Virus record (IMG/VR): IMGVR_UViG_3300010354_015978
Coordinates: 1 to 64,000 of that record
DNA length: 64,000 nucleotides
Strand: one strand, 5' to 3'
Source of the DNA: a virus
The notes under the pieces are model-generated. The model saw nothing but the letters and a program-made list of their open reading frames with translations. It made no database searches and was not told where the DNA came from. Positions 1 through 64,000 of the stretch are shown here, piece after piece. Both the position numbers and the translations under genes were made by a program. Positions within the stretch are counted from its first letter, which is position 1. Each line of letters starts with the position of its first letter.

Positions 1-4
1 AACC

Positions 5-3000
5 ATGGCCAAAACCACGAGACAAACAGCGATTTTTGGCGTTCAGGACTGGAAACGATTGTACCAGACCTACCGCGAGGGTGACTTTCAATCCTACGAC
101 TACGAGACCCTGCGCAAGAGTTTTGTGGACTACTTGCGATTGTATTACCCTGAAACCTTCAATGACTACATCGAGTCATCGGAGTTCATCGCGCTGTTGG
201 ACGTTATTGCATTCATGGGCCAGAGTCTTGCTTTCCGCAACGATCTCAATGCTCGCGAAAACTTTCTAGACACAGCCGAACGCCGAGACAGCGTGGTGCG
301 CTTGGCCAATCTCGTGGGTTACACACCCAAGCGCAACACCGCGGGACAGGGGTTTATCAAGTGCGTGTCGGTCAGTACCACGGAAAACATCGTGGACTTC
401 AACGGTATTAACCTCAGTAACATCACGATTTCCTGGGACGACCCCACCAACCCCAACTGGTTTGAGCAATTTACAACTATTATCAATGCAGCACTGGTAG
501 ACAGCCAGAAATTTGGACGCCCTGGCAATCGTCAGGACATCCAGAACATTGATACTAGCGAGTACACACTCAAGCTCATCCCCGGCTTCTTGCCCATAGT
601 GCCCTACAGCGCAGTGGTGGACGGCGTGAATATGCCGTTTGAAATCTGCAGCAGTAGTAGCCTGGGCAAGAATTATGTGTATGAACCTAGTCCGCGTCCC
701 GACGGCGCTTTCAACATTCTGTATCGCAACGACAATCAGGGATTTGGCTCGCCCAATACCGGATTCTTTTTCCTGTTCAAGCAGGGCGTGCTCCAGAATC
801 AAGACTTCAACTTGGCTGATGCGTTGCCCAACCGCACCGTGGACATCAACATTGAAGGTTGTAACAACGAAGATCACTGGCTGTACCAACTCAGTGACGT
901 GGGCGCCATCGCGGGCGAGTGGCTGTACGTAGACAATGTGTTCGCGGGTGCCACTGAACAGTTGGCTCCAGATCAGCGCAAGTTCTACAGCATCACCAGC
1001 CGGGCCAATGATCAAATCACACTGACTTTTGGTGACGGCGTGTTCAGTTCCATACCCGTGGGCTTGTTCCGCGCCTATGTGCGTGCCAGCAATGGTCTCC
1101 AGTACATCATCAATCCTGAAGAGATGCAGAACATCCAGATCCCCATAGCCTATACCAGTCGCCGGGGTCGCACCGAGACCATCACGTTTGTGGTCAGCAT
1201 CCAGGAGCCCGTGACCAACGCCCAGGCCCGTGAATCCTTGGACGAGATCAAGCAACGCGCACCCGCTCGTTACTACACGCAAAACCGCATGGTCAACGGC
1301 GAGGACTACAACAACTTTCCGTTTACGTTGTACAACAGCATCATCAAGAGCAAGGCCGTGGCACGCAGCAGCGTAGGTACCAGCCGCTATATTGATCTCA
1401 CTGATGTCACTGGCAAGTACAGCAGCACCAATATCTTTGCTGCTGACGGCGTATTGTATAGAGAGAACACCCTGCCCAGCGTGGAATTCTCCTGGTTGAA
1501 TCGCAACGACATCGTGGATGTGCTCAAGAACTCCGTAGAGCCTTTGATCAACAGTCGCGGCATGTTGCAGTTCTACTATGCCAACTTCCCTCGCCCGCCA
1601 CTCACAGTGATCAGCGCTCGCTGGAAGCAAAGCACCAGCATACTCAACGAGACCACAGGCTATTTCTACAGTCGCACACCCACCAATCCCTTGCCCATTG
1701 GCAGTTATACCAGCAACAATGCGCAGTATGTCACTGTGGGCAGTCTTGTCAAGTTCGTGCCACCAGCAGGATATTTCTTTGATGAGAAGAATAGACTCAA
1801 GGTAGGCACACCCACTCGCGCCAACGAGAAACTGGTACTGTGGGCCACTGTGACCAATATTGTGCTGGAAGGCACAGCACAGGGCCTGGGCAATCTACCC
1901 AATGGCATTGGTCCGGTCACGCTCAACAACTTCATCCCCAGCGAAGCCATCGCCGAACTGGTGATTCCCAAGTTTACCACAGACCTGCCGGAAAGCCTGG
2001 AATCCAGCATGATCCAGCAGATTGAACTGTATCGTGACTTTGGACTTGGCTATAACAATCTCACTGGCACCTGGTACATCATCACAGCCAGCAACCTCAA
2101 TCGTGACGCAGCGTTCAGCCGACGTTATGCACAGAACAATCAAGGACTCAACCTTGATGCATCCTGGTTGATCCAGTTTACCACGGACGGTCAGACCTAT
2201 GTGGTCATCAGCCGCAGTCTTGATTACCTATTTGCGTCGGTGTTGCAGACTAGATTCTTCTATGGAGACTCTGGTCAGATCTACGATCAAAAGACCGGCA
2301 GCGTGATCAACGACTTTATCAGTGTATTGAAGACCAATGCACAGCCCGACAACAACAATCCCTTGCCCGGTGATATCTTCATGGACATTATTGGACAACC
2401 GGTGCAAAGTGATGGCTTTGTCAATGACTACGAAGTAGTGGTGAGTTATCGCGACAGCGACGCAGACGGCGTGGCCGATGATCCTGACTTCTTTGACACA
2501 GTGGTGGCACCCAATGTTAGTTCAGCAACCAAACTGGTATTCTTCCAACAGGTCACAGACTTTGATAATCTCGAGCGATATCTCCCTTTGGAGCCCGGTG
2601 TGATCAATAGCGATTACGCCACACTTAATGACATTGAAATTGTCAAGTCTGAGTTTATCAATGGGCAACTGTTCTATGCTCGCACAGACCAGAAGTTTTA
2701 CGAACTCTTGATCGACGAAGTCAATGGCCTTTTGACACGCACCTTGGTGCCGCGCCTGGACTTCCGTGCCAGGACTGGACGCGGTGCGCTGGCATTCCAG
2801 TATCGACACAACACGCCGCTCACCAACGTCATTGATCCTGGTGCAACCAACATCGTTGACATCTATGTGGTGACCGAGGGCTACTACACCCAGTATCAAA
2901 ACTACGTCAAGGACACCACTGGCACGGTGCCCGAACCGGCACCTCCCACTATAGCGCAGCTCAACTCAGACTATGCCGAACTTAATGACTACAAAATGGT

Positions 3001-3514
3001 CAGTGACAACATCGTGCTCAATACAGTGGTGTTCAAGCCTTTGTTTGGAGCCAAGGCTCCCACTGAGCTGCGTGGCATCATCAAGGTGGTGCGAGCACAA
3101 AACACAGTGGCATCAGACAGCGAGATCAAGACGCAGGTCGTGGCTCGCATGAATGACTATTTCAGCATTGACAAGTGGGACTTTGGTGACAACTTTTACT
3201 TCAGTGAGTTAGCAGCCTATCTACACGAACGCTTGGGCAGCATCATCTCCAGCGTGGTCTTGGTGCCGTTGAATCCGCTCAAGACCTTTGGCGATCTCTA
3301 CGAGATCAGATCTGCACCCAATGAAATCTTTGTCAATGGTGCCACTGTGGCTGATGTTGAAGTCATTGATGCGCTCACACAGAGCAACATACGCAGTCAA
3401 ACACCCGTGGCTGGTTTGTATCCAGTAAATACAGTAGGCGCTGTGGACAGCGTCACTGTGGGACAGACCGGTATAGCACCGTTGACTACTAACAATAATG
3501 GCACAATGATCTGA
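5..3514 (+). CDS. T4 gp6-like baseplate wedge subunit (extended)
   Basis: Structural protein of the contractile-tail baseplate wedge. Residues about 28-115 carry the very conserved gp6 start: the YETLRKSFVDYLRLYYPE segment, then FNDYIESSEF, then a block ending NARENFLDTAERRDSVVRLA and GYTPKRN. The segment PARYYTQNRMVNGEDYNNFP near residue 420 is also typical of the family. At 1,169 aa it is far longer than T4 gp6 (about 660 aa); the extra length is mostly in the middle and C-terminal beta-rich part. The ATG at base 5 begins directly at the conserved N-terminus, so the start looks right although the upstream region is outside the window. The stop overlaps the next start (TGATG), which suggests translational coupling to the gp7-like gene, in T4 gene order. 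Confidence 0.9.
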   Translation: MAKTTRQTAIFGVQDWKRLYQTYREGDFQSYDYETLRKSFVDYLRLYYPETFNDYIESSEFIALLDVIAFMGQSLAFRNDLNARENFLDTAERRDSVVRLANLVGYTPKRNTAGQGFIKCVSVSTTENIVDFNGINLSNITISWDDPTNPNWFEQFTTIINAALVDSQKFGRPGNRQDIQNIDTSEYTLKLIPGFLPIVPYSAVVDGVNMPFEICSSSSLGKNYVYEPSPRPDGAFNILYRNDNQGFGSPNTGFFFLFKQGVLQNQDFNLADALPNRTVDINIEGCNNEDHWLYQLSDVGAIAGEWLYVDNVFAGATEQLAPDQRKFYSITSRANDQITLTFGDGVFSSIPVGLFRAYVRASNGLQYIINPEEMQNIQIPIAYTSRRGRTETITFVVSIQEPVTNAQARESLDEIKQRAPARYYTQNRMVNGEDYNNFPFTLYNSIIKSKAVARSSVGTSRYIDLTDVTGKYSSTNIFAADGVLYRENTLPSVEFSWLNRNDIVDVLKNSVEPLINSRGMLQFYYANFPRPPLTVISARWKQSTSILNETTGYFYSRTPTNPLPIGSYTSNNAQYVTVGSLVKFVPPAGYFFDEKNRLKVGTPTRANEKLVLWATVTNIVLEGTAQGLGNLPNGIGPVTLNNFIPSEAIAELVIPKFTTDLPESLESSMIQQIELYRDFGLGYNNLTGTWYIITASNLNRDAAFSRRYAQNNQGLNLDASWLIQFTTDGQTYVVISRSLDYLFASVLQTRFFYGDSGQIYDQKTGSVINDFISVLKTNAQPDNNNPLPGDIFMDIIGQPVQSDGFVNDYEVVVSYRDSDADGVADDPDFFDTVVAPNVSSATKLVFFQQVTDFDNLERYLPLEPGVINSDYATLNDIEIVKSEFINGQLFYARTDQKFYELLIDEVNGLLTRTLVPRLDFRARTGRGALAFQYRHNTPLTNVIDPGATNIVDIYVVTEGYYTQYQNYVKDTTGTVPEPAPPTIAQLNSDYAELNDYKMVSDNIVLNTVVFKPLFGAKAPTELRGIIKVVRAQNTVASDSEIKTQVVARMNDYFSIDKWDFGDNFYFSELAAYLHERLGSIISSVVLVPLNPLKTFGDLYEIRSAPNEIFVNGATVADVEVIDALTQSNIRSQTPVAGLYPVNTVGAVDSVTVGQTGIAPLTTNNNGTMI

Positions 3515-6500
3515 TGGCACTGCGCAGGACTATTGATCTATTACCGGAGATCTTCAAGACCGAGGCCACTCGGCAGTTCTTCGCCGCATCCATAGATCAA
3601 ATCGCGCAAGAGCCCAGCCTCAAACGCATACAAGGTTATGTGGGTCGCAAGGTCGGCGCCGGTGTCAACCCGCTGGACAATTACGTCACAGAGCCCACGG
3701 CCACACGCACCGACTATCAGTTAGAGCCTGGCGTGGTGTTCCTGCGTCCCGACACCAGCACAGCATTTGATGCCATAACCTATCCTGGCATGATCGATGC
3801 GCTCAATGCCAACAATGCCAACACACGCCGAGAAGATCGACTGTTTGAGCAGCAGTACTATGCCTGGGATCCTTTCTGTGATTTAGACAAGTTCAGCAAC
3901 TATAGCCAGTATTATTGGCTGGCCAATGGCCCTGATCCCGTGGATGTGTCGGCCACGGCCATACCACTGACCGATGATTTCACTGTGACACGCAATGTGT
4001 TGGACTACAATTTTTCCGGCATAGATGGCGGCAATCCAGTGATCACGCTGGCGCGTGGCGGCAGTTATAATTTTGCGGTCAATCAGCCTGGCCACAAGTT
4101 CTACATACAGACAGCACCCGGCGTCAGCGGAACTCTGCCAAGTTCGCCCAACATCAGCAGTCGCAATGTGTTGGGTGTGCTCAACAACGGTGACGACAAT
4201 GGCACGGTTCAGTTCAATGTGCCTCGCAAAGATGCGCAGAACTTTTATTTTGGGCTGGCACAACTAGACACACCCGTGGATCTCGTGACCGAGACCCTGT
4301 TGTTCAATCAAGTCAACAACGTCTACGTGGAAGACTTCCTGGCCAACAACCCAACAGGCATTGATGGCATCACTGAGCTCAACGGGCTCAACCTGGTGTT
4401 TACCAATCGCATAGGCGATGTCAACGGCGGCGGCTGGAAATACGAAAGCCAGTACGATCCCTTGATTCGTACCACGCCTGATCGCGTGGGCTATTACATC
4501 AGTTATGACATAGTTCCGCGCACCACGCCCGATCGTTACAGCACCACTGTCAGTTATGACATTGTGACACGCACCGTGGCCAATCGTGTGGCTCAAAATG
4601 AAAGTTTTGATATCGATGGCTATGGATACGACAGCAATCTACAACCCTATGCTTTTCCCATCTTGGTCACTCGCGGTCCCTTTGACCCTGCTGATGGACA
4701 GCCCGGAACCTTTGACTACGATCCACAAGACAGCAGTGAAGAATACGGCTTTGACCAGCCCGAGATAGAAGTCATAACCGGTGGCCCTGCAGATCCTCTC
4801 GACGGCACACCTGGCACGTTTGATGCCTCGCCGTATGAGCAGCCACAAGTGCTGGTGGTGTCGGGTCCGCCTGATCCCTTGGATGGACAGGAAGGCAGTT
4901 ACGACAGCTTGCCATTTGATGAGCAAACGCCCATCACTGCCCGCAATACACGTTATAGCGTGTGGCAGATCCAGTATGTCTACACCGGTGACCGGCCCTA
5001 CATGCGTCTTGCCAGCGTGGCAGATATACCCCAGGACACTCGATTCCGTGTGCGGTATGGGGCAGAATACAGCAACACCGAATGGTGGAAAGATCAAACT
5101 GGTTTCATAGTGCGTGTGCCTTCGCTCAGTGCTGTGCTGGATGAACTATGGTATCAAGACAGCAGCAACCCTGACATCTTTGGCCAGATCAAACTGGTAG
5201 ACATCGCGAATCCACAACCCATCAGCATCGATGACATCATTGGTGCCACCAACTATACCAGCCCCAACGGCGTAAAATTTACCAACGGGCTCATGATTCA
5301 GTTCCGCGGACCCACGTTCCCAGAACAGTATCGCAATCAAAAGTTCTACGTAGAGGGAGTGGGTACCGGGCCCGGAATCGGCAAGCGAGTGGGCTTTGTT
5401 GATGGCCAGGCTTACTTTGGCCCGTTCCATATCTACCAAGGTGTCAAGCTCACCGGTGCTCTGCACGACGAGACCACGTTCCAGCAGATTATCTATGACA
5501 CTGCGATAGAAAGTATCATCAACGCTGGTCGCGCTTTTACCCCGGAACGCGAAGTTGACCGCGCTCGATCCGGTCTAGGCAGCCAGGCCATTGATGGCGT
5601 GTTGAAAAACAACGGTATCATCTTGGTGCCGGTGTCGGAGATGGTGACGCCAGAGCCTTACAATCCTGATGTGCTGGAACCATTTGATGGCAATGCTGTA
5701 CTGTTGGGCACTTTTAATGTAGTCAACAGCCAGGATCCTCTCTATGTGCGCGGTGTGCGCAATGTGACCTGGGCGCCATTGTATCAATGGAATGAAAGTC
5801 TACAACAGTATGTAGAGATCAGCCAAGGCACAGAAACCTTTACGCCCGACCAGTGGGTATCAGACCGCTGGGGCGGAGGCGTGGGCTTTGACAATGGTGG
5901 TTTTGATAACACTCTCAACAGCCCCGTTACACCGGACTACATCACTATCAATCGTGCCAGCAGTGACCGCAACAGTTGGAGCCGCAACAATCGATGGTTC
6001 CACAAAGATGTCATTGCCTATACCGCTGAACTCAACAAAAACTATCCGGTCTACGACAACAATCTACGTGCCAAACGTCCCATCGTGGAGTTTAGGCCCA
6101 ACCTAAGACTGTGGAACCAAGGCACACAGGCCAAACCTGCGGTCAATGTCATTGACTTCAACACCACCGATGCCATAAGCCAGGTCAATGGACAGATTGG
6201 CTACGGTGCTGATGGTTATGAATTCCGCAACGGATCACGCATCATATTTGCCGGCGACACTGACCTACAAGTGCGCAACAAAATTTATCGCGTTGAATTT
6301 TTTGATCCCGATGACAGCGGTAAGTTGATCATACGTCTAGTGCCCGAGGTCAACAACGATGCACTGATCAATCAGACCGTGACCTGCCTCAATGGTGCCA
6401 CGCAACAAGGCAAGGTATTTTGGTTTGACGGTGCTACTTGGCTGGATGGTCAGCAGAAAACCGGTGTCAATCAGCCACCGCTGTTTGATGTCTATGATCT

Positions 6501-9500
6501 GGATGGCGTGAGCTTCAGCAATCAAGCCAAATACCCCAGCACTACTTTCCGAGGCAGTCGACTGTTTGGTTATGCTCGCGGCGAGACTGCCGTGATTGAT
6601 CCTGTCTTGGGTTTCCCTTTCAAGTATCGCAACATTGACAACATCGGCGATATCGTCTTTGAAAACTATCTCTACACCGACAAATTTGTCTACGTGCGCG
6701 ACCGCGTGAGTTACGAAATGGACGTGGGCGATGGTTTTGTAAGACAATATCAAGATCGTGTGAGTTTCTTTGATCAGATCGGTTGGCAGCCTGCGGCAGC
6801 GCGTAGTCGCCAGCGGCAGGTGTTTAGATTCATCTACAACGATGAACCACTGCTGTTGGATGTGCCCATTGACACCGCCACAGTGTTTGCGCCTGTGCAG
6901 ATGTTCATTAACGGCGTGTTTGTGGATCCCACAAAATACACTGTGACTACCACGGCGCTGAATGCTACTATTACCCTAGTTGATCCGCCGCCCGTGGGCA
7001 CAACGATTGAAGTACAGATGTTTGGACCTGAGCCCAGCGATTTTGCCTTCTATCAGATCCCAGTCAACTTGGAAAACAATGCCAGCAACGATGATCCCAT
7101 AGATTTCACGTTGGGTGGCATCCGCAATCACTACGGTACCATTGGACAGAATCTGCGCAACATTCAAGGGCCTGTCAATGGTGCCAACAACACCCGCGAC
7201 CTTGGCAACATCATTCCTTGGGGCAACAGCATCATACAAAACTCTGCGCCCTTGGTACTGCCCAGCGTGTTCTGGCGCCGCGGAGAGTTTGCTTTCTTTC
7301 AAAGTCTGGAATTCAGCAGCCGCGAGTACACCAAGTACAAGGCGCTGTTGCTGGATCTCGCGGCCAAGGGCGACTTTATCAACTACACTCCCACGCAGAT
7401 CTTGGATCTCGTGGTAGAGCAAATCAGCCTGGGCAAGACCGAACAGTTCCCATTCTATTGGTCAGACATGTTGCCTTCGGGTGATGTCTACACCGAACTC
7501 AATTATACATTCACGCCCATCAGCACCAACACCTTTGATACCACGCGCATCTATGACTTTAACAGCAGCAACTACCAAAGTGTCATGGTGTTCCTCAACG
7601 GTGAGATACTGACTCGCGATTATGACTACATTGTGCCCGACGATCGGGCCGTAGTGATCATAACACGCACTCTGCAGGATGGCGATCAGATACAACTGCG
7701 CGAATACGCCAATACCTATGGCAGTTACGTGCCCAACACGCCCACCAAGATGGGCATGTATCCCGCTTACCGACCACAGATGTACCTGGATGAGTCATTT
7801 GTTGAACCACGCATGGTTATCCGGGGACACGACGGTAGTATAACGTTTGCGTTTGGTGACTTCCGTGATCAAGTATTGCTGGAATTTGAAACTCGAATTT
7901 TCAACAACATCAAGATCAATACCCCTGTGCCCCTGATCGCACAGGATGTGATTCCGGGTCAGTTCCGCGACACTGGTTGGAGCCTCAGCGAAATCACCAG
8001 TATCATGCTGCCCAGTTTCTTGACCTGGGTGGGCCTCAACAGCATTGACTACACATCTCAGGCCTACACCGCAGGCAATCCTTTTACCTACAACTACAGT
8101 CAGAGTCAAGACAAGATCGATCGTAGACCGCTGCTGGGCAACTGGCGCGGCATCTACAATTATTTCTATGACACACTGACACCCAATCTCACACCCTGGG
8201 AAATGTTGGGCTTTACCGAACAGCCTGATTGGTGGGAAACACGCTACGGCCCAGCGCCCTATACATCAGGCAACATGGTGTTGTGGGAAGATCTAGCCGC
8301 AGGCTACATCGCAGATCCTATTGAGCCCTACTTTGATCCGCGCTTTGCGCGTCCCGGCCTGACATCAGTGATTCCTGTTGGCAGCGAAGGCGAGATTTTG
8401 AGTCCGCTCAAGAGCGTGGTGGGCAATTACGACGCCACTAGTTTCCAACGCAGCTGGACCTTTGGCGATGATGGCCCGGTAGAAAATGCCTGGCGCACCA
8501 GCAGCGTATATCCCTTTGCTGTGATGCGACTGTTGGCTTTGACACGACCTGCCGAGTTCTTTGGATTGTTTGTGGATCGCGATCGCTACAAGTTCAGTGA
8601 CACGCTGCAACAATTTGTTTGGAACGATCGCTATCGCATCAATCCCAAGGACTTGGCTCCCTTGTACGGCAGCGGCACCAGCCGAGCCAGTTACATCAAC
8701 TGGATTGTGGACTACAACCAGCAGGGCGGCACCAACAGTCAAGCCAGCCTGACTCGCGACCTAGATAATCTGGACGTAAGACTGTGCTGGCGCTTGGCTG
8801 GTTATAGCAGCAAGAATCTCCTGCAGCTCTTTACCGAGCGCAGCACACCGCAGGGAGAAAATCGCAGCCTGTTGCTGCCCGATGAAAGTTACCAACTGCT
8901 GCTGTACACCAACGTACCGCAGAACATTGTGGACTACAGCGCCTGCATGGTCATGGTGTCTGCCAACGGCTGGCAGGTGATTGGTTATGATCTACAGCGC
9001 AATTTCTTTGAAATTCTGCAGAGCAACATCGCTGGTCCCACCACAACTATCAGCGCCAACGGCAGCACCGAGCGTGTGGCCACCAGTTACCTTGACAACA
9101 TCGTGCAGGTGCCCTACGGCTTTGAGTTTACAAGCCGTGCTGCGGTCTGTGACTTCTTGTTGAGTTACGGCGCGCTATTGGAGCGCCGAGGCTTCCAATT
9201 CAACCGTACTGAAAACGGCTATCTTGTGGATTGGAAACAGATGGCCATTGAATTCCTGTACTGGAGCAATCAAGGCTGGGGTTTGGGCACAGCCATCAAC
9301 CTCAACCCCGGCGGCGTAGAACTGTTGATCACCCGACCCGGTGAGATCGCAGCACCCTTGTTCCCCACCACAGCCGGCAACTACATACTCAACCAGAACC
9401 GTGGCATAGTGCCCGCGGCCGATTTGGTGATAGAACGTGTTGACAACACGCTGCGTATCAACAGCCTGGCTGCCAATACCATAAACTACGTCAGTCTCAA

Positions 9501-12500
9501 GTTCTTTAGTTACGAACACATGGTGATACTGAACAATCGCAGTATCTTCAATGACTTGGTATACGACCCTGCCACCGGTGCTAGACAGAATCGAATTCTA
9601 GTGGCCGGTGCTGTCAGCAACGAATGGAACGGCACCGTGAACGCGCCAGGATTCGTTCTCAATCAGGACAATATACCGCAGTGGCGCCCCAATGTCAAAT
9701 ACACCAAGGGCGAAATAGTTTTGTTCAAAGACGAGTACTGGTCAGCGTCCACTATCATACAGCCCACAGCAGAGTTTGATTACAGCCAGTGGATCAAGAG
9801 CGACTATGCCGAGATCCAGAAAGGCCTGTTGCCCAACAGCCCGCTCAGCAGCAACGAGCTGGCCACGGCCTACGATGTCTACCAAGCCAACCTTGAAAGC
9901 GAAGTTGACTTGTTTAGTTTTGGTCTCATAGGCTTCCGTCCAAGACGCTACATGCAGCTCTTGGATCTCAGTGACATCAGTCAAGTCAATCTCTACAAGC
10001 AGTTCCTGAAGGACAAGGGAACCACACGGGCCACAGACATTTTCAATCTTGCCAACCTTGGCAAAGAAGTCGCACGTTATGACGTATATGAAAACTGGGC
10101 CATGCTGCGCAGCGTGTATGGCGCCAATGCCAATCGCAGTTTCTTTGAAGTGGTGCTGAACGAGGCCAATCTACAAAGCAACCCCAGTATCATACAGATT
10201 GTACAGAGCAGCGTGGATCAAAGCGAGGCTGATCAAAAGATCGTGTTGGAAGATGTTTGGAAGAGCAGTTATGCCCTGACCACGCCCAACATACTGCCAG
10301 CAACGTTGAATCCCACTGTGCCAGAGCAAGGGTTACCAACTGCTGGTTATGTCAATCTCGATGACGTGGACATCACGATATTTGATCTTGACCAGCCCAC
10401 AGATCCCACGATAACACAACAGATCAACGTGGGCACCACTATCTGGGTGGCGCGTGTCAACACTTATGATTGGAACATTTATCGTGTAGAAAAAATTCCT
10501 GCCACAGTGACGCAGATCTCCGACAACCTAGACGGTGCCAGCCTGGTGACATTTACCAGCGAACACGGACTTGGTGTGGGCGATGTCTTGATCATCAAGT
10601 ACTTCAGCACCGACGTAGATGGCTACTATCGAGTGTTGAGTGTGCCCAGCATCACCACTGTGACCATAGCATACGAATTCACCGGATTCCAGACCACGCA
10701 AGAAGGCACCGGCTTGGCCTTGACCTTGCAGACTGCGCGTGTGAGCGAGCCCAGCAAGATCAGTGAGTTGCCTTATGCCACACAACTGTTCCCTGGTGTC
10801 CGAGCTTGGGTAGACCAAGACAGCCAAGGTCGCTGGAGCGTGCTGGAAAAGACCGATGCGTTTACAGCAGGCGAAACGCTGACAGCCGAAGTACCCATAT
10901 TGGCCAGCAAGTTTGGTGGAGCCATTAGTCAAGGCTTGTTTAACCGCACAGCGTTGATTGGATCGCCGGACTACAATCCTGAAAGTCTGGCAAATCCGCC
11001 GGGCGCCATCTATAACTTTGTCAGCGATGAAGAAGAACGTCTGGTTCAAAGAAGCGCCACAGTGCTCAATGCCACTGGCGCCAGCAAATATGGATTCAGC
11101 ATCTATGTGGGCGACCAGACCTGGAGCGTGGCCGGCGCACCTGCCAGCAATGACAACGTGGGCTATGCTACCACCACCTACGTAGAACCGGGCACACAAG
11201 ATTTTACCATACGTCAGCTCTTGGTGCCGCCTGATCAAGACTTTGGTGCTGCCGAGTTTGGCTATGCGGTAAGCATGAGCGAAAATGAGCGCTGGATGTA
11301 CATTGGCGCTCCTGGCAAGAACAAGGTTTATGTTTATGATAAAGTTGACGTGCAAGAACAACGTGTTGACTATGTCAGTGATGGATTGACCAACAATTAT
11401 ACCTACAGCAACGATATAATTGTGGACTACACACAACCCGAACAGATCAGAGTGTTCGTGGATGACAACCTCTTGGATTATCAGGAAGGTGATTACACAG
11501 TCAGTGGTGGAACACTCTATTTGACTGTGGTTCCCGAGGCTGGCGCTGACATCAGCATACGTCGTAACCAAGTCACTCAGTTAGATCGTCGTGTGGTCAG
11601 TGACTATACTCCTCAGAACCTTTACGCGCCGCGGCCTCCCTTGCCCGACAGCAGCATTCCGCCCGAAGGCAGCGGCGCTGAATTTATTATAACTAACCAG
11701 CGTGGCATCTATGTGCTAGGACAAATCACCGGTGGTATTGATTACAGAGTGGACGACTTGTTGCGCGTTCCCGCCACAGACCTTGAAACACAAGACGTAC
11801 CGGCGCCGCCCAATCTCACTCCCACTTTTGTGACCAGTTCTGTGGATCTTATCACCGTAGATGACACCACCGGCATCCTGCCTGGTATGTCTGTATACGG
11901 CACAGGTTTTGTGAGCGGTCAATATGTTACATCCGTTATAAACGGTACTCAATTCATTGTGAGTGCGTTGCCAGATTCAGCACCCTCGGGCACATTGACC
12001 ATTGGTCATGATTTGCTGATTAAAATCACAGGCGTTGACACAGATGGTGCTATCCTGTCCTTTACGGCCAACACCGAAAATGCCGCATACCCCGGTGGTG
12101 TGACCACAGGGGCAGTATTTCCCTTGGACCAATATCTCTATACTGCTCAAAACATATACAGTTTCGTGGTCAACGTCAATAATCAACTTTATCGTCCACA
12201 CTTTGACTATGAATTCAACACCGACAGCGCATACAATTACCTAGAGTTGATTTTCAACACAGTGCCGCCCGCGGGCGCTACCATCACGGTCAGCAGCGAT
12301 AGTTACTACAACTTCAACCAAGTCTTGACTGTGCCCGGCCTGGCCGGCGATGCAAGATTTGGACACAGCATTTCGGTCAATCGCACAGGACAGTTGATAG
12401 CAGTAGGCGCACCTGGTGCCAACGCTGCTGCCGGTCTTGCTTATTACTTTGTACGCGCAGCCCAGGCATTCCAAGTACAGAGCACAGACACTACTACCTT

Positions 12501-15500
12501 CACCACAGTCATGAACCTAGACACTCCAGGCGCTGTGGGTGTCAGCATCAATGGTGCTTATCTGTTGCCCACCACAGACAACGTGGGAGGACAGTTTGTG
12601 GCCAGTGGCGGAAGCTCGGCACAGACTGTGACCTTGATCAATACCACGGTCAACGTTGGCGACATTGTACAAGTTGACACCAACCAAATCTCACTGGTGG
12701 CCGCAGCGGCCATGGATACACCTGTGGCTGGAAGCCAGTTTGGTTGGGACATAGATCAGTGCGTGTTTGGCTGTAGCCTGCTGGCAGGTGCACCCAACGA
12801 TCCAACCAGTATTATCGCAGGCGGCCGAGTTGAATTCTGGCAGAACATTCCCAGATACTATGGTGCCATCACTACCGAAGTCGCCAACCCCACACTGACC
12901 ATTGGCAACTACATTGCCATCAATGGCTACTATGTGGAATGTACTGGTAGCACCGTGGAACAGTTGGCCGCAGACATCGTGGCAGCGAAAATTCCTAATG
13001 TCACAGCCTATACCACACCCAACATCCAGTATCCTGGTGATAACCGCACCAAGATTTTCCCAGTGGGCAGCATTTACACAGATGCCACGTCATATACTCC
13101 TGTGGTTTACGTAGATGATGTCTTGCAAACCTTGGGCGTGGACTACACCTACGATGCCGCAGCCGAAGAGATCATCTTTGTTGTTGCACCGTTTGTAGAA
13201 ACCACGGTGACCGTGGTGTCGGGTCGATTGACCATATCGGTCAAGAATTCCGACGCTGCTACCACACTGGACAAATTGAACCTGGCTCCGGGTACCGGGA
13301 CATTGTTCGCAGATCTTGGCATCAGCATCCTGCAACGCCAGCAGATCATACGCAGCCCACGTAGCGAAGCCTTTGCTTACTTTGGTGAGAGACTCAAGCT
13401 CAGCGATGACACCTTTACACTGGTGGTAGGCGCGCCCAATGGCAGCATGGTATTGGACACAAACTTTGATCGTGGCAACACTGTGTTTGACAGTGATGGT
13501 ACCACGTTCTCCGATACTATAGCACAGAGTGGTGTGGCCTACAGTTACGACGTACTGAGCCCGGCCAATCCCAGCCCCACCAATCCCCCGCGCTTTATCT
13601 TTGGACAGCAGTTTACCGACAACAACGCTGCATCGCTGGATAGATTTGGTGCGGCCCTGGATCTCACCACTGGTCAGCTCTTGATTGGATCGCCCGGCAG
13701 TGACCTGGATGACAGCGCCTTGGCTGATTATGGCAAGGTGGCGCAGTATCGAAATCTACAGGATCTTCCGGCCTGGCTGCCGGTGCGTGTGCAGCAGCCC
13801 GAAGTGGATGTTAATCTGCTCAACACCATATTCATGTATGATCGCATCAGTGGTCAAGAAAAACAATATTTTGATTTCATGAATCCCATCCAAGGGCGAT
13901 TGTTGGGTGTGGTCAAACAAAACATAGACTATATCGGTGCTGTTGATCCTGCGTTCTACAATCAAGGACCGGTTAACAACAACGGCAGCCGTTGGGGGCA
14001 ACAGGAAGTTGGCCGCATCTGGTGGAACATAGGTAACATCCGGTACATTGACCCCAACCAGGACGACATAGTGTATGCCAGCCGACGCTGGGGACAACTA
14101 TTCCCGGGCAGCGTGGTAGAGATCTATCAGTGGGTGGTCAGCGATGTACCGCCTAGCGAATACGTGGGTCCTGGCCTAGTGTTTTCCACGCAGAGCTTCG
14201 TGGTCAGCGCCGAGATCAATGAACAAGGTTTCCTGACCACGCAATACTTCTTCTGGGTCACAGGTATCGACACGGTGAACACCGCAGCTCGCAAGACGCT
14301 CAGTACCGTGACATTGACACGTTACATCGAAAACCCCCGCGCCAGCGGCATCAGTTACCTGGCACCGCTCAGCAGCAGCGCAGTGGCCATCTTCAATGGT
14401 CTGCCCTACATCAGTGCCGAAGACACGGTGTTGCATATAGAATTTGATAGACAGTACAACGATCAACCTGTACACGTAGAATATCAGCTGATCCCAGAAA
14501 ATCGTGCGGAAGGATTCCTCAGTGAGGGACTCTACAAGAAGTTCTTGGACAGTATGTCTGGCGCAGACACCTTTGGCAATGCTGTGCCTGATCCCATGCT
14601 GACACCCAGCGAGAAATACGGTGTTCAATTCCGCCCGCGACAGAGTTTCTTTGCGAATCGCTTCTTGGCTCTCAAGAACTATATCCAGACCACCAACGCG
14701 ATCCTCAAACAAATTCCCATTGTTGAACAACGCAGGTTCAACATTCTCAACAGTTTTGATCCACCACCGGCCAAGCGCCTGGGTCTATGGGACTTGGCAT
14801 TGCCCACATTCCAAGAATTGCTGTATCAAGATCTGCGCCAAGTGCCCATCGGCTACCGCTATCTAGTGCTCAGCGACGAGACCAACAACGGTCTCTGGGA
14901 TATCTATACTGTGATCGAAGGCGATAACCCCATAGGCAAAGACCTGCGCATTACTTTGGTGCAAAACTACGACACTCGCAAATATTGGTCCTATGTAGAC
15001 TGGTATCGCCCTGGTTACAACCCCAGTTCGAGAATCGTTACAGAAGTTCGCAACGTCGCAGCCTTGGTGACCTTGGATGTGCCGGTGGGCAGCGCAGTCA
15101 AGGTTCAGTACACCAACACACCCATACGGGTGTTTGACGGCAGTGAATTTATTGACGCCGAGATAGAATTTCCAGTGGGCGGCGCGGTAAGGGTGGGTGT
15201 GCCTGGTTCCGACATCTGGGAATTGTATCAACTTGAATACGTAGACGAAGCCAATAACATCACTGAGTGGGTTCGTGTGGGCCGTAAAGACGGTACCATA
15301 CAGATATCTGACAGCATCTGGAACTACGGAATTGGTAACTTTGGTTACGATCGCGAAGCCTTTGATGCGCAGTATTTTGATCAGGCCCCCATAATTGAAA
15401 CACGCAAAATCATCGAAGCCATCAACCAAGAACTGTTTGTCGACGAGCTCTTGATTGAGCGTAATCGATTGTTGAGCTTGATGTTCAACTTCATACTCAG

Positions 15501-18500
15501 CGAGCAGCAGGCTCCCAACTGGCTGACCAAGACCAGTTTGATCAATGTCAATCACATTGTGCGAGACTTGTTGCCCTATCAGAATTACCGACGTGATAAT
15601 CAGGACTTCATACAAGATTACATCAACGAAGTCAAGCCTTATCACGTACAGATCAAAGAGTTCAGCCTCAAGTACAATGGTGAAGACATCTATCTTGGTA
15701 ACTTGACTGACTATGACCTACCGGCCTACTTTGACGTGTCAGAAAACATGTATGTGAGCCCGGTGTTGGACGACAACAATCCACCCATCTACAGCACAAC
15801 CAGCAGCATACCCAGCACCAGTCCGGTCTGGCAGACATTCCCCTACAACCAGTGGTTCAACAACTACAAACTGTCAATTGAGTCTGTCACGGTATTGGAT
15901 GGCGGATCTGGATACACTGTGCGTCCCGTGGTCACTGTGCTGGGCTCGGCTGTGCGCGCCGCGCAAATGACTGCGCGTATCAACAGCGCGGGTCAAGTGG
16001 TAGAGATCATTGTCAACGATCCCGGCGAAGGCTACAGCACCGCGGCCACCATAGTGATATCAGGCGGCAATGGCTCCGGTGCCCGTGCAGTGGCCACCAT
16101 GATCAACCCCTTGGTGCGCAGCATCAATACCACTATCAAGTACGATCGTTACCAATATCGCAGCGACATCGTGGAATGGCAGGCCAATGTAACATATCCC
16201 GCCAACACCAAGGTTCGCTATGCCAACGTAGTCTGGACCAACGCTGCTGCTATCAACACTGCAACCTTTGATCCCGACGACTGGACCAAGGTCAGTGCGG
16301 GTAGTCTCAGTGGTGTTGACCGCACCATGGGCTTCTATACGCCCACTGCCACCATGCCAGGTCTTGATCTCAGCCAACTGATATCCGGTGTAGACTATCC
16401 CGGTGTACAAGTGGCAGGTTTGGACTTTACTTTCAGCAGCGGTTTTGACGCCGGCGCCTACGTCAAGCGCAATTTTGATGTGGCCACCAGCACGGATCCA
16501 CTGTACATAGAAGGCTACAGAGACGAGACCTGGAGCCTACAGGCACCCGAAAAGGATCCGCCCAATCGTGTGTTCACACCCGCGGAGTGGGTGGCTGATC
16601 GTTGGACCGGCGGCGCAGGGTTTGACTCTGTCCCCTACGACAACTACAGCATCAGCGCCGAAGGCCTGGTCACTTATGATCCTGCCATCCTGGATGCCAT
16701 ATACGAGTCACCGTTTGACGATCCGTATCTAGGCACGCGCACCACTGACATCAACGTGGATGGCGGAGCCTTTGTTGACACCTACAGCAGCCATGCACCC
16801 GAAGAACTGGTACCGGGCATCGCGTTTGATACCCTGGACCTGCGTGTGTACACCAGCCCCGGCGATGACTGGCAAGTCAATGGTCACGGTTGGCCCCTGA
16901 GTGTGTTCAATACTTCATGGAACGTGTCCGCACCAATCGTGAGCTTCAAAGACCGATTGACCTATCCAGTCGCGGTGATTGTGTACAACCTGACCAATCG
17001 CCAGCGCTTGGATCTAGGAACTGATTACACCGTGGATTGGGTAAACTATACTATCACACCCTTCCACAATGTGGCCAATGGTGACGTCCTGTCGGTATAT
17101 GTCTACGCCCTGGGCGGCGGACACCAGATCGTGACCCGCACCCTGCTGGGCAGCGAGATGGACTACAGCAGTCTCAGTGTGCTCATGGAAGTGCCCTACA
17201 GCATCGTCACAGAGTTTGCAATATTTGCCAATGGTGTACCCATCACAGATTACACCTTTGAGCCTGCACCTGGCGCGCCCGGCTTCACGCTGATAACATT
17301 CAGCCAAAACGACAGCACGATCTTTGGCGCCGATGATCGCGTGACCATCACAGCCATGGGCGCATCGGACATCCAGCCCAATACCACCTGGAGCCTACCG
17401 CTCACACAGTATGTTGTATCAGATGGCAGCGACTTCTTTACACTCACCAACAGTCTACAAGGTGTCAATCCCATCAATCTTGTGGTGTGCAAAAACGGCA
17501 AACGTGCTCGACCCAGCCAGTGTGCTCGTTACTACGGCGATGGCACCACCACCACTTACAACTTGCCCGTGGAAGAGGGCTATGATCAAGCCATTGTGGC
17601 CGACAACGATGTGTCTGTGTACATTAACAATCGTCCCTTGACACTGGGTGTTGATTTTATTGTCAATCCCTACGATGACAGCAGCATTGAACGCACCGTG
17701 ACGCTGACCGCGACGCCGGCCACAGGCGCGGTGATCGTGATCGCAGTGAGAACAGCAGCTCAGTATTGGGTGATCGGTGACACTATTGTGTTCCAAGCTC
17801 AACAAGGACTCAAACCTGTGGTAGGCGATGTGATATCTGTGACATCCTGGAACGATACTGCGTATCAGGATCTATTGACACAGGTATTTGTGGGACCGCG
17901 CACACAGGGCATCGTGACCACACAAGGCTTTGACGACACCTTGTTTGACGAGGGCAACATCAACGAAGAGCCCGGCGCGTTTGATTACAGCGCCGGCAAC
18001 CAGATACTGAGTAATCGTTTCAATCTTGGATTTGAAGTCACCAACAACAGCCGACTCACAGTGAGCCTGGATGGCAACTTCTTGTTCCCAGATCGAGGGT
18101 TCACAGTCAGTGGACCGTTCCTGACTGTACAGGGTCCTATACTGAACAAAGCGCAGGTGTTGACTGTGACCAGTTGCACCATGCGCGTGGTACCTGCGGC
18201 ACAGAGATGGCGCATCTTCCAAGACATGCGTGGCCTACAGCGATTGTACAGGATCACTCCGCAGACCACTACCAGACTCACACAGGACTTGTCTGCCACC
18301 AGTGACATCATCCATGTAGAGGATGCCCGCAAGTTAGATATTCCGGACTTGCAGGATGGTATTTTTGGTCTCATTACCATCAACGGTGAGCGCATCGCCT
18401 ACAGAAACATTGACTACAACACCAACATCATCAGCGGGCTCAGACGAGGCACCGCCGGTACTGGCGCAGCCAATCATGTCGCAGGTGCTGAAGTCACTGA

Positions 18501-18870
18501 CATCGGACGGGGTAATCTGTTCCCGGCGTTCTATCAGAACCGAGTGCTGGCCTACGACGCCATCGGCGACGGCACTACCCTGCAATTCGAGGCCGAGGAC
18601 ATCAATCTCAACTACCTAGCAGACAGCACCGCAGTATTGGATCAAGTGGTCTTGGTATTCATCGCAGGTGAGCGCGTGACCACGGGTTACACTATTACGA
18701 ACACCTTCCCGCTGACCGTGGTGTTTGACGACCCCCCGCCCTATGGGTATCAAGTGTCCATTAGGATATATCAGGGACAAGTGTTCTACGACAACAACGG
18801 TAACCTGGTGCCCTTACAGGGCTTGAGCACAGGCGCATCTCTGTTTCTCGGTGCCCCTAGAGGAGAATAA
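3514..18870 (+). CDS. Giant gp7-like baseplate/virion protein, 5,118 aa
   Basis: Probable wedge protein in the gp7 position directly after gp6, but about five times the length of T4 gp7 (about 1,030 aa). The N-terminal 130 residues (RTIDLLPEIFKTEATRQFF; LFEQQYYAWDPFCDLDKFSNYSQYYW, here split) look like gp7-type proteins of T4-like phages. Residues about 310-475 hold two sets of short tandem repeats, built on RTTPDR/SYDI and GPxDPxDGxxGTFD. Six FG-GAP repeats ending in GAPG, GAPN or GSPG lie near residues 2523, 2579, 2946, 3073, 3287 and 3375, as in integrin-type beta-propellers. At least ten copies of a beta module (V-x-V-NG-x-L-x-x-x-DYTV ... P-x-x-G-x-x-I-x-V) are spread from residue 1128 to 5046. 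Two copies of an EWVADRW-GG-x-GFD module lie near 795 and 4365. Function as a wedge protein is inferred from position and N-terminus. The length and fused propeller are unusual. Confidence 0.8.
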   Translation: MALRRTIDLLPEIFKTEATRQFFAASIDQIAQEPSLKRIQGYVGRKVGAGVNPLDNYVTEPTATRTDYQLEPGVVFLRPDTSTAFDAITYPGMIDALNANNANTRREDRLFEQQYYAWDPFCDLDKFSNYSQYYWLANGPDPVDVSATAIPLTDDFTVTRNVLDYNFSGIDGGNPVITLARGGSYNFAVNQPGHKFYIQTAPGVSGTLPSSPNISSRNVLGVLNNGDDNGTVQFNVPRKDAQNFYFGLAQLDTPVDLVTETLLFNQVNNVYVEDFLANNPTGIDGITELNGLNLVFTNRIGDVNGGGWKYESQYDPLIRTTPDRVGYYISYDIVPRTTPDRYSTTVSYDIVTRTVANRVAQNESFDIDGYGYDSNLQPYAFPILVTRGPFDPADGQPGTFDYDPQDSSEEYGFDQPEIEVITGGPADPLDGTPGTFDASPYEQPQVLVVSGPPDPLDGQEGSYDSLPFDEQTPITARNTRYSVWQIQYVYTGDRPYMRLASVADIPQDTRFRVRYGAEYSNTEWWKDQTGFIVRVPSLSAVLDELWYQDSSNPDIFGQIKLVDIANPQPISIDDIIGATNYTSPNGVKFTNGLMIQFRGPTFPEQYRNQKFYVEGVGTGPGIGKRVGFVDGQAYFGPFHIYQGVKLTGALHDETTFQQIIYDTAIESIINAGRAFTPEREVDRARSGLGSQAIDGVLKNNGIILVPVSEMVTPEPYNPDVLEPFDGNAVLLGTFNVVNSQDPLYVRGVRNVTWAPLYQWNESLQQYVEISQGTETFTPDQWVSDRWGGGVGFDNGGFDNTLNSPVTPDYITINRASSDRNSWSRNNRWFHKDVIAYTAELNKNYPVYDNNLRAKRPIVEFRPNLRLWNQGTQAKPAVNVIDFNTTDAISQVNGQIGYGADGYEFRNGSRIIFAGDTDLQVRNKIYRVEFFDPDDSGKLIIRLVPEVNNDALINQTVTCLNGATQQGKVFWFDGATWLDGQQKTGVNQPPLFDVYDLDGVSFSNQAKYPSTTFRGSRLFGYARGETAVIDPVLGFPFKYRNIDNIGDIVFENYLYTDKFVYVRDRVSYEMDVGDGFVRQYQDRVSFFDQIGWQPAAARSRQRQVFRFIYNDEPLLLDVPIDTATVFAPVQMFINGVFVDPTKYTVTTTALNATITLVDPPPVGTTIEVQMFGPEPSDFAFYQIPVNLENNASNDDPIDFTLGGIRNHYGTIGQNLRNIQGPVNGANNTRDLGNIIPWGNSIIQNSAPLVLPSVFWRRGEFAFFQSLEFSSREYTKYKALLLDLAAKGDFINYTPTQILDLVVEQISLGKTEQFPFYWSDMLPSGDVYTELNYTFTPISTNTFDTTRIYDFNSSNYQSVMVFLNGEILTRDYDYIVPDDRAVVIITRTLQDGDQIQLREYANTYGSYVPNTPTKMGMYPAYRPQMYLDESFVEPRMVIRGHDGSITFAFGDFRDQVLLEFETRIFNNIKINTPVPLIAQDVIPGQFRDTGWSLSEITSIMLPSFLTWVGLNSIDYTSQAYTAGNPFTYNYSQSQDKIDRRPLLGNWRGIYNYFYDTLTPNLTPWEMLGFTEQPDWWETRYGPAPYTSGNMVLWEDLAAGYIADPIEPYFDPRFARPGLTSVIPVGSEGEILSPLKSVVGNYDATSFQRSWTFGDDGPVENAWRTSSVYPFAVMRLLALTRPAEFFGLFVDRDRYKFSDTLQQFVWNDRYRINPKDLAPLYGSGTSRASYINWIVDYNQQGGTNSQASLTRDLDNLDVRLCWRLAGYSSKNLLQLFTERSTPQGENRSLLLPDESYQLLLYTNVPQNIVDYSACMVMVSANGWQVIGYDLQRNFFEILQSNIAGPTTTISANGSTERVATSYLDNIVQVPYGFEFTSRAAVCDFLLSYGALLERRGFQFNRTENGYLVDWKQMAIEFLYWSNQGWGLGTAINLNPGGVELLITRPGEIAAPLFPTTAGNYILNQNRGIVPAADLVIERVDNTLRINSLAANTINYVSLKFFSYEHMVILNNRSIFNDLVYDPATGARQNRILVAGAVSNEWNGTVNAPGFVLNQDNIPQWRPNVKYTKGEIVLFKDEYWSASTIIQPTAEFDYSQWIKSDYAEIQKGLLPNSPLSSNELATAYDVYQANLESEVDLFSFGLIGFRPRRYMQLLDLSDISQVNLYKQFLKDKGTTRATDIFNLANLGKEVARYDVYENWAMLRSVYGANANRSFFEVVLNEANLQSNPSIIQIVQSSVDQSEADQKIVLEDVWKSSYALTTPNILPATLNPTVPEQGLPTAGYVNLDDVDITIFDLDQPTDPTITQQINVGTTIWVARVNTYDWNIYRVEKIPATVTQISDNLDGASLVTFTSEHGLGVGDVLIIKYFSTDVDGYYRVLSVPSITTVTIAYEFTGFQTTQEGTGLALTLQTARVSEPSKISELPYATQLFPGVRAWVDQDSQGRWSVLEKTDAFTAGETLTAEVPILASKFGGAISQGLFNRTALIGSPDYNPESLANPPGAIYNFVSDEEERLVQRSATVLNATGASKYGFSIYVGDQTWSVAGAPASNDNVGYATTTYVEPGTQDFTIRQLLVPPDQDFGAAEFGYAVSMSENERWMYIGAPGKNKVYVYDKVDVQEQRVDYVSDGLTNNYTYSNDIIVDYTQPEQIRVFVDDNLLDYQEGDYTVSGGTLYLTVVPEAGADISIRRNQVTQLDRRVVSDYTPQNLYAPRPPLPDSSIPPEGSGAEFIITNQRGIYVLGQITGGIDYRVDDLLRVPATDLETQDVPAPPNLTPTFVTSSVDLITVDDTTGILPGMSVYGTGFVSGQYVTSVINGTQFIVSALPDSAPSGTLTIGHDLLIKITGVDTDGAILSFTANTENAAYPGGVTTGAVFPLDQYLYTAQNIYSFVVNVNNQLYRPHFDYEFNTDSAYNYLELIFNTVPPAGATITVSSDSYYNFNQVLTVPGLAGDARFGHSISVNRTGQLIAVGAPGANAAAGLAYYFVRAAQAFQVQSTDTTTFTTVMNLDTPGAVGVSINGAYLLPTTDNVGGQFVASGGSSAQTVTLINTTVNVGDIVQVDTNQISLVAAAAMDTPVAGSQFGWDIDQCVFGCSLLAGAPNDPTSIIAGGRVEFWQNIPRYYGAITTEVANPTLTIGNYIAINGYYVECTGSTVEQLAADIVAAKIPNVTAYTTPNIQYPGDNRTKIFPVGSIYTDATSYTPVVYVDDVLQTLGVDYTYDAAAEEIIFVVAPFVETTVTVVSGRLTISVKNSDAATTLDKLNLAPGTGTLFADLGISILQRQQIIRSPRSEAFAYFGERLKLSDDTFTLVVGAPNGSMVLDTNFDRGNTVFDSDGTTFSDTIAQSGVAYSYDVLSPANPSPTNPPRFIFGQQFTDNNAASLDRFGAALDLTTGQLLIGSPGSDLDDSALADYGKVAQYRNLQDLPAWLPVRVQQPEVDVNLLNTIFMYDRISGQEKQYFDFMNPIQGRLLGVVKQNIDYIGAVDPAFYNQGPVNNNGSRWGQQEVGRIWWNIGNIRYIDPNQDDIVYASRRWGQLFPGSVVEIYQWVVSDVPPSEYVGPGLVFSTQSFVVSAEINEQGFLTTQYFFWVTGIDTVNTAARKTLSTVTLTRYIENPRASGISYLAPLSSSAVAIFNGLPYISAEDTVLHIEFDRQYNDQPVHVEYQLIPENRAEGFLSEGLYKKFLDSMSGADTFGNAVPDPMLTPSEKYGVQFRPRQSFFANRFLALKNYIQTTNAILKQIPIVEQRRFNILNSFDPPPAKRLGLWDLALPTFQELLYQDLRQVPIGYRYLVLSDETNNGLWDIYTVIEGDNPIGKDLRITLVQNYDTRKYWSYVDWYRPGYNPSSRIVTEVRNVAALVTLDVPVGSAVKVQYTNTPIRVFDGSEFIDAEIEFPVGGAVRVGVPGSDIWELYQLEYVDEANNITEWVRVGRKDGTIQISDSIWNYGIGNFGYDREAFDAQYFDQAPIIETRKIIEAINQELFVDELLIERNRLLSLMFNFILSEQQAPNWLTKTSLINVNHIVRDLLPYQNYRRDNQDFIQDYINEVKPYHVQIKEFSLKYNGEDIYLGNLTDYDLPAYFDVSENMYVSPVLDDNNPPIYSTTSSIPSTSPVWQTFPYNQWFNNYKLSIESVTVLDGGSGYTVRPVVTVLGSAVRAAQMTARINSAGQVVEIIVNDPGEGYSTAATIVISGGNGSGARAVATMINPLVRSINTTIKYDRYQYRSDIVEWQANVTYPANTKVRYANVVWTNAAAINTATFDPDDWTKVSAGSLSGVDRTMGFYTPTATMPGLDLSQLISGVDYPGVQVAGLDFTFSSGFDAGAYVKRNFDVATSTDPLYIEGYRDETWSLQAPEKDPPNRVFTPAEWVADRWTGGAGFDSVPYDNYSISAEGLVTYDPAILDAIYESPFDDPYLGTRTTDINVDGGAFVDTYSSHAPEELVPGIAFDTLDLRVYTSPGDDWQVNGHGWPLSVFNTSWNVSAPIVSFKDRLTYPVAVIVYNLTNRQRLDLGTDYTVDWVNYTITPFHNVANGDVLSVYVYALGGGHQIVTRTLLGSEMDYSSLSVLMEVPYSIVTEFAIFANGVPITDYTFEPAPGAPGFTLITFSQNDSTIFGADDRVTITAMGASDIQPNTTWSLPLTQYVVSDGSDFFTLTNSLQGVNPINLVVCKNGKRARPSQCARYYGDGTTTTYNLPVEEGYDQAIVADNDVSVYINNRPLTLGVDFIVNPYDDSSIERTVTLTATPATGAVIVIAVRTAAQYWVIGDTIVFQAQQGLKPVVGDVISVTSWNDTAYQDLLTQVFVGPRTQGIVTTQGFDDTLFDEGNINEEPGAFDYSAGNQILSNRFNLGFEVTNNSRLTVSLDGNFLFPDRGFTVSGPFLTVQGPILNKAQVLTVTSCTMRVVPAAQRWRIFQDMRGLQRLYRITPQTTTRLTQDLSATSDIIHVEDARKLDIPDLQDGIFGLITINGERIAYRNIDYNTNIISGLRRGTAGTGAANHVAGAEVTDIGRGNLFPAFYQNRVLAYDAIGDGTTLQFEAEDINLNYLADSTAVLDQVVLVFIAGERVTTGYTITNTFPLTVVFDDPPPYGYQVSIRIYQGQVFYDNNGNLVPLQGLSTGASLFLGAPRGE

Positions 18871-18874
18871 ATAG

Positions 18875-19042
18875 ATGATGCACAAAGACCAAGATCAAAC
18901 ACCCCCTGAGCCCAATAAAGTTGAGGCTGAGCCAGCACCAGAACCGCGTCGTCCTGACGACCGGGGATCAGTGCATATTGATGGCTTTGTGCGAATATTT
19001 GATCCCAACACCCAGCAGGTGTTTTTAGAGACCCGTACATGA
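18875..19042 (+). CDS. 55-aa protein, short paralogue of the next gene's N-terminus
   Basis: Small protein beginning MMHKDQDQTPPEPNKVE. The first 30 residues are Pro/Glu/Arg rich and probably disordered. The last 25 (VHIDGFVRIFDPNTQQVF) match the N-terminus of the following protein (VTIQGFLKIYDPNNGEIF) in length and pattern, so this is either a split-off copy of that N-terminal strand or a partner peptide. The ATG lies 4 bases after the giant gene's stop, with AGAGGAGAATAA as a ribosome site. The stop overlaps the next ATG in an ATGA junction, which supports translation. It has no recognisable family. Function unknown; a small structural or assembly role is inferred from position. Confidence 0.65.
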   Translation: MMHKDQDQTPPEPNKVEAEPAPEPRRPDDRGSVHIDGFVRIFDPNTQQVFLETRT

Positions 19043-19641
19043 ACAACGTACCCGTTACAATCCAAGGTTTTCTCAAGATCTACGACCCCAACAACGGGGA
19101 AATATTCGTGGACAAAAAGAACGCTATACATTATGAAAACATGAGCTTGGCTCTGGCACAGAGCCTGGCCAACAAAAACCTTGGTTTCATCTATGGCATG
19201 GCTTTTGGCAATGGCGGCAGCGCCGTGGACCAAACAGGTATCATCACTTACCTACCGCCCAATACCACCGGGCAAAATGCCAATCTTTACAACCAGACTT
19301 TTTTCAAAGTCGTGGACGATGCCAGCGCAGCCAATACTGATCCTGCTCGCAACAAGCTCACGGTGCTGCACACCGCTGGCACGGTATACACTGATGTTTT
19401 AGTGAGCTGCCTCTTGGATTACGGTGAGCCTGCTGGTCAGCAGGCCTTTGACAACAGCACCAACTTCAACGGCGAATTTGTGTTTGATGAGCTCGGGCTC
19501 AAGGGCTGGGAAGGCGCACCATCTAATCTGTTGTTGCTGACCCACGTGATTTTCCACCCTGTACAGAAGAGCCTGAACCGACAGATACAGATAGATTACA
19601 CTGTGCGCATACAAACTTTGACCAATTTAAGTGCGGCATAA
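19039..19641 (+). CDS. Virion structural protein, 200 aa, unknown role
   Basis: Encoded between the gp7-like giant and two fibre-type genes, so a baseplate or tail-associated role is likely. It starts MNNVPVTIQGFLKIYDPN, followed by a predicted beta-rich body with a Gly/Asn-rich segment (IYGMAFGNGGSAVDQTG) and a C-terminal strand-rich part ending in QIDYTVRIQTLTNLSAA. There is no signal peptide, membrane segment or catalytic motif. The ATG overlaps the stop of the 55-aa paralogue by 4 bases. It is not similar to T4 gp8, which normally follows gp7. Structural assignment rests on context only. Confidence 0.7.
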   Translation: MNNVPVTIQGFLKIYDPNNGEIFVDKKNAIHYENMSLALAQSLANKNLGFIYGMAFGNGGSAVDQTGIITYLPPNTTGQNANLYNQTFFKVVDDASAANTDPARNKLTVLHTAGTVYTDVLVSCLLDYGEPAGQQAFDNSTNFNGEFVFDELGLKGWEGAPSNLLLLTHVIFHPVQKSLNRQIQIDYTVRIQTLTNLSAA

Positions 19642-19690
19642 ATATACTGTGAAAACTTGCTGATAAATATCAGAGACACGGAGTGATAGC

Positions 19691-21394
19691 ATGGCATATA
19701 CCATCAACCTAACTGACGGCACCGTATTTGCTACCATAGCAGACGGTACCATCAATACCAGTTCCAGCATGGTGCTGGTGGGTAAGAACTACGCCGGATA
19801 CGGTGAGTTCCTTGACGAGAACTTCATCCACTTGCTGGAAAACGGTGCCAACACCACCGCTCCAGGCGCGCCCCTAACGGGTCAGCTTTGGTGGGACAAA
19901 ACCAACAATGTCATGAAGGTCTATAACGGATCCACTTTCAAAGTGATTTCCGCATCCACCGCATCGGCCACACAGCCCAGCAGCAACGTAGCAGGTGACT
20001 TGTGGTTTGACACCGTGAATCAGCAGTTGAAGGTATACAACGGCGCGTCGTTTATCCTGGTTGGACCAGCCAGCTCAGCAGGCGAAGGTACATCCGGTGC
20101 CATTGTCAACACTATCACCGACAACCTTACCACAGATCACGTGGTGGTTGAACTCTACTGTAACAACGTCCTAGTTGGTATCGTGTCCAAGGACAGTCCG
20201 GCATTTACTCCGGTGCCGTCAATCGCAGGCTTCTCTACTATTGGTGCGGGCATCCAGCTCAGCACAGCAGTTACAGGAGCCTTGTTCCGCGGTACTGCCA
20301 CTGACGCTGCTACACTTGACAGTCTCAACAGCACCCAGTTCTTGCGCAGCGACACCAATGACACTACGTCGGGCACGCTGGGCATCCTTAATGACACTGG
20401 TTTGACTGTGGGTCTGGATCAAGATGCCAAGATCTCCGTGAACACTGCCACTTCTGAAGTAACATTTGCCAACCAAACCCTGGATGGCAACCTCAGCCTC
20501 AAGGTCAATGACGGTGGTGCCATCACCACTGTGTTCTTTGTAAATGGCTCTACTTCGGCTGTCAGCATTCCATCTACACTCACTGTCACCGGCAACGTCA
20601 CAGCCCCGTTCTTTATTGGTAACGTGGTTGGTTCGTTCTCGGGCAACGTCACTGCTCCTGGCAGTGATCAACAGGTTGTATTCAACAACAGCGGTCTACT
20701 GGGCGCTGCATCGGGTCTGTTGTTCAACAGCAGCACCAATGCTCTCACAGTGGGCGGCAACATCACAGCCGGCAACGTGGCTGCCACGGGCATACTCAGC
20801 ACATCGGCCATCACCAAGACTGGTGGCAACGGTGTAGGCAACGTGGGCAGCACCACCAACGTATTCAATACGATTTTTGGTACCACTGGTTCGTTCAATT
20901 CTGTCAGCGTGGAGAGCATTACCAAGACCGGCGCCAACGGCGTTGGCAACATTGGTAGCTCGACCAGCGTGTTCAACACAGTGTTTGCGCAGGCAACATC
21001 AGCGCAATACGCTGACGTGGCTGAACGCTTTGCGGCCGACGAAGTGCTGGAGCCCGGCACCGTGGTTGAGCTGGGCGGATCGGCTGAAATTACTCGTGCC
21101 AAGTCCGACCTCAGCGAAAACGTGTTTGGCGTAATCAGCACCCGTGCTGCTTATCTAATGAACTCTGCTGCTGGCGATGACGTCACCCATCCTCCCGTGG
21201 CCATGACAGGTCGCGTTCCGGTCAAGGTAACTGGCGTTGTGCGCAAAGGCGATCGCTTGGTATCTGCGGGCGAAGGCATGGCACGTGCGGCTTTGTCAGG
21301 TGAAGCCACTCCGTTCAACGTGATTGGTCGAGCGCTGACCAGCAAAGACACATCAGATGTTGGCACTGTAGAAGCCATCGTTACAATCAAGTAA
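19691..21394 (+). CDS. Tail fibre-like protein with C-terminal YADVAERF domain
   Basis: 567-aa fibre-type protein. Residues 1-130 (MAYTINLTDGTVFATIADGT; later GQLWWDKTNNVMKVYNG and GDLWFDTVNQQLKVYNGASF) are the repeated N-terminal module seen in many T4-like marine and freshwater phage fibres. The middle is a low-complexity Thr/Asn/Gly/Val beta region with two copies of an ITKTG-x-NGVGN-GS motif near residues 375 and 415. The C-terminal part from about residue 438 (QYADVAERFAADEVLEPGTVVELGG) resembles the Peptidase_G2/intramolecular-chaperone-like domain at the ends of phage fibres, which may help trimerise or self-cleave; cleavage is not shown here. A ribosome site (GGAGTG) precedes the ATG and two ATAAATA boxes lie upstream, fitting late expression. 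Confidence 0.8.
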   Translation: MAYTINLTDGTVFATIADGTINTSSSMVLVGKNYAGYGEFLDENFIHLLENGANTTAPGAPLTGQLWWDKTNNVMKVYNGSTFKVISASTASATQPSSNVAGDLWFDTVNQQLKVYNGASFILVGPASSAGEGTSGAIVNTITDNLTTDHVVVELYCNNVLVGIVSKDSPAFTPVPSIAGFSTIGAGIQLSTAVTGALFRGTATDAATLDSLNSTQFLRSDTNDTTSGTLGILNDTGLTVGLDQDAKISVNTATSEVTFANQTLDGNLSLKVNDGGAITTVFFVNGSTSAVSIPSTLTVTGNVTAPFFIGNVVGSFSGNVTAPGSDQQVVFNNSGLLGAASGLLFNSSTNALTVGGNITAGNVAATGILSTSAITKTGGNGVGNVGSTTNVFNTIFGTTGSFNSVSVESITKTGANGVGNIGSSTSVFNTVFAQATSAQYADVAERFAADEVLEPGTVVELGGSAEITRAKSDLSENVFGVISTRAAYLMNSAAGDDVTHPPVAMTGRVPVKVTGVVRKGDRLVSAGEGMARAALSGEATPFNVIGRALTSKDTSDVGTVEAIVTIK

Positions 21395-21406
21395 GGAATC
21401 GCAGCG

Positions 21407-22402
21407 ATGACCTATACCTCAGGAAGTTTGATTGAAGCCGCTGATTACAACGGCTTTGTAAGCAGCAGCGCAAACAATGTCAACGCTATTTGGAGCACGG
21501 GCTCCGGAGACAAAGGGTATGGGCAGACCGCTATAGCCAACGTGTCTGTGGGCGGTACGGTAACAGCCACTCAGTGGGCCAGCCTGGTCAACACGCTGGC
21601 TTCCCTGGGCAGTCACCAAGGCACCACTATCACATCGCGCACAGCACCTGTGGCAGGCGATGTCATCAACATCCTGGCCAACGTGGCCACCGATATCAAC
21701 AACATCACTACTAACCGTGGCAATGCAGCGGCATCTGGCGCAGAGTATACGACATTTTCTGGCACCACTAGCAAGACCACTAGCACTGGATCGGGCACAA
21801 CGGCTTGGACCATTACCTTTACGCATACCATAACTTTTGCCAGTGCAGACGCCATGCGTTATTTTTTCAACGCAGGCGGCCGCATCAAATGGCAAACCAG
21901 CAAAACCAGCACTGGCACCGTAGCCGATACTGAATGGAACGATCTAGCCAACACCCTGGTGGGTGATATCTTTATTACTGGTGGTACCGGTACGCAGGTG
22001 ATTTCTGGTACTAGTTACACCGGCACTACCATCAGCGGTGGCACTGGCACTCCCAACATTCTGTTGACCACGACTGGTTTTTATGACCTAACAACCACTC
22101 CCACCAACATCTACCGGCAGTTTGCTGATACTGCGCCCTACACCGGTCAGTACATCAATATTGCTGCTTCGGTCAACAGCAATTCAGCACCCACGGTCAT
22201 GACCTTGACCACAACCTGGGTTGATCCAGGTGGCGCCAGCGTGGGCAGCACCGATGTTATCACAGGCGGTACTGCAACAAGCAGTCCCTTTAGCTCGTTT
22301 GGTACTGCTCCTGCCACAGTGGTCACATATTTCCCGCCCAGCACCACATATCTGACCACAGCCAGTTGGGGCACTCCCACCATAGCCGCTTCGGTGACCT
22401 GA
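21407..22402 (+). CDS. Fibre- or decoration-type structural protein, 331 aa
   Basis: Thr/Ser/Gly-rich beta protein 12 bases downstream of the fibre gene and probably in the same transcript. The N-terminus (TYTSGSLIEAADYNGFVSS, then VNAIWSTGSGDKGYGQ) resembles small structural proteins encoded beside fibre genes in T4-like phages. Residues 125-160 are an alternating Thr/Ser strand (GTTSKTTSTGSGTTAWTITF). The C-terminal third looks like an immunoglobulin-like or jelly-roll fold. No enzymatic motif is visible. It may be the last gene of the structural block; a sigma70-like promoter and the biosynthetic operon follow. Confidence 0.7.
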   Translation: MTYTSGSLIEAADYNGFVSSSANNVNAIWSTGSGDKGYGQTAIANVSVGGTVTATQWASLVNTLASLGSHQGTTITSRTAPVAGDVINILANVATDINNITTNRGNAAASGAEYTTFSGTTSKTTSTGSGTTAWTITFTHTITFASADAMRYFFNAGGRIKWQTSKTSTGTVADTEWNDLANTLVGDIFITGGTGTQVISGTSYTGTTISGGTGTPNILLTTTGFYDLTTTPTNIYRQFADTAPYTGQYINIAASVNSNSAPTVMTLTTTWVDPGGASVGSTDVITGGTATSSPFSSFGTAPATVVTYFPPSTTYLTTASWGTPTIAASVT

Positions 22403-22407
22403 TTTAT

Positions 22408-22436
22408 TTGACTTTACGAGGTATCCGCGCTAAAAT
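22408..22436 (+). promoter_or_regulatory. Sigma70-like promoter of the biosynthetic operon
   Basis: TTGACT at 22408-22413, a 17-base spacer and TAAAAT at 22431-22436. The predicted transcription start falls on or next to the ATG at 22443, so the first message could be leaderless. A 5-bp stem (CGCTA/TAGCG, 22428-22440) overlaps the -10 box. Host-type promoter use fits early expression, unlike the late boxes near the structural genes. Confidence 0.6.
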
Positions 22437-22442
22437 AGCGTT

Positions 22443-22748
22443 ATGGATACTGATGCCTTAGTCGAACAATCACGCACTAGATTTGCCCACGAAGCAGCAC
22501 GACGTGTGTTGCGAGAAAAATACCAGGCCAAATTAACTTTTGCCTATCGTGGTGGAATGTGGCGTGCCGGACCAGAACTCTTGACAGTGTTGGCCTGCTC
22601 CCAAGATGCTGAAATAGTGATCTTGGATCTCTATGACAATCCTGTTGAAATTCGAGTGGATGAGCTGGAAGCATTGGCTTACGAACGCTGGCAGGAACAA
22701 ATGCGCGCCTGGTTGGTGGAACACCGTGACATGAGCCGTGAGAGATGA
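22443..22748 (+). CDS. Hypothetical protein, 101 aa
   Basis: First gene of the long plus-strand biosynthetic operon. It is charged and mostly helical at both ends, with a central beta stretch (AKLTFAYRGGMWRA, then EIVILDLYDNPVEI). No signal peptide or catalytic motif is visible. The stop overlaps the next start in an ATGA junction, so it is translated with the glycosyltransferase-like gene that follows. Small proteins of this type occur in T4-like phages, but I recognise no defined family. Function unknown. Confidence 0.65.
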   Translation: MDTDALVEQSRTRFAHEAARRVLREKYQAKLTFAYRGGMWRAGPELLTVLACSQDAEIVILDLYDNPVEIRVDELEALAYERWQEQMRAWLVEHRDMSRER

Positions 22749-23503
22749 CACGCGGTGTTGTAATTTTTGCTATCCCCACCGCGGAGATTGATTATGGTGC
22801 CATGGCGCGTTGGTCAGCACAGCGCATACAAAGACATCTCAAGTTGCCGGTCACTGTGATCGACACCACTCAGCGTGAGCCAGGCCAGCGTTGGTTCAGC
22901 GATGTGGGTAACACGGTCTATTGGCACAACACCAATCGCGCTGATGCCTATGCTCTTTCGCCCTATGATGAGACCTTGGTGTTGGATGCCGATTACATTG
23001 TCAACAGCGATCAACTGTTGTGTTTGTTTGATTCGCAACATGAGTTCCTCAGCATGGGCCAGGCCTATGATGTAACTGCTCTCAGCGACGAACACAGCAT
23101 GAATACCTTTGGGCGCCACGGCATGCGCATGGCCTGGGCCACTGTCATGATGTTTCGCCGAGGCGGTTTAAGCCAAGGCGTGTTTGACATCATGGGCATG
23201 GTAAGAGACAATTGGACGCATTATCGAGACCTTTACGCATTTGAGCGTACAGCATATCGCAATGATTATGCCTTGTCTATTGCTCTCAACATCCTGCACG
23301 GTCATTGGGGACACTGGCCATCTATACCCTGGAGCATGGCCAGTGTTGATCCGCAACACAGATTGAAACAGACTGGTCGAGATACATGGGAGATCGAATT
23401 CGATACTGCCAACAAAACCACGCGACGTGTCACTGTTTCCGGACAAGATCTGCACGCCATGTGCAAACAGCAACTAGGAGCCATCGTTGCCAATTCTGGC
23501 TGA
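22745..23503 (+). CDS. GT-A-like glycosyltransferase, 252 aa
   Basis: Probable nucleotide-sugar-dependent transferase or a relative of that fold. The N-terminal Rossmann-like part (GVVIFAIPTAEIDYGAMARW) is followed by a region ending YDETLVLDADYIVNS (about residues 76-90), where DAD fits the metal-binding DxD motif of GT-A enzymes. The C-terminal half is Trp/His rich. It is coupled by 4 bases to the upstream gene and overlaps the next by 17 bases; the next gene has the same layout with an EAD motif, so the two may be distant paralogues. Substrate unknown. Confidence 0.6.
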   Translation: MTRGVVIFAIPTAEIDYGAMARWSAQRIQRHLKLPVTVIDTTQREPGQRWFSDVGNTVYWHNTNRADAYALSPYDETLVLDADYIVNSDQLLCLFDSQHEFLSMGQAYDVTALSDEHSMNTFGRHGMRMAWATVMMFRRGGLSQGVFDIMGMVRDNWTHYRDLYAFERTAYRNDYALSIALNILHGHWGHWPSIPWSMASVDPQHRLKQTGRDTWEIEFDTANKTTRRVTVSGQDLHAMCKQQLGAIVANSG

Positions 23504-24224
23504 ACAAGGCTACATCATCCCGGCCTTCAATACCGATACCACAGATTATGAATCCTGTGCCCAAAGACTGCGGGATAGTCTGCTGCATTGGCATCCCAAG
23601 GCCAATGTCACGGTGATTACCACACAGGATCTGCCTCATGGCGATCAAGGTGGACAAGCCAACGACTGGCAGATGTTTGCAGCCAGTCCCTATCGAGAAA
23701 CCATAAAGTTAGAAGCCGACATGCTGGTCACAGGACCAGTGGATCACTGGTGGACAACGTTCCGCTTGCGCGATGTGGTAATCAGTCAGGGCTGCCGTGA
23801 TTATCATGGACAGCCCAGCCAGGCACGCGCTTATCGCAAGTTGTTTGACGCCAATCAGTTGCCTGATGTCTACAACGCCATTACCTATTGGCGCCTCAGC
23901 GCCACGGCCAAGCAATTTTTTGATCTCACCAAGTCAATCTGGCAGAACTGGAGCCAGTTCAAAACTCTGCTGAAGTTTCCAGACGAGTCTCCCACCACTG
24001 ATGTTGTGTATGCTATGGCGGCGCAAATCATGGGACCTGACACAGTGACTCTACCACCGGGCATGGGTCCCAGTATAGTACATATGAAGCGTGACATCAT
24101 CAAAGGCGCCGCCAAGGACTGGCGCGACCATTGCGTGTGGGAATGGCATGACGGTGTGTTGCGCATCAATACCATTTCACAGTGGGGATTCTTCCACTAC
24201 CACTACAAGGATTGGCAGCCATGA
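23487..24224 (+). CDS. GT-A-like glycosyltransferase, 245 aa
   Basis: Related in layout to the preceding gene. It has an N-terminal beta-alpha start (GYIIPAFNTDTTDYESCAQR), then TIKLEADMLVTGP (about residues 72-84), where the acidic EAD triplet sits at the place of the GT-A DxD motif. A region with NAITYWRLS and a C-terminal HMKRDIIKG segment follow. The start overlaps the upstream gene by 17 bases and the stop forms ATGA with the next gene. The acceptor is unknown; membership of the glycan island supports a sugar-transfer role. Confidence 0.55.
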   Translation: MPILAEQGYIIPAFNTDTTDYESCAQRLRDSLLHWHPKANVTVITTQDLPHGDQGGQANDWQMFAASPYRETIKLEADMLVTGPVDHWWTTFRLRDVVISQGCRDYHGQPSQARAYRKLFDANQLPDVYNAITYWRLSATAKQFFDLTKSIWQNWSQFKTLLKFPDESPTTDVVYAMAAQIMGPDTVTLPPGMGPSIVHMKRDIIKGAAKDWRDHCVWEWHDGVLRINTISQWGFFHYHYKDWQP

Positions 24225-24553
24225 ACAACAACGAGATATTTGAACAGTTCTGGCGCGACTACAAATGGCCTGATGACGTACCCGAGCCCGAATACCGATT
24301 GTATTATGATGAACAGGGCGAAGTCATTGCTTACACCACGCAAGACATGCCCGGTAAGTACTTGCGCATCACAGCACAGCAGTTCGCTCTAGCGGATCGA
24401 CGTGTGCAAGTCAAAAACGGGCAATTGATACCTCGTGCTGTGGGCTCCGTGCATAAGTTAGTGCCCGGCGATTCTGGTACCGCATGTCACGTCCACGACG
24501 TGGCCTTGGTAGTGAGCACAGATCAACAACATCAAAAATGGCATCGAAGATGA
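24221..24553 (+). CDS. Hypothetical protein, 110 aa
   Basis: Start chosen at the ATG that overlaps the upstream stop (ATGA); an upstream in-frame ATG at 24182 would run deep into the preceding gene. The sequence contains EPEYRLYYDEQGEVIAYT near residue 25, a pattern of a compact beta domain, and a C-terminal tail with HVHDVALVV. No known family recognised. It is part of an unbroken chain of overlapping genes, so an accessory role in the sugar or peptide modification pathway is likely but unproven. Confidence 0.6.
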   Translation: MNNNEIFEQFWRDYKWPDDVPEPEYRLYYDEQGEVIAYTTQDMPGKYLRITAQQFALADRRVQVKNGQLIPRAVGSVHKLVPGDSGTACHVHDVALVVSTDQQHQKWHRR

Positions 24554-25461
24554 AAGTAGATATCGCTGACCTTGACTGCATCTATTTGTCCTACGATGAA
24601 CCCCAGAAAGAAGAACACTGGGTACGCATCAAAAACATGGTGCCTTGGGCCCAGCGTGTGGACGGGGTAAAAGGCAGCGATGCTGCTCACAAGGCCGCGG
24701 CCTCCGCCAGCACCACTGAACGCTTCGTCTTGATCGACGGTGATAATTTACCCCAGACAGAATTTTTTAATCTCAGCCTTGACATCACAGATGACAACCG
24801 GGACTGTGTGTTCCGGTGGCGCAGCCGCAATCATGTCAATGCGCTGATGTATGGCAATGGTGGATTGAGTTCATGGACTCGACGGTTCGCTCACGACATG
24901 CGCACCCATGAAAACAGCGACGGCAGTGAAGAAACACAGGTAGAGTTCTGTTTTGATCCCCGGTATTGGGCCATGCATGATTGCTACAGCACTACCTATC
25001 CTAATGGCAGTGAGTTTCAGGCCTGGCGAGCAGGATTTCGCGAAGGTGTCAAGATGTGCTTGGATCGGGGGCGCAAGCCATCCTTGAGTGAGTTCCGAGA
25101 TCGTGTACACAAACGCAATCTCGATAACTTGACCGTCTGGCAAAATGTAGGGTGCGATGTTGAGCATGGCGCCTGGGCCATTGCCGGTGCCAGGCACGGC
25201 ACATGGAAATTGATGTGCACCGATTGGGACTATCGTGAAGTACAGGATTTTGATGCACTGCGTGGAATGTGGCATGCAGGCTTTGTCAACGAGCTCATAG
25301 AAGAATACGAACAGCCGTTGAGAGACCAATTGGGACTGCCCATGTGTTTGTTGACTCCGCAGCAAAGCAGGTTCTTCAAACAGCATTATCGCAGCGACTG
25401 GCAAAATCTCGGCGTCATGGTGCGCGAGATAGATGTGATTAGACGACAAGAAGGTTGGTGA
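24550..25461 (+). CDS. Glycosyltransferase-like protein, 303 aa
   Basis: The sequence DLDCIYLSYDEPQKEEHW (residues 6-23), followed by FVLIDGDN, is a glycosyltransferase-like nucleotide-binding start found in phage and bacterial glycan clusters; DGDN would be the DxD-type site. The middle has CVFRWRSRNHVNALMYGNGG, and the C-terminal half is Trp-rich. The start used is the ATG overlapping the upstream stop (ATGA); a longer form beginning at 24484 or 24538 is open but less likely. It ends one base before the epimerase gene. Substrate unknown. Confidence 0.6.
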   Translation: MKVDIADLDCIYLSYDEPQKEEHWVRIKNMVPWAQRVDGVKGSDAAHKAAASASTTERFVLIDGDNLPQTEFFNLSLDITDDNRDCVFRWRSRNHVNALMYGNGGLSSWTRRFAHDMRTHENSDGSEETQVEFCFDPRYWAMHDCYSTTYPNGSEFQAWRAGFREGVKMCLDRGRKPSLSEFRDRVHKRNLDNLTVWQNVGCDVEHGAWAIAGARHGTWKLMCTDWDYREVQDFDALRGMWHAGFVNELIEEYEQPLRDQLGLPMCLLTPQQSRFFKQHYRSDWQNLGVMVREIDVIRRQEGW

Positions 25462-25462
25462 C

Positions 25463-26425
25463 ATGCGTATAGTTGTGACCGGAAGCGAAGGCAGTCTCAT
25501 GCAGGCTGTGATACCAAAACTCTTGGCCAATGGCCACGACGTGGTGGGCATTGACAATCTCTACAGATATGGCAAACGCAGCGATGCTGCTGGCAGGGAT
25601 TATGAATTCCATGAACAAGATCTCATAGACCGAGCAGCAACATTTTGTCTGCTGCGCGGCGCCGATGCTGTGATACATGCGGCGGCCAAGCTCTACGGCG
25701 TGCTGGGCCTGTTACACTACCGTGCGGACATCCTGGGCGATGATACTGCCATTTGCAGTAATGTCCTACAGGCCGCAGCGCATCATGGCATCAAGCGGGT
25801 GGTGTACATGAGTTCCAGCATGGTATATGACAGCAGCATCCAAGATGTCAACGTGCCCTTGGTCGAAGAGATGACCGATACCTGCCCTGTGCTCAAGACC
25901 GATTATGGTCTCAGCAAACTGGTTGGCGAACGCATGTGCGAAGCATTTCGTCAACAGTATGGACTTGAGTACACCATATGGCGTCCATTCAATGTGGTCA
26001 GCCCACACGAGGTCAGCATGACCGAACAGGGATTCAGCCATGTGCTGCCGGACTTCATCAACAACATCGTGGGCCGACAGTTGAATCCCTTGCCCATTAT
26101 CGGCAACGGTGAACAGATACGCTGCTTTACCTGGATCGATGATGTCGCAAAAATCATAGCGGACCACAGTTTTTGTGAGGCCAGCGCCAATCAAGTGTTC
26201 AATGTTTGCAATGTAGAGCCCACGCGCATGAAGGATGCTGCATGCATGGTCTTTGAAGCAGCCACAGGGCTTGATCGCAGTGAACTTAGGTTTGAAACCA
26301 CGCGCGACTACGAACACGACGTAAAAATCAGGATACCCAGCATAGAAAAACTACAGAGATTATTGGGACCGTTCGAATTTGTATCCACCAAGGAAAGCAT
26401 TCAACGATGCCTGGCACGAGTGTAA
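25463..26425 (+). CDS. NAD-dependent epimerase/dehydratase (extended SDR)
   Basis: Acts on a nucleotide sugar: epimerisation, dehydration or reduction with bound NAD(P). It begins MRIVVTGSEGSLMQAV, a Rossmann fold with TGxxGxx; the third glycine of the usual TGxxGxxG is replaced by Met13. SSSMVYDSS and YGLSK (the YxxxK pair) form the active site, followed by RPFNVVSPHE. Length (320 aa) is normal for extended SDRs. It starts one base after the glycosyltransferase-like gene and overlaps the next gene by 19 bases. The exact sugar is unknown. A second, unrelated-position epimerase is at 45468-46442. Confidence 0.85.
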   Translation: MRIVVTGSEGSLMQAVIPKLLANGHDVVGIDNLYRYGKRSDAAGRDYEFHEQDLIDRAATFCLLRGADAVIHAAAKLYGVLGLLHYRADILGDDTAICSNVLQAAAHHGIKRVVYMSSSMVYDSSIQDVNVPLVEEMTDTCPVLKTDYGLSKLVGERMCEAFRQQYGLEYTIWRPFNVVSPHEVSMTEQGFSHVLPDFINNIVGRQLNPLPIIGNGEQIRCFTWIDDVAKIIADHSFCEASANQVFNVCNVEPTRMKDAACMVFEAATGLDRSELRFETTRDYEHDVKIRIPSIEKLQRLLGPFEFVSTKESIQRCLARV

Positions 26426-27387
26426 TAAATGTACCCAACAATGATCAGCGAATTTGGAATCGCGATCAAATAGTGATAGAAATAACTCAGGCCGCAGCCC
26501 GGGGCGACGATATCGTTGTCAGGATGAACGGCGAAGGGCCCTGCGCGGCATCCTTGGGACTGTATGATATGCTGGATCAAATAGGATATGATCCCAGCAA
26601 GATATCGATTTCGACCTGCAATCTTTTGGAAACCCATGATAGGTATACAGTTGGCCTCACGGCCCCGGACAAGCATCTTGGATGGATTCAAGACACCATG
26701 AAGGCAGGTATACCCGGCAAAGTCATATCTGCCAACACCAAGCATTTTGGACATTTTGTGGGGCACGGTTCTCTGCCCAGACTGGCCATAGCCGCGCATC
26801 TTTGGCAAAATCATCGTGAGCGCAGTCTCCAGACATATCATACCACCATGACCGATCCCTATCACAGAGAGTGGGTGGCAATAGAGGATCTTTTGTTCTA
26901 CGGGTTCGGCGATCGACTAATCACACCCGCTCTTGATCTATTGCGCCATGCTCCCTTGACCTGGGACAGAAAGAATGTTGAACCCATCATGGACAGGATG
27001 ATGTATGGCATCGTTGGTGCCTATGATCATATATTTGTGGACATAGTATGCCATACCTACTACACTGGTCGAACATTCTATCTTGATGAAAAAATCTGGC
27101 GTCCCATAATGACGCGCACCCCATTTATGGCACACGGGCCACAAAACTTCATCCCTAATCTCCGGCGTCTGGGGTTCGAAACATTTGATCGCTGGTGGGA
27201 CGAAGGTTACAGCCAAGATCCCACTCATGTACAGATCTCGGCCGTGCTGGACAACATTGACATGCTGTCTCAGAAAACCACAAATCAACTAGAGATCATG
27301 TATAATGAGATGCAGCCAGTGTTGCAGCATAATTTTGATCTTTTACTCAGATTGACCCACAAAGATTTTTTCCGGGATTACACATGA
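26407..27387 (+). CDS. EKxxKP-type glycosyltransferase-like protein, paralogue A
   Basis: 326 aa. The C-terminal part carries LDEKIWRPIMTRTPFMAHG, followed by LRRLGFETFDRWWDEGY. This block is shared with three other proteins in the window (29465, 40547 and 41736), always as (T/D)EK-x-x-(K/R)P, an aromatic/hydrophobic pocket, L-x-x-x-GF-x-TF, D-E-x-Y. It resembles the C-terminal nucleotide-sugar domain of exostosin-like or GT-B transferases, but identification is by pattern only. The N-terminal part (DIVVRMNGEGPCAASLGLYD) is specific to this copy. It overlaps both neighbours, so it is part of the operon. Confidence 0.6.
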   Translation: MPGTSVINVPNNDQRIWNRDQIVIEITQAAARGDDIVVRMNGEGPCAASLGLYDMLDQIGYDPSKISISTCNLLETHDRYTVGLTAPDKHLGWIQDTMKAGIPGKVISANTKHFGHFVGHGSLPRLAIAAHLWQNHRERSLQTYHTTMTDPYHREWVAIEDLLFYGFGDRLITPALDLLRHAPLTWDRKNVEPIMDRMMYGIVGAYDHIFVDIVCHTYYTGRTFYLDEKIWRPIMTRTPFMAHGPQNFIPNLRRLGFETFDRWWDEGYSQDPTHVQISAVLDNIDMLSQKTTNQLEIMYNEMQPVLQHNFDLLLRLTHKDFFRDYT

Positions 27388-28079
27388 CATATATCTTTAC
27401 CGGTGACAGTTGGGCCATGAAGGCTTTCACCAATGAAAATTACAATACTGGATGGTATGAGGAAAGCGACTTCAGGCTCAGCGATGTCTGGGAAGTACCA
27501 TATCAAGGTGTTTATGCACCGGGGCGTGGCAATCTGGATGCCATGCGTCACGTACAGAATCTAGACAGCGATCGTCCCATTATCTGGGTCTGGACCGAAG
27601 TGGGGCGAGATTATGGGGAAGTTTACGATAGGCCTCCATACGAGTGGATGCAGAGAGATGATTTTTTCCGTATACGTGCCGATCTCACAGATCGTGTGAT
27701 GGCCACCATACGCAGCAACATCAAGAATCCCATTGCACTGATCGGCGGCCTTGGAGACTTTGATCCGGTCATGGCCTACGCACACGGTTTCCATGTGCTG
27801 CATCCCAGTTGGCAAAGGTTCATGTCTGAAAAATTACAAAGTAGATATTTCCAAATGGGATGGGGTGCAGGAGACATTGGTTGGCGGCAGGATTACAATG
27901 ACATCACGCCAGGGCCAGTGGCTACCTTTGCCTGGGACGAACAGATAAAAGAATGGTCCTGGTGGGAGCAAGAAGGATACATGTGTCACGAGCACCCTAC
28001 CCCATTGAGTTGCCGTGAATTCGGCGCCCACATCAAAGATCGAGTTCTGACATGGTTGGATCCTTATGAGCAAGGGTGA
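27384..28079 (+). CDS. SGNH-hydrolase-like protein, 231 aa
   Basis: Starts TYIFTGDSWAMKAF; GDSW is the block I motif of SGNH/GDSL esterases, with Ser as the likely nucleophile. GGLGDF near residue 114 and CHEHPT near 200 are candidates for the later blocks, where His would complete the site. Trp-rich and without a signal peptide, so cytoplasmic. SGNH proteins in glycan clusters often add or remove acyl groups. It is coupled to the upstream gene by an ATGA overlap and overlaps the first radical SAM gene by 14 bases. Another SGNH-like gene lies at 38713-39525. Confidence 0.55.
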   Translation: MTYIFTGDSWAMKAFTNENYNTGWYEESDFRLSDVWEVPYQGVYAPGRGNLDAMRHVQNLDSDRPIIWVWTEVGRDYGEVYDRPPYEWMQRDDFFRIRADLTDRVMATIRSNIKNPIALIGGLGDFDPVMAYAHGFHVLHPSWQRFMSEKLQSRYFQMGWGAGDIGWRQDYNDITPGPVATFAWDEQIKEWSWWEQEGYMCHEHPTPLSCREFGAHIKDRVLTWLDPYEQG

Positions 28080-29481
28080 TGAAGTAAATCAAGACTTCCG
28101 CAGCAAGTTCATGACTGATGCCGAGAGCATGCGCGAGCGCCTGGATGGTCGCAGCCCCAGTCTCTGCCTGGCCAAATGGAAACAGGTCAGCCTGCATCTC
28201 ACCACGGGACATACCAACTCCTGCTATCATCCGCCCTTGCACCGTATCACGCCCGAAGACGTGGCTCGTGATGTGTCGGGTATCCACAACACTGAACACA
28301 AGAAACAACAGCGTCGCATGATGCTGGCCGGTGAACGACCCAAGGAATGTCAGTACTGCTGGAACATGGAGGACCTTGGTCAGCTCAGTGATCGCCACTA
28401 CCGCAGCGGCGAGCCCTGGGCAGCCCTGGACTTTGATCGCATAGCCAACAGCACCGGTGATGAAGATTGGGTGCCCAGTTATGTTGAAGTCAACTTCAGT
28501 AACGCCTGCAATCTCCGATGCAGTTATTGTAGCCCGCAGTTCAGCACCAACTGGCAGCAAGAAGTCCAGCAGCACGGTGCCTATCCCACCTCAAAGCCAC
28601 ACAATGCGCCCGAACACTTTGAAGGCGAGCGCAGACCCATACCCAATCGAGACCATAATCCCTACCTTGAAGCATTTTGGCAATGGTGGCCGCGACTGTA
28701 TCCTGAACTACAGCATTTCCGCATGACCGGCGGCGAACCACTCATGGATCGCAACACCTATCGCGTGTTTGACTATGTGCTAGAGAATCCCAATCCACGC
28801 CTGCATCTCAACGTCACCAGCAACTTCAGCGTGGATGAACGTCTTTGGCAGAAGTACAAGGGCTATGTAAAGCGCCTTTGCGAAAATGACAACGTAGAAC
28901 ATTTCATGCAGTATGTGAGCCTGGACTCCTGGGGAGCGCAGGCTGAATACATCCGCGATGGTCTGGATTTTGATCTCTTGTGGGATCGTGTGCATCAATA
29001 TCTCACTGAGATACCTTATCGCAACAGTCTCACATTCATCATAACCATGAACAATCTGTCGGTCACGGGTCTCAAAACCCTGCTGGAAAACATCCTGGAT
29101 CTGCGCATGCGCTACAGCCACAGTTATCAGCGCGTATGGTTTGACACACCGGTGCTGCGACAACCGGCCTGGCAGAGCCTGCAGATCCTGCCTGAAAGTT
29201 ATCAGTACCGCATGCGCACCACGCTGGAGTGGATGCGCTACTTCCAGGAGACTCCGGAACGTAGATTCCAGGGCTTCAAGGACTATGAAATACAGCGCAT
29301 GGAACGTGACATAGACTGGATGAGCCAGCCACAGAATCGCACTGCCCGTGAAAAGAAAATGGCTGACTTCTACAGATTTTTCAACGAACATGACCGCAGA
29401 CGTGGCACAGACTTCTTGGCCACTTTCCCAGAGATGCGTGCCTGGTGGCAACAGTGTGAATTGCATGCCCGAGAAACTTAA
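28066..29481 (+). CDS. Radical SAM protein with N-terminal twitch-type Cys cluster, copy 1
   Basis: 471-aa radical SAM enzyme. The 4Fe-4S/SAM motif is CNLRCSYC (Cys148, 152, 155), followed by TGGEPL. An N-terminal cysteine set (Cys34, Cys53, Cys95 and Cys98, the last pair in CQYCWNMEDLG) precedes the core and should bind an auxiliary Fe-S cluster. This fits the family in which the twitch domain is N-terminal rather than C-terminal. The reaction is probably a radical oxidation or rearrangement on a sugar, cyclitol or peptide; the substrate is unknown. First of five paralogues, separated only by one EKxxKP glycosyltransferase-like gene. All overlap their neighbours. Confidence 0.8.
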   Translation: MSKGDEVNQDFRSKFMTDAESMRERLDGRSPSLCLAKWKQVSLHLTTGHTNSCYHPPLHRITPEDVARDVSGIHNTEHKKQQRRMMLAGERPKECQYCWNMEDLGQLSDRHYRSGEPWAALDFDRIANSTGDEDWVPSYVEVNFSNACNLRCSYCSPQFSTNWQQEVQQHGAYPTSKPHNAPEHFEGERRPIPNRDHNPYLEAFWQWWPRLYPELQHFRMTGGEPLMDRNTYRVFDYVLENPNPRLHLNVTSNFSVDERLWQKYKGYVKRLCENDNVEHFMQYVSLDSWGAQAEYIRDGLDFDLLWDRVHQYLTEIPYRNSLTFIITMNNLSVTGLKTLLENILDLRMRYSHSYQRVWFDTPVLRQPAWQSLQILPESYQYRMRTTLEWMRYFQETPERRFQGFKDYEIQRMERDIDWMSQPQNRTAREKKMADFYRFFNEHDRRRGTDFLATFPEMRAWWQQCELHARET

Positions 29482-30640
29482 CCTTGTAGTGGACACAATG
29501 AGTGAGGTTCATGGGCTACTCACGCCCTGGATCACACACGAATTCTGGAACTTCCAAGATCATGACATGATACCCGACAGCGTGTATGTGATTGGACGCC
29601 GGCAGTTCACTGAAAACTACGAACGCATACGTGACTTGGCACAGGATTCTAGATATACCATAGTGTTTGACAACGCCGCGGAAGGCAGCACCACGTTGGT
29701 AGCTCAATTGAGTGTGCTGCGCCTGCAAGAGTTGGTGTTGCAGGGGCGCATCTTGTTGATATCGGGCGGGGCGCTGCCACCGCAGTACCCGCACATCGTG
29801 TACGATCATTTCCTGTGCGAGATCACCAACTACGAAGAAAACATTACGGCCAGTCGGCGCATTGAAGAAATATTCAACTGGTACAAGAAACCCTACGATT
29901 TTCTTTTCCTCAACGGTCGCGCACGACCACACCGCAAGTATCTCTGGCAAAGACTCCAGCAGGAAAAGTTATTGGACCGGGCTCTCTGGACCATGCTGGA
30001 CAGCAGACCGGCAGTGGGAGCTGACTTCTCGCTACCCGGTGGCGCCTGGCGAGATCGCATGGCCGAACACACCACCATTAGGACTTTGCCTTACCGATAT
30101 GAATATCCTGAATGGCGCAACAGCGTGATCGTTCATGGTCCTGGGGGCGGCGGCTTTATCAAAAATCAGTTGTTCAACAACAAATGGGGCGAGATATATC
30201 TGCAGTCTGAAGCCTACATCGACACCTACTTCAGCCTGGTGACTGAAACTGTGTACGAGACGCACCAGAGCTTCCGCACGGAAAAAATAGCCAAACCCCT
30301 GCTGCAGGGCCATCCCTGGATCTGTGCCACGAATGCAGGTTTTTATCGCGACATGCATGACCTGGGATTCCGCACATTTCACGATCTCATTGATGAAAGT
30401 TTTGACACAATCGATCATCATCAGACACGCATGGATCGCATCTTGGATGTGGTACGAGATCTAGTGAAACAGGACCTCAACAAGTTCATCCTGGAGGCTC
30501 GGGACACATGCATATATAATCAGCAGCATCTACTGGAACTGGTACCGGATCTGCGCCAGCGATTCCCACAGCAATTTTTTAGGTTTGTCAATGAAAGACT
30601 TGGACTTCCGCAAACAAGTATTGGACACTATCAGCCCTAG
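29465..30640 (+). CDS. EKxxKP-type glycosyltransferase-like protein, paralogue B
   Basis: 391 aa from the ATG at 29465, which overlaps the upstream stop by 17 bases; a longer frame opening at 29348 is a shadow of the radical SAM gene. The C-terminal block is RTEKIAKPLLQGHPWICA, followed by DLGFRTFHDLIDESFD, matching the other three paralogues. The N-terminal half has FLFLNGRARPHRKYLWQRL, and a Gly-rich GPGGGGF precedes the conserved block. Predicted cytoplasmic GT-B-like transferase; the reaction is inferred from fold-like motifs and context. It sits between radical SAM copies 1 and 2. Confidence 0.6.
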   Translation: MPEKLNLVVDTMSEVHGLLTPWITHEFWNFQDHDMIPDSVYVIGRRQFTENYERIRDLAQDSRYTIVFDNAAEGSTTLVAQLSVLRLQELVLQGRILLISGGALPPQYPHIVYDHFLCEITNYEENITASRRIEEIFNWYKKPYDFLFLNGRARPHRKYLWQRLQQEKLLDRALWTMLDSRPAVGADFSLPGGAWRDRMAEHTTIRTLPYRYEYPEWRNSVIVHGPGGGGFIKNQLFNNKWGEIYLQSEAYIDTYFSLVTETVYETHQSFRTEKIAKPLLQGHPWICATNAGFYRDMHDLGFRTFHDLIDESFDTIDHHQTRMDRILDVVRDLVKQDLNKFILEARDTCIYNQQHLLELVPDLRQRFPQQFFRFVNERLGLPQTSIGHYQP

Positions 30641-31928
30641 TTTTTGTGGGGCCAAATGGTTCAATGCCACCATATGGCTGGGATCAGGCCAGACCACCAG
30701 TTGCCATCATCCCCCGGCACATGCCATTGATGTCACGGCCCTGGCTACCAACCCCAGTGCCATACACAACACTCCGCAAAAGAAACAAGATCGCGCGCAG
30801 ATGCAGCGTGGAGAACGTCCCGCAGGCTGTGAATACTGCTGGAAGATTGAGGACATGGGACGCGATGCTGTGTCGGATCGTGTGTACAAAAGCAAAATTT
30901 ATCCCATCCAGGATCTTCGCGAGGTGGCCGCGTCTGACCCCAACGCTGATGTCAATCTCAAGACCTTGGAAATCAGTTTTGATCGCACCTGCCAGTTCGC
31001 ATGTAGTTACTGCAATCCTGCCTTTAGTTCTAGTTGGGTGCGCGACATACGTCGTAACGGTGCCTATCAAGGTCTTGTCAGTGACGGGCGCAACCACTTC
31101 ACGCACGAACATGCCAGCAGTCAGCTTTACGGTATCAACGATGCCAACCCCTATGCTGATGCTTTCTTCCGCTGGTGGGAATCGGATCTGCACCAGACAT
31201 TAGACGAACTCAGGATCACGGGAGGCGAGCCCCTGATGTCGGGTTATACCTGGCGGCTCATTGACTGGTTCAAGTCCAATCGTGGCCGCAGCCGCACACG
31301 TCTGGCCATCAACAGCAACCTGGGATTTGACGCTGTACGCGCCGCAGAGTTCATCCATGCGGTGCGCGACATCCCCCACATCGAGATCTATACCAGCAAC
31401 GAAAGCACTGGTGCAAGAGCGGAATATATCCGAGATGGTCTGCACTGGGGCCAGTGGCTGCGCAATGTCAACACGCTGCTGGAACATGATCATATCCGTG
31501 CTGTCCATAGCATGTGCACCATATCGGCACTGTGTGTGCTGGATCTCCCCAACTATCTTGAAGAACTGGTTAGACTCAAACAAAGATTCGGGCGAGATCG
31601 CGTGAACTTCACTTTGAACATCTTGCGCTTCCCTAGTTTCCAATCACCCCTGGTGCTGCCCGATGATGCAAGATCCAGTGCGCGTGATGGTCTGGCTGAG
31701 TTCATGGTCAGGCACAAGGGACAGAGTTATTTGCATGAGCATGAGTGGCACCACATGCAGCGCCTGGTAGACTATCTTGATGTGGTAAAGACGCCACACA
31801 GCGAGGCGTTTGATCTCCCGCGGCTGCGTCACGACTTTGGCCGGTTTTTCCAGCAATATGATCAACGACGAGGCAAAAATTTTGCAGAAACTTTTCCAGG
31901 ATTAGCAACATGGTACCAGTCTCTTTAA
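30591..31928 (+). CDS. Radical SAM protein with N-terminal twitch-type Cys cluster, copy 2
   Basis: 445 aa from ATG 30591, overlapping the upstream stop by 50 bases. The radical SAM core motif is CQFACSYC (Cys134, 138, 141), with TGGEPLMSGY downstream. The auxiliary N-terminal cysteines are Cys19, Cys38, Cys80 and Cys83 (CEYCWKIEDMG). It is closest in layout to copy 1, sharing the HHPPxHxI and IHNTxxKKQ segments and an ERPxxCxYCW block. Copies 1 and 2 therefore look like a recent duplication, and copies 3-5 a second subgroup. Substrate unknown. Confidence 0.8.
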   Translation: MKDLDFRKQVLDTISPSFCGAKWFNATIWLGSGQTTSCHHPPAHAIDVTALATNPSAIHNTPQKKQDRAQMQRGERPAGCEYCWKIEDMGRDAVSDRVYKSKIYPIQDLREVAASDPNADVNLKTLEISFDRTCQFACSYCNPAFSSSWVRDIRRNGAYQGLVSDGRNHFTHEHASSQLYGINDANPYADAFFRWWESDLHQTLDELRITGGEPLMSGYTWRLIDWFKSNRGRSRTRLAINSNLGFDAVRAAEFIHAVRDIPHIEIYTSNESTGARAEYIRDGLHWGQWLRNVNTLLEHDHIRAVHSMCTISALCVLDLPNYLEELVRLKQRFGRDRVNFTLNILRFPSFQSPLVLPDDARSSARDGLAEFMVRHKGQSYLHEHEWHHMQRLVDYLDVVKTPHSEAFDLPRLRHDFGRFFQQYDQRRGKNFAETFPGLATWYQSL

Positions 31929-33622
31929 CCGCAGCACAGCAGCAGCTCGCGCAACAATTTGAAGTGTTGAGCGTGGTGGATCTAGACCAATGGCATACCA
32001 TGGACTATGAAACAGCACAACAATGGCTGTTATCACAATGTGAATCCTTGCACCGGGCCCAATACCAGGACAATCAACGGCTGGTGTTCCAGTTGACCCA
32101 GGGTGACTACTATGTGGCAGATAGCCGCGTGGGACTGATCCTGAGGAATTTACAAATCGTGTTGAATGAAGTTGACATCAGCAACTTTTTTGTTGTGTTC
32201 ATGAGTCCCAACCCCAACCTCATGGCAGAACTAGACATTATCCGACGTATCAGCAGCGACTCAGTACCCATTACTGGTGTCAGCGTGCAAGGTGAATGGA
32301 ACACTATAAGCCTGGCCCAGCACCCTGTGAGTCGCAAAGAAATATACCAGTATGGATCTTTGAATCCGGTCAAGATAGATCTCAATCAACTCAGTGAACA
32401 CGAAAACTTCTTGCTGACCCAATCCAAAGTTTTTTGCATATATCCATGGACTCACATACATGCATGGCCCACTGGGCAGGCTTTTCCTTGCTGCATGAGC
32501 GAACCCGCGGGACAAATTGGTGATACCAAGCAACAAACCCTTCGTGAAATCTGGAATGGTCCTAGCATGAGACAGTTGCGGCTGAACATGACCAGTGAAC
32601 GTCCCAGTGATGCCTGTACCAGATGCTATGAACAAGAGCAGGCAGGATTTTTTAGTGGCAGACTCAGCGCCAACAAACATCACGGACATCATGTGGACCG
32701 TGTGTTGGAGACACAAGCGGACGGCACCTTGGATCGATTTGAGATGACCTATTGGGACATTCGCTTCAGTAATCTGTGCAATCTACGCTGCCGTAGTTGC
32801 GGACACATATTCAGCAGCAACTGGTATCAGGATCAAGCTCGTCTTGCGGGACCCGAATGGAAGCGTGACAATCTACCCCTGAAGTACGCAGGTCGTCACG
32901 AGCTGGACATGTGGGAACAGTTGGAACCGCACCTGGACTATGTTGAACAGATCTACTTTGCTGGTGGCGAGCCCTTGCTCATGGAAGAACACTACCGCAT
33001 CCTGGAAGAACTAGTGCGGCGAGAGAAGTTCGATGTGCGCTTGATCTACAATACCAACTTCACACAGACCTATCTCAAGAACCGATCGGTATTTGAATAC
33101 TGGCGACAGTTCCGCAGCGTGGCCGTGGGAGCCAGCCTGGATGCGTCAGGCGACAGGGCCGAGTACATCCGCAAGGGCACAGACTGGGCACAGGTGGTGG
33201 AGAATCGCAGAGAGATGCTGCGGGTATGCCCCGAAGTGGACTTCTACATTTCACCCACGCTCAGCATCATGAACGCCTGGCACCTACCCGACTTCCATCG
33301 CGAGTGGGTGGATCTGGGCTTTATACGTCCACAGGATCTCAACGTCAACATCCTGCAAGACCCCCGACACTATCGTATAGATGTAGCCACAGCCGCTTAC
33401 AAAGAGAAACTGGAGCAGAGATTCCAGGATCATCTGGCATGGCTGCGTCCACAGGATCCATTGCAGCGCGCCACAGCGGGATTTGAAAGCGCCATCAAGT
33501 TCATGTGGGCCCAAGACAACACGCATCTATTGGATCAGTTCTGGGTGCGCACACGCCAATTGGACAGCATACGAGGAGAGCGCGTGTTGGCCTGGTTGCC
33601 GGAACTGGCGGAACTGGAATGA
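31910..33622 (+). CDS. Radical SAM protein with N-terminal twitch-type Cys cluster, copy 3 (long form)
   Basis: 570 aa. The radical SAM motif is CNLRCRSC (Cys290, 294, 297), followed by AGGEPLLM. The twitch-type N-terminal cluster is FCIYPWTHIHAWPTG (Cys176), CC at 194-195 and CTRCYEQE (Cys236, 239). Unlike the other copies it has an extra N-terminal domain of about 160 residues (with FVVFMSPNPNLMAELDI), which may bind a substrate or carrier. It overlaps copy 2 by 19 bases and is coupled to copy 4 by ATGA. The HxHAWPTG segment is typical of the N-twitch family. Confidence 0.8.
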   Translation: MVPVSLTAAQQQLAQQFEVLSVVDLDQWHTMDYETAQQWLLSQCESLHRAQYQDNQRLVFQLTQGDYYVADSRVGLILRNLQIVLNEVDISNFFVVFMSPNPNLMAELDIIRRISSDSVPITGVSVQGEWNTISLAQHPVSRKEIYQYGSLNPVKIDLNQLSEHENFLLTQSKVFCIYPWTHIHAWPTGQAFPCCMSEPAGQIGDTKQQTLREIWNGPSMRQLRLNMTSERPSDACTRCYEQEQAGFFSGRLSANKHHGHHVDRVLETQADGTLDRFEMTYWDIRFSNLCNLRCRSCGHIFSSNWYQDQARLAGPEWKRDNLPLKYAGRHELDMWEQLEPHLDYVEQIYFAGGEPLLMEEHYRILEELVRREKFDVRLIYNTNFTQTYLKNRSVFEYWRQFRSVAVGASLDASGDRAEYIRKGTDWAQVVENRREMLRVCPEVDFYISPTLSIMNAWHLPDFHREWVDLGFIRPQDLNVNILQDPRHYRIDVATAAYKEKLEQRFQDHLAWLRPQDPLQRATAGFESAIKFMWAQDNTHLLDQFWVRTRQLDSIRGERVLAWLPELAELE

Positions 33623-34830
33623 CTCTGCCTACACCCACATTCTGTGTGTTGCCATGGGTGAGTCTGGAGACGTCGCCCATTGGTACCGTGCGTCCCTGCT
33701 GCCTGGCCGAAGATGAGATCCGCGATGCCGCGGGCAACAAGTTCCATCTCACCACGGCCAGTCTACGTGACATACGTGACAGTGAATACATGCGTGACCT
33801 GCGCAGTAAGTTCCTGGAGGGTCAGCGTCCTGATACATGCCGCAAGTGCTGGCGCGAGGAGAACTCCGGGCGCACCAGCAAGCGCATGCACACCCTGGAT
33901 CGTCTCAAGCATCTGATCCAGGATCAGCCTTGGACGCAGGATGCGCGACCCTTGTTGTTCCTGGATCTCAAACTGGGCAACATCTGCAATCTCAAGTGCA
34001 GGATCTGCGGATCTTGGAGTTCCAGCACATTTGCAGCGGAAGAATTATCGGCACTGCCACACAGTCAACGCCGGCAGAGTTATCACTACGACATGGTACG
34101 CCAGGGCGCCTGGCCCAGGACCAGCGATCACTTCTGGCAGGAACTGGACACAGTCACGCCGGACATACGCTACATCGAGTTCACGGGGGGTGAGCCCTTC
34201 ATGATCGATCAACACTTTGATCTCCTGCAGCGACTGGTGGATCAAGGCCGTGCAGCCAATATCGAGATACACTACAACACCAATGGCACCATATGGCCAC
34301 TGCGCGGACCCGACATATGGCAGCATTTCCGCTTGGTGGAGATAGCGTTCAGTATCGACGATGTGGGTGAGAGATTTGAATATCAACGCAGCAACGCGGT
34401 GTGGCAGGAAGTGGAGCAAAACATCCAACGCTTCCGCGAGCTGCGGGATCGGTGCAACAATATCCAACTGCAGGTATGCAGCACAGTCAATGTGTTTAAT
34501 GTGATGTATCTTGATGAACTGGCTCGCTGGAACCGGGCACAGGGCTTTGACTTTGTGTATTGGAACATGCTGCACGAAGCCTTCTACTTCAGCATCAGCA
34601 CCCTGCCTGACCAGGCCAAGACACGTGTGGTGGAAAGCCTGCGCCTGGGCGATGTGCCCCAACAGGATCGTGACGAGTTCCAGCGCATCGAAACCTTTAT
34701 GTTGTCGGGACCCAGCCTGGATGGCCACATACTGCGCGGCAAGATACGCGAACTGGATCAGCGCCGTGGGCAGGATCTAAGACGTGTGGCGCCCGAACTG
34801 GCCGAGGCCATCCATTATGACGGTCCCTGA
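33619..34830 (+). CDS. Radical SAM protein with N-terminal twitch-type Cys cluster, copy 4
   Basis: 403 aa from the ATG at 33619 (ATGA overlap with copy 3). N-terminal cluster: FCVLPWVSLETSPIGTVRP with Cys9, CC at 27-28, and CRKCWREENSG with Cys74 and Cys77. Radical SAM core: CNLKCRIC (Cys123, 127, 130) and TGGEPFMI. This is the shortest copy and close to a minimal N-twitch radical SAM protein. It overlaps copy 5 by 14 bases. Substrate unknown; the tandem arrangement suggests stepwise action on one scaffold or alternative substrates. Confidence 0.8.
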   Translation: MTLPTPTFCVLPWVSLETSPIGTVRPCCLAEDEIRDAAGNKFHLTTASLRDIRDSEYMRDLRSKFLEGQRPDTCRKCWREENSGRTSKRMHTLDRLKHLIQDQPWTQDARPLLFLDLKLGNICNLKCRICGSWSSSTFAAEELSALPHSQRRQSYHYDMVRQGAWPRTSDHFWQELDTVTPDIRYIEFTGGEPFMIDQHFDLLQRLVDQGRAANIEIHYNTNGTIWPLRGPDIWQHFRLVEIAFSIDDVGERFEYQRSNAVWQEVEQNIQRFRELRDRCNNIQLQVCSTVNVFNVMYLDELARWNRAQGFDFVYWNMLHEAFYFSISTLPDQAKTRVVESLRLGDVPQQDRDEFQRIETFMLSGPSLDGHILRGKIRELDQRRGQDLRRVAPELAEAIHYDGP

Positions 34831-36115
34831 ACGTCCCCCGGGCCTGTGCATGGCGCCCTGGACCCACACCTATGTGAGTCCCCAGACCGAGCGCAGGATG
34901 TGCTGCGCCAGCCGCGAGCCCGCGCAAAACTTCCGCCAGTACATAGACACACAGGCAGGGTCGGGTCAATACCAGCCCATGACCCTGGATCAGCACTGGA
35001 ACAGCGAGCACATGAAAAGCGTGCGTCGCAGGATGATGACGGGCGAGACCCTGCCAGAGTGCGAGGTGTGCAACCATCGCTTGCTCAATACCGCGGTGTA
35101 TCGCGATTACTTCTGGCACTTGTTTGGTGATCGCTACAGCGAGATCTGGCAGCGGACCACTGCTGATGGCGAGACCGACATGCTGCCCGTGAGCTGGGAC
35201 TACAGGTTCAGCAACCTCTGCAACTTCAAATGCAGGATGTGTGGCGACATGCTCAGCAGCGCCTGGGAGAGTGAACAGCGCCAGCATGGCATGGTCAACT
35301 GGAACGATGCCAAGAATCACTGGATGCTGCCAGAAGTGCGTAGTCGCATCACTGAGTTCCAAGATCGTGAAATCGAGCGTGAGTTTGCCGAGGCTGTGGA
35401 ACAACATCGTGTGCAAGAAGTATACTGGGTGGGAGGCGAACCGCTCATGTACGAGCAGCACTGGCGCTACATGCGCCGCATCATAGAACTGGGAGACGGC
35501 GATCGTGTCTATGCAAGGTATAATACTAATCTCAGTCGCGTTGATTATCGCGGCTGCAATCTCTATCGTGACATACTGGACCATGTCAGAGACTGGCAAA
35601 TATGCGCCAGCCTGGACGGGACTGGAAGAATCGGGGAGTATATTCGTACAGGGCTTGATTTTGACAGTTGGTGTCGCAACTTTGAACAAGGACTCCAGCA
35701 CCAGCGACACCCCCGACAGATGCGCATAGACTTTACCTTGACTTTACCGGGCCTGTTTGAGACCGATGCCATACAGAAATTGGCACAGGGATGGGGAGTT
35801 GATGTATTGGCCAAGGTCATGTTTGCTTTTTCACCTGACATCATACTGAGTCCCTTGGCGCTGCCACGTGCCCTGCTGAACCGCCAATTGGACCGCTGTT
35901 TGACCACAGCGCAGGGCGCCATGCGCGATGTCCTGATGCAGTTGCGTGAGCGCCCCACGTTCCAAGAGCAGTGGCCCGACACCTGGCAGCAGGCGCTGCG
36001 CCAGGGACGTGACCGCATAGAACATCTGGAACGCATACGCGGCGATACATATACTTTGCGCGACATCCTGTCGCAAGATCCCGAACTCGAGGCCTGGTAT
36101 GAAGCAATTAGATGA
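34817..36115 (+). CDS. Radical SAM protein with N-terminal twitch-type Cys cluster, copy 5
   Basis: 432 aa from ATG 34817. Auxiliary cysteines are Cys11 (LCMAPWTHTYVSP), CC at 29-30, and CEVC (Cys82, 85). The radical SAM motif is CNFKCRMC (Cys135, 139, 142), followed by VGGEPLMY. It is the last of the five radical SAM paralogues. The stop overlaps the following hypothetical gene by 17 bases. As in the other copies, SLDGTGRIGEYIRTGLDFD corresponds to the conserved S(L/I)D...EYIR segment of the family. Substrate unknown. Confidence 0.8.
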   Translation: MTVPERPPGLCMAPWTHTYVSPQTERRMCCASREPAQNFRQYIDTQAGSGQYQPMTLDQHWNSEHMKSVRRRMMTGETLPECEVCNHRLLNTAVYRDYFWHLFGDRYSEIWQRTTADGETDMLPVSWDYRFSNLCNFKCRMCGDMLSSAWESEQRQHGMVNWNDAKNHWMLPEVRSRITEFQDREIEREFAEAVEQHRVQEVYWVGGEPLMYEQHWRYMRRIIELGDGDRVYARYNTNLSRVDYRGCNLYRDILDHVRDWQICASLDGTGRIGEYIRTGLDFDSWCRNFEQGLQHQRHPRQMRIDFTLTLPGLFETDAIQKLAQGWGVDVLAKVMFAFSPDIILSPLALPRALLNRQLDRCLTTAQGAMRDVLMQLRERPTFQEQWPDTWQQALRQGRDRIEHLERIRGDTYTLRDILSQDPELEAWYEAIR

Positions 36116-37160
36116 AATTCGCATAGAGCTGCATGCCTATGACTGGTATCCCGACGTCATGACAGTGTATGTGGATGTCTGGGACAACAGCCTAAGTCGC
36201 AAATGGTTGTCGGCACTTAATCATGCTCTGAAATCTGCACTGCATCTTGAAAAGAATTACTGTTTCATGGGCTGGCCCGATGCAGCACGCCATGGATGGT
36301 TCTTGTTGCAACAAATAAATCACAGCATCCGGGCCATCAATCACAGCGACGTCGGTTACAGCATCCAGGATCATTTCACCATGAATCAGCTGCTGGACGA
36401 CAGCGACAATCCTCGCCAGGAACGCATGAACGATCTGCATCGCTACTTTGAAGATCTGCAGGGGCATGCCGGCGCCATGAGTCAGTATTGGCAACGAGCC
36501 GATGATGTCACGCGCTGGCACATACGTCAACTCAACCTATTGTGTCATGAGTTTGAATCATGGGCTCTCAGTAATCGTCGCCGTCGTACAGCCCCCGAAT
36601 GGGTGAGACCCAGCCAACTCATGTGCTGGTTGCATTCGCCGCGATTTGAGCTGGAGCCCCAGGATCTTGAGCTGTTTGGTGTGGACACCATAGCGCGACC
36701 TCAGGGCGGTGTGTATGTGGGCGTGAACAAGGCCGTGGGCAAACATCATTGGGAAGTGTTCCGTGACGAGGGACGCGACAGCAGGATATCGGAACTAACC
36801 ACCACGGCACTACGCCCACAAACTCTGGCATCAGCAGACTTTGACATTGAGTGGGGCCAAGACACACGGGGGCAGCCCTGGATGCAGCAAGAGCTGGCAG
36901 ATTTCCGCCACTGGCTGACCACGAATGGGTTCGATCCCCAGGACCCCGGTCTCACCATTGGACACCCACAGGTGGGGCAAGTCAATCTCTTGCGCAGTTT
37001 CAAAACCAACGATGCCACGGAAATCATGAACCAGTTAGGACACTATCTTGACGTGGTCAGCATACATACCAGCACAGCCAGCGCATGGTACGACTACCAC
37101 TGGAGCGATGTGGGCTACGCTGCTCTACAGCAGCGAATATTATCAGGAAAAACATCATGA
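36099..37160 (+). CDS. Hypothetical protein, 353 aa
   Basis: Begins MKQLDEIRIELHAYDWYPDV; rich in Trp, His and charged residues, with no signal peptide, membrane segment or cysteine cluster. A central helical stretch (about 90-160) is followed by FELEPQDLELFGVDTIARPQ and by GVYVGVNKAVGKHHWEVF, which look like a folded beta domain. It directly follows the radical SAM copies (17-base overlap) and precedes a 33-aa protein by an ATGA junction, so it belongs to the same pathway. No family recognised. Confidence 0.65.
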   Translation: MKQLDEIRIELHAYDWYPDVMTVYVDVWDNSLSRKWLSALNHALKSALHLEKNYCFMGWPDAARHGWFLLQQINHSIRAINHSDVGYSIQDHFTMNQLLDDSDNPRQERMNDLHRYFEDLQGHAGAMSQYWQRADDVTRWHIRQLNLLCHEFESWALSNRRRRTAPEWVRPSQLMCWLHSPRFELEPQDLELFGVDTIARPQGGVYVGVNKAVGKHHWEVFRDEGRDSRISELTTTALRPQTLASADFDIEWGQDTRGQPWMQQELADFRHWLTTNGFDPQDPGLTIGHPQVGQVNLLRSFKTNDATEIMNQLGHYLDVVSIHTSTASAWYDYHWSDVGYAALQQRILSGKTS

Positions 37161-37258
37161 AATGGATAAAACGCATCATTGATCGCATACGATTGGAAAT
37201 CCGTTATCGTAAAAAACTGCGTGAACTGCGCAAAAGAGATCCCTTTATCTATAAATGA
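37157..37258 (+). CDS. 33-aa basic microprotein
   Basis: Begins MKWIKRIIDRIRLEIRYRKK and ends LRELRKRDPFIYK: a basic amphipathic helix with a short tail. It overlaps the upstream stop and the downstream start, each by an ATGA junction. That is good evidence that the frame is translated, because a chance frame would not fit exactly between two coupled genes. It could bind membrane lipid, nucleic acid or a partner enzyme. Similar short proteins ending in DPFIYK occur in other T4-like phages as I recall, with no known function. Confidence 0.65.
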   Translation: MKWIKRIIDRIRLEIRYRKKLRELRKRDPFIYK

Positions 37259-38739
37259 AGCACTATCTAGGTATCAGTGCTGGATTCCATGATGCTGCTG
37301 CCGCAGTGGTGCGCGAGGACGGTGAGATCCTGTTCGCCGGACACAGCGAACGCTACAGCAAACGCAAGAATGATGCCCACATACACTCTGGGCTGATCAA
37401 AGATCTCGATGCCTGGCAGTACGATGTAGTGGCCTTTTATGAACGTCCCTGGCTGCACAATGTACAGCAGTGGGTGTCAGGGCAGCGTGAGTGGGGCGCC
37501 TGGACCGTGCAAGGTGCCCTGCGGCAACAACTGGGCGACTGGGTGGATCGCATACCCCGGCAGCGGGGTTACGGGCATCATCTCAGCCATGCCGCAGCGG
37601 GCTTCCAGACGTCGCCATTCCGTGAAGCCACAGTGGTGGTGATTGATGCCATAGGCGAACTGGACACCATCAGCATATACCGTGCCTGGTACGATCAGGC
37701 AGGCCGTGCGCAGTATCGCAGGCTGTGGCGCTCGGGATATCCACACAGCATTGGGCTGTTCTACAGCGCAGCCACTCAACGCTGCGGCCTGCGAGCCCAG
37801 GAAGAAGAATACATCACCATGGGCATGGCTGCCTATGGCACACCGCGCTGGCAACTGGACATGCGTCAGGCCTTGATCACGCATGATCATGATCGTGTGT
37901 TGTTCCGAGAAAACCTGCACACCGGTTGGCCACAGGATCTCCTGCGCGATGCCACAGCAGAGGACATAGCAGCCTCGGCGCAGCAGCTCACGCAAGACAT
38001 GGTCTTGGACATCATGCGCCTGGCTCGCACGATCACGGACAGCCGCAATCTAGTGTACATGGGCGGCGTGGCCCTGAACTGCGTGATCAACAGCCAGTTG
38101 GGACGCATCTGGGACGATGTCTGGATCATGCCCAACCCCGGTGACGCTGGATCAAGCCTGGGCGCAGCGGCCCTGGCACATGGTGGCCCCTTGCACTGGC
38201 GCACGGCATTCCTGGGGCACAGCATCGCAGGGGAATATCCGGTACGAGCCTTGCTGCATGAACTGGAGCAGGCCGGCATGGTGGGTGTGGCGTCAGGACG
38301 CGCGGAATTTGGACCCAGAGCCCTGGGCAATCGCAGCCTGCTAGCGGACCCACGTGGCCCAGATATCAAGGACAAGGTAAATGACATCAAAAGACGACAA
38401 CGATTCCGACCATTTGCGCCGGTCATTCTGGAAGAACATGTTCATGACTACTTTGCTATGCCTAGCGGCTGGAATCACAGTAGGTACATGCAGGTCGTCG
38501 CTGATTGCCGGCGTCCTGACCTATATCCTGCTATCTGTCATGTTGACAACACTAGTCGTGTACAGACTGTTGCGCAGGATGGATCTGGGATACGACGGCT
38601 GCTAGAGGCCTGGTATCAGCGCACCGGCTGTGCTATGCTGTTGAACACTTCCTTGAACATCCGAGGTGAGCCCATGGTCAATGACCGCGTGGATGCAGCC
38701 AGGTTCACGCGCCTATACGGGGTCAGGGTCCTGGGCTAG
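37255..38739 (+). CDS. Carbamoyltransferase (NodU/CmcH/TobZ type)
   Basis: Transfers a carbamoyl group from carbamoyl phosphate, through a carbamoyl-adenylate, to a hydroxyl group of a sugar or similar acceptor. The N-terminal YrdC/Kae1-like domain starts YLGISAGFHDAAAAVVREDG, with GHSERYSKRKND and GHHLSHAAAGF (His108, 109, 112), which bind metal and nucleotide in this family. The C-terminal domain has EFGPRALGNRSLLADPR, then RFRPFAPVILEE and LLNTSLNIRGEPMV. Length (494 aa) is slightly below the usual 550-600 aa. It is the last gene of the plus-strand operon; its 3' end overlaps the convergent SGNH gene by 27 bases. Carbamoylation is common on aminoglycosides and Nod factors. Confidence 0.9.
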   Translation: MKHYLGISAGFHDAAAAVVREDGEILFAGHSERYSKRKNDAHIHSGLIKDLDAWQYDVVAFYERPWLHNVQQWVSGQREWGAWTVQGALRQQLGDWVDRIPRQRGYGHHLSHAAAGFQTSPFREATVVVIDAIGELDTISIYRAWYDQAGRAQYRRLWRSGYPHSIGLFYSAATQRCGLRAQEEEYITMGMAAYGTPRWQLDMRQALITHDHDRVLFRENLHTGWPQDLLRDATAEDIAASAQQLTQDMVLDIMRLARTITDSRNLVYMGGVALNCVINSQLGRIWDDVWIMPNPGDAGSSLGAAALAHGGPLHWRTAFLGHSIAGEYPVRALLHELEQAGMVGVASGRAEFGPRALGNRSLLADPRGPDIKDKVNDIKRRQRFRPFAPVILEEHVHDYFAMPSGWNHSRYMQVVADCRRPDLYPAICHVDNTSRVQTVAQDGSGIRRLLEAWYQRTGCAMLLNTSLNIRGEPMVNDRVDAARFTRLYGVRVLG

Positions 38740-39525
38740 ACCTCGCGCACGCAGCGCCGGCAACAGGTGTTGACGCGTCCATGCCAAATTGGCCTCTATG
38801 GTGGGATGCTGGGTATGATCTAGTTGGCCCATGGACATGGCATAGTCTCCAATGGGCAGCACAGTGCGCATGAGATCGCCCACGCGCTGGCTCAAGGCGC
38901 CCGGTATCACTGCAAGATCTGGTGTGGGATCTTTCCAGCTCATGAACATCCATTCAAAGCCGCGGCTTTCTAGATAACCTGCCAGGGCCACGATGTTGAT
39001 CATGCTTTGTAATACCTGCGAGTCTGCATCGATTACTCGCTTGTAATGATTGCGCATCTGCACTATGGGATCTTTATCATCCCGGGCTACATCTCGCCAA
39101 TTTTCGATCTTGAGTGTGCTGAATCTATCATTGAATCTATATACCCCGTCTGTGACATCTCGATTTTGAATGGAAAGATATGCACGTCGCGTCCAGGGTT
39201 CTACCAAGGCTGTTTCGGCTATGACATCAGTGCGTGTCATGCCTGACCACATCACTATGACCAGGGTGTTGTGTGGTGATACCAAGGGGTTGTTTTCGCA
39301 CTCGTTGATGATGCTGTTGTATATGTGTTGGCAACCACCACCCGACAGCGACACATCTAAAACCCGCTGGAACCCCGCCAGGTCCCGTAGATAATAGGGC
39401 CAATTCACCACGTGTTTGTTGGCGTGGTTGTGTGTGAAACTGCACCCGCTGACCAAGAGGTGTGCATGGCGACTTTGGGTTTCGGCAGCCAGTGTGCGGG
39501 GAGGATCGCGGTGATAGTGTGTCAT
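38713..39525 (-). CDS. SGNH-hydrolase-like protein, 270 aa
   Basis: Start chosen at ATG 39525, which overlaps the upstream gene's stop (ATGA). The segment LLVSGCSFTHNHANK (about residues 23-37) has the GxSxT block I of SGNH enzymes. SLSGGGCQHIYNSII supplies the block II glycine, and LVIVMWSGMTR corresponds to block III. A C-terminal D-x-x-H pair is visible in MGQLDHTQHPTIEAN. Cytoplasmic and probably an acyl esterase or transferase on a sugar. It is convergent with the carbamoyltransferase gene and last in a minus-strand operon starting at 42836. Confidence 0.6.
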   Translation of the reverse strand: MTHYHRDPPRTLAAETQSRHAHLLVSGCSFTHNHANKHVVNWPYYLRDLAGFQRVLDVSLSGGGCQHIYNSIINECENNPLVSPHNTLVIVMWSGMTRTDVIAETALVEPWTRRAYLSIQNRDVTDGVYRFNDRFSTLKIENWRDVARDDKDPIVQMRNHYKRVIDADSQVLQSMINIVALAGYLESRGFEWMFMSWKDPTPDLAVIPGALSQRVGDLMRTVLPIGDYAMSMGQLDHTQHPTIEANLAWTRQHLLPALRARGLAQDPDPV

Positions 39526-40559
39526 AGATACCTTTCCAGCCCACCGCGGCGACGTATGTCTTGTGTGCAGCAACTTATGCCCGAATCAAAAAAGTATTTG
39601 TGACGCTGTTCCACTATGATGGGTTCAATACCATGACGTTGGCAAAAATCAAAAACACCTTTGTTGTAACTGCTGAATATCACGTGCTGCTCGTCCACTA
39701 CCAGGCAGTTGACATCAAACACAGTCTCGGACACAAAACCGGTCCATTTGGTGAGATAGGTGTCCACGAACTGTGCAAATGCAGGATCGGGCTGCGGCTG
39801 CTGCACGTACCAGCGTCCGTTGAAGTTTTCATATTTGAACTTGCCCACTTCCTGTGCGGCAAATATGCTGGCGTCCCAGACCTTGTGGACTTCCCATCCG
39901 GGAAATGATTCGCGATAATTTATGTCAGCATCATGCATGCTGGAAATGATAACGCCGGGCTTGAGTATGGCAAACACAGCATCGCCGTGCCCATTGGTCT
40001 GGCAGTGATGCACACGGTATCGCGAGTCCAGTACATTGTCGCGGATCCACTCCATGTGCTGGGTAGTCAGGAACTCTGAATTATCAAAGAACACATCTTC
40101 TCCACAGCGCACGATGCATGAAGCCACGGCGCCCACTATGGGATGCGTGGCGTTGTAGCGTCCTTGATGCGGATCCAGTACCGAGCCCGGCTGTTGCTGC
40201 TCGTAGTGGTGCAGCACCCGGTCCATTTCCGGAATGTTCAACACACGCAACAAGCGTTCGCCCAGCGTGATCTGCCAATCACGCGGGGTCAAGGGCGGCA
40301 GTGGCGCATAGTGCTGTCGCACCGCATGCTGCGTGAAACGATCTACATCAATGAGATCGGGGCGCCGTACCGTGACTCCAAACCCCTCCAGTACTTGACA
40401 CAGTCGATCAAGATCTTCAGCGGTCTCGCTCAAGAGCTGTCCCAATTGATCACGCACCTGTTTGTTTTCTATAAAGGCAAAATGTTCTGGCGTGTAAACG
40501 CGGCCCACGATGATCTCTTCCAGGGGCTGCCAACTGGTATAACTGCTTATCTGGGACAT
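39522..40559 (-). CDS. Amidinotransferase (arginine:glycine amidinotransferase-like)
   Basis: Transfers an amidino group, usually from arginine, to an amine and makes a guanidino group. The start YTSWQPLEEIIVGRVY, the metal-free catalytic pair His191 (GHGDAVF) and Cys330 (GISCCTQDIRRRGG), and the overall length (345 aa) match the AGAT/StrB family of the pentein fold. In AGAT the Cys region reads HCWTCD, and here SCCTQD keeps the nucleophile. StrB-type enzymes guanidinylate inosamine in streptomycin synthesis, so an amino-sugar or aminocyclitol acceptor is attractive here. It overlaps both neighbours in the minus-strand operon. The acceptor is inference. Confidence 0.85.
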   Translation of the reverse strand: MSQISSYTSWQPLEEIIVGRVYTPEHFAFIENKQVRDQLGQLLSETAEDLDRLCQVLEGFGVTVRRPDLIDVDRFTQHAVRQHYAPLPPLTPRDWQITLGERLLRVLNIPEMDRVLHHYEQQQPGSVLDPHQGRYNATHPIVGAVASCIVRCGEDVFFDNSEFLTTQHMEWIRDNVLDSRYRVHHCQTNGHGDAVFAILKPGVIISSMHDADINYRESFPGWEVHKVWDASIFAAQEVGKFKYENFNGRWYVQQPQPDPAFAQFVDTYLTKWTGFVSETVFDVNCLVVDEQHVIFSSYNKGVFDFCQRHGIEPIIVEQRHKYFFDSGISCCTQDIRRRGGLERYL

Positions 40560-41752
40560 TGTAACCGCCTCGCTATGTCATATATAGGTTCCCGCACACG
40601 GCCCTGGAACATTTCTTGGTTGTGTGCAAGATCGGGCAGGATGCTGTCCCACCATACCTCGCTGTTGCAATCACGCGCCACGCGGCGTGCCGACTCTATA
40701 AAGGCCCGGGCGCGATCATAGTGGTCCAGCACTGTGTCATAGCCATGATCTATCACATGATCAAATGTGCGATAGCCCATGTTGCGCAGTTCCTGTATGT
40801 TGCCTGCTGCACCAGCGATCAAAAAAGGTTGTCCATGCTTGATGGGTTTGAATGTCTTTTCCGTGAGGAACACACCCTGGCTCTGATCCACGTCAAAATG
40901 AGTCTCCAACACGATGTGGCAACGGCTGCGGAAAAGATCAAGATTGACATCGTGGTGTGCATTGTGTTGCTCGGCAGAAAAATCATCGCAGCGGTGCGGT
41001 GTGTGCTGCAGAAACAGGTTGAGATGCCCCTGCCACTCCCGATCATGGGTGAGATCGATGGGGTTATCACTGCCATGATCCTGCGCGGGCAGATCCGCGG
41101 TGTTGTAACTCCACATGCTGCTTTCCAACAAACCATGGCGCCACAGGCCACTCATGATGGTGGCGCGCCACCATTTGTGATATCGATTCACTGCGGTAAA
41201 GGTATAAGGTCCTGCTGTGCGATTTAGACTCAGGGTGCGCTGATTGCGATTGACATGGCGGAAAAAGAATTCATGATCGGGGAAGTAAATGAAGTTGTCA
41301 ATGTCACGCGCCGCGGTATTGGCTGAAATGAATCGGTAGCAGTCCCGGGGCAGATCGTTGCGATCTGCCATGAGATCCAGTTTGTTTTTTATCCTATAGG
41401 GATTGTCGCCTTCATGATAGTAAAACAGCACGCCCACCTGGCGCCGTTGTATGCGCTGACGCAGCATGTCATTGAACATGGCGAAATAGTCAAGATCCAG
41501 GTCAAACCAGCCCAGGGCCACGGGATACCAGGCCCAATCAAAATCTTCCCATATGGTGCACACACGGAAGTCCACGTGCGCGTCGCGCAGATAGGTCAAC
41601 AGCCTCAAGGGAATGGTACGGGGATAGTGGTGATCAAACTGTTTCCATTCCGGTGTGCGTGGCTGTGCATGCCAGCGAGCCAGGTTGGGATGCGGCGTCC
41701 CAGGCTCCAGTACTTGATCATAACAAAATATCAGCTCAGTCATTGAAATCAT
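40547..41752 (-). CDS. EKxxKP-type glycosyltransferase-like protein, paralogue C
   Basis: 401 aa; ATG 41752 is used, with an alternative at 41743 (MTELIFCYDQ) that overlaps the upstream gene by 8 bases. The C-terminal conserved block is LTEKTFKPIKHGQPFLIAG, then MGYRTFDHVIDHGYD. An N-terminal DFRVCTIWEDFDWAW and CHIVLETHFDVDQ precede it. Same family as the genes at 26407, 29465 and 41736. Probably a GT-B-like glycosyltransferase or a related nucleotide-sugar enzyme. It sits between paralogue D and the amidinotransferase with overlaps on both sides, so expression is coupled. Confidence 0.6.
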   Translation of the reverse strand: MISMTELIFCYDQVLEPGTPHPNLARWHAQPRTPEWKQFDHHYPRTIPLRLLTYLRDAHVDFRVCTIWEDFDWAWYPVALGWFDLDLDYFAMFNDMLRQRIQRRQVGVLFYYHEGDNPYRIKNKLDLMADRNDLPRDCYRFISANTAARDIDNFIYFPDHEFFFRHVNRNQRTLSLNRTAGPYTFTAVNRYHKWWRATIMSGLWRHGLLESSMWSYNTADLPAQDHGSDNPIDLTHDREWQGHLNLFLQHTPHRCDDFSAEQHNAHHDVNLDLFRSRCHIVLETHFDVDQSQGVFLTEKTFKPIKHGQPFLIAGAAGNIQELRNMGYRTFDHVIDHGYDTVLDHYDRARAFIESARRVARDCNSEVWWDSILPDLAHNQEMFQGRVREPIYDIARRLQCPR

Positions 41753-42836
41753 CTCTGATTTGCTTCAGCATGGCCGTGAGTTCGCGCCATAGTATTTGCT
41801 CAAATGCACCGCCGTAGAAGTGTTGATGATTGTGTTGGACCACGTCTCTGCATTGATCATTGAGGATACCAAGCTCACGATCTGTGCGTTGATCCATCCA
41901 CAGCAATAGCTCGGCCACGCGCTGCGCACGAACATCATCGTTGGGCTCTAGATCGTAACTCTCGTCCCAGACATCATGGAAGGTGCGGAATCCATAACTG
42001 CGCAGGTACTCCAGACTGCCCGGTGCTGCCAACAGTACAAAAGGTCTGCCCATGGCAACAGGTTTCAAAGTCTTTTCCGTGAGATGCAGGCGCTGTGCCG
42101 AATACACAGTTTCTGTGACCACATAGGCCAGACTGTCATGGGCTTCCTGCCACTGCGTGAGTTCATAACTGCGCATGGGGTGGTCATGTTCGCCTGCAAA
42201 GTTCCAGGGCAGCCCGGCGCGGGCAAACACGCCGACAGCATCCTCCGGCAAGTGATCCACGAGATCCTGTACAGCCACACCTTCCTGTGGACATGTAGCG
42301 GGGAAACTCACATGGGCATTGCGCACGCCGCCGCGCAAGAGGTGGTACATCAAGGTGACCCTGTGGCGCCGACGCCCACCAATGATGCGATTTGGCGCAA
42401 GGAAACTGCGGGTGATGCGCGACTGCTGAGGTCGCAGCCAGGTGCGGTCATAGCCCCGGAACCAATCCAGAGCAGCCCAACCATGGAAGAAATAATAGTA
42501 GGACTTCCAACCCCATCGCTCACAGGCCGCCCGCACAGCATCACTGTTCATCTCACTGTGCACCAGGGCGCGACTGCGCGGACCAATATGATTATTGAGA
42601 TCCCGGCTGCGTTCACGCACAGCATCAAACAGGGGCGCATGTAGATCCAAATGGATTGGCTCTTGGTCATGAAATAGTATATAATTAAGTTCGTGACTAC
42701 CAGCACCATCACTGACGCACAAGTTCTCCACACCGGTGTGACCAAATGGCGCACAGTGATAGAATCTGGTCCTGGGCACGTTACGCTGCAAATAGGTGCC
42801 AAATACCTGATGGTAGATCTCGTCGATCCTAATCAT
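41736..42836 (-). CDS. EKxxKP-type glycosyltransferase-like protein, paralogue D
   Basis: 366 aa. The conserved block LTEKTLKPVAMGRPFVLLA is followed by YGFRTFHDVWDESYD. The N-terminus has NYILFHDQEPIHLDLHAP and a region with SRALVHSEMNSD, which could be the acceptor-side domain. It is the first gene of the minus-strand operon 42836-38713. Its ATG shares two bases with the ATG of the divergent gene at 42835 (CATG), leaving no room for separate promoters or ribosome sites outside coding sequence. Reaction inferred from the shared motif only. Confidence 0.6.
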   Translation of the reverse strand: MIRIDEIYHQVFGTYLQRNVPRTRFYHCAPFGHTGVENLCVSDGAGSHELNYILFHDQEPIHLDLHAPLFDAVRERSRDLNNHIGPRSRALVHSEMNSDAVRAACERWGWKSYYYFFHGWAALDWFRGYDRTWLRPQQSRITRSFLAPNRIIGGRRRHRVTLMYHLLRGGVRNAHVSFPATCPQEGVAVQDLVDHLPEDAVGVFARAGLPWNFAGEHDHPMRSYELTQWQEAHDSLAYVVTETVYSAQRLHLTEKTLKPVAMGRPFVLLAAPGSLEYLRSYGFRTFHDVWDESYDLEPNDDVRAQRVAELLLWMDQRTDRELGILNDQCRDVVQHNHQHFYGGAFEQILWRELTAMLKQIRDDFND

Positions 42837-44445
42837 GTTTGATGTTTTTTATCTAGACCGGCCCACTGGATTGTTCCCGCATGAGCGCTGGGCGCGTGAC
42901 CTTGATCATGCGCGGGCCCAAAGCGGTACCCGATACTGCTGGGTGCTGGATTACTTATCGGACTATCGGGGCTTTGATTTCCTTTGGGAACCCGCACCCT
43001 GGCAGAGCCATCAGGCACATGCCTGGCCCAGTCAGCATCAGGTCACGGGTGGTACATGGTTGTTGCCCAGACAGGGCTACAGTGACGTCAATCGTGAACA
43101 TGATCCTGTGCCACGACGTGCCTCGGTACCTCGTCTGCACATACATCATTGTGCTGCGACACTAGATCATGGTGATGCCAACACGCGCTATATTTCCAGT
43201 TACCTGGGCACTCTGCGACGCGCTCTGTCCAAGACCGATTGGCAGCACTGCTGGGTTACCACGGACGTGTGCGACTACATGGGTTTTGATTTTTCTTGGC
43301 ATCCCAGCGAGTGGCAGCAGGATCTCTTGCATGTCTGGCACAGCGATGATCAAAAGTTCGGTGACACCTTTTACATTCATGTGCCCACGTTTCTCGAGCG
43401 CAGCGAACGCCTACAGGCTCTGGAACACTATCCTGGACTGAACTTTGTGGATGTGTCAGTACCGCGCTGCCCCGTGCCCCAGATACGCTATAGTGAGCAT
43501 ACTGTGGTCAATGCCATACTCGCACACGAATTTGATACCCCCGTGGTACAGTTCCATCGCGAGCATGCCATTAACACCCCGCCGGCTGTGTGCCTGTGGC
43601 AGGAACGCACCAAAGCCGTTACGCCACTCAACACCAGCCACAGCACTGTGCTGGTACCTCGCGAAGCCAAGAACCATGTGCGCACCCAGGTCTATGACTA
43701 TGCCTGGTTGGATCGCGACAAGATCATGTACCCCGATGCTCCCCTGGACGTGGTATTCATCAGCAATGGCGAGCCCAGGGCCCAAGAGTTCTATCAACAG
43801 TTGGTGCGATCGGTACAAAGCCGTGGATACACCAACAACATACACTGGGTCCGGGATGTAGCCGGCCGGGTCGCGGCCTATCATGCAGCAGCTCGGGCCA
43901 GCATGACACCCTGGTTCTTTGCGGTGTTTGCCAAGTTATGGGTGTCAGAAGAGTTTGATTGGTCATGGCAGCCCGACTACCTACAACAACCCAAGCACTA
44001 CATCTTTCATGCGGTCAACATGGCAAACCGATTGGAATACGGGCACCAGGCCATGATAGCCTACAATCGCGACTTGGTGTTGGCCAATCCTGGCCTGGGG
44101 CTGGACTTTACGCTGGATTCACCACACCAAGTGGTGCCCGTGCTGTCGGGGCGCGCCATCTCTACGTCGGCCTGGCAGGCCTGGCGCACAGCGTTCCGTG
44201 AAGTGATAAAACTGCGGCACAGCCTGCCCGACATAGACAGCGAATATCGCATCTCGCAGTGGGTGTTGCCCAATCCACGCCAGCAAGAGCTCTATGGTGA
44301 AGACTGGAGCGCTCTGGGCGCCCAGGATGCCCTGGCCTACTACGACGAAGTGGGTGGTGACTTTGACGCCCTGCGTCTCAGTTATGAGTGGTCTTGGCTG
44401 GCGAGCTATGCGCTGTTACGGCGTGGGCTCGCACCTGATCAATGA
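42835..44445 (+). CDS. Protein with threefold internal repeat, 536 aa
   Basis: Contains three copies of a module: CWVLDYLSDYRGFDFLWEP (about residues 35-53), CWVTTDVCDYMGFDFSWHP (about 142-160) and FFAVFAKLWVSEEFDWSWQP (about 361-380). Each continues with a Trp/His segment and an aromatic -FYIHVP or -YIFHAVN strand. No catalytic motif is clear; DVVFISNGEPRAQEFYQQLV near residue 305 resembles a Rossmann start. It may be a multi-domain glycosyltransferase-like or scaffold protein of the glycan island. It is divergent from 42836 with a two-base start overlap and convergent with the DegT gene with a 68-base overlap. Not recognised as a named family. Confidence 0.65.
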   Translation: MFDVFYLDRPTGLFPHERWARDLDHARAQSGTRYCWVLDYLSDYRGFDFLWEPAPWQSHQAHAWPSQHQVTGGTWLLPRQGYSDVNREHDPVPRRASVPRLHIHHCAATLDHGDANTRYISSYLGTLRRALSKTDWQHCWVTTDVCDYMGFDFSWHPSEWQQDLLHVWHSDDQKFGDTFYIHVPTFLERSERLQALEHYPGLNFVDVSVPRCPVPQIRYSEHTVVNAILAHEFDTPVVQFHREHAINTPPAVCLWQERTKAVTPLNTSHSTVLVPREAKNHVRTQVYDYAWLDRDKIMYPDAPLDVVFISNGEPRAQEFYQQLVRSVQSRGYTNNIHWVRDVAGRVAAYHAAARASMTPWFFAVFAKLWVSEEFDWSWQPDYLQQPKHYIFHAVNMANRLEYGHQAMIAYNRDLVLANPGLGLDFTLDSPHQVVPVLSGRAISTSAWQAWRTAFREVIKLRHSLPDIDSEYRISQWVLPNPRQQELYGEDWSALGAQDALAYYDEVGGDFDALRLSYEWSWLASYALLRRGLAPDQ

Positions 44446-45514
44446 TGTAGTCCACCTGCAGGTCCGTGAGCTCGGGATACAGGGGCAGGCTCAACACACG
44501 ACGGGCCAGAGCACTGGCCCTGCTGAGTATACCGGGACCCGCGCACTGACGGAACTCGCCCAGTTCATGCAGGGGCTGCGCATAATGCACTCGTGTGTCG
44601 ATGCCGTGCTGCGCAAATTGCTGACGCAGCACATCGCGATCATCCACATCAATCACGAACTTCTGCAAGGCATGTCCGCGGATGTTGTCGCGCGTGACCA
44701 GGCATCGTACCGGTGTGTTGTTGAGTTGTTCCATCCAGTAGGTGGCGATCTTTTGCCTGCGCGCCTGCCACTGGTCCACATACTGTGTCTTGATCATCAG
44801 CACCGCGCAATCCAGCTCGCTCATGCGGCTGTTGGTGCCTGACACACGGTGATAGGGCTTGCCATTGTCTCTCCAACTCTCGGCAAAGTCCGCCAGCTCG
44901 CTGTCATTGGTCAGCACAGCGCCGCCATTGCCCATGGCTGCGAGATTTTTCATGGGATCAAAGCTCACGGCTGCATCGCCGATGCGCTGACAGTCGTCTG
45001 ACAGCCAGTGCTGTGCAGCATCCTCCAGCAACAGCCTGGGACTCTGCCAGGCCTGCTGCCAGGCACGGAAACTATTGAGTCCCAGATATTCACTGACCCC
45101 GGCACCATACAGTCCCACCAGCATCACAGCGTTGAAAGTGCTATCACCCGCGCGAGTCACATCCATGATGCCACGTTCGTCGGTGTCGGCAAACACTACT
45201 TCCCAGCCTGATCGCATGAAAGCATTGGCCGAAGCAGCATAGGTCAGCGCAGGCACCAGTATCCTGGGCGGATCCATGACGTGTTGCAGCGCATGATACT
45301 GGGCCAGGCACTCCAGCGCCTGTGTGCCGCTGTGTACCGTGATGGCATGACGCACACGGTTGCGCTGGGCCAACCAGGCCTCGAACTCCGCTGTGTAGTT
45401 GCCGTTCATGAGCTGACCCGATCGCAACACTTCATCGGTGCGATCCAGGATCTCGCTGCGCAGATTGCTATACTGTTTTTGGAGACCAGTAAAGGGAATT
45501 TTTAAGCCAGTCAT
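44378..45514 (-). CDS. DegT/DnrJ/EryC1/StrS-type sugar aminotransferase
   Basis: PLP-dependent aminotransferase that converts a keto-sugar or keto-cyclitol to the amino form. From ATG 45514 (378 aa) it starts with KIPFTGLQKQYSNLRSEI, the usual family N-terminus. HSGTQALECL, LLLEDAAQ (Asp165) and SFDPMKNLAAMGNGGAV with the PLP lysine Lys189 follow. TNSRMSELDCAV is the expected substrate-site segment. The start overlaps the epimerase stop by 47 bases, so the pair probably acts in sequence: epimerase or dehydratase, then aminotransferase. A longer open frame to 45643 would only overlap the epimerase further. Confidence 0.9.
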   Translation of the reverse strand: MTGLKIPFTGLQKQYSNLRSEILDRTDEVLRSGQLMNGNYTAEFEAWLAQRNRVRHAITVHSGTQALECLAQYHALQHVMDPPRILVPALTYAASANAFMRSGWEVVFADTDERGIMDVTRAGDSTFNAVMLVGLYGAGVSEYLGLNSFRAWQQAWQSPRLLLEDAAQHWLSDDCQRIGDAAVSFDPMKNLAAMGNGGAVLTNDSELADFAESWRDNGKPYHRVSGTNSRMSELDCAVLMIKTQYVDQWQARRQKIATYWMEQLNNTPVRCLVTRDNIRGHALQKFVIDVDDRDVLRQQFAQHGIDTRVHYAQPLHELGEFRQCAGPGILSRASALARRVLSLPLYPELTDLQVDYIIDQVRAHAVTAHSSPAKTTHN

Positions 45515-46442
45515 GATAGGCCTGGAATCCTTGTTCCACATCCACCTGTGGGTTGAAGTCAAAGTCACGTCGCGCAGCGTCGATGTTGAGCGCGCCACGG
45601 CTGGGGAAGTCCTGGTCTCGATCCAGGCATTCGATGCTGCCACGTCCAGCGATCCTCACGGCCAATTTGGCAGCATCCAACAGGGTGCGACTGTGGCTCT
45701 TGGTGATGTTGTAGGTGCGATTGGCAGTGTTGTTGCTCAAGGCCGCAGCCACAATGCCGGCAGCAGCATCATCCACGTAGGTGAAGTCCAGGGTCTCTTG
45801 TGCGCCTCGCACCTGCAGAGCGCGACCTTGCATGGCCTGCAACAGGAAGCGAGATATCACTCGATCGCCCATGTCCAAGGGACCGTACACAGCACTGGGA
45901 CGCAGGATCACATGTTCAAAAGCACCCCGGCGCGTGTAGTCGCGCAGCAGCATCTCGCCTGCCAGTTTCATGATGCCATACTGTCCTTGGGGATGGCAGG
46001 GTGCATCTTCGCGCACGTCGTCTTGGAAATCTCCGTACACCATGCTGCTGCTGGCATACACCAACCTTGACACCGAGTTCTTTCGCGCCAGTTCACACAG
46101 GGTCAATGTGCCCTGCATCATGGTACGTGCAGCAAGATCGGGATTGGCACCCACGACCTTTTGTCGCGGAAAACTGGCCAGGTGTATGATGATGTCGGGA
46201 CGCTGTTCTTCCAGCACGATGCGAGTGGCCCGTGCATCTGCGATGTCGCTGACAAACAGGCGCGTGTTGGCATCGATGCGGCGCTCACGCTCCTGCATGA
46301 GATAATCTACTTCCGCGGGATCCAGAACTTCGTAGTTGGTAAGGTTGTCTATCACACTGACTGTGTGTTGTTGCTGCTGCAACTGTCTCACCACGTTGTG
46401 TCCGATCAAACCCAGGCCACCGGTCACCAATACTTTAGCCAT
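45468..46442 (-). CDS. NAD-dependent epimerase/dehydratase (UDP-glucose 4-epimerase-like)
   Basis: Extended SDR acting on a nucleotide sugar. The Rossmann motif KVLVTGGLGLIGHNVV (TGxxGxxG intact) is followed by IDNLTNYE, ASSSMVYGDFQ, the YGIMK active-site pair and LRPSAVYGP. Length 324 aa is normal. It overlaps the 79-aa gene upstream by 8 bases and the DegT gene downstream by 47 bases. With the DegT enzyme it could form a two-step route to an amino sugar. The substrate cannot be read from sequence. Confidence 0.85.
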   Translation of the reverse strand: MAKVLVTGGLGLIGHNVVRQLQQQQHTVSVIDNLTNYEVLDPAEVDYLMQERERRIDANTRLFVSDIADARATRIVLEEQRPDIIIHLASFPRQKVVGANPDLAARTMMQGTLTLCELARKNSVSRLVYASSSMVYGDFQDDVREDAPCHPQGQYGIMKLAGEMLLRDYTRRGAFEHVILRPSAVYGPLDMGDRVISRFLLQAMQGRALQVRGAQETLDFTYVDDAAAGIVAAALSNNTANRTYNITKSHSRTLLDAAKLAVRIAGRGSIECLDRDQDFPSRGALNIDAARRDFDFNPQVDVEQGFQAYHDWLKNSLYWSPKTV

Positions 46443-46674
46443 GTCGCAATCTCCAAAAAGTCAAGTCAGCCCCATCCAGCCAGGCCACGATGTCGTATCG
46501 GTAGCCCCAGGCATCCTGGCTCATGCTCCGGCGCCACATGGGCTGCTGCTTGCTGTGTTCCATGATCCAGCGACCTTCGTCGGTCTGCTGCCACTGCCAG
46601 ATAGGATCGGCTACGAAAAGATCAGGGTCTTCCACATCGCCCATGCTGATGGTGTGTACCACTACTGGCTGCAT
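46435..46674 (-). CDS. Small conserved phage protein, 79 aa
   Basis: Start taken at ATG 46674 (MQPVVVHTISMGDVEDPDLF), 16 bases after the ThyX stop. The core DPIWQWQQTDEGRWIMEHS and a C-terminal YRYDIVAWLDGADLTFWRL look like a compact alpha/beta fold seen in small proteins of T4-like phages. There is no signal peptide. Function unknown. It links the nucleotide-metabolism genes to the epimerase/DegT pair in one transcript. Confidence 0.65.
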   Translation of the reverse strand: MQPVVVHTISMGDVEDPDLFVADPIWQWQQTDEGRWIMEHSKQQPMWRRSMSQDAWGYRYDIVAWLDGADLTFWRLRHG

Positions 46675-46690
46675 ACACTCTAGTGTAGCA

Positions 46691-47383
46691 TTATCCTGCT
46701 GAGTCAGCAACGAAGTCTGATGCCATGGGGAATACCTGGGCAATGACTTGCGCACAGGCTCGCGCCACTTCTTGATGTTCTTTTTGTGTGCCGTGTCCGC
46801 TGCGCAGTTCTATGAAATGGATCCAACTGCGCAGGGTACCATTCATGTAGAGTCTGCTTTCTACAAGCCCTTCTGGTAGCACGGCCCGAGCCTGCTCTTT
46901 GGCGATGCCATTGCGGGCCGCCCACTCGTATACTTCACGGGCCTTGTTGATGACTTCCAGTTGCTTGGTGTGCCAGACCTTGGCCAGTTCCTGGGCCTCG
47001 GTGTCAGTGGGGTCAAGCTCTATGCTGTTTTGTCGATTCTTGGTGTCTTGTAGCCGTGCTTCTCTAACCACGAAATCGAGGTCTCGAGTTGGGTCAGCAT
47101 ATCTCTGGCTGAATTCCTGGAATGAGAAACTTCTGTGTCGGAGGATTTGTCGGGCGATGTCTCGGGTGGTGCGGATTTCAAGACATGCTGACACCATTTC
47201 GAGCGGGCTCCAGTGTTGGTGTCGTACCAGGTATCGTATGAGCCGTTGGGATGTTTCGCTGTTAAATTGGTTGCTGGGATTGCTGACACGGGCGCAATAC
47301 GCGATGAGTTCTTGCGCATCCGTGAGGCCCAGATCTCTAAATTCCTCAGTGGGTTGGCTGTGGGATACGAGACGAACATTCAT
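46691..47383 (-). CDS. thyX: Flavin-dependent thymidylate synthase ThyX
   Basis: Makes dTMP from dUMP with methylene-tetrahydrofolate, FAD and NADPH, supporting phage DNA synthesis. The ThyX signature RHRSFSFQEFSQRY is at residues 82-95 (consensus RHRxxSxxExSQR). LVRHQHWSPLEMV and the C-terminal RSWIHFIELRSG, followed by QKEHQEVARA, are also typical. Length 230 aa is normal. The start overlaps the upstream gene by 4 bases. ThyX is common in T4-like phages of aquatic bacteria. Confidence 0.95.
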   Translation of the reverse strand: MNVRLVSHSQPTEEFRDLGLTDAQELIAYCARVSNPSNQFNSETSQRLIRYLVRHQHWSPLEMVSACLEIRTTRDIARQILRHRSFSFQEFSQRYADPTRDLDFVVREARLQDTKNRQNSIELDPTDTEAQELAKVWHTKQLEVINKAREVYEWAARNGIAKEQARAVLPEGLVESRLYMNGTLRSWIHFIELRSGHGTQKEHQEVARACAQVIAQVFPMASDFVADSAG

Positions 47384-47685
47384 TGTATACCTTTTAAGAG
47401 TTTGTCGGTTTCGGGCTGCAATCGTTCCGCCACGGCTTCCACATCCAGCACGAATTCCATGCTGGCGATGTGTTGCTCGTTATCGCGGATGTAGCGATCC
47501 ACGATGTTTTCTACCACGGCCGGGGCTGCGCCTTGATCGCGCAGTTTACGTAGATTGATAGTGCGTTGTCTGCGATCCTGTGTGCGGAATATGATCTTCT
47601 TGACACATTCAATTGGTACATGCTCTTTGTCAACTTGCTCTACGATGTCTTCCCAGCGTTTTAGGAAGTCATTAGTTAGCAGCAT
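47380..47685 (-). CDS. Conserved phage protein, 101 aa
   Basis: Starts at ATG 47685 (MLLTNDFLKRWEDIVEQVDK), overlapping the upstream gene by 14 bases, and ends in an ATGA junction with thyX. Highly charged and helical, with CVKKIIFRTQDRRQRTINLR and IASMEFVLDVEAVAERLQP. Proteins of this type are conserved in T4-like phages of aquatic bacteria as I recall, next to the following 232-aa protein. No function known. The basic central helix could bind nucleic acid. Confidence 0.7.
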   Translation of the reverse strand: MLLTNDFLKRWEDIVEQVDKEHVPIECVKKIIFRTQDRRQRTINLRKLRDQGAAPAVVENIVDRYIRDNEQHIASMEFVLDVEAVAERLQPETDKLLKGIQ

Positions 47686-48370
47686 CCGCCACCGCCTTGA
47701 CTTTAGCAGGACGACCACGCTTGGGTTTGGCGGCTTCGCTAGGCACTCCAGTGAGACCAGCGGCTTGACTCATGAGACGCTCGGCTTCGGCCAATAGCCC
47801 TTTGGCTTCTCGGCTCATGCGTTCGGCCTGTGTCTGCAGGTCACGAGCCAAGGCAGCATCGTCCAAGGCCCGGGCAGCATCACTGCCGGCCACTGTGGAA
47901 CTGCCTTGACGCACTTGATCAATGGGCGCACCTACCTCGCGACCGAACTCATCGCGCGGGCGAACCTTGCCGGTCATGCCCTTGTTGGCATCCAGTTCGG
48001 CCAATCGCTTGATGGCCTGTTCGCCTGCGTTCATCTCGCGCAGGATGTTGTTCATCTCTTCCAGGTTCACATGGCTGCTGGGATTGGGCGTGACCACCAC
48101 TTGTTTGGTCTGCACCTTTTTCAGCATGCCCTCGGCGTGCAGGGTCTGCAGCATGGGGCGTCCATCGTTGAACAGTTCACGGAACAGCACATCAGCAAGA
48201 CTGTCGGCGTTTTGTGCCACCGGGCCTTCGATCACGCGCATCATGGTGTCGTGCATGGCTACCGGCAGCGTGTCGGTGTATACCAACAGCGTCATGTGTT
48301 CTTCACCGGGCACTTCCCGGAATACTATGGCTACCTTGCGGTCGCCGTGTCTACCTACGTGCTTGATCAT
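47672..48370 (-). CDS. Conserved phage protein with basic GRP tail, 232 aa
   Basis: Begins MIKHVGRHGDRKVAIVFREV, a pattern conserved in T4-like aquatic phages. The N-terminal 100 residues form an alpha/beta domain (HMTLLVYTDTLPVAMHDTMM). The rest is helical, ending in SEAAKPKRGRPAKVKAVADA, where KRGRPAK resembles an AT-hook. DNA binding through that tail is possible but not shown. It is ATGA-coupled to the 73-aa gene upstream and overlaps the 101-aa gene downstream. Function unknown. Confidence 0.7.
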   Translation of the reverse strand: MIKHVGRHGDRKVAIVFREVPGEEHMTLLVYTDTLPVAMHDTMMRVIEGPVAQNADSLADVLFRELFNDGRPMLQTLHAEGMLKKVQTKQVVVTPNPSSHVNLEEMNNILREMNAGEQAIKRLAELDANKGMTGKVRPRDEFGREVGAPIDQVRQGSSTVAGSDAARALDDAALARDLQTQAERMSREAKGLLAEAERLMSQAAGLTGVPSEAAKPKRGRPAKVKAVADAAN

Positions 48371-48588
48371 AAACTTTCTCCTTGGGACTCTTGTGGTATG
48401 TTGGGCAGATTATTCTGCGTCTGTTCCTGTGCCCGGGCTACTACGCCGTTCAGGAAGGCATCCAGTTTGTTGTACAGAGTGCCAATGGCTGCCATCTCGT
48501 TGGCTTTGAATGCTCCACGGCTCTGTGCCAGTTCCACGATTTCTCGTAGACCCGCTAAATCGTTGATGTTGAATTCTAGGTTATCCAT
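48367..48588 (-). CDS. Small helical protein, 73 aa
   Basis: Starts at ATG 48588 (MDNLEFNINDLAGLREIVEL). It is acidic and mostly helical, with KANEMAAIGTLYNKLDAFLN. It lies just downstream of the terminator of the VWA gene, so it probably heads a new transcript; ATTAAATAA sits close to the ATG and could be a late-type box. It is ATGA-coupled to the 232-aa gene. Similar small proteins accompany that gene in related phages as I recall. Function unknown. Confidence 0.65.
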   Translation of the reverse strand: MDNLEFNINDLAGLREIVELAQSRGAFKANEMAAIGTLYNKLDAFLNGVVARAQEQTQNNLPNIPQESQGESL

Positions 48589-48603
48589 GCAGTTATTTAA
48601 TGC

Positions 48604-48637
48604 AAGAAAAACCCCGGTGAGCAAAACCCACCGGGGT
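48604..48637 (-). terminator. Rho-independent terminator after the VWA gene
   Basis: Perfect 9-bp stem (ACCCCGGTG/CACCGGGGT, 48611-48619 and 48629-48637) with a 9-base loop. On the minus strand it is followed by TTTTTCTT. It lies 26 bases beyond the VWA stop. Confidence 0.85.
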
Positions 48638-48662
48638 AATCATGCGGTTCTGGACAAATTGA

Positions 48663-49934
48663 TCAGTCGTTGTCGCCGTACAGCGCAAACACACCAAAGG
48701 GCGGGCTGGGGTTTTTGTCACCGTGTATGATCCACACCGTGTCGCAGTAGTTCTCGTCGCCCCAGGAACCGCAGGGGTAACCGTCCGTGAACACTACCAG
48801 GCGTTTGGGTTCAATGTCCTGGGCCTTCATGAAGTTGAACATGCACTCAAAGTCTGTGCCGCCACCGCCCATGAGATCGTAGGTGTCGATGCTGTCCAGA
48901 TTCTCGCTGGTGAACACCTGCAGGTTGTAGACTTCTGTGTCAAAGCATGCCACCATGATACGGTAGGCATCAAAGGTCTCCATGATGCCGCGGATCTCGC
49001 TGAGGAAGTCGCGTCCCTGCTGCTCACCAATCGAGCCCGACATGTCCATAAACACCATGATGTCGATCATGTCGGTGTTCTTCATGCCCGGCATCACAGC
49101 ATCCACGTGCCAGCCCTTGCGCGAACTGCGCAGCCAAGTGTAGTCTGACTTGATGGTGCTCTCCAACTGCATGCGCAGGAGTTCGCGCCAGCTCATCTTG
49201 GGCTCGGTCAAGTTTTGGATGATGCGTTTGATGCCACCGGGCAAGGTACCAGCATCGCAAGTCTGCGCGGCGCTGAGTATGGCTTCCTTGATCTCGTCCT
49301 TGATCTTCTCGCGTTCTTCTTTGGTGAGTCGGGGACGTTTGCCGCCTTTACCGGGTTCCTTGCCTTCGCCGTCGCCCTCACCTTCATCACCGTCCAAGTG
49401 TTCGTCCAGCACACGGTCCAAGAGATCGCTGAGAGAGATCTTGTCGGCCTTTTCGTAGAGATCATCGTAGATCTCTTCCGATGCCTTGCCTTCGTATTTG
49501 GCGTCGTACAGGCACGGCACCGAAGTGATGAACTCGCCTACCTTGTGTTTCTTGAGATCGCCGTTGACAGCGAAATCATTGGCCACGTTCCACAACTGCG
49601 GATCGCGTTCGCCGCGCCGACCAAAATGGTCATAGCAAACGTGCAGTACCTCATGCCCAAACAGGAATTCGATCTCCTTGGGCTTGAGCATCTTGATGAA
49701 ACGAGTGTTGTAGTAAAAGTGGCGCCCGTCAGTGGCTGCGGTAGCACACCAGTCGTCGGCATTGACCAACTTGAGGCGCGTGGCAAGATTGCCAAAGAAC
49801 GAACTGCGCAACAACAAGCCCACGCGGGCAGTTACCAGGGTTTCACGTACTTCGCGATCCACCTTGGGATCGGTGGGACCGATGAGTTGGGCAAACTTCT
49901 TTGCCATGTCTTTGTTAGCGGTATCAGTGCTCAT
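48663..49934 (-). CDS. Metallopeptidase-like VWA protein
   Basis: 423 aa from the ATG at 49934 (a TTG lies 3 bases upstream). The N-terminal domain is a putative zinc metallopeptidase with HEVLH (about residues 94-98), then WNVANDFAVN. A Glu/Gly/Lys-rich linker (about 180-215) is followed by a C-terminal von Willebrand A domain with the MIDAS motif DMSGS (about 297-301) and GGGGTDF. Such proteins work with MoxR AAA+ ATPases, and one is encoded just upstream. Together they probably remodel or insert a metal into a protein target, which is unknown in phages. It has its own sigma70-like promoter and a strong terminator. Confidence 0.85.
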   Translation of the reverse strand: MSTDTANKDMAKKFAQLIGPTDPKVDREVRETLVTARVGLLLRSSFFGNLATRLKLVNADDWCATAATDGRHFYYNTRFIKMLKPKEIEFLFGHEVLHVCYDHFGRRGERDPQLWNVANDFAVNGDLKKHKVGEFITSVPCLYDAKYEGKASEEIYDDLYEKADKISLSDLLDRVLDEHLDGDEGEGDGEGKEPGKGGKRPRLTKEEREKIKDEIKEAILSAAQTCDAGTLPGGIKRIIQNLTEPKMSWRELLRMQLESTIKSDYTWLRSSRKGWHVDAVMPGMKNTDMIDIMVFMDMSGSIGEQQGRDFLSEIRGIMETFDAYRIMVACFDTEVYNLQVFTSENLDSIDTYDLMGGGGTDFECMFNFMKAQDIEPKRLVVFTDGYPCGSWGDENYCDTVWIIHGDKNPSPPFGVFALYGDND

Positions 49935-49959
49935 CAAGATACTCCTTTACTGTAGTCTA

Positions 49960-49988
49960 ATTATATGGGATATCGCAATACCCGTCAA
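49960..49988 (-). promoter_or_regulatory. Sigma70 promoter of the VWA gene
   Basis: Minus strand TTGACG (49988-49983), 17-base spacer, TATAAT (49965-49960), followed by AAAGGAG and the ATG at 49934. A near-perfect consensus promoter. Confidence 0.8.
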
Positions 49989-49993
49989 CCGAA

Positions 49994-50020
49994 ATAACTC
50001 ATTGAGAATCAATGACTTAT
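49994..50020. promoter_or_regulatory. Operator-like palindrome upstream of the VWA promoter
   Basis: ATAACTCATTGA, spacer GAA, TCAATGACTTAT: 11 of 12 positions match across the dyad. It lies 5 bases upstream of the -35 box. The half-site recurs at 50041-50053 and, as a perfect inverted pair, at 52061-52101, so a shared regulator is likely. Confidence 0.6.
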
Positions 50021-50040
50021 AGCGACCGTGGTTCTAGCAA

Positions 50041-50053
50041 AATCAATGACTTA
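50041..50053. promoter_or_regulatory. Isolated copy of the AATCAATGACTTA half-site
   Basis: Same 13-mer as in the palindromes at 49994-50020 and 52061-52101, here as a single copy between the VWA promoter region and the end of the 116-aa gene. Confidence 0.5.
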
Positions 50054-50066
50054 CGTAGCCTAAGCG

Positions 50067-50417
50067 TCACTTGGTCCTGGGGTGCGCCATCATAAAGAAA
50101 CTCAGTTCCTTGTCCGTGGCCACGTAGATGCGGCATTGATTGTTGATGCCGTTGGTCCAACTCCAGTGCGGATTGATGACCAAGGGCATCTCCATTTCGT
50201 CCTTGAGCCAGTGATTGGTCTTGCTGACATACTCACGGATGTCGTCGTACTGGCGCACTTCGGCACTCCAGCCATAGGTGTTGAAGAACCACATCTGCGC
50301 TTCGGCAAAGTGCAAAGGTCCGTAGCCGGTGTGCATGCGGTTGGAAAATGCAATCTGGTACTGAAACAATTTGTTGTACCGATACCGCCCATCTAGTTTG
50401 GTGACTTGGTAATTCAT
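50067..50417 (-). CDS. Hypothetical phage protein, 116 aa
   Basis: Starts [20 protein letters not shown]; rich in Trp, Tyr and His, with [19 protein letters not shown] and a C-terminal [14 protein letters not shown]. No signal peptide or known motif. The start overlaps the 79-aa gene's stop (ATGA), so both are co-translated in the MoxR operon. Its place between the MoxR and VWA genes suggests an accessory factor or substrate of that pair, but this is inference. Confidence 0.65.
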
Positions 50418-50653
50418 GATGCTCGACCCAGGTATTTAAGAGCGAATATGGTGGCATCGTAGGGATTGACGAAATGGAAATCTATGATCCAGCCGTTGGT
50501 CTCTACAAGGGGCGTCTGGGCTGAAACGAATCGCCACCGCTGACCCGGGCGACCAAAGTCTTTGGAAACCCGTTGCAGTAGATCTCGCACATCTTGATGA
50601 GAATAAGGTACGAACTCGTACCTTACTCGAGAAGTTGGGGTTGGGTCCGACAT
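50414..50653 (-). CDS. Hypothetical phage protein, 79 aa, start inside a hairpin loop
   Basis: Start at ATG 50653 ([20 protein letters not shown]). The sequence [19 protein letters not shown] is followed by RWRFVSA and [19 protein letters not shown], which look like a small alpha/beta fold. The ATG and its GAGGG-type ribosome site lie in the 27-base loop of a perfect 12-bp inverted repeat (50637-50687), so translation may be regulated. It is coupled to the 116-aa gene by ATGA. Function unknown. Confidence 0.65.
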
Positions 50654-50687
50654 AGCCCTATGTCCCTCGCGGTATGGACCCAACCCC
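50637..50687 (-). promoter_or_regulatory. 12-bp inverted repeat enclosing a ribosome site and start codon
   Basis: GGGGTTGGGTCC at 50637-50648 and GGACCCAACCCC at 50676-50687 form a perfect stem. The loop (50649-50675) presents the ribosome site and ATG of the 79-aa gene on the minus strand. It could be a translational control element or a stabilising 3' structure for the MoxR message. Confidence 0.6.
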
Positions 50688-50693
50688 GTTTTC

Positions 50694-51785
50694 TCAGGAG
50701 TTGGCTTGCAGGATGTACTTGCCGTAACGCTGGTGGAACTCGTCAAAGTTCTTGAGCTTGGTGGGCTGGAACGGCAGGTTGTAAGTAGTGAGCGCGATAC
50801 GCGCACCCATCACCACCAACTCAGTTTCAAAGTTGTCCATCATGAAGCGGAAGAAGTTGTCCGACATGTTGTGGAACTCCTTGTCCGGCACCTTGCGATT
50901 CTCGATGGCATCGCGCAGTTCGTAGCACATGGACGTCACAAGACTGTACATGGCGCTGACTTCTTTCACCGACAACTCTTTGGCTTTGCCAGCCAGGATG
51001 TCTTCGGGTTTGGGCAAGCGACTTGCGATCTTGCGGTGAGCCATGAACTTCACAGCCAGCCCTTCGCCCACAGTACCTGCGATCAAGTCCGTGGCAGTGA
51101 CATCTTCGATGTCCTCGTCTTCAATGATCTGGCTGACAAAATGCCAGGAGCGCGGAGTAGCAAATGCACGGCTGGAACTGCGAGCATCAAAGTCGTACAG
51201 GTCTTGCTTGGCGAAACTCAAGTAGCCCACTACGTCGGGATGTTCGCCGTTGCGCACAGCCCACTCCAACCAACTGGCAAAGTCCACGCGCATCTCACAG
51301 TGGACGAAGCGATTAGCCAGGGGAGTGGGCATGCGATACGTGACACCTTTGTCCGACTCGCGGTTACCGGCAGCGATCATGACCACATTGTCGGGCAAGC
51401 GATAGCGACCGATACCGCGGTTCAGCACCAACTGATAAGCCGCTGCCTGTACCGCGGGAGCCGCAGAGTTCATTTCGTCCATAAACAGCACCACCACCGG
51501 GTACTGGCTAGCCAACTCCGCATCGGGCAAGTCCACGGGCGGAGCCCAGTCCATGCGTCCGGTATCTTTGTTGTAGAAAGGGATGCCACGGATGTCAGTG
51601 GGATCCATTTGACCCAAGCGAAGGTCGATCATGAAGCCGCCCAGCTCTTGTGTGATGCTGGCTACAACTTCACTCTTGCCGATGCCGGGAGGACCCCACA
51701 AAAACATGGGACGCTTCTTGGCAAAGCACTTCATGATGGCTTTGCGGGCACCGATTGCGGTTACTGTACGATGTTCGACGGACAT
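50694..51785 (-). CDS. MoxR-family AAA+ ATPase
   Basis: 363-aa ATPase of the MoxR group, which acts as a chaperone with a VWA partner. Walker A GPPGIGKS is at residues 31-38, Walker [11 protein letters not shown] has its acidic pair at 103-104, and the AAGN sensor region is at 138-141, followed by PLANRF. Length and order are normal for the family. It has its own strong sigma70 promoter and an AAAGGA ribosome site. The VWA partner is encoded two small genes downstream. The protein target in infection is unknown. Confidence 0.9.
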
Positions 51786-51825
51786 AGGGCTTATCCTTTA
51801 GGGTTATTTACAAACTACAGAACAG

Positions 51826-51854
51826 AGTATACACGGGGTTGAATTGTGTGTCAA
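51826..51854 (-). promoter_or_regulatory. Sigma70 promoter of the MoxR gene
   Basis: Minus strand TTGACA (51854-51849), 17-base spacer, TATACT (51831-51826). The -35 box overlaps the stop codon of the 44-aa gene upstream. Confidence 0.8.
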
Positions 51855-51985
51855 GCCTTATTGTAGGCTCGCACTTGCCATTCGCCATTGCCCATCAGCC
51901 ACAACACCATGTTGGGATAGGTGTGCTGCGCCATGTACTGCTCGGCATAGCGACGACGGAATGTTGAATAAAGCACGGTGTACAT
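51851..51985 (-). CDS. 44-aa protein
   Basis: Begins MYTVLYSTFRRRYAEQYMAQ and ends WQVRAYNKA. It has a clear AAGGAAATAGAG ribosome site and a sigma70-like promoter upstream, which makes it a likely real gene. Charged and aromatic, without a signal peptide. Function unknown; probably an early protein, as it is the first gene behind the palindromic element at 52061-52101. Confidence 0.55.
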   Translation of the reverse strand: MYTVLYSTFRRRYAEQYMAQHTYPNMVLWLMGNGEWQVRAYNKA

Positions 51986-52013
51986 ACAATCTCTATTTCC
52001 TTATTGTCCTCGT

Positions 52014-52043
52014 AGTTTACGACATCCTGGGATTTTCGGTCAA
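52014..52043 (-). promoter_or_regulatory. Sigma70-like promoter of the 44-aa gene
   Basis: Minus strand TTGACC (52043-52038), 18-base spacer, TAAACT (52019-52014), downstream of the 15-bp inverted repeat at 52061-52101. Confidence 0.6.
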
Positions 52044-52060
52044 CCAGATTAACTCTAATA

Positions 52061-52101
52061 GAATCAATGACTTACAGGCGTCCAGCGTAAGTCATTGATT
52101 C
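52061..52101. promoter_or_regulatory. Perfect 15-bp inverted repeat, AATCAATGACTTA element
   Basis: GAATCAATGACTTAC (52061-52075), an 11-base spacer and GTAAGTCATTGATTC (52087-52101). It carries the same half-site as 49994-50020 and 50041-50053 and lies about 17 bases upstream of the -35 box at 52043. Probably a regulator site; a hairpin in RNA is also possible. Confidence 0.6.
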
Positions 52102-52168
52102 TCAAAGGATTCTTTTTGCGTGGAATCTGTGGTTTTTTCGCAACACTTGGGGTGGACTTAAATACAGC

Positions 52169-52402
52169 ATGACCCCGGCTCAGCAGCACCTACGCGACAG
52201 CGACATGACCTATTGGTATCATCTCAGGCACAGCCTGGGCAACAGCCTGACCTTGGCCAAGTTGGCCTTGACCAGTTTCGTGCATGCGTTCCTGCCGCAG
52301 GTATGGCCACAACATTCGGCGCGCGGTGTCATACGCATCTACAATCGCATGCGCAGGTACAGTCACCTGCGACGCCTGCAGAACGATCTACGAGACCTTT
52401 GA
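52169..52402 (+). CDS. Small DUF6356-like membrane-associated protein, 77 aa
   Basis: ATG 52169, with a possible internal start at 52205 (MTYWYHLRHSLGNSLTLAKL). The pattern of an HLRHS start, a hydrophobic helix ending VHAFLPQVWP, and a basic VIRIYNRMRR tail resembles the small DUF6356 proteins, whose role is unknown. TTAAATA lies just upstream of the ATG. Its 3' end overlaps the convergent acyltransferase gene by 15 bases. It may help glycan assembly at the membrane, but that is speculation. Confidence 0.6.
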   Translation: MTPAQQHLRDSDMTYWYHLRHSLGNSLTLAKLALTSFVHAFLPQVWPQHSARGVIRIYNRMRRYSHLRRLQNDLRDL

Positions 52403-53080
52403 CCCGCGACCGCTGTAGACTTCGTGCGAAGTCAAGGCGCGCATCACAGTGACACCAGGCCATACCACGCTGTGGTCCGCCAACAGCATGGCACGACCAC
52501 GGCGAGCGATCACGGTTGAGCTGACCCCCACATACACATGATGTCCAATCTGCACGTTGCCGGTGAGCCTGGCGCCGATCTGTATCACGCTGTCAGGGCC
52601 CACAGTTACATCATGACTGACATAGGCCTGGTCACGTATGGTCACATGGTCATGCACCACAGCGCCATGGTTCACCATGGCTAGGGCACCCACGCGCACG
52701 TTGCGCCCAAATCTAGCACCGGGTGATATCACGGCAGTGGGATGTACGATGGTGGCGCCCACGAGGTTGAAGCGTGACATCCACTCCAGGTACTGCTCAC
52801 GTTTGGCGTTGTTGCGCTGGATGTCGGCATCGCGGCCCGGCTGCCAGCCAGTGGCCACAAAGAACTCGTATTGCTCGCGAGTGCCGGCTCTTAAGTATTC
52901 ATGATCGGGCAACAATGGTAGGCCATGTATACTGTCCTGGCCACGATAGTCACGGTCCATGATGCCATGCACCCGGCGACCCACCAGCTCAAGACTTTCC
53001 ACTACATTGGGCAAGGTGCTGCAATGGCCCATGATGATCACGGGCAGATGGTCTTCACGGATGGCTTGTATGGTGCGCAT
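52388..53080 (-). CDS. NeuD/PglD-like sugar O/N-acyltransferase
   Basis: 230 aa from ATG 53080; an in-frame GTG at 53095 is possible. The N-terminal part (LPVIIMGHCSTLPNVVESLE) matches the nucleotide-sugar domain of the NeuD/PglD family. The C-terminal part is a left-handed beta-helix of hexapeptide repeats (VHPTAVISPGARFGRNVRVG, then GHHVYVGVSSTV), ending with SVVWPGVTV. HDHVTI and SHDV hold candidate catalytic His residues. It probably acetylates an amino sugar. It extends the glycan theme of the island and directly follows the tmRNA gene on the same strand. Confidence 0.75.
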   Translation of the reverse strand: MRTIQAIREDHLPVIIMGHCSTLPNVVESLELVGRRVHGIMDRDYRGQDSIHGLPLLPDHEYLRAGTREQYEFFVATGWQPGRDADIQRNNAKREQYLEWMSRFNLVGATIVHPTAVISPGARFGRNVRVGALAMVNHGAVVHDHVTIRDQAYVSHDVTVGPDSVIQIGARLTGNVQIGHHVYVGVSSTVIARRGRAMLLADHSVVWPGVTVMRALTSHEVYSGRGSKVS

Positions 53081-53106
53081 GTATAGATTTATCACCTAGT
53101 CAAGGC

Positions 53107-53128
53107 GAGACCCACCGAAGTGGGTCTC
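53107..53128 (-). terminator. Stable UUCG hairpin after the tmRNA
   Basis: Perfect 9-bp stem GAGACCCAC/GTGGGTCTC with a TTCG loop on the minus strand. No U-tract follows, so it may be the 3' boundary structure of the tmRNA precursor rather than a complete terminator. Confidence 0.5.
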
Positions 53129-53139
53129 GGGAAGTTTCT

Positions 53140-53400
53140 GTTTCTCGGTATTCCTACCTCAGCAAGCCTCAAGCGGCCAGTGCGTATAGATCGTCGTTTG
53201 CGTCTATAAATTTGCTCGTTTAACGTCCGTCGCCTGACGTGCTGTCCACTCAGTTACTCTTTGCCCTGTCGAAACCTTGACTGGCCCATCAAAAAACTTC
53301 TTAGCCGACCTTTCGGTATTCTACGGAAAGAAGCCTTTTGGTGGACCAGGTGGGAGTCGAACCCACGTCCAGAACACCTTTCTCATCGCTTCATACAGCA
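53140..53400 (-). ncRNA. ssrA: Circularly permuted two-piece tmRNA
   Basis: Read on the minus strand, the acceptor piece comes first. Its T-arm GTGGG-TTCGACT-CCCAC is followed by CTGGTCC, A and an encoded CCA ending at 53339. After a 51-base intervening segment the coding piece starts at 53287 with GGGCCAG, which pairs with CTGGTCC over 7 bp. The pair includes the G3-U70 wobble that marks alanine tRNA/tmRNA. GGTTTCGACAGG (the D-like GGxTTCGAC block) follows. The tag frame at 53201-53169 reads ANDDLYALAA then TGA, preceded by TATAGAC as in other tmRNAs. tmRNA rescues stalled ribosomes and tags the nascent peptide. The 5' end of the acceptor piece and the 3' end of the coding piece are approximate. 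SmpB is not encoded in the window. Confidence 0.9.
53169..53201 (-). other. tmRNA tag reading frame (ANDDLYALAA)
   Basis: Resume codon GCA at 53201-53199, then AAC GAC GAT CTA TAC GCA CTG GCC GCT and TGA. The tag closely follows the proteobacterial ANDENYALAA pattern and ends ALAA, the signal for ClpXP-type proteases. Confidence 0.9.
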
Positions 53401-53404
53401 ATAA

Positions 53405-53800
53405 TCAAAAATTTACCACGAACCTGCGACCACGATACTCAAACATCACGGTCTCGCCTACTTGTCGCTGCACGGGCACAGTGTTGCAGACCTGGCGCTG
53501 TTCCACATTGACCTGATCACGGCCGATGCGTTTGCCCACACCAGCACCCACAAGAGCACCCACCACAGTGGCTGCATCACGACCACGACCGTCGCCCACT
53601 TGGTGACCGATGATACCGCCGGCCACGCCGCCGATCACGGTGCCCACGCCAGAATTGTCACGGGTGACATCTTCCATGTAGCATTCTTGCTGATAGGCAG
53701 TGACCATGCGAGGACGACTCCAGACTACCTGGGCCACGTCTTCCGCTGCCATGGCAGCACCGCTGACTACAAATAGACCAATCGCAAACCACTTTTTCAT
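53405..53800 (-). CDS. Glycine-zipper outer-membrane protein (17-kDa antigen type)
   Basis: 131 aa from ATG 53800 with an AAAGGAG ribosome site. The signal peptide is MKKWFAIGLFVVSGAAMAAE. A glycine zipper follows (GVGTVIGGVAGGIIGHQVGD, then AATVVGALVGAGVGKRIG), typical of the Rickettsia 17-kDa antigen/SlyB group. It has cysteines at about 41 and 107 but no lipobox at the signal cleavage site. In a phage it may strengthen or alter the host envelope, or block superinfection; this is inference. An ATAAATATC late-type box precedes it. Its end is a few bases from the tmRNA acceptor piece. Confidence 0.75.
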   Translation of the reverse strand: MKKWFAIGLFVVSGAAMAAEDVAQVVWSRPRMVTAYQQECYMEDVTRDNSGVGTVIGGVAGGIIGHQVGDGRGRDAATVVGALVGAGVGKRIGRDQVNVEQRQVCNTVPVQRQVGETVMFEYRGRRFVVNF

Positions 53801-53815
53801 GGTGACTCCTTTCTT

Positions 53816-53824
53816 GATATTTAT
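53816..53824 (-). promoter_or_regulatory. Late-promoter-like ATAAATATC box (glycine-zipper gene)
   Basis: Minus strand ATAAATATC at 53824-53816, 15 bases before ATG 53800 with the ribosome site between. It resembles the T4 late consensus TATAAATA. Confidence 0.5.
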
Positions 53825-53883
53825 TACTTTACACAAAACCAATAGGTGCGTCAACCAATTTGGCGCGAAATGGGAAACCTGGG

Positions 53884-54080
53884 TCATGCCCAGGTCTCCT
53901 CGTATTTGATAAGTGCCAGTTGTCTCGCTAACCAAAGCCTGAACAGCACGTAGTCCGAAAGTTGGTCTTGGTGCTGACAGGTCGGGTCGGTGTTGACTTC
54001 TGGCCGCCTATATCCCACATAGATCGATTCGTCGTCAATGTAGTATGCATCATCGACTCTGCCGGCCTGTAGTAGGATAA
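53884..54080 (-). CDS. Probable small protein lacking a standard start codon
   Basis: An open frame ends at 53884 with protein-like sequence YYIDDESIYVGYRRPEVNTD and DYVLFRLWLARQLALIKYEE, which reads like a real conserved C-terminus. After the upstream gene's stop at 54092 there is an AAGG ribosome-like site, but no in-frame ATG, GTG or TTG before the conserved part. A rare start (ATC/CTA), a frameshift with the upstream Ala/Lys-rich frame, or a sequence error are the options. The right boundary is approximate. Function unknown. Confidence 0.35.
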
Positions 54081-54091
54081 ACCTTGAAGGA

Positions 54092-54304
54092 TTACTTCTT
54101 AGCGGTTTCGGCTTTCTTATCAGCAGGCTTGGCCGCTTCGCTTTTGGCAGGCTCGGCCTTCTTTTCAGCAGGCTTGGCTGCAGGAGTGGAAGGTGCAGCA
54201 GCAGCGGGCTTGGCTTCGGCCTTCTTTTCAGCGGGCTTGGCGGGTTCGGCTGCAAAAGCGGTCACAGCAAACATGCTGGCTACGAGAGTTGCTAGGAGTT
54301 TCAT
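54092..54304 (-). CDS. Exported Ala/Lys/Pro-rich small protein, 70 aa
   Basis: Signal peptide MKLLATLVASMFAVTAFAAE, then a low-complexity repeat of KPAEKKAE and PAAKPAEKK type. Such alanine/lysine/proline-rich periplasmic peptides are common in proteobacteria; a phage copy may bind the cell wall or LPS. The AAAGGAAAC ribosome site fits. It follows a terminator-like hairpin (54322-54344). Function not known. Confidence 0.65.
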   Translation of the reverse strand: MKLLATLVASMFAVTAFAAEPAKPAEKKAEAKPAAAAPSTPAAKPAEKKAEPAKSEAAKPADKKAETAKK

Positions 54305-54321
54305 ACAGTTTCCTTTCGGTT

Positions 54322-54344
54322 AAAAACATAGATCCTGTCTATGT
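54322..54344 (-). terminator. Terminator-like hairpin after the 2OG-type gene
   Basis: ACATAGA/TCTATGT stem (54326-54332, 54338-54344) with a 5-base loop, followed on the minus strand by TTTT. A short, AT-rich stem, so efficiency is uncertain. Confidence 0.55.
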
Positions 54345-54371
54345 ACTATATTAAACGCCTTGACCTGCGTC

Positions 54372-54956
54372 CTAGTTGACATCTCTTGGCAGGGGTTTGC
54401 CCAGATCGCTCCACTGTTGATCAGTGACCCCCCGCATGCGCAGGCTGCAGGACACCCGGGGTACTGGCCCGGCATTGACTTGTACGCTGTGTGGAACTTT
54501 GATTTGGATCAAGGTTGGCCGCCGGATCGTGACCCGATGTGTTTCTTGGACATTGTCAAGATCGAATCCCAGATAGGTCACGGGACCGGCACCAATTGTG
54601 CGTCGTGTAGGCTCGGTTCGAGCATGGTAGAATATTGTGTCAGTTTGGTCGGTGTTGAGAATAGGTAAAACCAAACTGTGATCACAATCGCCGGTATCAA
54701 GATGTGGTGACAAGCCGTCTTGATAGGATACAACAATACCAGTACATTTCCAATTGGCCATCAATCCTAAGTCATTGATCATTTTGCGCAGCGACGAGAT
54801 TTTGGTAAATCTGTCAGGTTGCTGGTAGTGCCAATCGTCCAGATAAAAAACTGAGGTCGCTGTTTGATCTTGGATGTTTGGGTGTATCAACGCCAACAGG
54901 TCCTCGCGTACTTGAGGCCAATTCGGATGTTGTAGTTCGATATAGGGGGTTGACAC
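54372..54956 (-). CDS. Putative 2OG-Fe(II)-oxygenase-fold protein, 194 aa
   Basis: GTG start at 54956, 15 bases after the 3' end of tRNA-Val. HLDTGDCDHSLVLPIL (about residues 85-100) gives an HxD pair. TLIQIKVPHSVQVNAGPVP (about 147-165) supplies a distal His, and an Arg follows in PRVSCSLRMR; this is the H-x-D...H...R order of 2OG-Fe(II) dioxygenases. Possible role in protein or nucleic-acid hydroxylation. The match is by motif order only, and a cupin-like protein without activity is an alternative. Confidence 0.55.
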   Translation of the reverse strand: MSTPYIELQHPNWPQVREDLLALIHPNIQDQTATSVFYLDDWHYQQPDRFTKISSLRKMINDLGLMANWKCTGIVVSYQDGLSPHLDTGDCDHSLVLPILNTDQTDTIFYHARTEPTRRTIGAGPVTYLGFDLDNVQETHRVTIRRPTLIQIKVPHSVQVNAGPVPRVSCSLRMRGVTDQQWSDLGKPLPRDVN

Positions 54957-54970
54957 AAGGTACTTATGGT

Positions 54971-55045
54971 TGGTAGGCGGTGAGGGGATCGAACCCCCGA
55001 CCCTCTCCGTGTAAAGGAGACGCTCTACCTCTGAGCTAACCGCCT
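54971..55045 (-). tRNA. tRNA-Val (anticodon UAC)
   Basis: Acceptor AGGCGGT/ACCGCCT, anticodon stem TCTCC/GGAGA with loop TTTACAC, T-arm GGGGGTTCGATCCCCTC, CCA encoded. Last tRNA of the array in transcription order. Confidence 0.95.
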
Positions 55046-55048
55046 AAA

Positions 55049-55126
55049 TGGTCGGAATGGAGGGATTCGAACCCCCGACCCTCTGCTCCCAAAGCAGATG
55101 CGCTAGCCAGGCTGCGCTACATTCCG
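55049..55126 (-). tRNA. tRNA-Pro (anticodon UGG)
   Basis: Acceptor CGGAATG/CATTCCG, anticodon stem TCTGC/GCAGA with loop TTTGGGA, CCA encoded. Its first 24 bases are also the 3' end of the EF-hand gene on the same strand. Confidence 0.95.
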
Positions 55127-55393
55127 GGAAGTGCTGTCAGTGGTAAGTGGGCTGCAACCACGAAACACATAGGCTTTGGCCGTGCGTAGTTCCATGAGGC
55201 TGAGCACACCGTCACTGTTCTTGTCGGCCTGGTCAAACAGGCTCTTGCTGATCTCGCAGTCCAGGCGCAGTTCTTCAAGACTGAGGCGACCGTCCAGATT
55301 CTGATCATAGAGATCTAATCTACGTTCGGTGGCCGACTGGGCCAAGGCCGACACGCTGGCAACGGCCATCAATGACACGATTAACTTCTTCAT
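55103..55393 (-). CDS. Exported EF-hand calcium-binding protein, 96 aa
   Basis: Signal peptide MKKLIVSLMAVASVSALAQS, then two EF-hand loops: DQNLDGRLSLEE (about residues 30-41) and DKNSDGVLSLME (about 57-68), each with Asp/Asn at the calcium positions. Start chosen at ATG 55393 with an AGGAGT ribosome site; a longer frame to 55489 would run through tRNA-Gln. The C-terminus NVAQPG and stop TAG lie inside tRNA-Pro, so the CDS and tRNA overlap by 24 bases. Likely periplasmic; role in infection unknown. Confidence 0.75.
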   Translation of the reverse strand: MKKLIVSLMAVASVSALAQSATERRLDLYDQNLDGRLSLEELRLDCEISKSLFDQADKNSDGVLSLMELRTAKAYVFRGCSPLTTDSTSRNVAQPG

Positions 55394-55419
55394 ATTTGGT
55401 ACTCCTATATAGACCAACT

Positions 55420-55493
55420 TGGCTGGGGTGCATGGGCTCGAACCACGATTAGCGGAATCAAAATCCGCTGTCCTACCATTAGACGACACCCCA
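55420..55493 (-). tRNA. tRNA-Gln (anticodon UUG)
   Basis: Acceptor TGGGGTG/CACCCCA, discriminator G, CCA encoded; anticodon stem GCGGA/TCCGC with loop TTTTGAT. Starts two bases after the stop of the 82-aa gene. Confidence 0.95.
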
Positions 55494-55495
55494 AA

Positions 55496-55744
55496 TTAGT
55501 TTTCGAAACAGCGATAACCGGCCTGATGTTCGAAAGTCAACAGGCCAGCGCGAGGAGAACCTGGACGGGTACAAATCCCCCAATCCGTGCCAAGATCCTT
55601 GCCCAGCGGGCGCCACCACCGACAGCCGCTGGAGCAGTCGGGGTAGTATTCTTCGGGATGGTCCCAACGTTCCACTTCTCCACCGTAGTCACGATAGTCT
55701 GTGGGCAAACGCACCAGGATGTTCCAGTACCCTTTTTCACTCAT
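55496..55744 (-). CDS. Cys/Trp-rich small protein, 82 aa
   Basis: Starts MSEKGYWNILVRLPTDYRDY and contains CSSGCRWWRPLGKDLGTDWG, then CTRPGSPRAGLLTFEHQAG and a late Cys (RCFE). The arrangement of four cysteines, WG-x-C and SPR-x-GLLTFEHQ is seen in small bacterial DUF3027-like proteins as I recall; a metal site is likely. It ends two bases before tRNA-Gln. Function unknown. Confidence 0.65.
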   Translation of the reverse strand: MSEKGYWNILVRLPTDYRDYGGEVERWDHPEEYYPDCSSGCRWWRPLGKDLGTDWGICTRPGSPRAGLLTFEHQAGYRCFEN

Positions 55745-55756
55745 GGGCGTAGTATA

Positions 55757-56191
55757 CTACACCACATATTCATAGTTAATGGTTTCTGGGTTGCTGCGGA
55801 ACACCAAAGCACCATTTCGGAGATGGAACTTGCGCGCCATCTCGGTGGGTGGACTGAGAGTGACGAACCTAGTGATCTCGGGGCGATGTTCGCGGATCCA
55901 ATCGCGCGCCTGGAAAATGAGATCACGCCCGGCTCCGGGCTGATAACTCCATATTGTGTAGAAGATCGCGACCAAGGGATGATCGCAGTCCTGAAAGAGA
56001 TCACGCTCGCTCTCGGGTATGGTGGCCTGATAACTCACACAGGTCACGGCCAGAGCACGGTCTTGGTCCCGGCTCACAAACACATCGCGATTGGGACCTA
56101 TGCGTGTCTGTTGTGGGATGCCGGGACGCACGGGATCTTCCTCTAGCAGTCGGAACAGGTCATCGGTGGTGTTGCGTATAAGATGGAGCAT
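55757..56191 (-). CDS. GNAT-like acetyltransferase, 144 aa
   Basis: ATG 56191 (MLHLIRNTTDDLFRLLEEDP); a TTG lies two codons upstream. The protein has the small GNAT layout, with GAGRDLIFQARDWIREHRPE forming the acetyl-CoA region and a C-terminal LRNGALVFRSNPETINYEY, which matches the F...NG......N-x-E-T-x-NYEY end of phage GNAT proteins. Substrate unknown. Confidence 0.55.
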   Translation of the reverse strand: MLHLIRNTTDDLFRLLEEDPVRPGIPQQTRIGPNRDVFVSRDQDRALAVTCVSYQATIPESERDLFQDCDHPLVAIFYTIWSYQPGAGRDLIFQARDWIREHRPEITRFVTLSPPTEMARKFHLRNGALVFRSNPETINYEYVV

Positions 56192-56231
56192 AATCAACGT
56201 ATATATCTAAAAGATTAAAAAACAACTAGAA

Positions 56232-56308
56232 TGGCCCGGCCGGAGGGATTCGAACCCCCGACCGTGGGATTAGAAATCCCATGCTCTATCCTACTGAGCT
56301 ACGGCCGG
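56232..56308 (-). tRNA. tRNA-Arg (anticodon UCU)
   Basis: Acceptor CCGGCCG/CGGCCGG, anticodon stem TGGGA/TCCCA with loop TTTCTAA, CCA encoded. Reads AGA/AGG codons. Confidence 0.95.
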
Positions 56309-56311
56309 ACA

Positions 56312-56387
56312 TGGAGCGGGAGACGAGGCTTGAACTCGCGACATCCGGTTTGGAAGACCGGTGCTCTACCAACTGAGCTACTCCCGC
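56312..56387 (-). tRNA. tRNA-Gly (anticodon UCC)
   Basis: Acceptor GCGGGAG/CTCCCGC, anticodon stem CCGGT/ACCGG with loop CTTCCAA, CCA encoded. Starts three bases after the YkuK-like gene. Confidence 0.95.
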
Positions 56388-56390
56388 GTA

Positions 56391-56861
56391 TTAGGCCACC
56401 ATGGCGCGCTGCAAGCGATCAGCGGCGTAACTGGCCGCAAACGCATTGGGCTTGACCATGGGGATGACATTGCAGGTACCGCGTATGTAACCAATGGCCT
56501 GCTGTATCACGCAACTGCTGCCGTAGTGATCGTTGGGGTTGATGTCAAGATGCACTTCAACTTCACGATCAGCCAGCACCGGTGACAGTCTTTGATACAT
56601 CTCACTGACACGATAAACTTCGTTCATGAGACGCATGCTGGGCCGGTCCACTCTCTGATCAAAGTCGCGCTCGCGCGAAACTTCGCCAAAAATTTTGCAA
56701 CCGTTGTTGCCATTGACATGCACCACGATGGCCACGGTGTATTCCGCCCACCAGGTATGACGGAAACGATACCTGACGCTATCAGCACCCAAGTACACCC
56801 TGGTGCCAGGTCCCTGTTGTTTAATGAAGTCCTGGACTTCTTGTAGGTTTATTTTTTGCAT
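56391..56861 (-). CDS. YkuK/DUF458-like RNase H-fold protein, 156 aa
   Basis: VYLGADSVRYRFRHTWWAEY (about residues 22-41) has the GxDS start of the YkuK family, RPSMRLMNEVYRVSEMYQRL follows, and VEVHLDINPNDHYGSSCVIQ (about 101-120) has the H-x-DIN-x-N block. The C-terminal MVKPNAFAASYAADR ends as in the family (KP-x-A-x-AS-x-AD). These proteins adopt an RNase H-like fold; a nuclease role is suspected but not proven. The stop is three bases from tRNA-Gly. Confidence 0.75.
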   Translation of the reverse strand: MQKINLQEVQDFIKQQGPGTRVYLGADSVRYRFRHTWWAEYTVAIVVHVNGNNGCKIFGEVSRERDFDQRVDRPSMRLMNEVYRVSEMYQRLSPVLADREVEVHLDINPNDHYGSSCVIQQAIGYIRGTCNVIPMVKPNAFAASYAADRLQRAMVA

Positions 56862-56873
56862 AAGTCACTTGTT

Positions 56874-57455
56874 TTAATCCACGGTGTTGAGAGACGAGCT
56901 CTTGAACCCCACCATGCCGCCTTCCTGCTGGATGCGTTTGATGACATCTTCAAACAGTATGGGGCGATAGTCTGTGTGTTCCACGCACACACAATGATAT
57001 CTAGTGTCAATCACCGGCTGGGCACCGGCATATTTGGCTCGCATCACGCGCCGGTAGTGCAGGTGACCGTGTATGTTACAGCCAAAGCGTCCCAGGCTTT
57101 CTTCATGCACCGGCACATGGCTCAATATCATGCCGTTCATGACATGGTAGCTGCGGATGTCGCGGAAGTGCGCAGCATAGTCATTGAGCTTGAAGATGTC
57201 ATGGTTGCCCTTGATCAAGACCTTGTCGCCCTTGAGACGGCGCAGGATGTTGAGACTGCGTCGATTGATCACGACATCGCCGAGATGATACACTTTGTCA
57301 TTGGGGCGCACGGTTTCGTTCCAACGCTGCACCATGGCTTCGTCCATTTCTTCAACGTCGTCCCAGGGGCGCAGTTTGCTACCGTCATCCCGGGTGAATC
57401 TGCAGACGCCGGTATGGCCAAAGTGAGTGTCACTGACCAGATATACCGCGGGCAT
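56874..57455 (-). CDS. Metallophosphoesterase, 193 aa
   Basis: Calcineurin-like phosphoesterase. VYLVSDTHFGH carries the DxH block, KVYHLGDVV the GD block, VLIKGNHD the GNHD block, ILSHVP the next His and NIHGHLHY the GHxH block. All metal ligands are present. Length is normal for phage and YfcE-type enzymes. AAGGAGA ribosome site before the ATG. Possible substrates are phosphorylated nucleotides, RNA ends or phosphoproteins. Confidence 0.9.
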   Translation of the reverse strand: MPAVYLVSDTHFGHTGVCRFTRDDGSKLRPWDDVEEMDEAMVQRWNETVRPNDKVYHLGDVVINRRSLNILRRLKGDKVLIKGNHDIFKLNDYAAHFRDIRSYHVMNGMILSHVPVHEESLGRFGCNIHGHLHYRRVMRAKYAGAQPVIDTRYHCVCVEHTDYRPILFEDVIKRIQQEGGMVGFKSSSLNTVD

Positions 57456-57466
57456 GATAGTTCTCC

Positions 57467-58063
57467 TTATATGAGTTTGTGCGCAGCCACCATGAACCAG
57501 GCCGGGATGTTGTGCCCCGGCACTGGCATCTGTACGCTGCGAATGCTTTCTATGTCAAGATGTGGTTGCACAGCATCCGCTATGTCAGCAAGACTGCGGT
57601 GACTGAGCTTGGGATCATCGCGGCGTCTTTGCTCGGTGCAGTCTACCACGCTGATGTATCTACCATGTGGTGCAAGATGCCGTGCTGCCGCGGCCACCAA
57701 GGCACTGCGGTCCTGACTGCGATTCAACACCACCATGACTCCGCGTTCAAACACCACGTCAAACTTGCCAAGATCCACACCGGGATCCAGTATGTCCGCA
57801 TGTCGGAAATCTATGTTGGGCCAAGATGCACGACATTGTTGTATGATGTAATCGCTGATGTCCACGGCCACTACATCATGTCCCTGTGATTCTAACCAGG
57901 CCGCATTGTAGCCTTGTCCGCAACCAATCTCCAGAACACGCAGGAAACGCTGTGGCTGCGATGAGAGCCATGCTTCTAGGTCAGCATCATGCACATGGTG
58001 CATCCATGCCGCTGACATCTGCTGCCACTGTTGATTCCAAAATTGTTGTAAAGGTTTGTCCAT
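57467..58063 (-). CDS. SAM-dependent methyltransferase, 198 aa
   Basis: Class I methyltransferase. VLEIGCGQGYNAAWLESQGH (motif I, E-x-G-x-G-x-G) is followed by VVAVDISDYII with the acidic residue that binds SAM ribose, FRHADIL, and FDVVFERGVMVVL. ATG 58063 is used; a GTG at 58075 is possible. The TehB/UbiE-like layout suggests a small-molecule substrate, for example a thiopurine- or tellurite-type methylase, or a step of glycan modification. Confidence 0.8.
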   Translation of the reverse strand: MDKPLQQFWNQQWQQMSAAWMHHVHDADLEAWLSSQPQRFLRVLEIGCGQGYNAAWLESQGHDVVAVDISDYIIQQCRASWPNIDFRHADILDPGVDLGKFDVVFERGVMVVLNRSQDRSALVAAAARHLAPHGRYISVVDCTEQRRRDDPKLSHRSLADIADAVQPHLDIESIRSVQMPVPGHNIPAWFMVAAHKLI

Positions 58064-58111
58064 AGCAAAGGTCACTGTCCTGTGTTTAAGAGCCAGGTGT
58101 GTTGGCCAGGG

Positions 58112-58270
58112 CTACCTGCCCTGCACCCAGCTCTCCTGATCATGCTTATTCCAGAAGCCATCCGGATACCACCCAATTGGGTCGCAGTGGATCGTGGATC
58201 GGTTGCTCCCCTGACAGTTGGGGTATTGCTGGCGAAGCGGTCTTTCGCTCACGACCTTTGCTATGGTCAC
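58112..58270 (-). CDS. 52-aa protein, GTG start
   Basis: Begins (V/M)TIAKVVSERPLRQQYPNCQ and contains CDPIGWYPDGFWNKHDQE. It starts 14 bases after the end of the unusual tRNA at 58284 and has a TATAATTA box directly before the GTG, but no clear ribosome site. The aromatic C-terminal sequence looks like real protein. Two cysteines. Function unknown. Confidence 0.5.
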   Translation of the reverse strand: MTIAKVVSERPLRQQYPNCQGSNRSTIHCDPIGWYPDGFWNKHDQESWVQGR

Positions 58271-58283
58271 ACGTAATTATAAC

Positions 58284-58375
58284 TGGTACCCCGGGCCGGA
58301 GTCGAACCGACATTGGCCAATTATCTGTTGCACACGGGATATAAATCCGCTGTTTTACCATTAAACTACCGGGGC
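58284..58375 (-). tRNA. tRNA with anticodon UAU (Ile, AUA) and a 22-base variable arm
   Basis: Acceptor GCCCCGG/CCGGGGT (G1-U72), D-arm GTTT/AAAC, anticodon stem GCGGA/CCCGT (A31-C39 mismatch) with loop TTTATAT, T-arm GTCGG/CCGGC, CCA encoded. The variable region is 22 bases instead of 4-5, as in Leu/Ser/Tyr tRNAs. Amino acid identity is uncertain. Confidence 0.75.
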
Positions 58376-58381
58376 ATGTCA

Positions 58382-58459
58382 TGGAGCATCGGGTGAGATT
58401 CGAACTCACGAATCGACGGCTTTGCAGGCCGCGCCATTGGACCACTCTGGTACCGATGC
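58382..58459 (-). tRNA. tRNA-Cys (anticodon GCA)
   Basis: Acceptor GCATCGG/CCGATGC, discriminator U, anticodon stem GCGGC/GCCGT with loop CTGCAAA, CCA encoded. Confidence 0.93.
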
Positions 58460-58464
58460 ATGAT

Positions 58465-58539
58465 TGGAGCGGACGGAGGGATTCGAACCCTCGACATTCA
58501 CGTTGGCAACGTGACATTCTACCACTGAATTACGCCCGC
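58465..58539 (-). tRNA. tRNA-Gly (anticodon GCC)
   Basis: Acceptor GCGGGCG/CGTCCGC, anticodon stem TCACG/CGTGA with loop TTGCCAA, CCA encoded. Its 5' end directly abuts the TATAAATATC box of the divergent gene. Confidence 0.95.
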
Positions 58540-58540
58540 T

Positions 58541-58550
58541 TATAAATATC
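58541..58550 (+). promoter_or_regulatory. Late-promoter-like TATAAATATC box (sulfotransferase-like gene)
   Basis: Exact T4 late consensus TATAAATA, only 4 bases from the ATG at 58553 after the trailing C. A T4-like start site would fall on the ATG, giving a leaderless message. Confidence 0.6.
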
Positions 58551-58552
58551 CT

Positions 58553-59140
58553 ATGTTTCAATTCTTCACTAATGGTCGTTTGGCTTGGTTGCGTGTCCTG
58601 AAAAATGCCAGTTCTAGTTATGCTCGTGTGTTCGAAGATCTGGACTGGGAATTACACGATCTCTACAAAACCAAAATTGATACTGACTCTCTGACTTGGT
58701 TTGGTCTACTACGCGATCCCAATGTAAGACACAGCATGGGCATCGTGCAGTATCTCATGGAGCAAAGCCTTCAGGCCTGTCTAGATGAACCACTGTGTCA
58801 TCCCTTGCTGACATCGGCCTGCTTGGATGCACATAGCATGCCCATCACGGCCCAGATACCCGAAAGCATCGTGCATCGGGCACACTGGTTTGTGCTGGAC
58901 CATCCTACGTACGATCATGAGCGACTGTTGAGAAATTTTCTAAGAACTCACAAATTTGAACTGCCACCGGTGCCACGCATACACGAAAGTACCGCGGAAA
59001 AACGACAAATGCAGCAGCGCATCGAAGATCTCAAAAAAGCCAATACCATGGCCTGGTACAAACTACAGATGGTGTTGGGTGCAGATCTCAAGCTCTATCG
59101 ACACAGACTGCAGATGCAGCATCTATACGATACGCCATGA
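58553..59140 (+). CDS. Sulfotransferase-like protein, 195 aa
   Basis: Starts MFQFFTNGRLAWLRVLKNAS; VLKNASSSY corresponds to the PAPS 5'-phosphosulfate loop (PKxGSTS type) and FGLLRDPNVRHSMG to the 3'-phosphate block (RDPxxR). Order and spacing (about 50 residues) fit small sulfotransferases. If active, it would sulfate a sugar or other hydroxyl. It is one of two plus-strand genes inside the minus-strand tRNA region, behind an exact late-type promoter box. Confidence 0.55.
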   Translation: MFQFFTNGRLAWLRVLKNASSSYARVFEDLDWELHDLYKTKIDTDSLTWFGLLRDPNVRHSMGIVQYLMEQSLQACLDEPLCHPLLTSACLDAHSMPITAQIPESIVHRAHWFVLDHPTYDHERLLRNFLRTHKFELPPVPRIHESTAEKRQMQQRIEDLKKANTMAWYKLQMVLGADLKLYRHRLQMQHLYDTP

Positions 59141-59142
59141 AC

Positions 59143-59234
59143 TGGCGGTGAGTGTTGGATTCGAACCAACGGACCCGGTTGCCCAGATCGACAGGTTAGC
59201 AACCTGCTGCTTTCGACCACTCAGCCAACTCACC
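59143..59234 (-). tRNA. tRNA-Ser (anticodon GCU)
   Basis: Class II tRNA with long variable arm; anticodon stem GCAGG/CCTGT with loop TTGCTAA, acceptor GGTGAGT/ACTCACC, CCA encoded. Confidence 0.95.
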
Positions 59235-59236
59235 TT

Positions 59237-59341
59237 TTATTCGTCTTTGTTGCGCCACGGCCACCACATGTAAGCGGTACAGGCCGCTGCGGCGATTGTA
59301 AATGCCAAGATACCAACGATGTTTGCTGCTATGAATTCCAC
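59237..59341 (-). CDS. 34-aa single-span membrane protein
   Basis: GTG start with GAGAGAG upstream. MEFIAANIVGILAFTIAAAA forms a hydrophobic helix, followed by CTAYMWWPWRNKDE as a charged C-terminus. It sits between tRNA-Thr and tRNA-Ser and stops two bases before tRNA-Ser. A small inner-membrane peptide; function unknown. Confidence 0.6.
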   Translation of the reverse strand: MEFIAANIVGILAFTIAAAACTAYMWWPWRNKDE

Positions 59342-59362
59342 TGTTCTACTCTCTCTGTTGTA

Positions 59363-59437
59363 TGGTGCCGGCGGAGAGATTTGAACTCCCGACCAACGGT
59401 TTACAAAACCGCTGCACTACCACTGTGCTACGCCGGC
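59363..59437 (-). tRNA. tRNA-Thr (anticodon UGU)
   Basis: Acceptor GCCGGCG/CGCCGGC, anticodon stem GCGGT/ACCGT with loop TTTGTAA, CCA encoded. Confidence 0.95.
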
Positions 59438-59484
59438 GCGATTTGATTATTATATAGCAAGGCATATGGCCTTGCAATGCTATC

Positions 59485-59577
59485 TGGCGGAAAAGGTGAG
59501 ACTCGAACTCACACACTCCTGTCGGAGCCTTCGGTTTTCAAGACCGCTGCCGCTAGTCCAACTCGGCTAACTTTTCC
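59485..59577 (-). tRNA. tRNA-Ser (anticodon UGA)
   Basis: Class II tRNA with long variable arm, acceptor GGAAAAG/CTTTTCC, anticodon loop CTTGAAA, CCA encoded. Confidence 0.95.
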
Positions 59578-59684
59578 AAGATCCGGTTACCCAGTCCGGA
59601 GCAGGCGTTAGGTCCCTGCGGCGCCTCAGTTCACCCATCCCGATGCCATGCCAAGCAGAGAGCCAGCCGGACGTTCGCTGTGTA
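59578..59684 (-). other. Structured spacer between tRNA-Thr and tRNA-Ser
   Basis: 107 bases without a convincing reading frame. It contains GCAGG/CCTGC arms and two CCGG-containing repeats (GTCCGGCTGG and CTCCGGACTGG on the minus strand). Could be a folded spacer RNA; no known family. Confidence 0.3.
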
Positions 59685-59759
59685 TGGTGCTGATGAGTGG
59701 GATCGAACCACCGGCTTCCTCCTTACCAAGGAGGTACTCTACCACTGAGTTACATCAGC
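59685..59759 (-). tRNA. tRNA-Thr (anticodon GGU)
   Basis: Acceptor GCTGATG/CATCAGC, anticodon stem CCTCC/GGAGG with loop TTGGTAA, CCA encoded. Its first bases contain the TGA stop of the radical SAM gene upstream. Confidence 0.95.
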
Positions 59760-61314
59760 GTTGTTGTCTTGCCTGTTGCCAGACTATGTCTTTGTATTGC
59801 CTGGCCATGCGCCACTTGCGACGCACGATGTCGTCCCAGGGCAGTTGATCATAAGGAACACGGAACTGCTGTAGGTCATCGTAGCCCAGGCCCATGAATG
59901 TCCAGACCTGGTTGCTGGTGGGTCTGCGCACCACGCCAAAGTTGGCTTTGTCGCTGAGTTCACAGGCGCGGTAAAAGTCCATGTGATCGTTTTCCCAGTA
60001 CAGCACGTTGGGATTGTCCTCGCAGGGACGGATGTTGCGATAGCCGTACTTTTCGGGATTGAGCTCTATCTTGCTGGGATAGAGATTGTATCCACGGTAG
60101 AGGTAGAACGCCGGCATGGCATAACTGTCCAAGGGGTTTTCGCTGCTGCGCAACCACTCTATGGTCTGTTCTAGGCTTTCCTGTGTCTCGTGTGGCAGGC
60201 CTGCTATGAGACTGGCACTGAGCATGGTCTTGGGCCAGCGATGCCGGAGTTCTTGCAGTCCCGCCGTGATGCGTTCGCGATCGGCACTCTTGCCAATGGC
60301 GCTGCCGGTGCGTTTGTTGAGGCTCTCGATACCAAAGTGCGTGGCTCTGCATCCGCTTTCGTAGATCATGTCCATCTGATCACGGTGTGCCACGATGAGG
60401 TCCAGTCTTAGATAGGCCCAGTACTCCAGCTCAAATGGCAGCGCACGACTGAGATCCAACATGTACTGCACCTTCTCTCGGCTGTCGTTGAAGGTGTCAT
60501 CCAAGAGATAGTATCGCGTGATGCCATAGCGTTCGTAGTTTTCCACCATCTCGCGATACAAGAGATCGTGTCGCTTGATGTAGTCCAGTTTGTTCTTGCC
60601 ATTGAGCGGATAACTGCAAAATGCGCAGTGGAAGATGCATCCACGCGACACTTCTATGGGCAGGCTTTCGCCGGGCAAGACACCATCATAGGGCCGGTAA
60701 CTCATGGTGGAGTTCACAAAGTCATATGACTCGGCCCGGCGATCATCTATGATGGTCGGACCCCAGATGCTGCGCTGCCGTTTGGGCAGCCTGATGCCTT
60801 GGCTGAGGTGTTGTGCCAGCCATACTATGCTGAGGTCAGCGTAGCCTGGTATCACGTAGTCATAATCGCGATTGAAATCGCTGTCGTGTGCCAGGGGACC
60901 GCCCAACACAAACTTGACTCTGGGATTGATACCATGTACATGGGCTTTGAGCTGTTGGTTGTATTGATGTCCGTGTGGCAGCATGGCGCCGTTCATGCGG
61001 CTCATGCTGTGGCTCAACACCATGTCGCGATCTCGGGGCTCTGCGATGCTGTAGTCAAACTGCCGTATCTCGCGGTAAAACATGGGATTGAACCCAATGA
61101 ACAAGGTCTGGTCGCTGACCAGTCCCGACAGGATGTCAAAGATTTCCTCGGGAGCGAACACATGAGCGTGGTGCAGCACGAACACTTCAAACCCAGCCTG
61201 CCGGAGCTCATAGGCCACTTTGTAGGGCCCGTAACTCTTGGTCAGTCCGTATGTTTCAGTGATGTCCGAGATGAAAATTACGTTGGGGCGACTGTTGTCG
61301 AACCATTCGTTCAT
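59755..61314 (-). CDS. B12-binding-type radical SAM protein, 519 aa
   Basis: The N-terminal 200 residues form a Rossmann-like domain of the cobalamin-binding radical SAM class (VIFISDITETYG, LRQAGFEVFVLHH, VKFVLGGPLAHD). The DxHxxG cobalamin-His motif is not obvious. The radical SAM motif is GCIFHCAFC (Cys226, 230, 233), followed by YYLLDDTFND and THFGIESLNKRTG, and ASLIAGLPHET is also typical. Likely reactions are methylation or ring changes on an unknown substrate. It is unrelated to the five N-twitch copies. The stop overlaps tRNA-Thr by 5 bases. Confidence 0.8.
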   Translation of the reverse strand: MNEWFDNSRPNVIFISDITETYGLTKSYGPYKVAYELRQAGFEVFVLHHAHVFAPEEIFDILSGLVSDQTLFIGFNPMFYREIRQFDYSIAEPRDRDMVLSHSMSRMNGAMLPHGHQYNQQLKAHVHGINPRVKFVLGGPLAHDSDFNRDYDYVIPGYADLSIVWLAQHLSQGIRLPKRQRSIWGPTIIDDRRAESYDFVNSTMSYRPYDGVLPGESLPIEVSRGCIFHCAFCSYPLNGKNKLDYIKRHDLLYREMVENYERYGITRYYLLDDTFNDSREKVQYMLDLSRALPFELEYWAYLRLDLIVAHRDQMDMIYESGCRATHFGIESLNKRTGSAIGKSADRERITAGLQELRHRWPKTMLSASLIAGLPHETQESLEQTIEWLRSSENPLDSYAMPAFYLYRGYNLYPSKIELNPEKYGYRNIRPCEDNPNVLYWENDHMDFYRACELSDKANFGVVRRPTSNQVWTFMGLGYDDLQQFRVPYDQLPWDDIVRRKWRMARQYKDIVWQQARQQR

Positions 61315-61330
61315 GTCATTATATATGCAT

Positions 61331-61408
61331 TGGTGGTGATGGGTGGGATCGAACCACCGACCTTGGGGTTATGAATCCCACGCTCTGACCGGACTGAGCT
61401 ACATCACC
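61331..61408 (-). tRNA. tRNA with anticodon CAU (Met elongator or Ile2)
   Basis: Acceptor GGTGATG/CATCACC, anticodon stem TGGGA/CCCCA with loop TTCATAA, CCA encoded. A paired first base and the lack of the three G-C pairs of initiators argue against tRNA-fMet. Met versus lysidine-modified Ile2 cannot be told from this alone. Confidence 0.9.
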
Positions 61409-61413
61409 GGAAG

Positions 61414-61489
61414 TGGTACGGGCAGAGGGATTCGAACCCACGACCAACAGATTAAAAGTCTGCTGCTCTACCGACTGAGCTATGCCCGC
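61414..61489 (-). tRNA. tRNA-Lys (anticodon UUU)
   Basis: Acceptor GCGGGCA/TGCCCGT (G1-U72), anticodon stem GCAGA/TCTGT with loop CTTTTAA, CCA encoded. Confidence 0.95.
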
Positions 61490-61490
61490 A

Positions 61491-61553
61491 TCAAAGACGT
61501 CGCATCACGATGAACAACATCACGAAAATTACCAAGATGACAAAGGCAGCCAT
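61491..61553 (-). CDS. 20-aa membrane peptide
   Basis: MAAFVILVIFVMLFIVMRRL with a perfect TAGGAGA ribosome site six bases before the ATG. A single hydrophobic helix and two terminal arginines: a minimal transmembrane peptide. It lies exactly between tRNA-Ile and tRNA-Lys. Function unknown; similar tiny peptides act as envelope regulators or toxins in bacteria. Confidence 0.6.
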   Translation of the reverse strand: MAAFVILVIFVMLFIVMRRL

Positions 61554-61568
61554 GATGTTCTCCTAGAT

Positions 61569-61644
61569 TGGTGCCTGGTGCTGGATTCGAACCAGCGACC
61601 CGCGCCTTATCAAGACGCTGCTCTACCAACTGAGCTAACCGGGC
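61569..61644 (-). tRNA. tRNA-Ile (anticodon GAU)
   Basis: Acceptor GCCCGGT/ACCAGGC, anticodon stem GCGTC/GGCGC with loop TTGATAA, CCA encoded. Confidence 0.95.
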
Positions 61645-61645
61645 A

Positions 61646-61722
61646 TGGGGTGACTGGTGGGAATCGAACCCACGAATGTCGGGATCACAACCCGAGGCCT
61701 TGACCGCTTGGCTACAGCCACC
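61646..61722 (-). tRNA. tRNA-His (anticodon GUG)
   Basis: G-1 opposite C73, acceptor GTGGCTG/CAGTCAC, anticodon stem TCGGG/CCCGA with loop TTGTGAT, CCA encoded. Confidence 0.95.
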
Positions 61723-61729
61723 ATGGACA

Positions 61730-61806
61730 TGGTCTCTGTGACAGGATTTGAACCTGCGACCCCTTGCACCCCATGCAAGTGCGCTACCAGTCTGCGCCAC
61801 ACAGAG
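61730..61806 (-). tRNA. tRNA-Pro (anticodon GGG)
   Basis: Acceptor CTCTGTG/CACAGAG, anticodon stem CTTGC/GCAAG with loop ATGGGGT, CCA encoded. Confidence 0.95.
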
Positions 61807-61929
61807 AAAAAAGAAATAGTAGGGGTTGAAGAAATCTGGTTCGTCTCTGGCACCTCGAGTATGCCTTGACCCTTGATACTCCCATCGCTGTGCGACAAAC
61901 CTTACACCAGAAGGTAGGGCGGGAAATTC

Positions 61930-61937
61930 TATTTATA
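61930..61937 (-). promoter_or_regulatory. Late-promoter-like TATAAATA box in the tRNA array
   Basis: Exact TATAAATA on the minus strand at 61937-61930, between tRNA-Leu and tRNA-Pro. It could drive late transcription of the downstream tRNAs and small genes. No convincing protein gene lies in 61807-61950. Confidence 0.5.
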
Positions 61938-61950
61938 ACTGACAATAAAA

Positions 61951-62027
61951 TGGTGCCCCAGAGGAGACTCGAACTCCTAAAATTTGGCTTCTAAGACCAA
62001 CACGTATACCAATTCCGTCACCGGGGC
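61951..62027 (-). tRNA. tRNA-Leu (anticodon UAG) with short variable loop
   Basis: Acceptor GCCCCGG/CTGGGGC, anticodon stem TTGGT/GCCAA with loop CTTAGAA, T-arm AGGAG/CTCCT, CCA encoded. The variable loop is only about 5 bases (ATTTT) instead of the long arm normal for tRNA-Leu. Confidence 0.88.
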
Positions 62028-62037
62028 GATATCAAAA

Positions 62038-62112
62038 TGGTGGAGGATGAGAGAATCGAACTCTCAACTCTGCGATGCAAACGCAGCGTGTTCCCATTAG
62101 CACTAATCCCCC
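62038..62112 (-). tRNA. tRNA-Ala (anticodon UGC)
   Basis: Acceptor GGGGGAT/ATCCTCC with the G3-U70 alanine identity pair, anticodon stem CTGCG/CGCAG with loop TTTGCAT, CCA encoded. Confidence 0.95.
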
Positions 62113-62116
62113 AAAC

Positions 62117-62193
62117 TGGCGACCCGTACCGGACTTGAACCGGTGGCCTCATGCGTGACAGGCATGCGATCTAACCAACTGATCTAACGGGCC
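62117..62193 (-). tRNA. tRNA-Asp (anticodon GUC)
   Basis: Acceptor GGCCCGT/ACGGGTC, discriminator G, anticodon stem CATGC/GCATG with loop CTGTCAC, CCA encoded. Confidence 0.95.
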
Positions 62194-62195
62194 AA

Positions 62196-62204
62196 ATAAA
62201 TATC
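62196..62204 (+). promoter_or_regulatory. Late-promoter-like ATAAATATC box (58-aa gene)
   Basis: ATAAATATC directly before ATG 62208. With T4 spacing the start of transcription would be the A of the ATG. Confidence 0.5.
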
Positions 62205-62207
62205 TAC

Positions 62208-62384
62208 ATGGAAGTCGCAAAACTGCTGCCTGAGTACGTGCCTTTGATTGATACGCAGACGGCACGGGCAACCAATACCGCTGTCAGCACAGCCGCTAGT
62301 CTACTGGTCATGACGCCGCAAGAAATACAACAAAATCTCGAGCGTTGGCGCGAGCACAATGAACGCATCCATGTAGTGGTGTAA
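62208..62384 (+). CDS. 58-aa hypothetical protein
   Basis: Begins MEVAKLLPEYVPLIDTQTAR and has TPQEIQQNLERWREHNERIH near the end, which looks like two short helices. There is no ribosome site, but the ATAAATATC box sits exactly where a leaderless late message would start, as for the gene at 58553. It is on the plus strand inside the minus-strand tRNA array. Function unknown. Confidence 0.5.
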   Translation: MEVAKLLPEYVPLIDTQTARATNTAVSTAASLLVMTPQEIQQNLERWREHNERIHVVV

Positions 62385-62606
62385 GGCGTGGGCTATCGTT
62401 CGCGTATTGGCCGCTACTAGATTGTTGTCAGCCATACCCCCACGCAGCATGGCCTAGTCCGTTACACCTCATGTACAGTCGCGTGATACCCGAACGGACA
62501 ATCTCTCTCACGCCTGCGATGTTGCGTCATGCCCGCTGTAAAAAAATAAGGCGGGGAGCCTCCGGTGATAGCCCTCCCATAACATCGTAAGGTAGGAAGG
62601 CATTGT
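62385..62606. other. Non-coding spacer with inverted repeats
   Basis: No good reading frame. Contains GCGTGGG (62386-62392) pairing with CCCACGC (62439-62445), and GTCCGTT (62457-62463) pairing with AACGGAC (62493-62499). Possibly a stable folded RNA like the non-tRNA species of the T4 tRNA cluster; no known family recognised. Confidence 0.35.
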
Positions 62607-62681
<75 letters not shown>

Positions 62682-62686
62682 AAATG

Positions 62687-62761
62687 TGGTGAACCCAAGG
62701 GAATTCGAATCCCTATTCTCACCGTGAAAGGGTGATGTCCTAACCGTTAGACGATGGGTCC
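62687..62761 (-). tRNA. tRNA-Glu (anticodon UUC)
   Basis: Acceptor GGACCCA/TGGGTTC, anticodon stem TCACC/GGTGA with loop CTTTCAC, CCA encoded. Confidence 0.95.
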
Positions 62762-62953
62762 ATGATTGAATTTGCTGACGGCCCAGCGCCACATCCATCG
62801 CTGGCATTTGACCTGTAAAACAAGACCGGTCAGGTGTGTGGTACGCAGTGCCAGCAGATACTTGGGAGCCTCTCTCACGTTCAGACCTCGCTGTACCCTC
62901 TCTCGCCATGTGCCCATGGCGGATTTCTCTGCATCTGCACCGTCAACAAAACT
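62762..62953. other. Non-coding spacer with two hairpins
   Basis: CCAGCG/CGCTGG (62783-62804) and a perfect 7-bp hairpin CGCCATG-TGCC-CATGGCG (62904-62921). No convincing protein frame. May encode a structured RNA or processing signals between tRNA-Tyr and tRNA-Glu. Confidence 0.35.
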
Positions 62954-63039
62954 TGGTGGGAAAGGAAGGATTCGAACCTACTCAGCCTATGGCGCCAGAT
63001 TTACAGTCTGGTGTGACTCTCCAACTTCACCGCTTGCCC
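62954..63039 (-). tRNA. tRNA-Tyr (anticodon GUA)
   Basis: Long variable arm, acceptor GGGCAAG/CTTTCCC (one C-U mismatch), anticodon stem CCAGA/TCTGG with loop CTGTAAA, CCA encoded. Confidence 0.93.
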
Positions 63040-63044
63040 TTAAT

Positions 63045-63140
63045 TACTATATTGAAGCACTCTCTGTTATTTTTCGCAGAACTCACCTAAGAGTCGCCAT
63101 CCAAACACTGTAATACAGTTGAGAGTGCTTCAATATAGTA
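63045..63140. repeat. Perfect 20-bp inverted repeat, 56-base loop
   Basis: TACTATATTGAAGCACTCTC (63045-63064) and its exact reverse complement (63121-63140). The core ATATTGAAGC recurs in the hairpin at 63565-63635. Probably an RNA processing structure or the stem of a small stable RNA. Confidence 0.65.
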
Positions 63141-63480
63141 AGGTGCTTCCCCCTGCTGGCGGTAATTATAGCGCATCAAGCATTGGGCTCTTCCTTACGG
63201 GTCCCAATACCATCACACACGCCTTCCACCCGCTTCCCAACACAGGGAGATTCTCGCATTGCCAGCGCCCTTCTCTGCCTAAGGGTAAGGTCCTGTGAGT
63301 CATGGTCTCACTTCTCATCGTGCGGACGCACACTATCCGATTATGAGTCGGAACGTTGGGATCACCGTTATGGACAGCAATCTCCCTGCTGCCGTTTGCG
63401 CTCTAGGACTTGTCCGGAATTTCGTCTCTTCGAGCACACTGGGCTGGTTATGGTGGTCACAGCCATTTTCCGGTGAATAC
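63141..63480. other. Non-coding region between tRNA-Tyr and tRNA-Trp
   Basis: About 340 bases with no convincing protein frame and no complete tRNA. An anticodon-like hairpin (CCGA-CTCATAA-TCGG on the minus strand, near 63340-63355) has no matching T-arm or acceptor stem. Probably a structured RNA. Confidence 0.3.
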
Positions 63481-63556
<76 letters not shown>

Positions 63557-63564
63557 ATGAATTT

Positions 63565-63635
63565 CCATATTGAAGCACACTCACGGCTCTAAACCGCTGA
63601 ACAATACTGTGCTGATAGAATGCGCTTCAATATGG
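63565..63635. repeat. 12-bp inverted repeat sharing its stem with 63045-63140
   Basis: CCATATTGAAGC (63565-63576) and GCTTCAATATGG (63624-63635). The inner ATATTGAAGC is the same as in the 20-bp inverted repeat to the left, so both ends of the interval 63045-63635 carry the same structure around tRNA-Trp. Confidence 0.6.
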
Positions 63636-63822
63636 CACCACAAAACACATGATACAGGATCACGATTTTGTGGTCAACCATATGGCAGGGTCATGCCCTG
63701 CCCAGGAGTCTTACCAGCCGCGTTGCCGCCACGGCCTTCATGTATCCTGTCCGCCCGTTCGACCCATTTGTTGTACGCCGGTCCCACCCTCGTTGCGGTA
63801 TGGCGTATTAGTAAGTCTGTCT
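63636..63822 (-). other. Structured leader of the tRNA transcript
   Basis: No protein gene seen. Contains CCACAAAA/TTTTGTGG arms and a perfect 7-bp hairpin GGCAGGG-TCATG-CCCTGCC (63684-63702). It lies just downstream of the strong promoter at 63851, so it is the probable 5' part of the tRNA precursor or a separate small RNA. Confidence 0.35.
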
Positions 63823-63851
63823 AGTATACACGACCACTGGGTCAGCGTCAA
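63823..63851 (-). promoter_or_regulatory. Sigma70 promoter of the tRNA array
   Basis: Minus strand TTGACG (63851-63846), 17-base spacer, TATACT (63828-63823). Close to consensus, directly after the terminator at 63875-63902. Confidence 0.8.
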
Positions 63852-63874
63852 CTAGTTTCTTACCATGCTAAACG

Positions 63875-63902
63875 AAAAACCCTGAGTCTTTCGATCTCAG
63901 GG
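63875..63902 (-). terminator. Rho-independent terminator of the transcript entering from the right
   Basis: CCCTGAG/CTCAGGG stem (63880-63886, 63896-63902), 9-base loop, then TTTTT on the minus strand. It ends a unit that starts outside the window; 63903-64000 shows no identifiable gene. Confidence 0.8.
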
Positions 63903-64000
63903 TCCGGTGTAGTCTTGGTGCTTTGGCACTGTGTCTACCTGGACCCTCTCCGATCGCTGTTTTCAATCGATACAGTGAGGCCCTTGCCTGTGGCAAACCA

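Follow-up and report, generated by a model that had tools for sequence, protein, structure and literature searches.

What is the giant protein encoded directly behind a gp6-type baseplate wedge gene in this virus, and what would a beta-propeller be doing inside it? The window, by which we mean the whole stretch of 64,000 nucleotides analysed, comes from a virus record in IMG/VR that is 110,675 bases long. The genes in question are as follows.

5..3514, + strand: gp6-type baseplate wedge subunit, 1,169 aa (phrog_10646, E 7.9e-287; phrog_219, E 3.9e-26)
3514..18870, + strand: giant gp7-position virion protein, ATG start, 5,118 aa, stop-free (568 kDa, pI 4.4)
19039..19641, + strand: downstream neighbour, 200-aa protein of phrog_11259 (E 1.8e-71), kept in 52/55 testable loci
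19691..21394, + strand: 567-aa fibre-like protein with a weak Peptidase_G2 match, a relative of which lies downstream in 50/55 testable loci

The uninterrupted 15.4-kb frame described in the original prediction is real, being backed by 59 whole frames at homologous positions in the first 80 IMG/VR relatives. Its assignment to the gp7 position also held, as a gp6-type gene lies directly upstream in 79/79 testable loci and overlaps the giant gene by one base in the window. Whole giant frames in two sets of IMG/VR loci, leaving out a few short, apparently broken ones, range from 4.2 to 5.3 kaa, so that 5,118 aa is ordinary for the clade. Exceptional length was thus rejected as a peculiarity of the window phage; great length is a family trait. 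Relatives are found on contigs of up to 347 kb (locus L267), which fits a jumbo phage.

Searches of PHROGs identified the family. Both halves of the giant matched the phrog_10938 profile (E 3.8e-208 and 2.8e-66), and by profile similarity the protein is a member of this group of virion structural proteins of RaK2-like jumbo phages, whose named members are RaK2 gp465, CBB_236, PA5oct gp355 and Atu_ph07 gp180. In annotated records, the giant directly follows gp6 in Phosso, Atu_ph07, PA5oct, RaK2, BF, PBECO4, XaC1 and CBB, and it has an equivalent location in SCTP-2 and Vibrio phage 2.275.O. Lengths of the cultured giants are 4,555 aa (Phosso), 4,449 (Atu_ph07), 3,857 (PA5oct), 3,807 (SCTP-2), 3,771 (Vibrio phage 2.275.O), 3,340 (CBB), 3,339 (BF), 3,333 (PBECO4), 3,332 (XaC1) and 3,326 (RaK2). 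Presence in the virion is documented by mass spectrometry for the PA5oct and CBB versions only: the PA5oct giant carries an ESI-MS/MS mark in its record, and CBB_236, which adjoins the gp6 gene CBB_237, was detected in CBB virions with 21 peptides (PMC5259590). At least 589 IMG/VR stretches are related to the second core block of the protein.

The window giant resembles the cultured phrog_10938 giants in its place after gp6 and in three conserved blocks that BLAST found to be common to them (residues 1-150, 805-2340 and 3420-4080), but the cultured proteins are shorter (3.3-4.6 kaa) and are without FG-GAP blades. The parts of the window protein outside the propeller are the following.

3514..3963, + strand: conserved N-terminal domain, residues 1-150 (26-36% identity in RaK2-like jumbo phages)
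3961..4461, + strand: tentative cupredoxin-like beta-sandwich, first part, residues ~150-316 (aligned model range to 564)
5926..7683, + strand: conserved core block 1, residues 805-1390 (common to RaK2, PA5oct, Atu_ph07, Phosso, BF and SCTP-2)
7696..10533, + strand: conserved core block 2, residues 1395-2340
13771..15753, + strand: conserved core block 3, residues 3420-4080 (24-30% identity in cultured RaK2-like phages)
15766..18867, + strand: C-terminal region, residues 4085-5118, with beta modules at 4483, 4565 (marginal), 4690, 4840 and 5044

Structure prediction was of little help at the N-terminal end. AlphaFold2 gave a poor model of residues 1-1190 (pLDDT 56, with residues 1-130 below 50), and because the model is poor, a missing structural match in this region is no evidence either way. 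The one structural hint within it, a tentative one, is a cupredoxin-like sandwich that starts near residue 150, with a VIA Z score of 9.3 (2.2 A over 91 residues) that lies little above background. A phmmer search of the PDB with both halves of the giant returned no matches, and profiles A3, A4 and A5 found no credible relative there. Two inserts, at 4465-4866 (residues 318-451) and 5416-5880 (residues 635-789), are absent from many relatives; the former contains short internal repeats (RTTPDR...SYDIV; DPLDG.PG.FD). CBM5/12-like stretches were also observed at 9682-9840 (a motif match at residue 2057) and at 16174-16239 (a sub-threshold Pfam CBM_5_12 match, residues 4221-4242, E 0.011).

The giant had been predicted to be gp7-like, and beyond gene position this part of the prediction was not supported. 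T4 gp7 (phrog_964) shares with the window giant a gene position directly after gp6, but it is 1,032 aa long and we detected no sequence or profile relationship between the two. When residues 1-150, 1395-1900 and 3405-4080 were compared by hhalign with every part of T4 gp7, the probability was 0.5% or less throughout, so that at the sequence level the N-terminus has no gp7 match. A profile of the whole family reached only E 0.39 against 26 T4-type gp7 proteins, and phrog_964 is absent from the giant's PHROGs matches. The positive control for the hhalign comparison was a cyanophage protein, S-PM2p084, a 3,048-aa giant at the gp7 position of S-PM2 (L119:29072-38218), whose N-terminus matched the helical region of T4 gp7 at 55%. 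Such cyanophage giants (S-PM2p084; phrog_4406, phrog_2885 and phrog_701) resemble the window protein in being giant virion proteins right after gp6 and in having small modules in common with its C-terminal region. They differ in their N-terminus, which carries a T4 gp7-like region undetected in the window giant, and S-PM2p084-type giants, unlike the window giant, lack the FG-GAP family among their matches. The gene order and the S-PM2 example would both suit a body truly homologous to gp7 that inserted domains have enlarged fivefold, an idea compatible with any reading of the propeller; given the near-zero hhalign probabilities beside a 55% control, and the E value of the family profile, we consider it rather unlikely. 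A gp7 domain may be absent from the giant or too diverged to recognise. Since none of the three conserved blocks examined shows gp7 homology, "gp7" is used here for a position and not for a demonstrated family, and a label that implied homology is corrected accordingly for these giants.

The propeller cassette separates core block 2 from core block 3.

10864..13770, + strand: propeller cassette, residues 2451-3419, predicted seven-bladed FG-GAP beta-propeller with inserted beta modules
10906..10977, + strand: FG-GAP blade motif 1, residues 2465-2488 (motif start 2467; blade HMM E 2.3e-7)
11080..11151, + strand: FG-GAP blade motif 2, residues 2523-2546 (motif start 2526; blade HMM E 1.1e-6)
11248..11322, + strand: FG-GAP blade motif 3, residues 2579-2603 (motif start 2582; blade HMM E 4.1e-10)
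12349..12426, + strand: FG-GAP blade motif 4, residues 2946-2971 (motif start 2949; blade HMM E 1.2e-6)
12727..12801, + strand: FG-GAP blade motif 5, residues 3072-3096 (motif start 3076; blade HMM E 6.4e-9)
13381..13446, + strand: FG-GAP blade motif 6, residues 3290-3311 (motif start 3290; E 5.6e-3 in the window protein)
13636..13704, + strand: FG-GAP blade motif 7, residues 3375-3397 (motif start 3378; blade HMM E 4.7e-7)

The original prediction counted six FG-GAP motifs at residues 2523-3375. The FG-GAP assignment is sound, but there are seven motifs in a region of about 2451-3419, motif 1 having been missed. A strict FG-GAP regular expression matched the window protein six times, whereas shuffled proteins averaged 0.01 matches each; in the column of blade motif 6, 26 strict motifs were counted across the clade proteins that were searched. 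Pfam FG-GAP_2 scored 37.3 bits on the window giant (cut-off 23) and was matched by 40/40 members.

AlphaFold2, given 40 sequences, modelled residues 2395-3440 with a pLDDT of 87.4 and a pTM of 0.85. VIA-align placed the model on integrin alpha-M with a Z score of 36.5 (2.8 A over 360 residues, 18% identity); integrins fill the match list, and Foldseek agrees, its matches including in addition a cyanophage A4 portal-tail chain. Residues 2451-3419 are thus confidently predicted to form a seven-bladed, integrin-alpha-type FG-GAP propeller. The embedded propeller had been foreseen correctly, and the region did not model as an unrelated fold. Searched against the PDB, profile A1 gave sub-significant matches alone, with integrin alpha-M at the top (E 0.035). 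Seven blades, FG-GAP motifs and fold are all as in the propeller of integrin alpha subunits; the window propeller is unlike it in its low identity (18%), in the beta modules within its inter-blade loops, in belonging to a phage protein and in being without a calcium loop. No DxDxDG-type calcium loop was found in residues 2395-3440 of the window giant, and the domain is therefore an FG-GAP propeller by fold, not an integrin; 9/40 members have a single DxDxDG-type motif, located ahead of blade 1. Blade 5 contains a CxxxC cysteine pair (DQCVFGCS; residues 3083-3087, window 12760-12774) that is nearly invariant in 40 aligned sequences.

Small beta modules recur through the protein. In addition to those of the C-terminal region, they are located as follows.

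6868..7017, + strand: beta module, residues 1119-1168 (module HMM E 3e-9)
7531..7695, + strand: beta module, residues 1340-1394 (module HMM E 4e-11)
11398..11565, + strand: beta module, residues 2629-2684, between blades 3 and 4 (module HMM E 2e-10)
12115..12294, + strand: beta module, residues 2868-2927, between blades 3 and 4 (module HMM E 2e-13)
12499..12675, + strand: beta module, residues 2996-3054, between blades 4 and 5 (module HMM E 9e-3)
13054..13218, + strand: beta module, residues 3181-3235, between blades 5 and 6 (module HMM E 4e-12)

An iterated HMM found ten modules at E < 0.01 and one marginal copy in the window giant and had no matches in reversed sequences, so the predicted number of at least ten was right; 4/11 of them sit in inter-blade loops. 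The modules weakly resemble Pfam Phage_T7_tail and DUF2460. Phage_T7_tail, of the T7 gp17 N-terminal type, was matched weakly in 6/40 members (best E 2.6e-5), and one member scored separately against it gave 23 bits, below the cut-off of 25.2.

The distribution of the propeller was then compared with the phylogeny of its carriers. A maximum likelihood tree of core block 2 unites the window with the uncultured rows in one clade of 61 rows (100/100 support, stem length 1.47). SCTP-2 adjoins this clade on a long branch, which leaves its exact place unsure. The propeller is present in 60/61 rows of the clade and changes state twice on the tree, against a mean of 9.5 changes when shuffled. FG-GAP blades number zero in the ten cultured giants; the place of the propeller holds 87 aa in BF, about 274 aa in PA5oct and, in Atu_ph07 and Phosso, about 1,515 aa in which Pfam has no confident domain. 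A tblastn search with the propeller region returned no match in 50,697 phage records, and the propeller profile had none in a species-genome collection of bacteria and archaea. As far as searched, the propeller appears to be confined to one large uncultured clade. Family, propeller fold and distribution, taken jointly, are very probably correct as described.

The single exception within the clade is L192, in which residue 2450 of the window giant is joined to residue 3420 through a 23-residue linker. This clean junction sets the borders of the cassette. By this evidence the propeller is a discrete insert, naturally and cleanly absent from L192, although L192 is a single contig and could be an assembly fault. 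L192 offers a natural comparison for the function of the domain.

We propose, with a probability of roughly 60% for the explanation as a whole, that the giant is a scaffold bearing a co-inherited peripheral propeller, which acts as a binding or docking platform. Given that all of these phages conserve three blocks and that the gene comes right after gp6, the blocks (1-150, 805-2340 and 3420-4080) would most likely form a wedge scaffold beside gp6, at the place of T4 gp7, a proposal that draws on synteny and conservation and includes a presumed contact with gp6. The roughly 970-residue block that separates core blocks 2 and 3 in the uncultured clade folds, according to the model, into the propeller disc, with small beta modules of tail-fibre type occupying its inter-blade loops. 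Probably present in six copies, the disc would project from the wedge as an exposed, rigid binding platform. A further virion component, for example a fibre or an accessory protein, may dock on it, or it may instead hold a surface ligand that is conserved in the host group.

The way in which the propeller is inherited bears on this proposal and on its competitors. Propeller distances follow those of the N-terminal domain and the core (Spearman 0.79-0.85), and in 80/80 further propeller loci the core lies in the same frame of a giant. Judged by these distances, the propeller is inherited together with the core and is not exchanged. Mean identity is 43% in the propeller and 55-60% in the core blocks, so that it is more variable than any of them; greater variability combined with tracking of the core fits an exposed part inherited with its scaffold.

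Integrin-type propellers are ligand-binding domains. This, the variability of the propeller relative to the core and the weak T7 tail-fibre matches of the beta modules in 6/40 members would suit a true host-receptor-binding domain that fixes host range and was added to the wedge, replacing the fibres or working beside them. Frequent exchange of such a domain should decouple it from the core, yet the correlation reaches 0.85, all 80 loci keep the propeller in the same giant, and L192 is without it. Co-inheritance makes a frequently swapped receptor-binding domain unlikely, and we regard a role in fixing host range as decidedly unlikely. The original prediction that the wedge had absorbed receptor-binding or adhesive domains thus stands in part: a wedge-adjacent giant has added beta domains and a discrete propeller insert, but the propeller is co-inherited with the core and frequent swapping is improbable. 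For the tape-measure role that the original prediction also suggested, no pointer emerged from the results.

Phage tails also employ propellers as building parts, an example being the T7 nozzle. Co-inheritance with the core fits a purely structural role as well, and together with the A4 portal-tail chain among the Foldseek matches it would favour a purely architectural brace, one that gives a larger baseplate its stiffness and has no binding partner beyond its own protein. A brace is harder to reconcile with a propeller more variable than any core block, with its absence from L192 and with the ten cultured relatives, alike in overall design, in which it was not found, and we judge it improbable. 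Returning to the platform proposal, a binding role for the propeller, suggested by fold and evolution, has slightly less than even odds. A further reading, put forward tentatively and less likely than not, is that in this large uncultured jumbo-phage clade a ligand-binding propeller of integrin type has become part of the wedge scaffold; the baseplate itself, beyond the fibres, would then sense the host or dock fibres via a conserved platform.

Neither the protein family nor the FG-GAP fold is novel in itself, and BFVD contains FG-GAP proteins from uncultured phages and giant viruses; the propeller is the new part. We found no report in the open-access literature of FG-GAP in a virion structural protein or of a beta-propeller in a baseplate, and an integrin-alpha-type propeller as a clade-wide, separable cassette in a wedge-position giant appears to be undescribed there. 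It illustrates that such a propeller can be embedded in a protein at the baseplate wedge position, and it provides an architectural trait with clean borders that is diagnostic for a jumbo-phage clade located in more than 500 IMG/VR stretches and without cultured members in the collection searched.

Other features of the window lie further downstream. A radical-SAM region extends over 25463-38739, 44378-46442 and 59755-61314. It includes five radical-SAM or SPASM proteins in a + strand run, accompanied by an epimerase and a carbamoyltransferase. The - strand carries more epimerase and aminotransferase genes, and an additional radical-SAM gene is located at 59755-61314. In Atu_ph07 and Phosso, radical-SAM genes likewise lie a few genes past the giant. 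The window also encodes a phage tmRNA at 53078-53431 (- strand; tag ANDDLYALAA), followed by 24 tRNA genes at 54971-63556.

Follow-up and report, generated by a model that had tools for sequence, protein, structure and literature searches.

The five radical SAM proteins encoded in this virus genome (R1 to R5) are, as judged from sequence comparison, an old, co-inherited set of five separate orthologous families. They occupy positions 28066 to 36115 on the plus strand of the window, i.e., the stretch of 64,000 bases analyzed here (positions 1 to 64,000 of the 110,675-base IMG/VR record IMGVR_UViG_3300010354_015978), and come after tail fiber/baseplate genes (Table 1). The surroundings of R1 to R5 point to glycan chemistry. 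Our preferred explanation, to which we give somewhat less than an even chance, is a multistep radical pathway within a glycan modification island behind the tail fiber genes, with a virion fiber protein as the likely acceptor.

Each of the five open reading frames (ORFs) encodes one CxxxCxxC motif, one GGEP motif, and, ahead of the radical SAM core, an N-terminal set of cysteines ending in CxxC (in R1, C34, C53, C95, and C98, followed by C148xxxCxxC155); the motifs and the location are as stated in a preliminary description of this DNA. The four to five N-terminal cysteines counted there were reduced to four conserved ones, as the higher count stems from a CC doublet in R3 to R5; four are enough for one cluster. 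Membership in the N-twitch family, defined by the curated cutoff of 170 bits for NCBIfam model NF033640 (N_Twi_rSAM) and a match across most of the model, was borne out by scores of 286 to 391 bits over approximately 390 to 398 of the 398 model positions. Identity of the window copies to R1 was 21 to 36%. R3 carries a 170-aa N-terminal extension, which is found in only part of its orthologues (50 long R3 ORFs). The predicted structure of R4 (pLDDT 93) had a radical SAM fold, a partial TIM barrel. R1 to R5 are apparently intact enzymes.

The previously described overlap of all copies with their neighbors did not hold for R1, which ends 16 bases short of the next gene; this glycosyltransferase-like gene separates R1 from R2. 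R2, R3, R4, and R5 each overlap the next gene by a few bases only. Translation of R4 and R5 most likely starts at ATG 33619 (an ATGA overlap) and ATG 34817, respectively, with the upstream GTG codons disfavored.

Table 1. Features of the island and its flanks in the window (group counts are out of 135 groups unless stated otherwise)
Feature	Coordinates	Strand	Evidence
Baseplate wedge subunit, 1169 aa	5..3514	+	PHROG 10646, E=8e-287
Tail-fiber-like protein, 567 aa, Peptidase_G2/IMC-type chaperone stretch	19691..21394	+	Weak Pfam PF11962; PHROG tail fiber/virion families
g21407, Ser/Thr/Gly-rich fiber-like protein	21407..22402	+	Behind fiber gene in 106 groups
g22443, conserved 101-aa protein between fiber and glycosyltransferase genes	22443..22748	+	110 groups
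GT8-like glycosyltransferase candidate, LDADY motif	22745..23503	+	120 groups; weak glycogenin profile match, E=0.006
GT8-like glycosyltransferase candidate, LEADM motif	23487..24224	+	123 groups; same weak glycogenin-matching profile
g24484, YDEP...DGDN protein, probable GT-A-type glycosyltransferase	24538..25461	+	Motif only; 126 groups
NAD-dependent sugar epimerase/reductase, variable cargo	25463..26425	+	PF01370, E=9e-44
Glycosyltransferase-like protein, TEKxxKP...GFxTF family, variable cargo	26407..27387	+	43 groups
R1, N-twitch radical SAM enzyme	28066..29481	+	NF033640 328 bits; 7 Cys in 132/132 groups
TEKxxKP-type glycosyltransferase-like protein	29498..30640	+	113 groups
R2, N-twitch radical SAM enzyme	30585..31928	+	NF033640 293 bits; 7 Cys in 122/122 groups
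R3, N-twitch radical SAM enzyme	31910..33622	+	NF033640 391 bits; 7 Cys in 121/121 groups
R4, N-twitch radical SAM enzyme	33619..34830	+	NF033640 348 bits; 7 Cys in 120/120 groups
R5, N-twitch radical SAM enzyme	34817..36115	+	NF033640 286 bits; 7 Cys in 113/113 groups
g36099, conserved protein directly behind R5	36099..37160	+	109 groups
O-carbamoyltransferase, NodU/TobZ/GdmN type	37255..38739	+	PF16861/PF02543; PHROG 1601; PDB relatives; 96 groups
GCSFT-type SGNH-like protein, variable cargo	38713..39573	-	Motif only; similar cargo at other loci
Arginine amidinotransferase family, AGAT/StrB-like	39522..40559	-	PDB 1JDW 68 bits, 1BWD 45 bits; 62 groups
TEKxxKP-type glycosyltransferase-like protein	40547..41752	-	58 groups; weak relative in TEKxxKP alignment
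TEKxxKP-type glycosyltransferase-like protein	41736..42836	-	57 groups; weak relative in TEKxxKP alignment
DegT-family sugar aminotransferase	44378..45643	-	PF01041, E=4e-61
NDP-sugar dehydratase/epimerase	45468..46442	-	PF01370/PF16363

The four N-terminal cysteines, the three core cysteines, and GGEP were present in 100% of the 113 to 132 nonredundant orthologues per family, counts that describe carriers rather than prevalence, as the IMG/VR contigs were gathered by likeness to single queries (R1, R3, or R4). Conservation without exception is not a matter of chance, and it settles in the affirmative whether the N-terminal cysteines persist in homologues, on which the preliminary description had let its proposal depend. 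Gene order was also conserved. R1-R2-R3-R4-R5-g36099, followed by the carbamoyltransferase gene where present, was the order in 96 of the 106 groups holding at least six of these seven genes; two of the 96 begin at R2, and the other 10 groups have an extra copy. The fixed order from R1 to the carbamoyltransferase was found in about 100 nonredundant IMG/VR contigs of uncultured phages, and median gaps among R2 to R5 and g36099 were -4 to -19 bases.

In the phylogeny, each of R1 to R5 formed its own clade, with copies from marine and other phages inside and bacterial copies basal. R1 and R2 together formed one clade (SH-aLRT 99), with R3 to R5 across that branch, in agreement with the two subgroups proposed earlier. 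All five types also occur in marine phage-like contigs (L252 to L254), in a layout of fiber, glycosyltransferase, and radical SAM genes, and orthologues of all five lie in one cluster on a contig of a Bacteriovoracaceae metagenome-assembled genome (MAG). The separate clades and the MAG cluster indicate that the five types predate the phage lineages compared. Diversification after duplication, as a recent event at the phage level, is therefore not supported. Correlation among the distance matrices of R1 to R5 was moderate (0.26 to 0.68, with R3 disturbed by its variable N terminus), and the set may thus have been partly reshuffled between phages. These correlations were accordingly not counted in favor of a co-inherited set.

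Genes with probable roles in sugar metabolism surround R1 to R5. Variable cargo between the core genes included glycosyltransferase-like genes, epimerases, GDP-mannose dehydratase, UDP-sugar dehydrogenase, GHMP kinase, cytidylyltransferase, methyltransferases, and GDSL genes. Pfam and PDB searches with the protein encoded between R1 and R2 returned no match, so that its assignment as a glycosyltransferase is by motif only; the product of 26407..27387 is a weak relative of it by alignment. The remaining glycosyltransferase-like proteins likewise lacked Pfam and PDB matches and were assigned from motifs, except for the GT8-like candidates with their weak PDB match to glycogenin. g24484 had no usable match in the PDB, and its relatives were found beside bacterial N-twitch radical SAM genes at 8 of 20 loci versus 0 of 20 control loci. 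The model of g36099 (pLDDT 91) likewise had no PDB match by sequence or fold, and its BFVD relatives were uncharacterized phage proteins only.

The amidinotransferase and carbamoyltransferase of the island are relatives of solved antibiotic-sugar enzymes. Antibiotic sugar tailoring combines radical SAM enzymes (BlsE, DesII, BtrN) with O-carbamoyltransferases (TobZ/GdmN/NovN) and an amidinotransferase (StrB) related to those found here. However, the antibiotic pathways make small molecules, whereas here five N-twitch enzymes and many glycosyltransferase-like genes are encoded by a virus. In BlsE, DesII, and BtrN, the auxiliary domain is C-terminal or lacking.

On the other side of the island, the tail-fiber-like gene precedes it in 94 of 135 groups. 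g21407 is a likely candidate acceptor of the modification, and a homologue of it adjoins glycosyltransferase and N-twitch radical SAM genes in one bacterial genome. A bacterial cassette also contains g22443: in one genome, the order fiber, g22443, two glycosyltransferases, a small gene, g24484, and radical SAM is the same as in the phage. This stretch lies near pheT and has a low GC content (0.35 to 0.44 versus approximately 0.46). A general linkage of fiber and radical SAM genes in Bdellovibrionota was rejected, as just 1 of 241 genomes had a fiber gene alongside the enzymes; that single contig ends soon after the cassette and may be a phage fragment.

In the preferred explanation, soluble glycosyltransferases would build an oligosaccharide in the cytosol, and R1 to R5 would introduce successive radical changes on its sugars (e.g., deoxygenation, oxidation, epimerization, or C-C bond formation), after which carbamoyl, amidino, and other groups would be attached. 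The N-terminal cluster would act as an auxiliary cluster in electron transfer or substrate binding, and a virion fiber protein such as g21407, the likely acceptor, would be modified before assembly. The stepwise radical chemistry on one scaffold suggested previously fits the strict co-occurrence and order of the five genes, while the substrate and the order of steps remain proposals. A more specific version, in which five dedicated enzymes acting in sequence build a new carbamoylated, possibly amidinated, radical-modified sugar on tail fibers, encoded by a transferable cassette that the phages have in common with Bdellovibrionota, is conceivable but rather doubtful. Chlorella viruses are known to glycosylate their virions. 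There, as in mycobacteriophages, virus-encoded soluble glycosyltransferases act on virion proteins, as they would in the pathway proposed for the island, and we know of no radical SAM pathway in either system. PMC12619734 credits virion glycosylation in mycobacteriophages to Freeman 2023.

Evidence from bacteria bears on the glycan reading in both directions. Glycos_transf_2 was found in 10 of 136 neighbors at Bdellovibrionota N-twitch loci and was absent from the families listed for 136 control proteins. No glycosyltransferase lies directly among the five radical SAM types of the Bacteriovoracaceae cluster, which counts against glycan chemistry; GT2, kinase, and nucleotidyltransferase genes (named by eye) are found a few kilobases upstream, beyond obg.

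Alternatively, the island could make or alter lipopolysaccharide or O-chain sugars of the host during infection, using host export and ligation machinery, e.g., to exclude competing phages. Such envelope remodeling, which we consider unlikely, was proposed for the glycosyltransferases of pelagimyophage host recognition clusters (PMC7029224). It would also suit a bacterial N-twitch locus adjoining O-antigen ABC exporter-like genes (L270), an R5-type gene flanked by glmU- and glmS-like genes (L290; both by eye), and the pagP gene near the cluster of Vibrio phage K566, which counts against the fiber reading. However, none of the 32 window proteins had transmembrane-like segments, polytopic membrane proteins were encoded by 0 of 445 cargo ORFs versus 42 of 479 bacterial ORFs, and no flippase, polymerase, ABC exporter, or lipid carrier (priming) transferase, as expected of an envelope polysaccharide locus, was detected in the cargo ORFs or window proteins. 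The lack of polytopic proteins among the 445 variable genes suggests that the target is probably cytosolic. Furthermore, the island is fixed behind fiber genes, and in one bacterial genome, the fiber gene accompanies the cassette.

Direct modification of protein side chains, with R1 to R5 acting on a fiber or other virion protein like SPASM maturases and the glycosyltransferases serving separately, appears more unlikely still. The Pfam SPASM model (PF13186) matched the N-terminal stretch of R3, R4, and R5, fiber genes adjoin the island, and SkfB, CteB, and anSME, all peptide enzymes, are among the closest solved relatives by sequence and fold. However, the sugar-type enzymes BlsE, DesII, and BtrN lie at a similar distance, and viperin is also among the nearest structures (Foldseek matches of the R4 model to viperin, CteB, and anSME had E values of approximately 1e-6). 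The short gaps from R2 to R5 leave no room for a precursor gene, and the Bacteriovoracaceae cluster has no fiber gene of the island's kind. No conserved RiPP precursor candidate was found among cargo of at least 90 aa; a small protein of the bacterial cluster was discarded as a precursor, being a Sel1/TPR-like secreted protein by eye. Least probable of all are five unrelated jobs on separate substrates in a region that merely collects auxiliary genes. In favor of this reading, R5-type genes of Bdellovibrionota can occur singly (L289, L290) or as R5+R4-like pairs (L287, L288), genomes there contain up to 23 N-twitch matches, and the distance matrices correlate only moderately. Against it, order and overlapping ends stay strict in about 100 groups while surrounding genes come and go, and all five types occur together in marine phage-like contigs and one bacterium.

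Orthology to unrelated families with known separate substrates, which would have spoken against the preliminary description, was found for none of the five copies in family and solved-structure comparisons. R1 to R5 share with NF033640 the N-terminal twitch before the radical SAM core; the model carries no function, whereas in the phages the family is represented by five constant orthologue groups that together make up a conserved gene set. No description of a five-enzyme phage pathway was found in the literature searched, including by family name, as the preliminary description had supposed. However, pelagimyophage host recognition clusters, in which glycosyltransferases and radical SAM cassettes come after the tail fiber genes as here, had already been noted (PMC7029224). 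That report mentions the cassettes only in passing, and the passages retrieved do not describe the five-enzyme core, its order, its partners, or the bacterial counterpart.

Some of the most difficult reactions in biology are carried out by radical SAM enzymes, and the retention of five different members in strict order across about 100 nonredundant phage contigs implies a product worth that cost. Should this product be a fiber glycan, the phages would be producing unusual sugars of their own to shape host recognition or hide from defenses, and a function could be assigned to a largely uncharacterized radical SAM family. The island may also bear on viral "ahbD" auxiliary genes in viromes, whose function has been called speculative (PMC9301287). 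The only relatives in isolates are Vibrio phages K566 and K567, which pair N-twitch enzymes with likely glycosyltransferases; the question is thus testable in a virus already in hand. K566 has six N-twitch matches, two of them above the cutoff, with glycosyltransferase-like genes (called by eye) between them.

Outside the window, the same record encodes a sixth N-twitch copy (87319-88428, minus strand; 218 bits against NF033640) and a weak seventh (105046-105879, minus strand; 54 to 56 bits, under the cutoff). As 5'-deoxyadenosine inhibits radical SAM enzymes and needs removal (PMC8102628), the cargo of some groups is consistent with working SAM-consuming enzymes, for which such genes would be expected as an indirect sign: 8 groups carried an MTA/SAH nucleosidase-like gene (PF01048), located in most cases between R4 and R5, and 2 carried SAM synthetase.

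The five radical SAM open reading frames reported in the preliminary description were present as described in the source record, an IMG/VR virus of 110,675 bases whose first 64,000 bases form the window. Their products (R1 to R5) all matched NF033640 (N_Twi_rSAM, NCBIfam), an N-twitch radical SAM family that is itself already known, at 286 to 391 bits against a cut-off of 170 bits. In each protein, four N-terminal cysteines (C...C or CC...CxxC) are followed by the CxxxCxxC core and GGEP, and GGEP and the seven cysteines are kept in every orthologue of R1 to R5. The N-terminal part of R3 to R5 also matched Pfam SPASM. A glycosyltransferase-like gene lies between R1 and R2, and from R2 through g36099, the gene after R5, neighbours abut or overlap (median gaps of -4 to -19); the R4 and R5 starts were adjusted on visual inspection of alignments and overlaps. 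Two further N-twitch copies occur beyond the window, with a QueE-like radical SAM protein (assigned by eye) near the sixth. A 170-amino-acid N-terminal domain is present in R3 and part of its orthologues, and a similar domain was seen in three R4-type ORFs on other contigs.

The R1, R3 and R4 queries had 424, 158 and 167 confirmed IMG/VR relatives, respectively, of which 80 were kept per query. The resulting 241 loci, including that of Vibrio phage K566, formed 135 groups by shared DNA. R1 to R5 were present in 120 to 132 of these groups, counts that describe carriers rather than the frequency of the genes among phages, because loci were chosen by likeness to R1, R3 or R4. Six or more of the seven core genes were present in 106 groups, and 85 of these had the order R1, R2, R3, R4, R5, g36099, carbamoyltransferase; nine more lacked only the last, two started at R2, and the remainder had one extra copy. 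Five larger contigs (317 to 349 kb) had 9 to 11 N-twitch matches apiece. Only Vibrio phages K566 and K567 and one fragment matched R3 or R1 among 50,697 phage records. K566 has six family matches, two of them over the cut-off. Proteins that look GT8- and GT4-like by eye lie between these matches, and pagP is within a few kilobases.

In a tree of 106 window, other IMG/VR, marine phage-like and bacterial sequences, the viral and phage-like members of each type fell on one side of a branch (support of 98 to 100), R1 and R2 shared a clade (support of 99), and bacterial genes branched at the base of the R1 to R5 families. Relatives of R2, R5, R4, R3 and R1 form a single cluster in a Bacteriovoracaceae MAG (G006, contig 41), adjoining obg- and lgt-like genes, and an Oligoflexia MAG has the R1, R2 and R3 types. 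The five types are therefore older than the phage groups compared. Contigs binned as Pelagibacter, TMED41 and Rickettsiales, with a fibre-to-R layout in the order R1-R2-R3-R5-R4, are most likely phage contigs, as fibre genes are also there.

R1 to R5 are five different enzymes, inherited together, in which the cluster residues do not vary, and they are linked with glycan-type genes and with fibres. Upstream of them, the same strand carries genes for baseplate and fibre-like proteins and the conserved run g21407-g22443-g22745-g23487-g24182-g24484. The g22745 and g23487 products weakly matched the GT8 enzyme glycogenin (E = 0.006); for g24484 and the TEKxxKP proteins, which had no match in Pfam or PDB, the label glycosyltransferase-like is by motif alone. 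The carbamoyltransferase is kin to GdmN, NovN and TobZ, and the sugar gene set also includes a DegT aminotransferase and two epimerases. Gene content between core members differs among other contigs, where the cargo includes GDP-mannose dehydratase, UDP-sugar dehydrogenase, GHMP kinase, cytidylyltransferase, methyltransferases and GDSL proteins; no polytopic membrane protein was found among 445 cargo ORFs. A PNP_UDP_1 protein, read as an MTA/SAH nucleosidase, occurred in eight groups and SAM synthetase in two. Both genes are in keeping with active enzymes, since 5'-deoxyadenosine is an inhibitor of radical SAM enzymes (PMC8102628). When 13 records were scanned, PF01048 was detected in four and SAM synthetase in one, neither in the window's own record. 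The minus strand of the window also carries a tmRNA-like gene and 24 tRNA genes.

The R1 to R5 island is probably devoted to glycan chemistry in some form. A glycan would be put together in the cytosol, R1 to R5 would then work radical changes on it, carbamoyl and amidino groups would decorate it, and it would be attached to a fibre protein; this full pathway with a virion acceptor is a tentative proposal, with slightly less than an even chance. The predicted R4 structure has a radical SAM fold (pLDDT 93), and its nearest solved relatives range across enzymes that act on peptides, nucleotides and sugars, so that structure leaves the substrate undecided. The g36099 gene follows R5 in 109 of the 135 groups, and its relatives are uncharacterised phage proteins only. 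Its confident model (pLDDT 91) had no fold match among solved structures in PDB, making it an orphan fold whose structure is worth solving.

Radical SAM cassettes in host-recognition clusters of pelagimyophages are known already from PMC7029224. Nothing in the literature searched, with many journals outside its coverage, described the set of five enzymes, their order, their counterpart in bacteria or their partners. The 'ahbD' auxiliary genes (K22227) of viromes were termed speculative in PMC9301287, and we conjecture that some may be mis-named N-twitch proteins.

N-twitch genes over the cut-off were found in 73 of 241 Bdellovibrionota genomes. Glycos_transf_2 accounted for 10 of 136 neighbour proteins at 20 such loci, compared with no glycosyltransferase family among the 25 families listed for 136 control proteins of the same phylum. 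Genes of the g24484 type were present at 8 of 20 N-twitch loci versus 0 of 20 controls; counting g24484-type or carbamoyltransferase genes, the difference was 9 versus 0 (Fisher p = 0.001, uncorrected for kinship). One genome, G173, has g21407-g22443-g22745-g23487-small gene-g24484 followed by two N-twitch genes downstream of pheT, and it alone of the 241 has g21407; this is either a domesticated cassette or a phage piece. N-twitch genes are much expanded in the phylum (e.g., in G003), with as many as 23 matches in a single genome, and often adjoin another conserved radical SAM protein (NYDFxxIPFD...).

Coordinates of features in the source record and in compared loci (L, single loci; G, genomes)
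Feature	Location	Strand	Remarks
R3 N-terminal domain	31910-32420		
R4 start	33619		
R5 start	34817		
g36099	36099-37160		
Amidinotransferase-family gene	39522-40559	-	kin to arginine:glycine and inosamine-phosphate amidinotransferases
tmRNA-like and tRNA genes	53078-63556	-	
QueE-like radical SAM gene	G000 84.9-85.8 kb (L009:4894-5790)		
Sixth N-twitch copy	87319-88428		same record, beyond window
Seventh N-twitch copy	105046-105879		same record, beyond window; below NF033640 cut-off
PNP_UDP_1 (MTA/SAH-nucleosidase-like) genes	L120:19329-19892, L164:15262-15825 and six more		mostly in the R4-R5 interval
Phage SAM synthetase genes	L164:18960-20060, L083:19859-20953		same islands as PNP_UDP_1 genes
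G173 contig 21 fibre-glycosyltransferase-radical SAM cassette	L332:7061-18376		adjoins pheT; low G+C; contig end close
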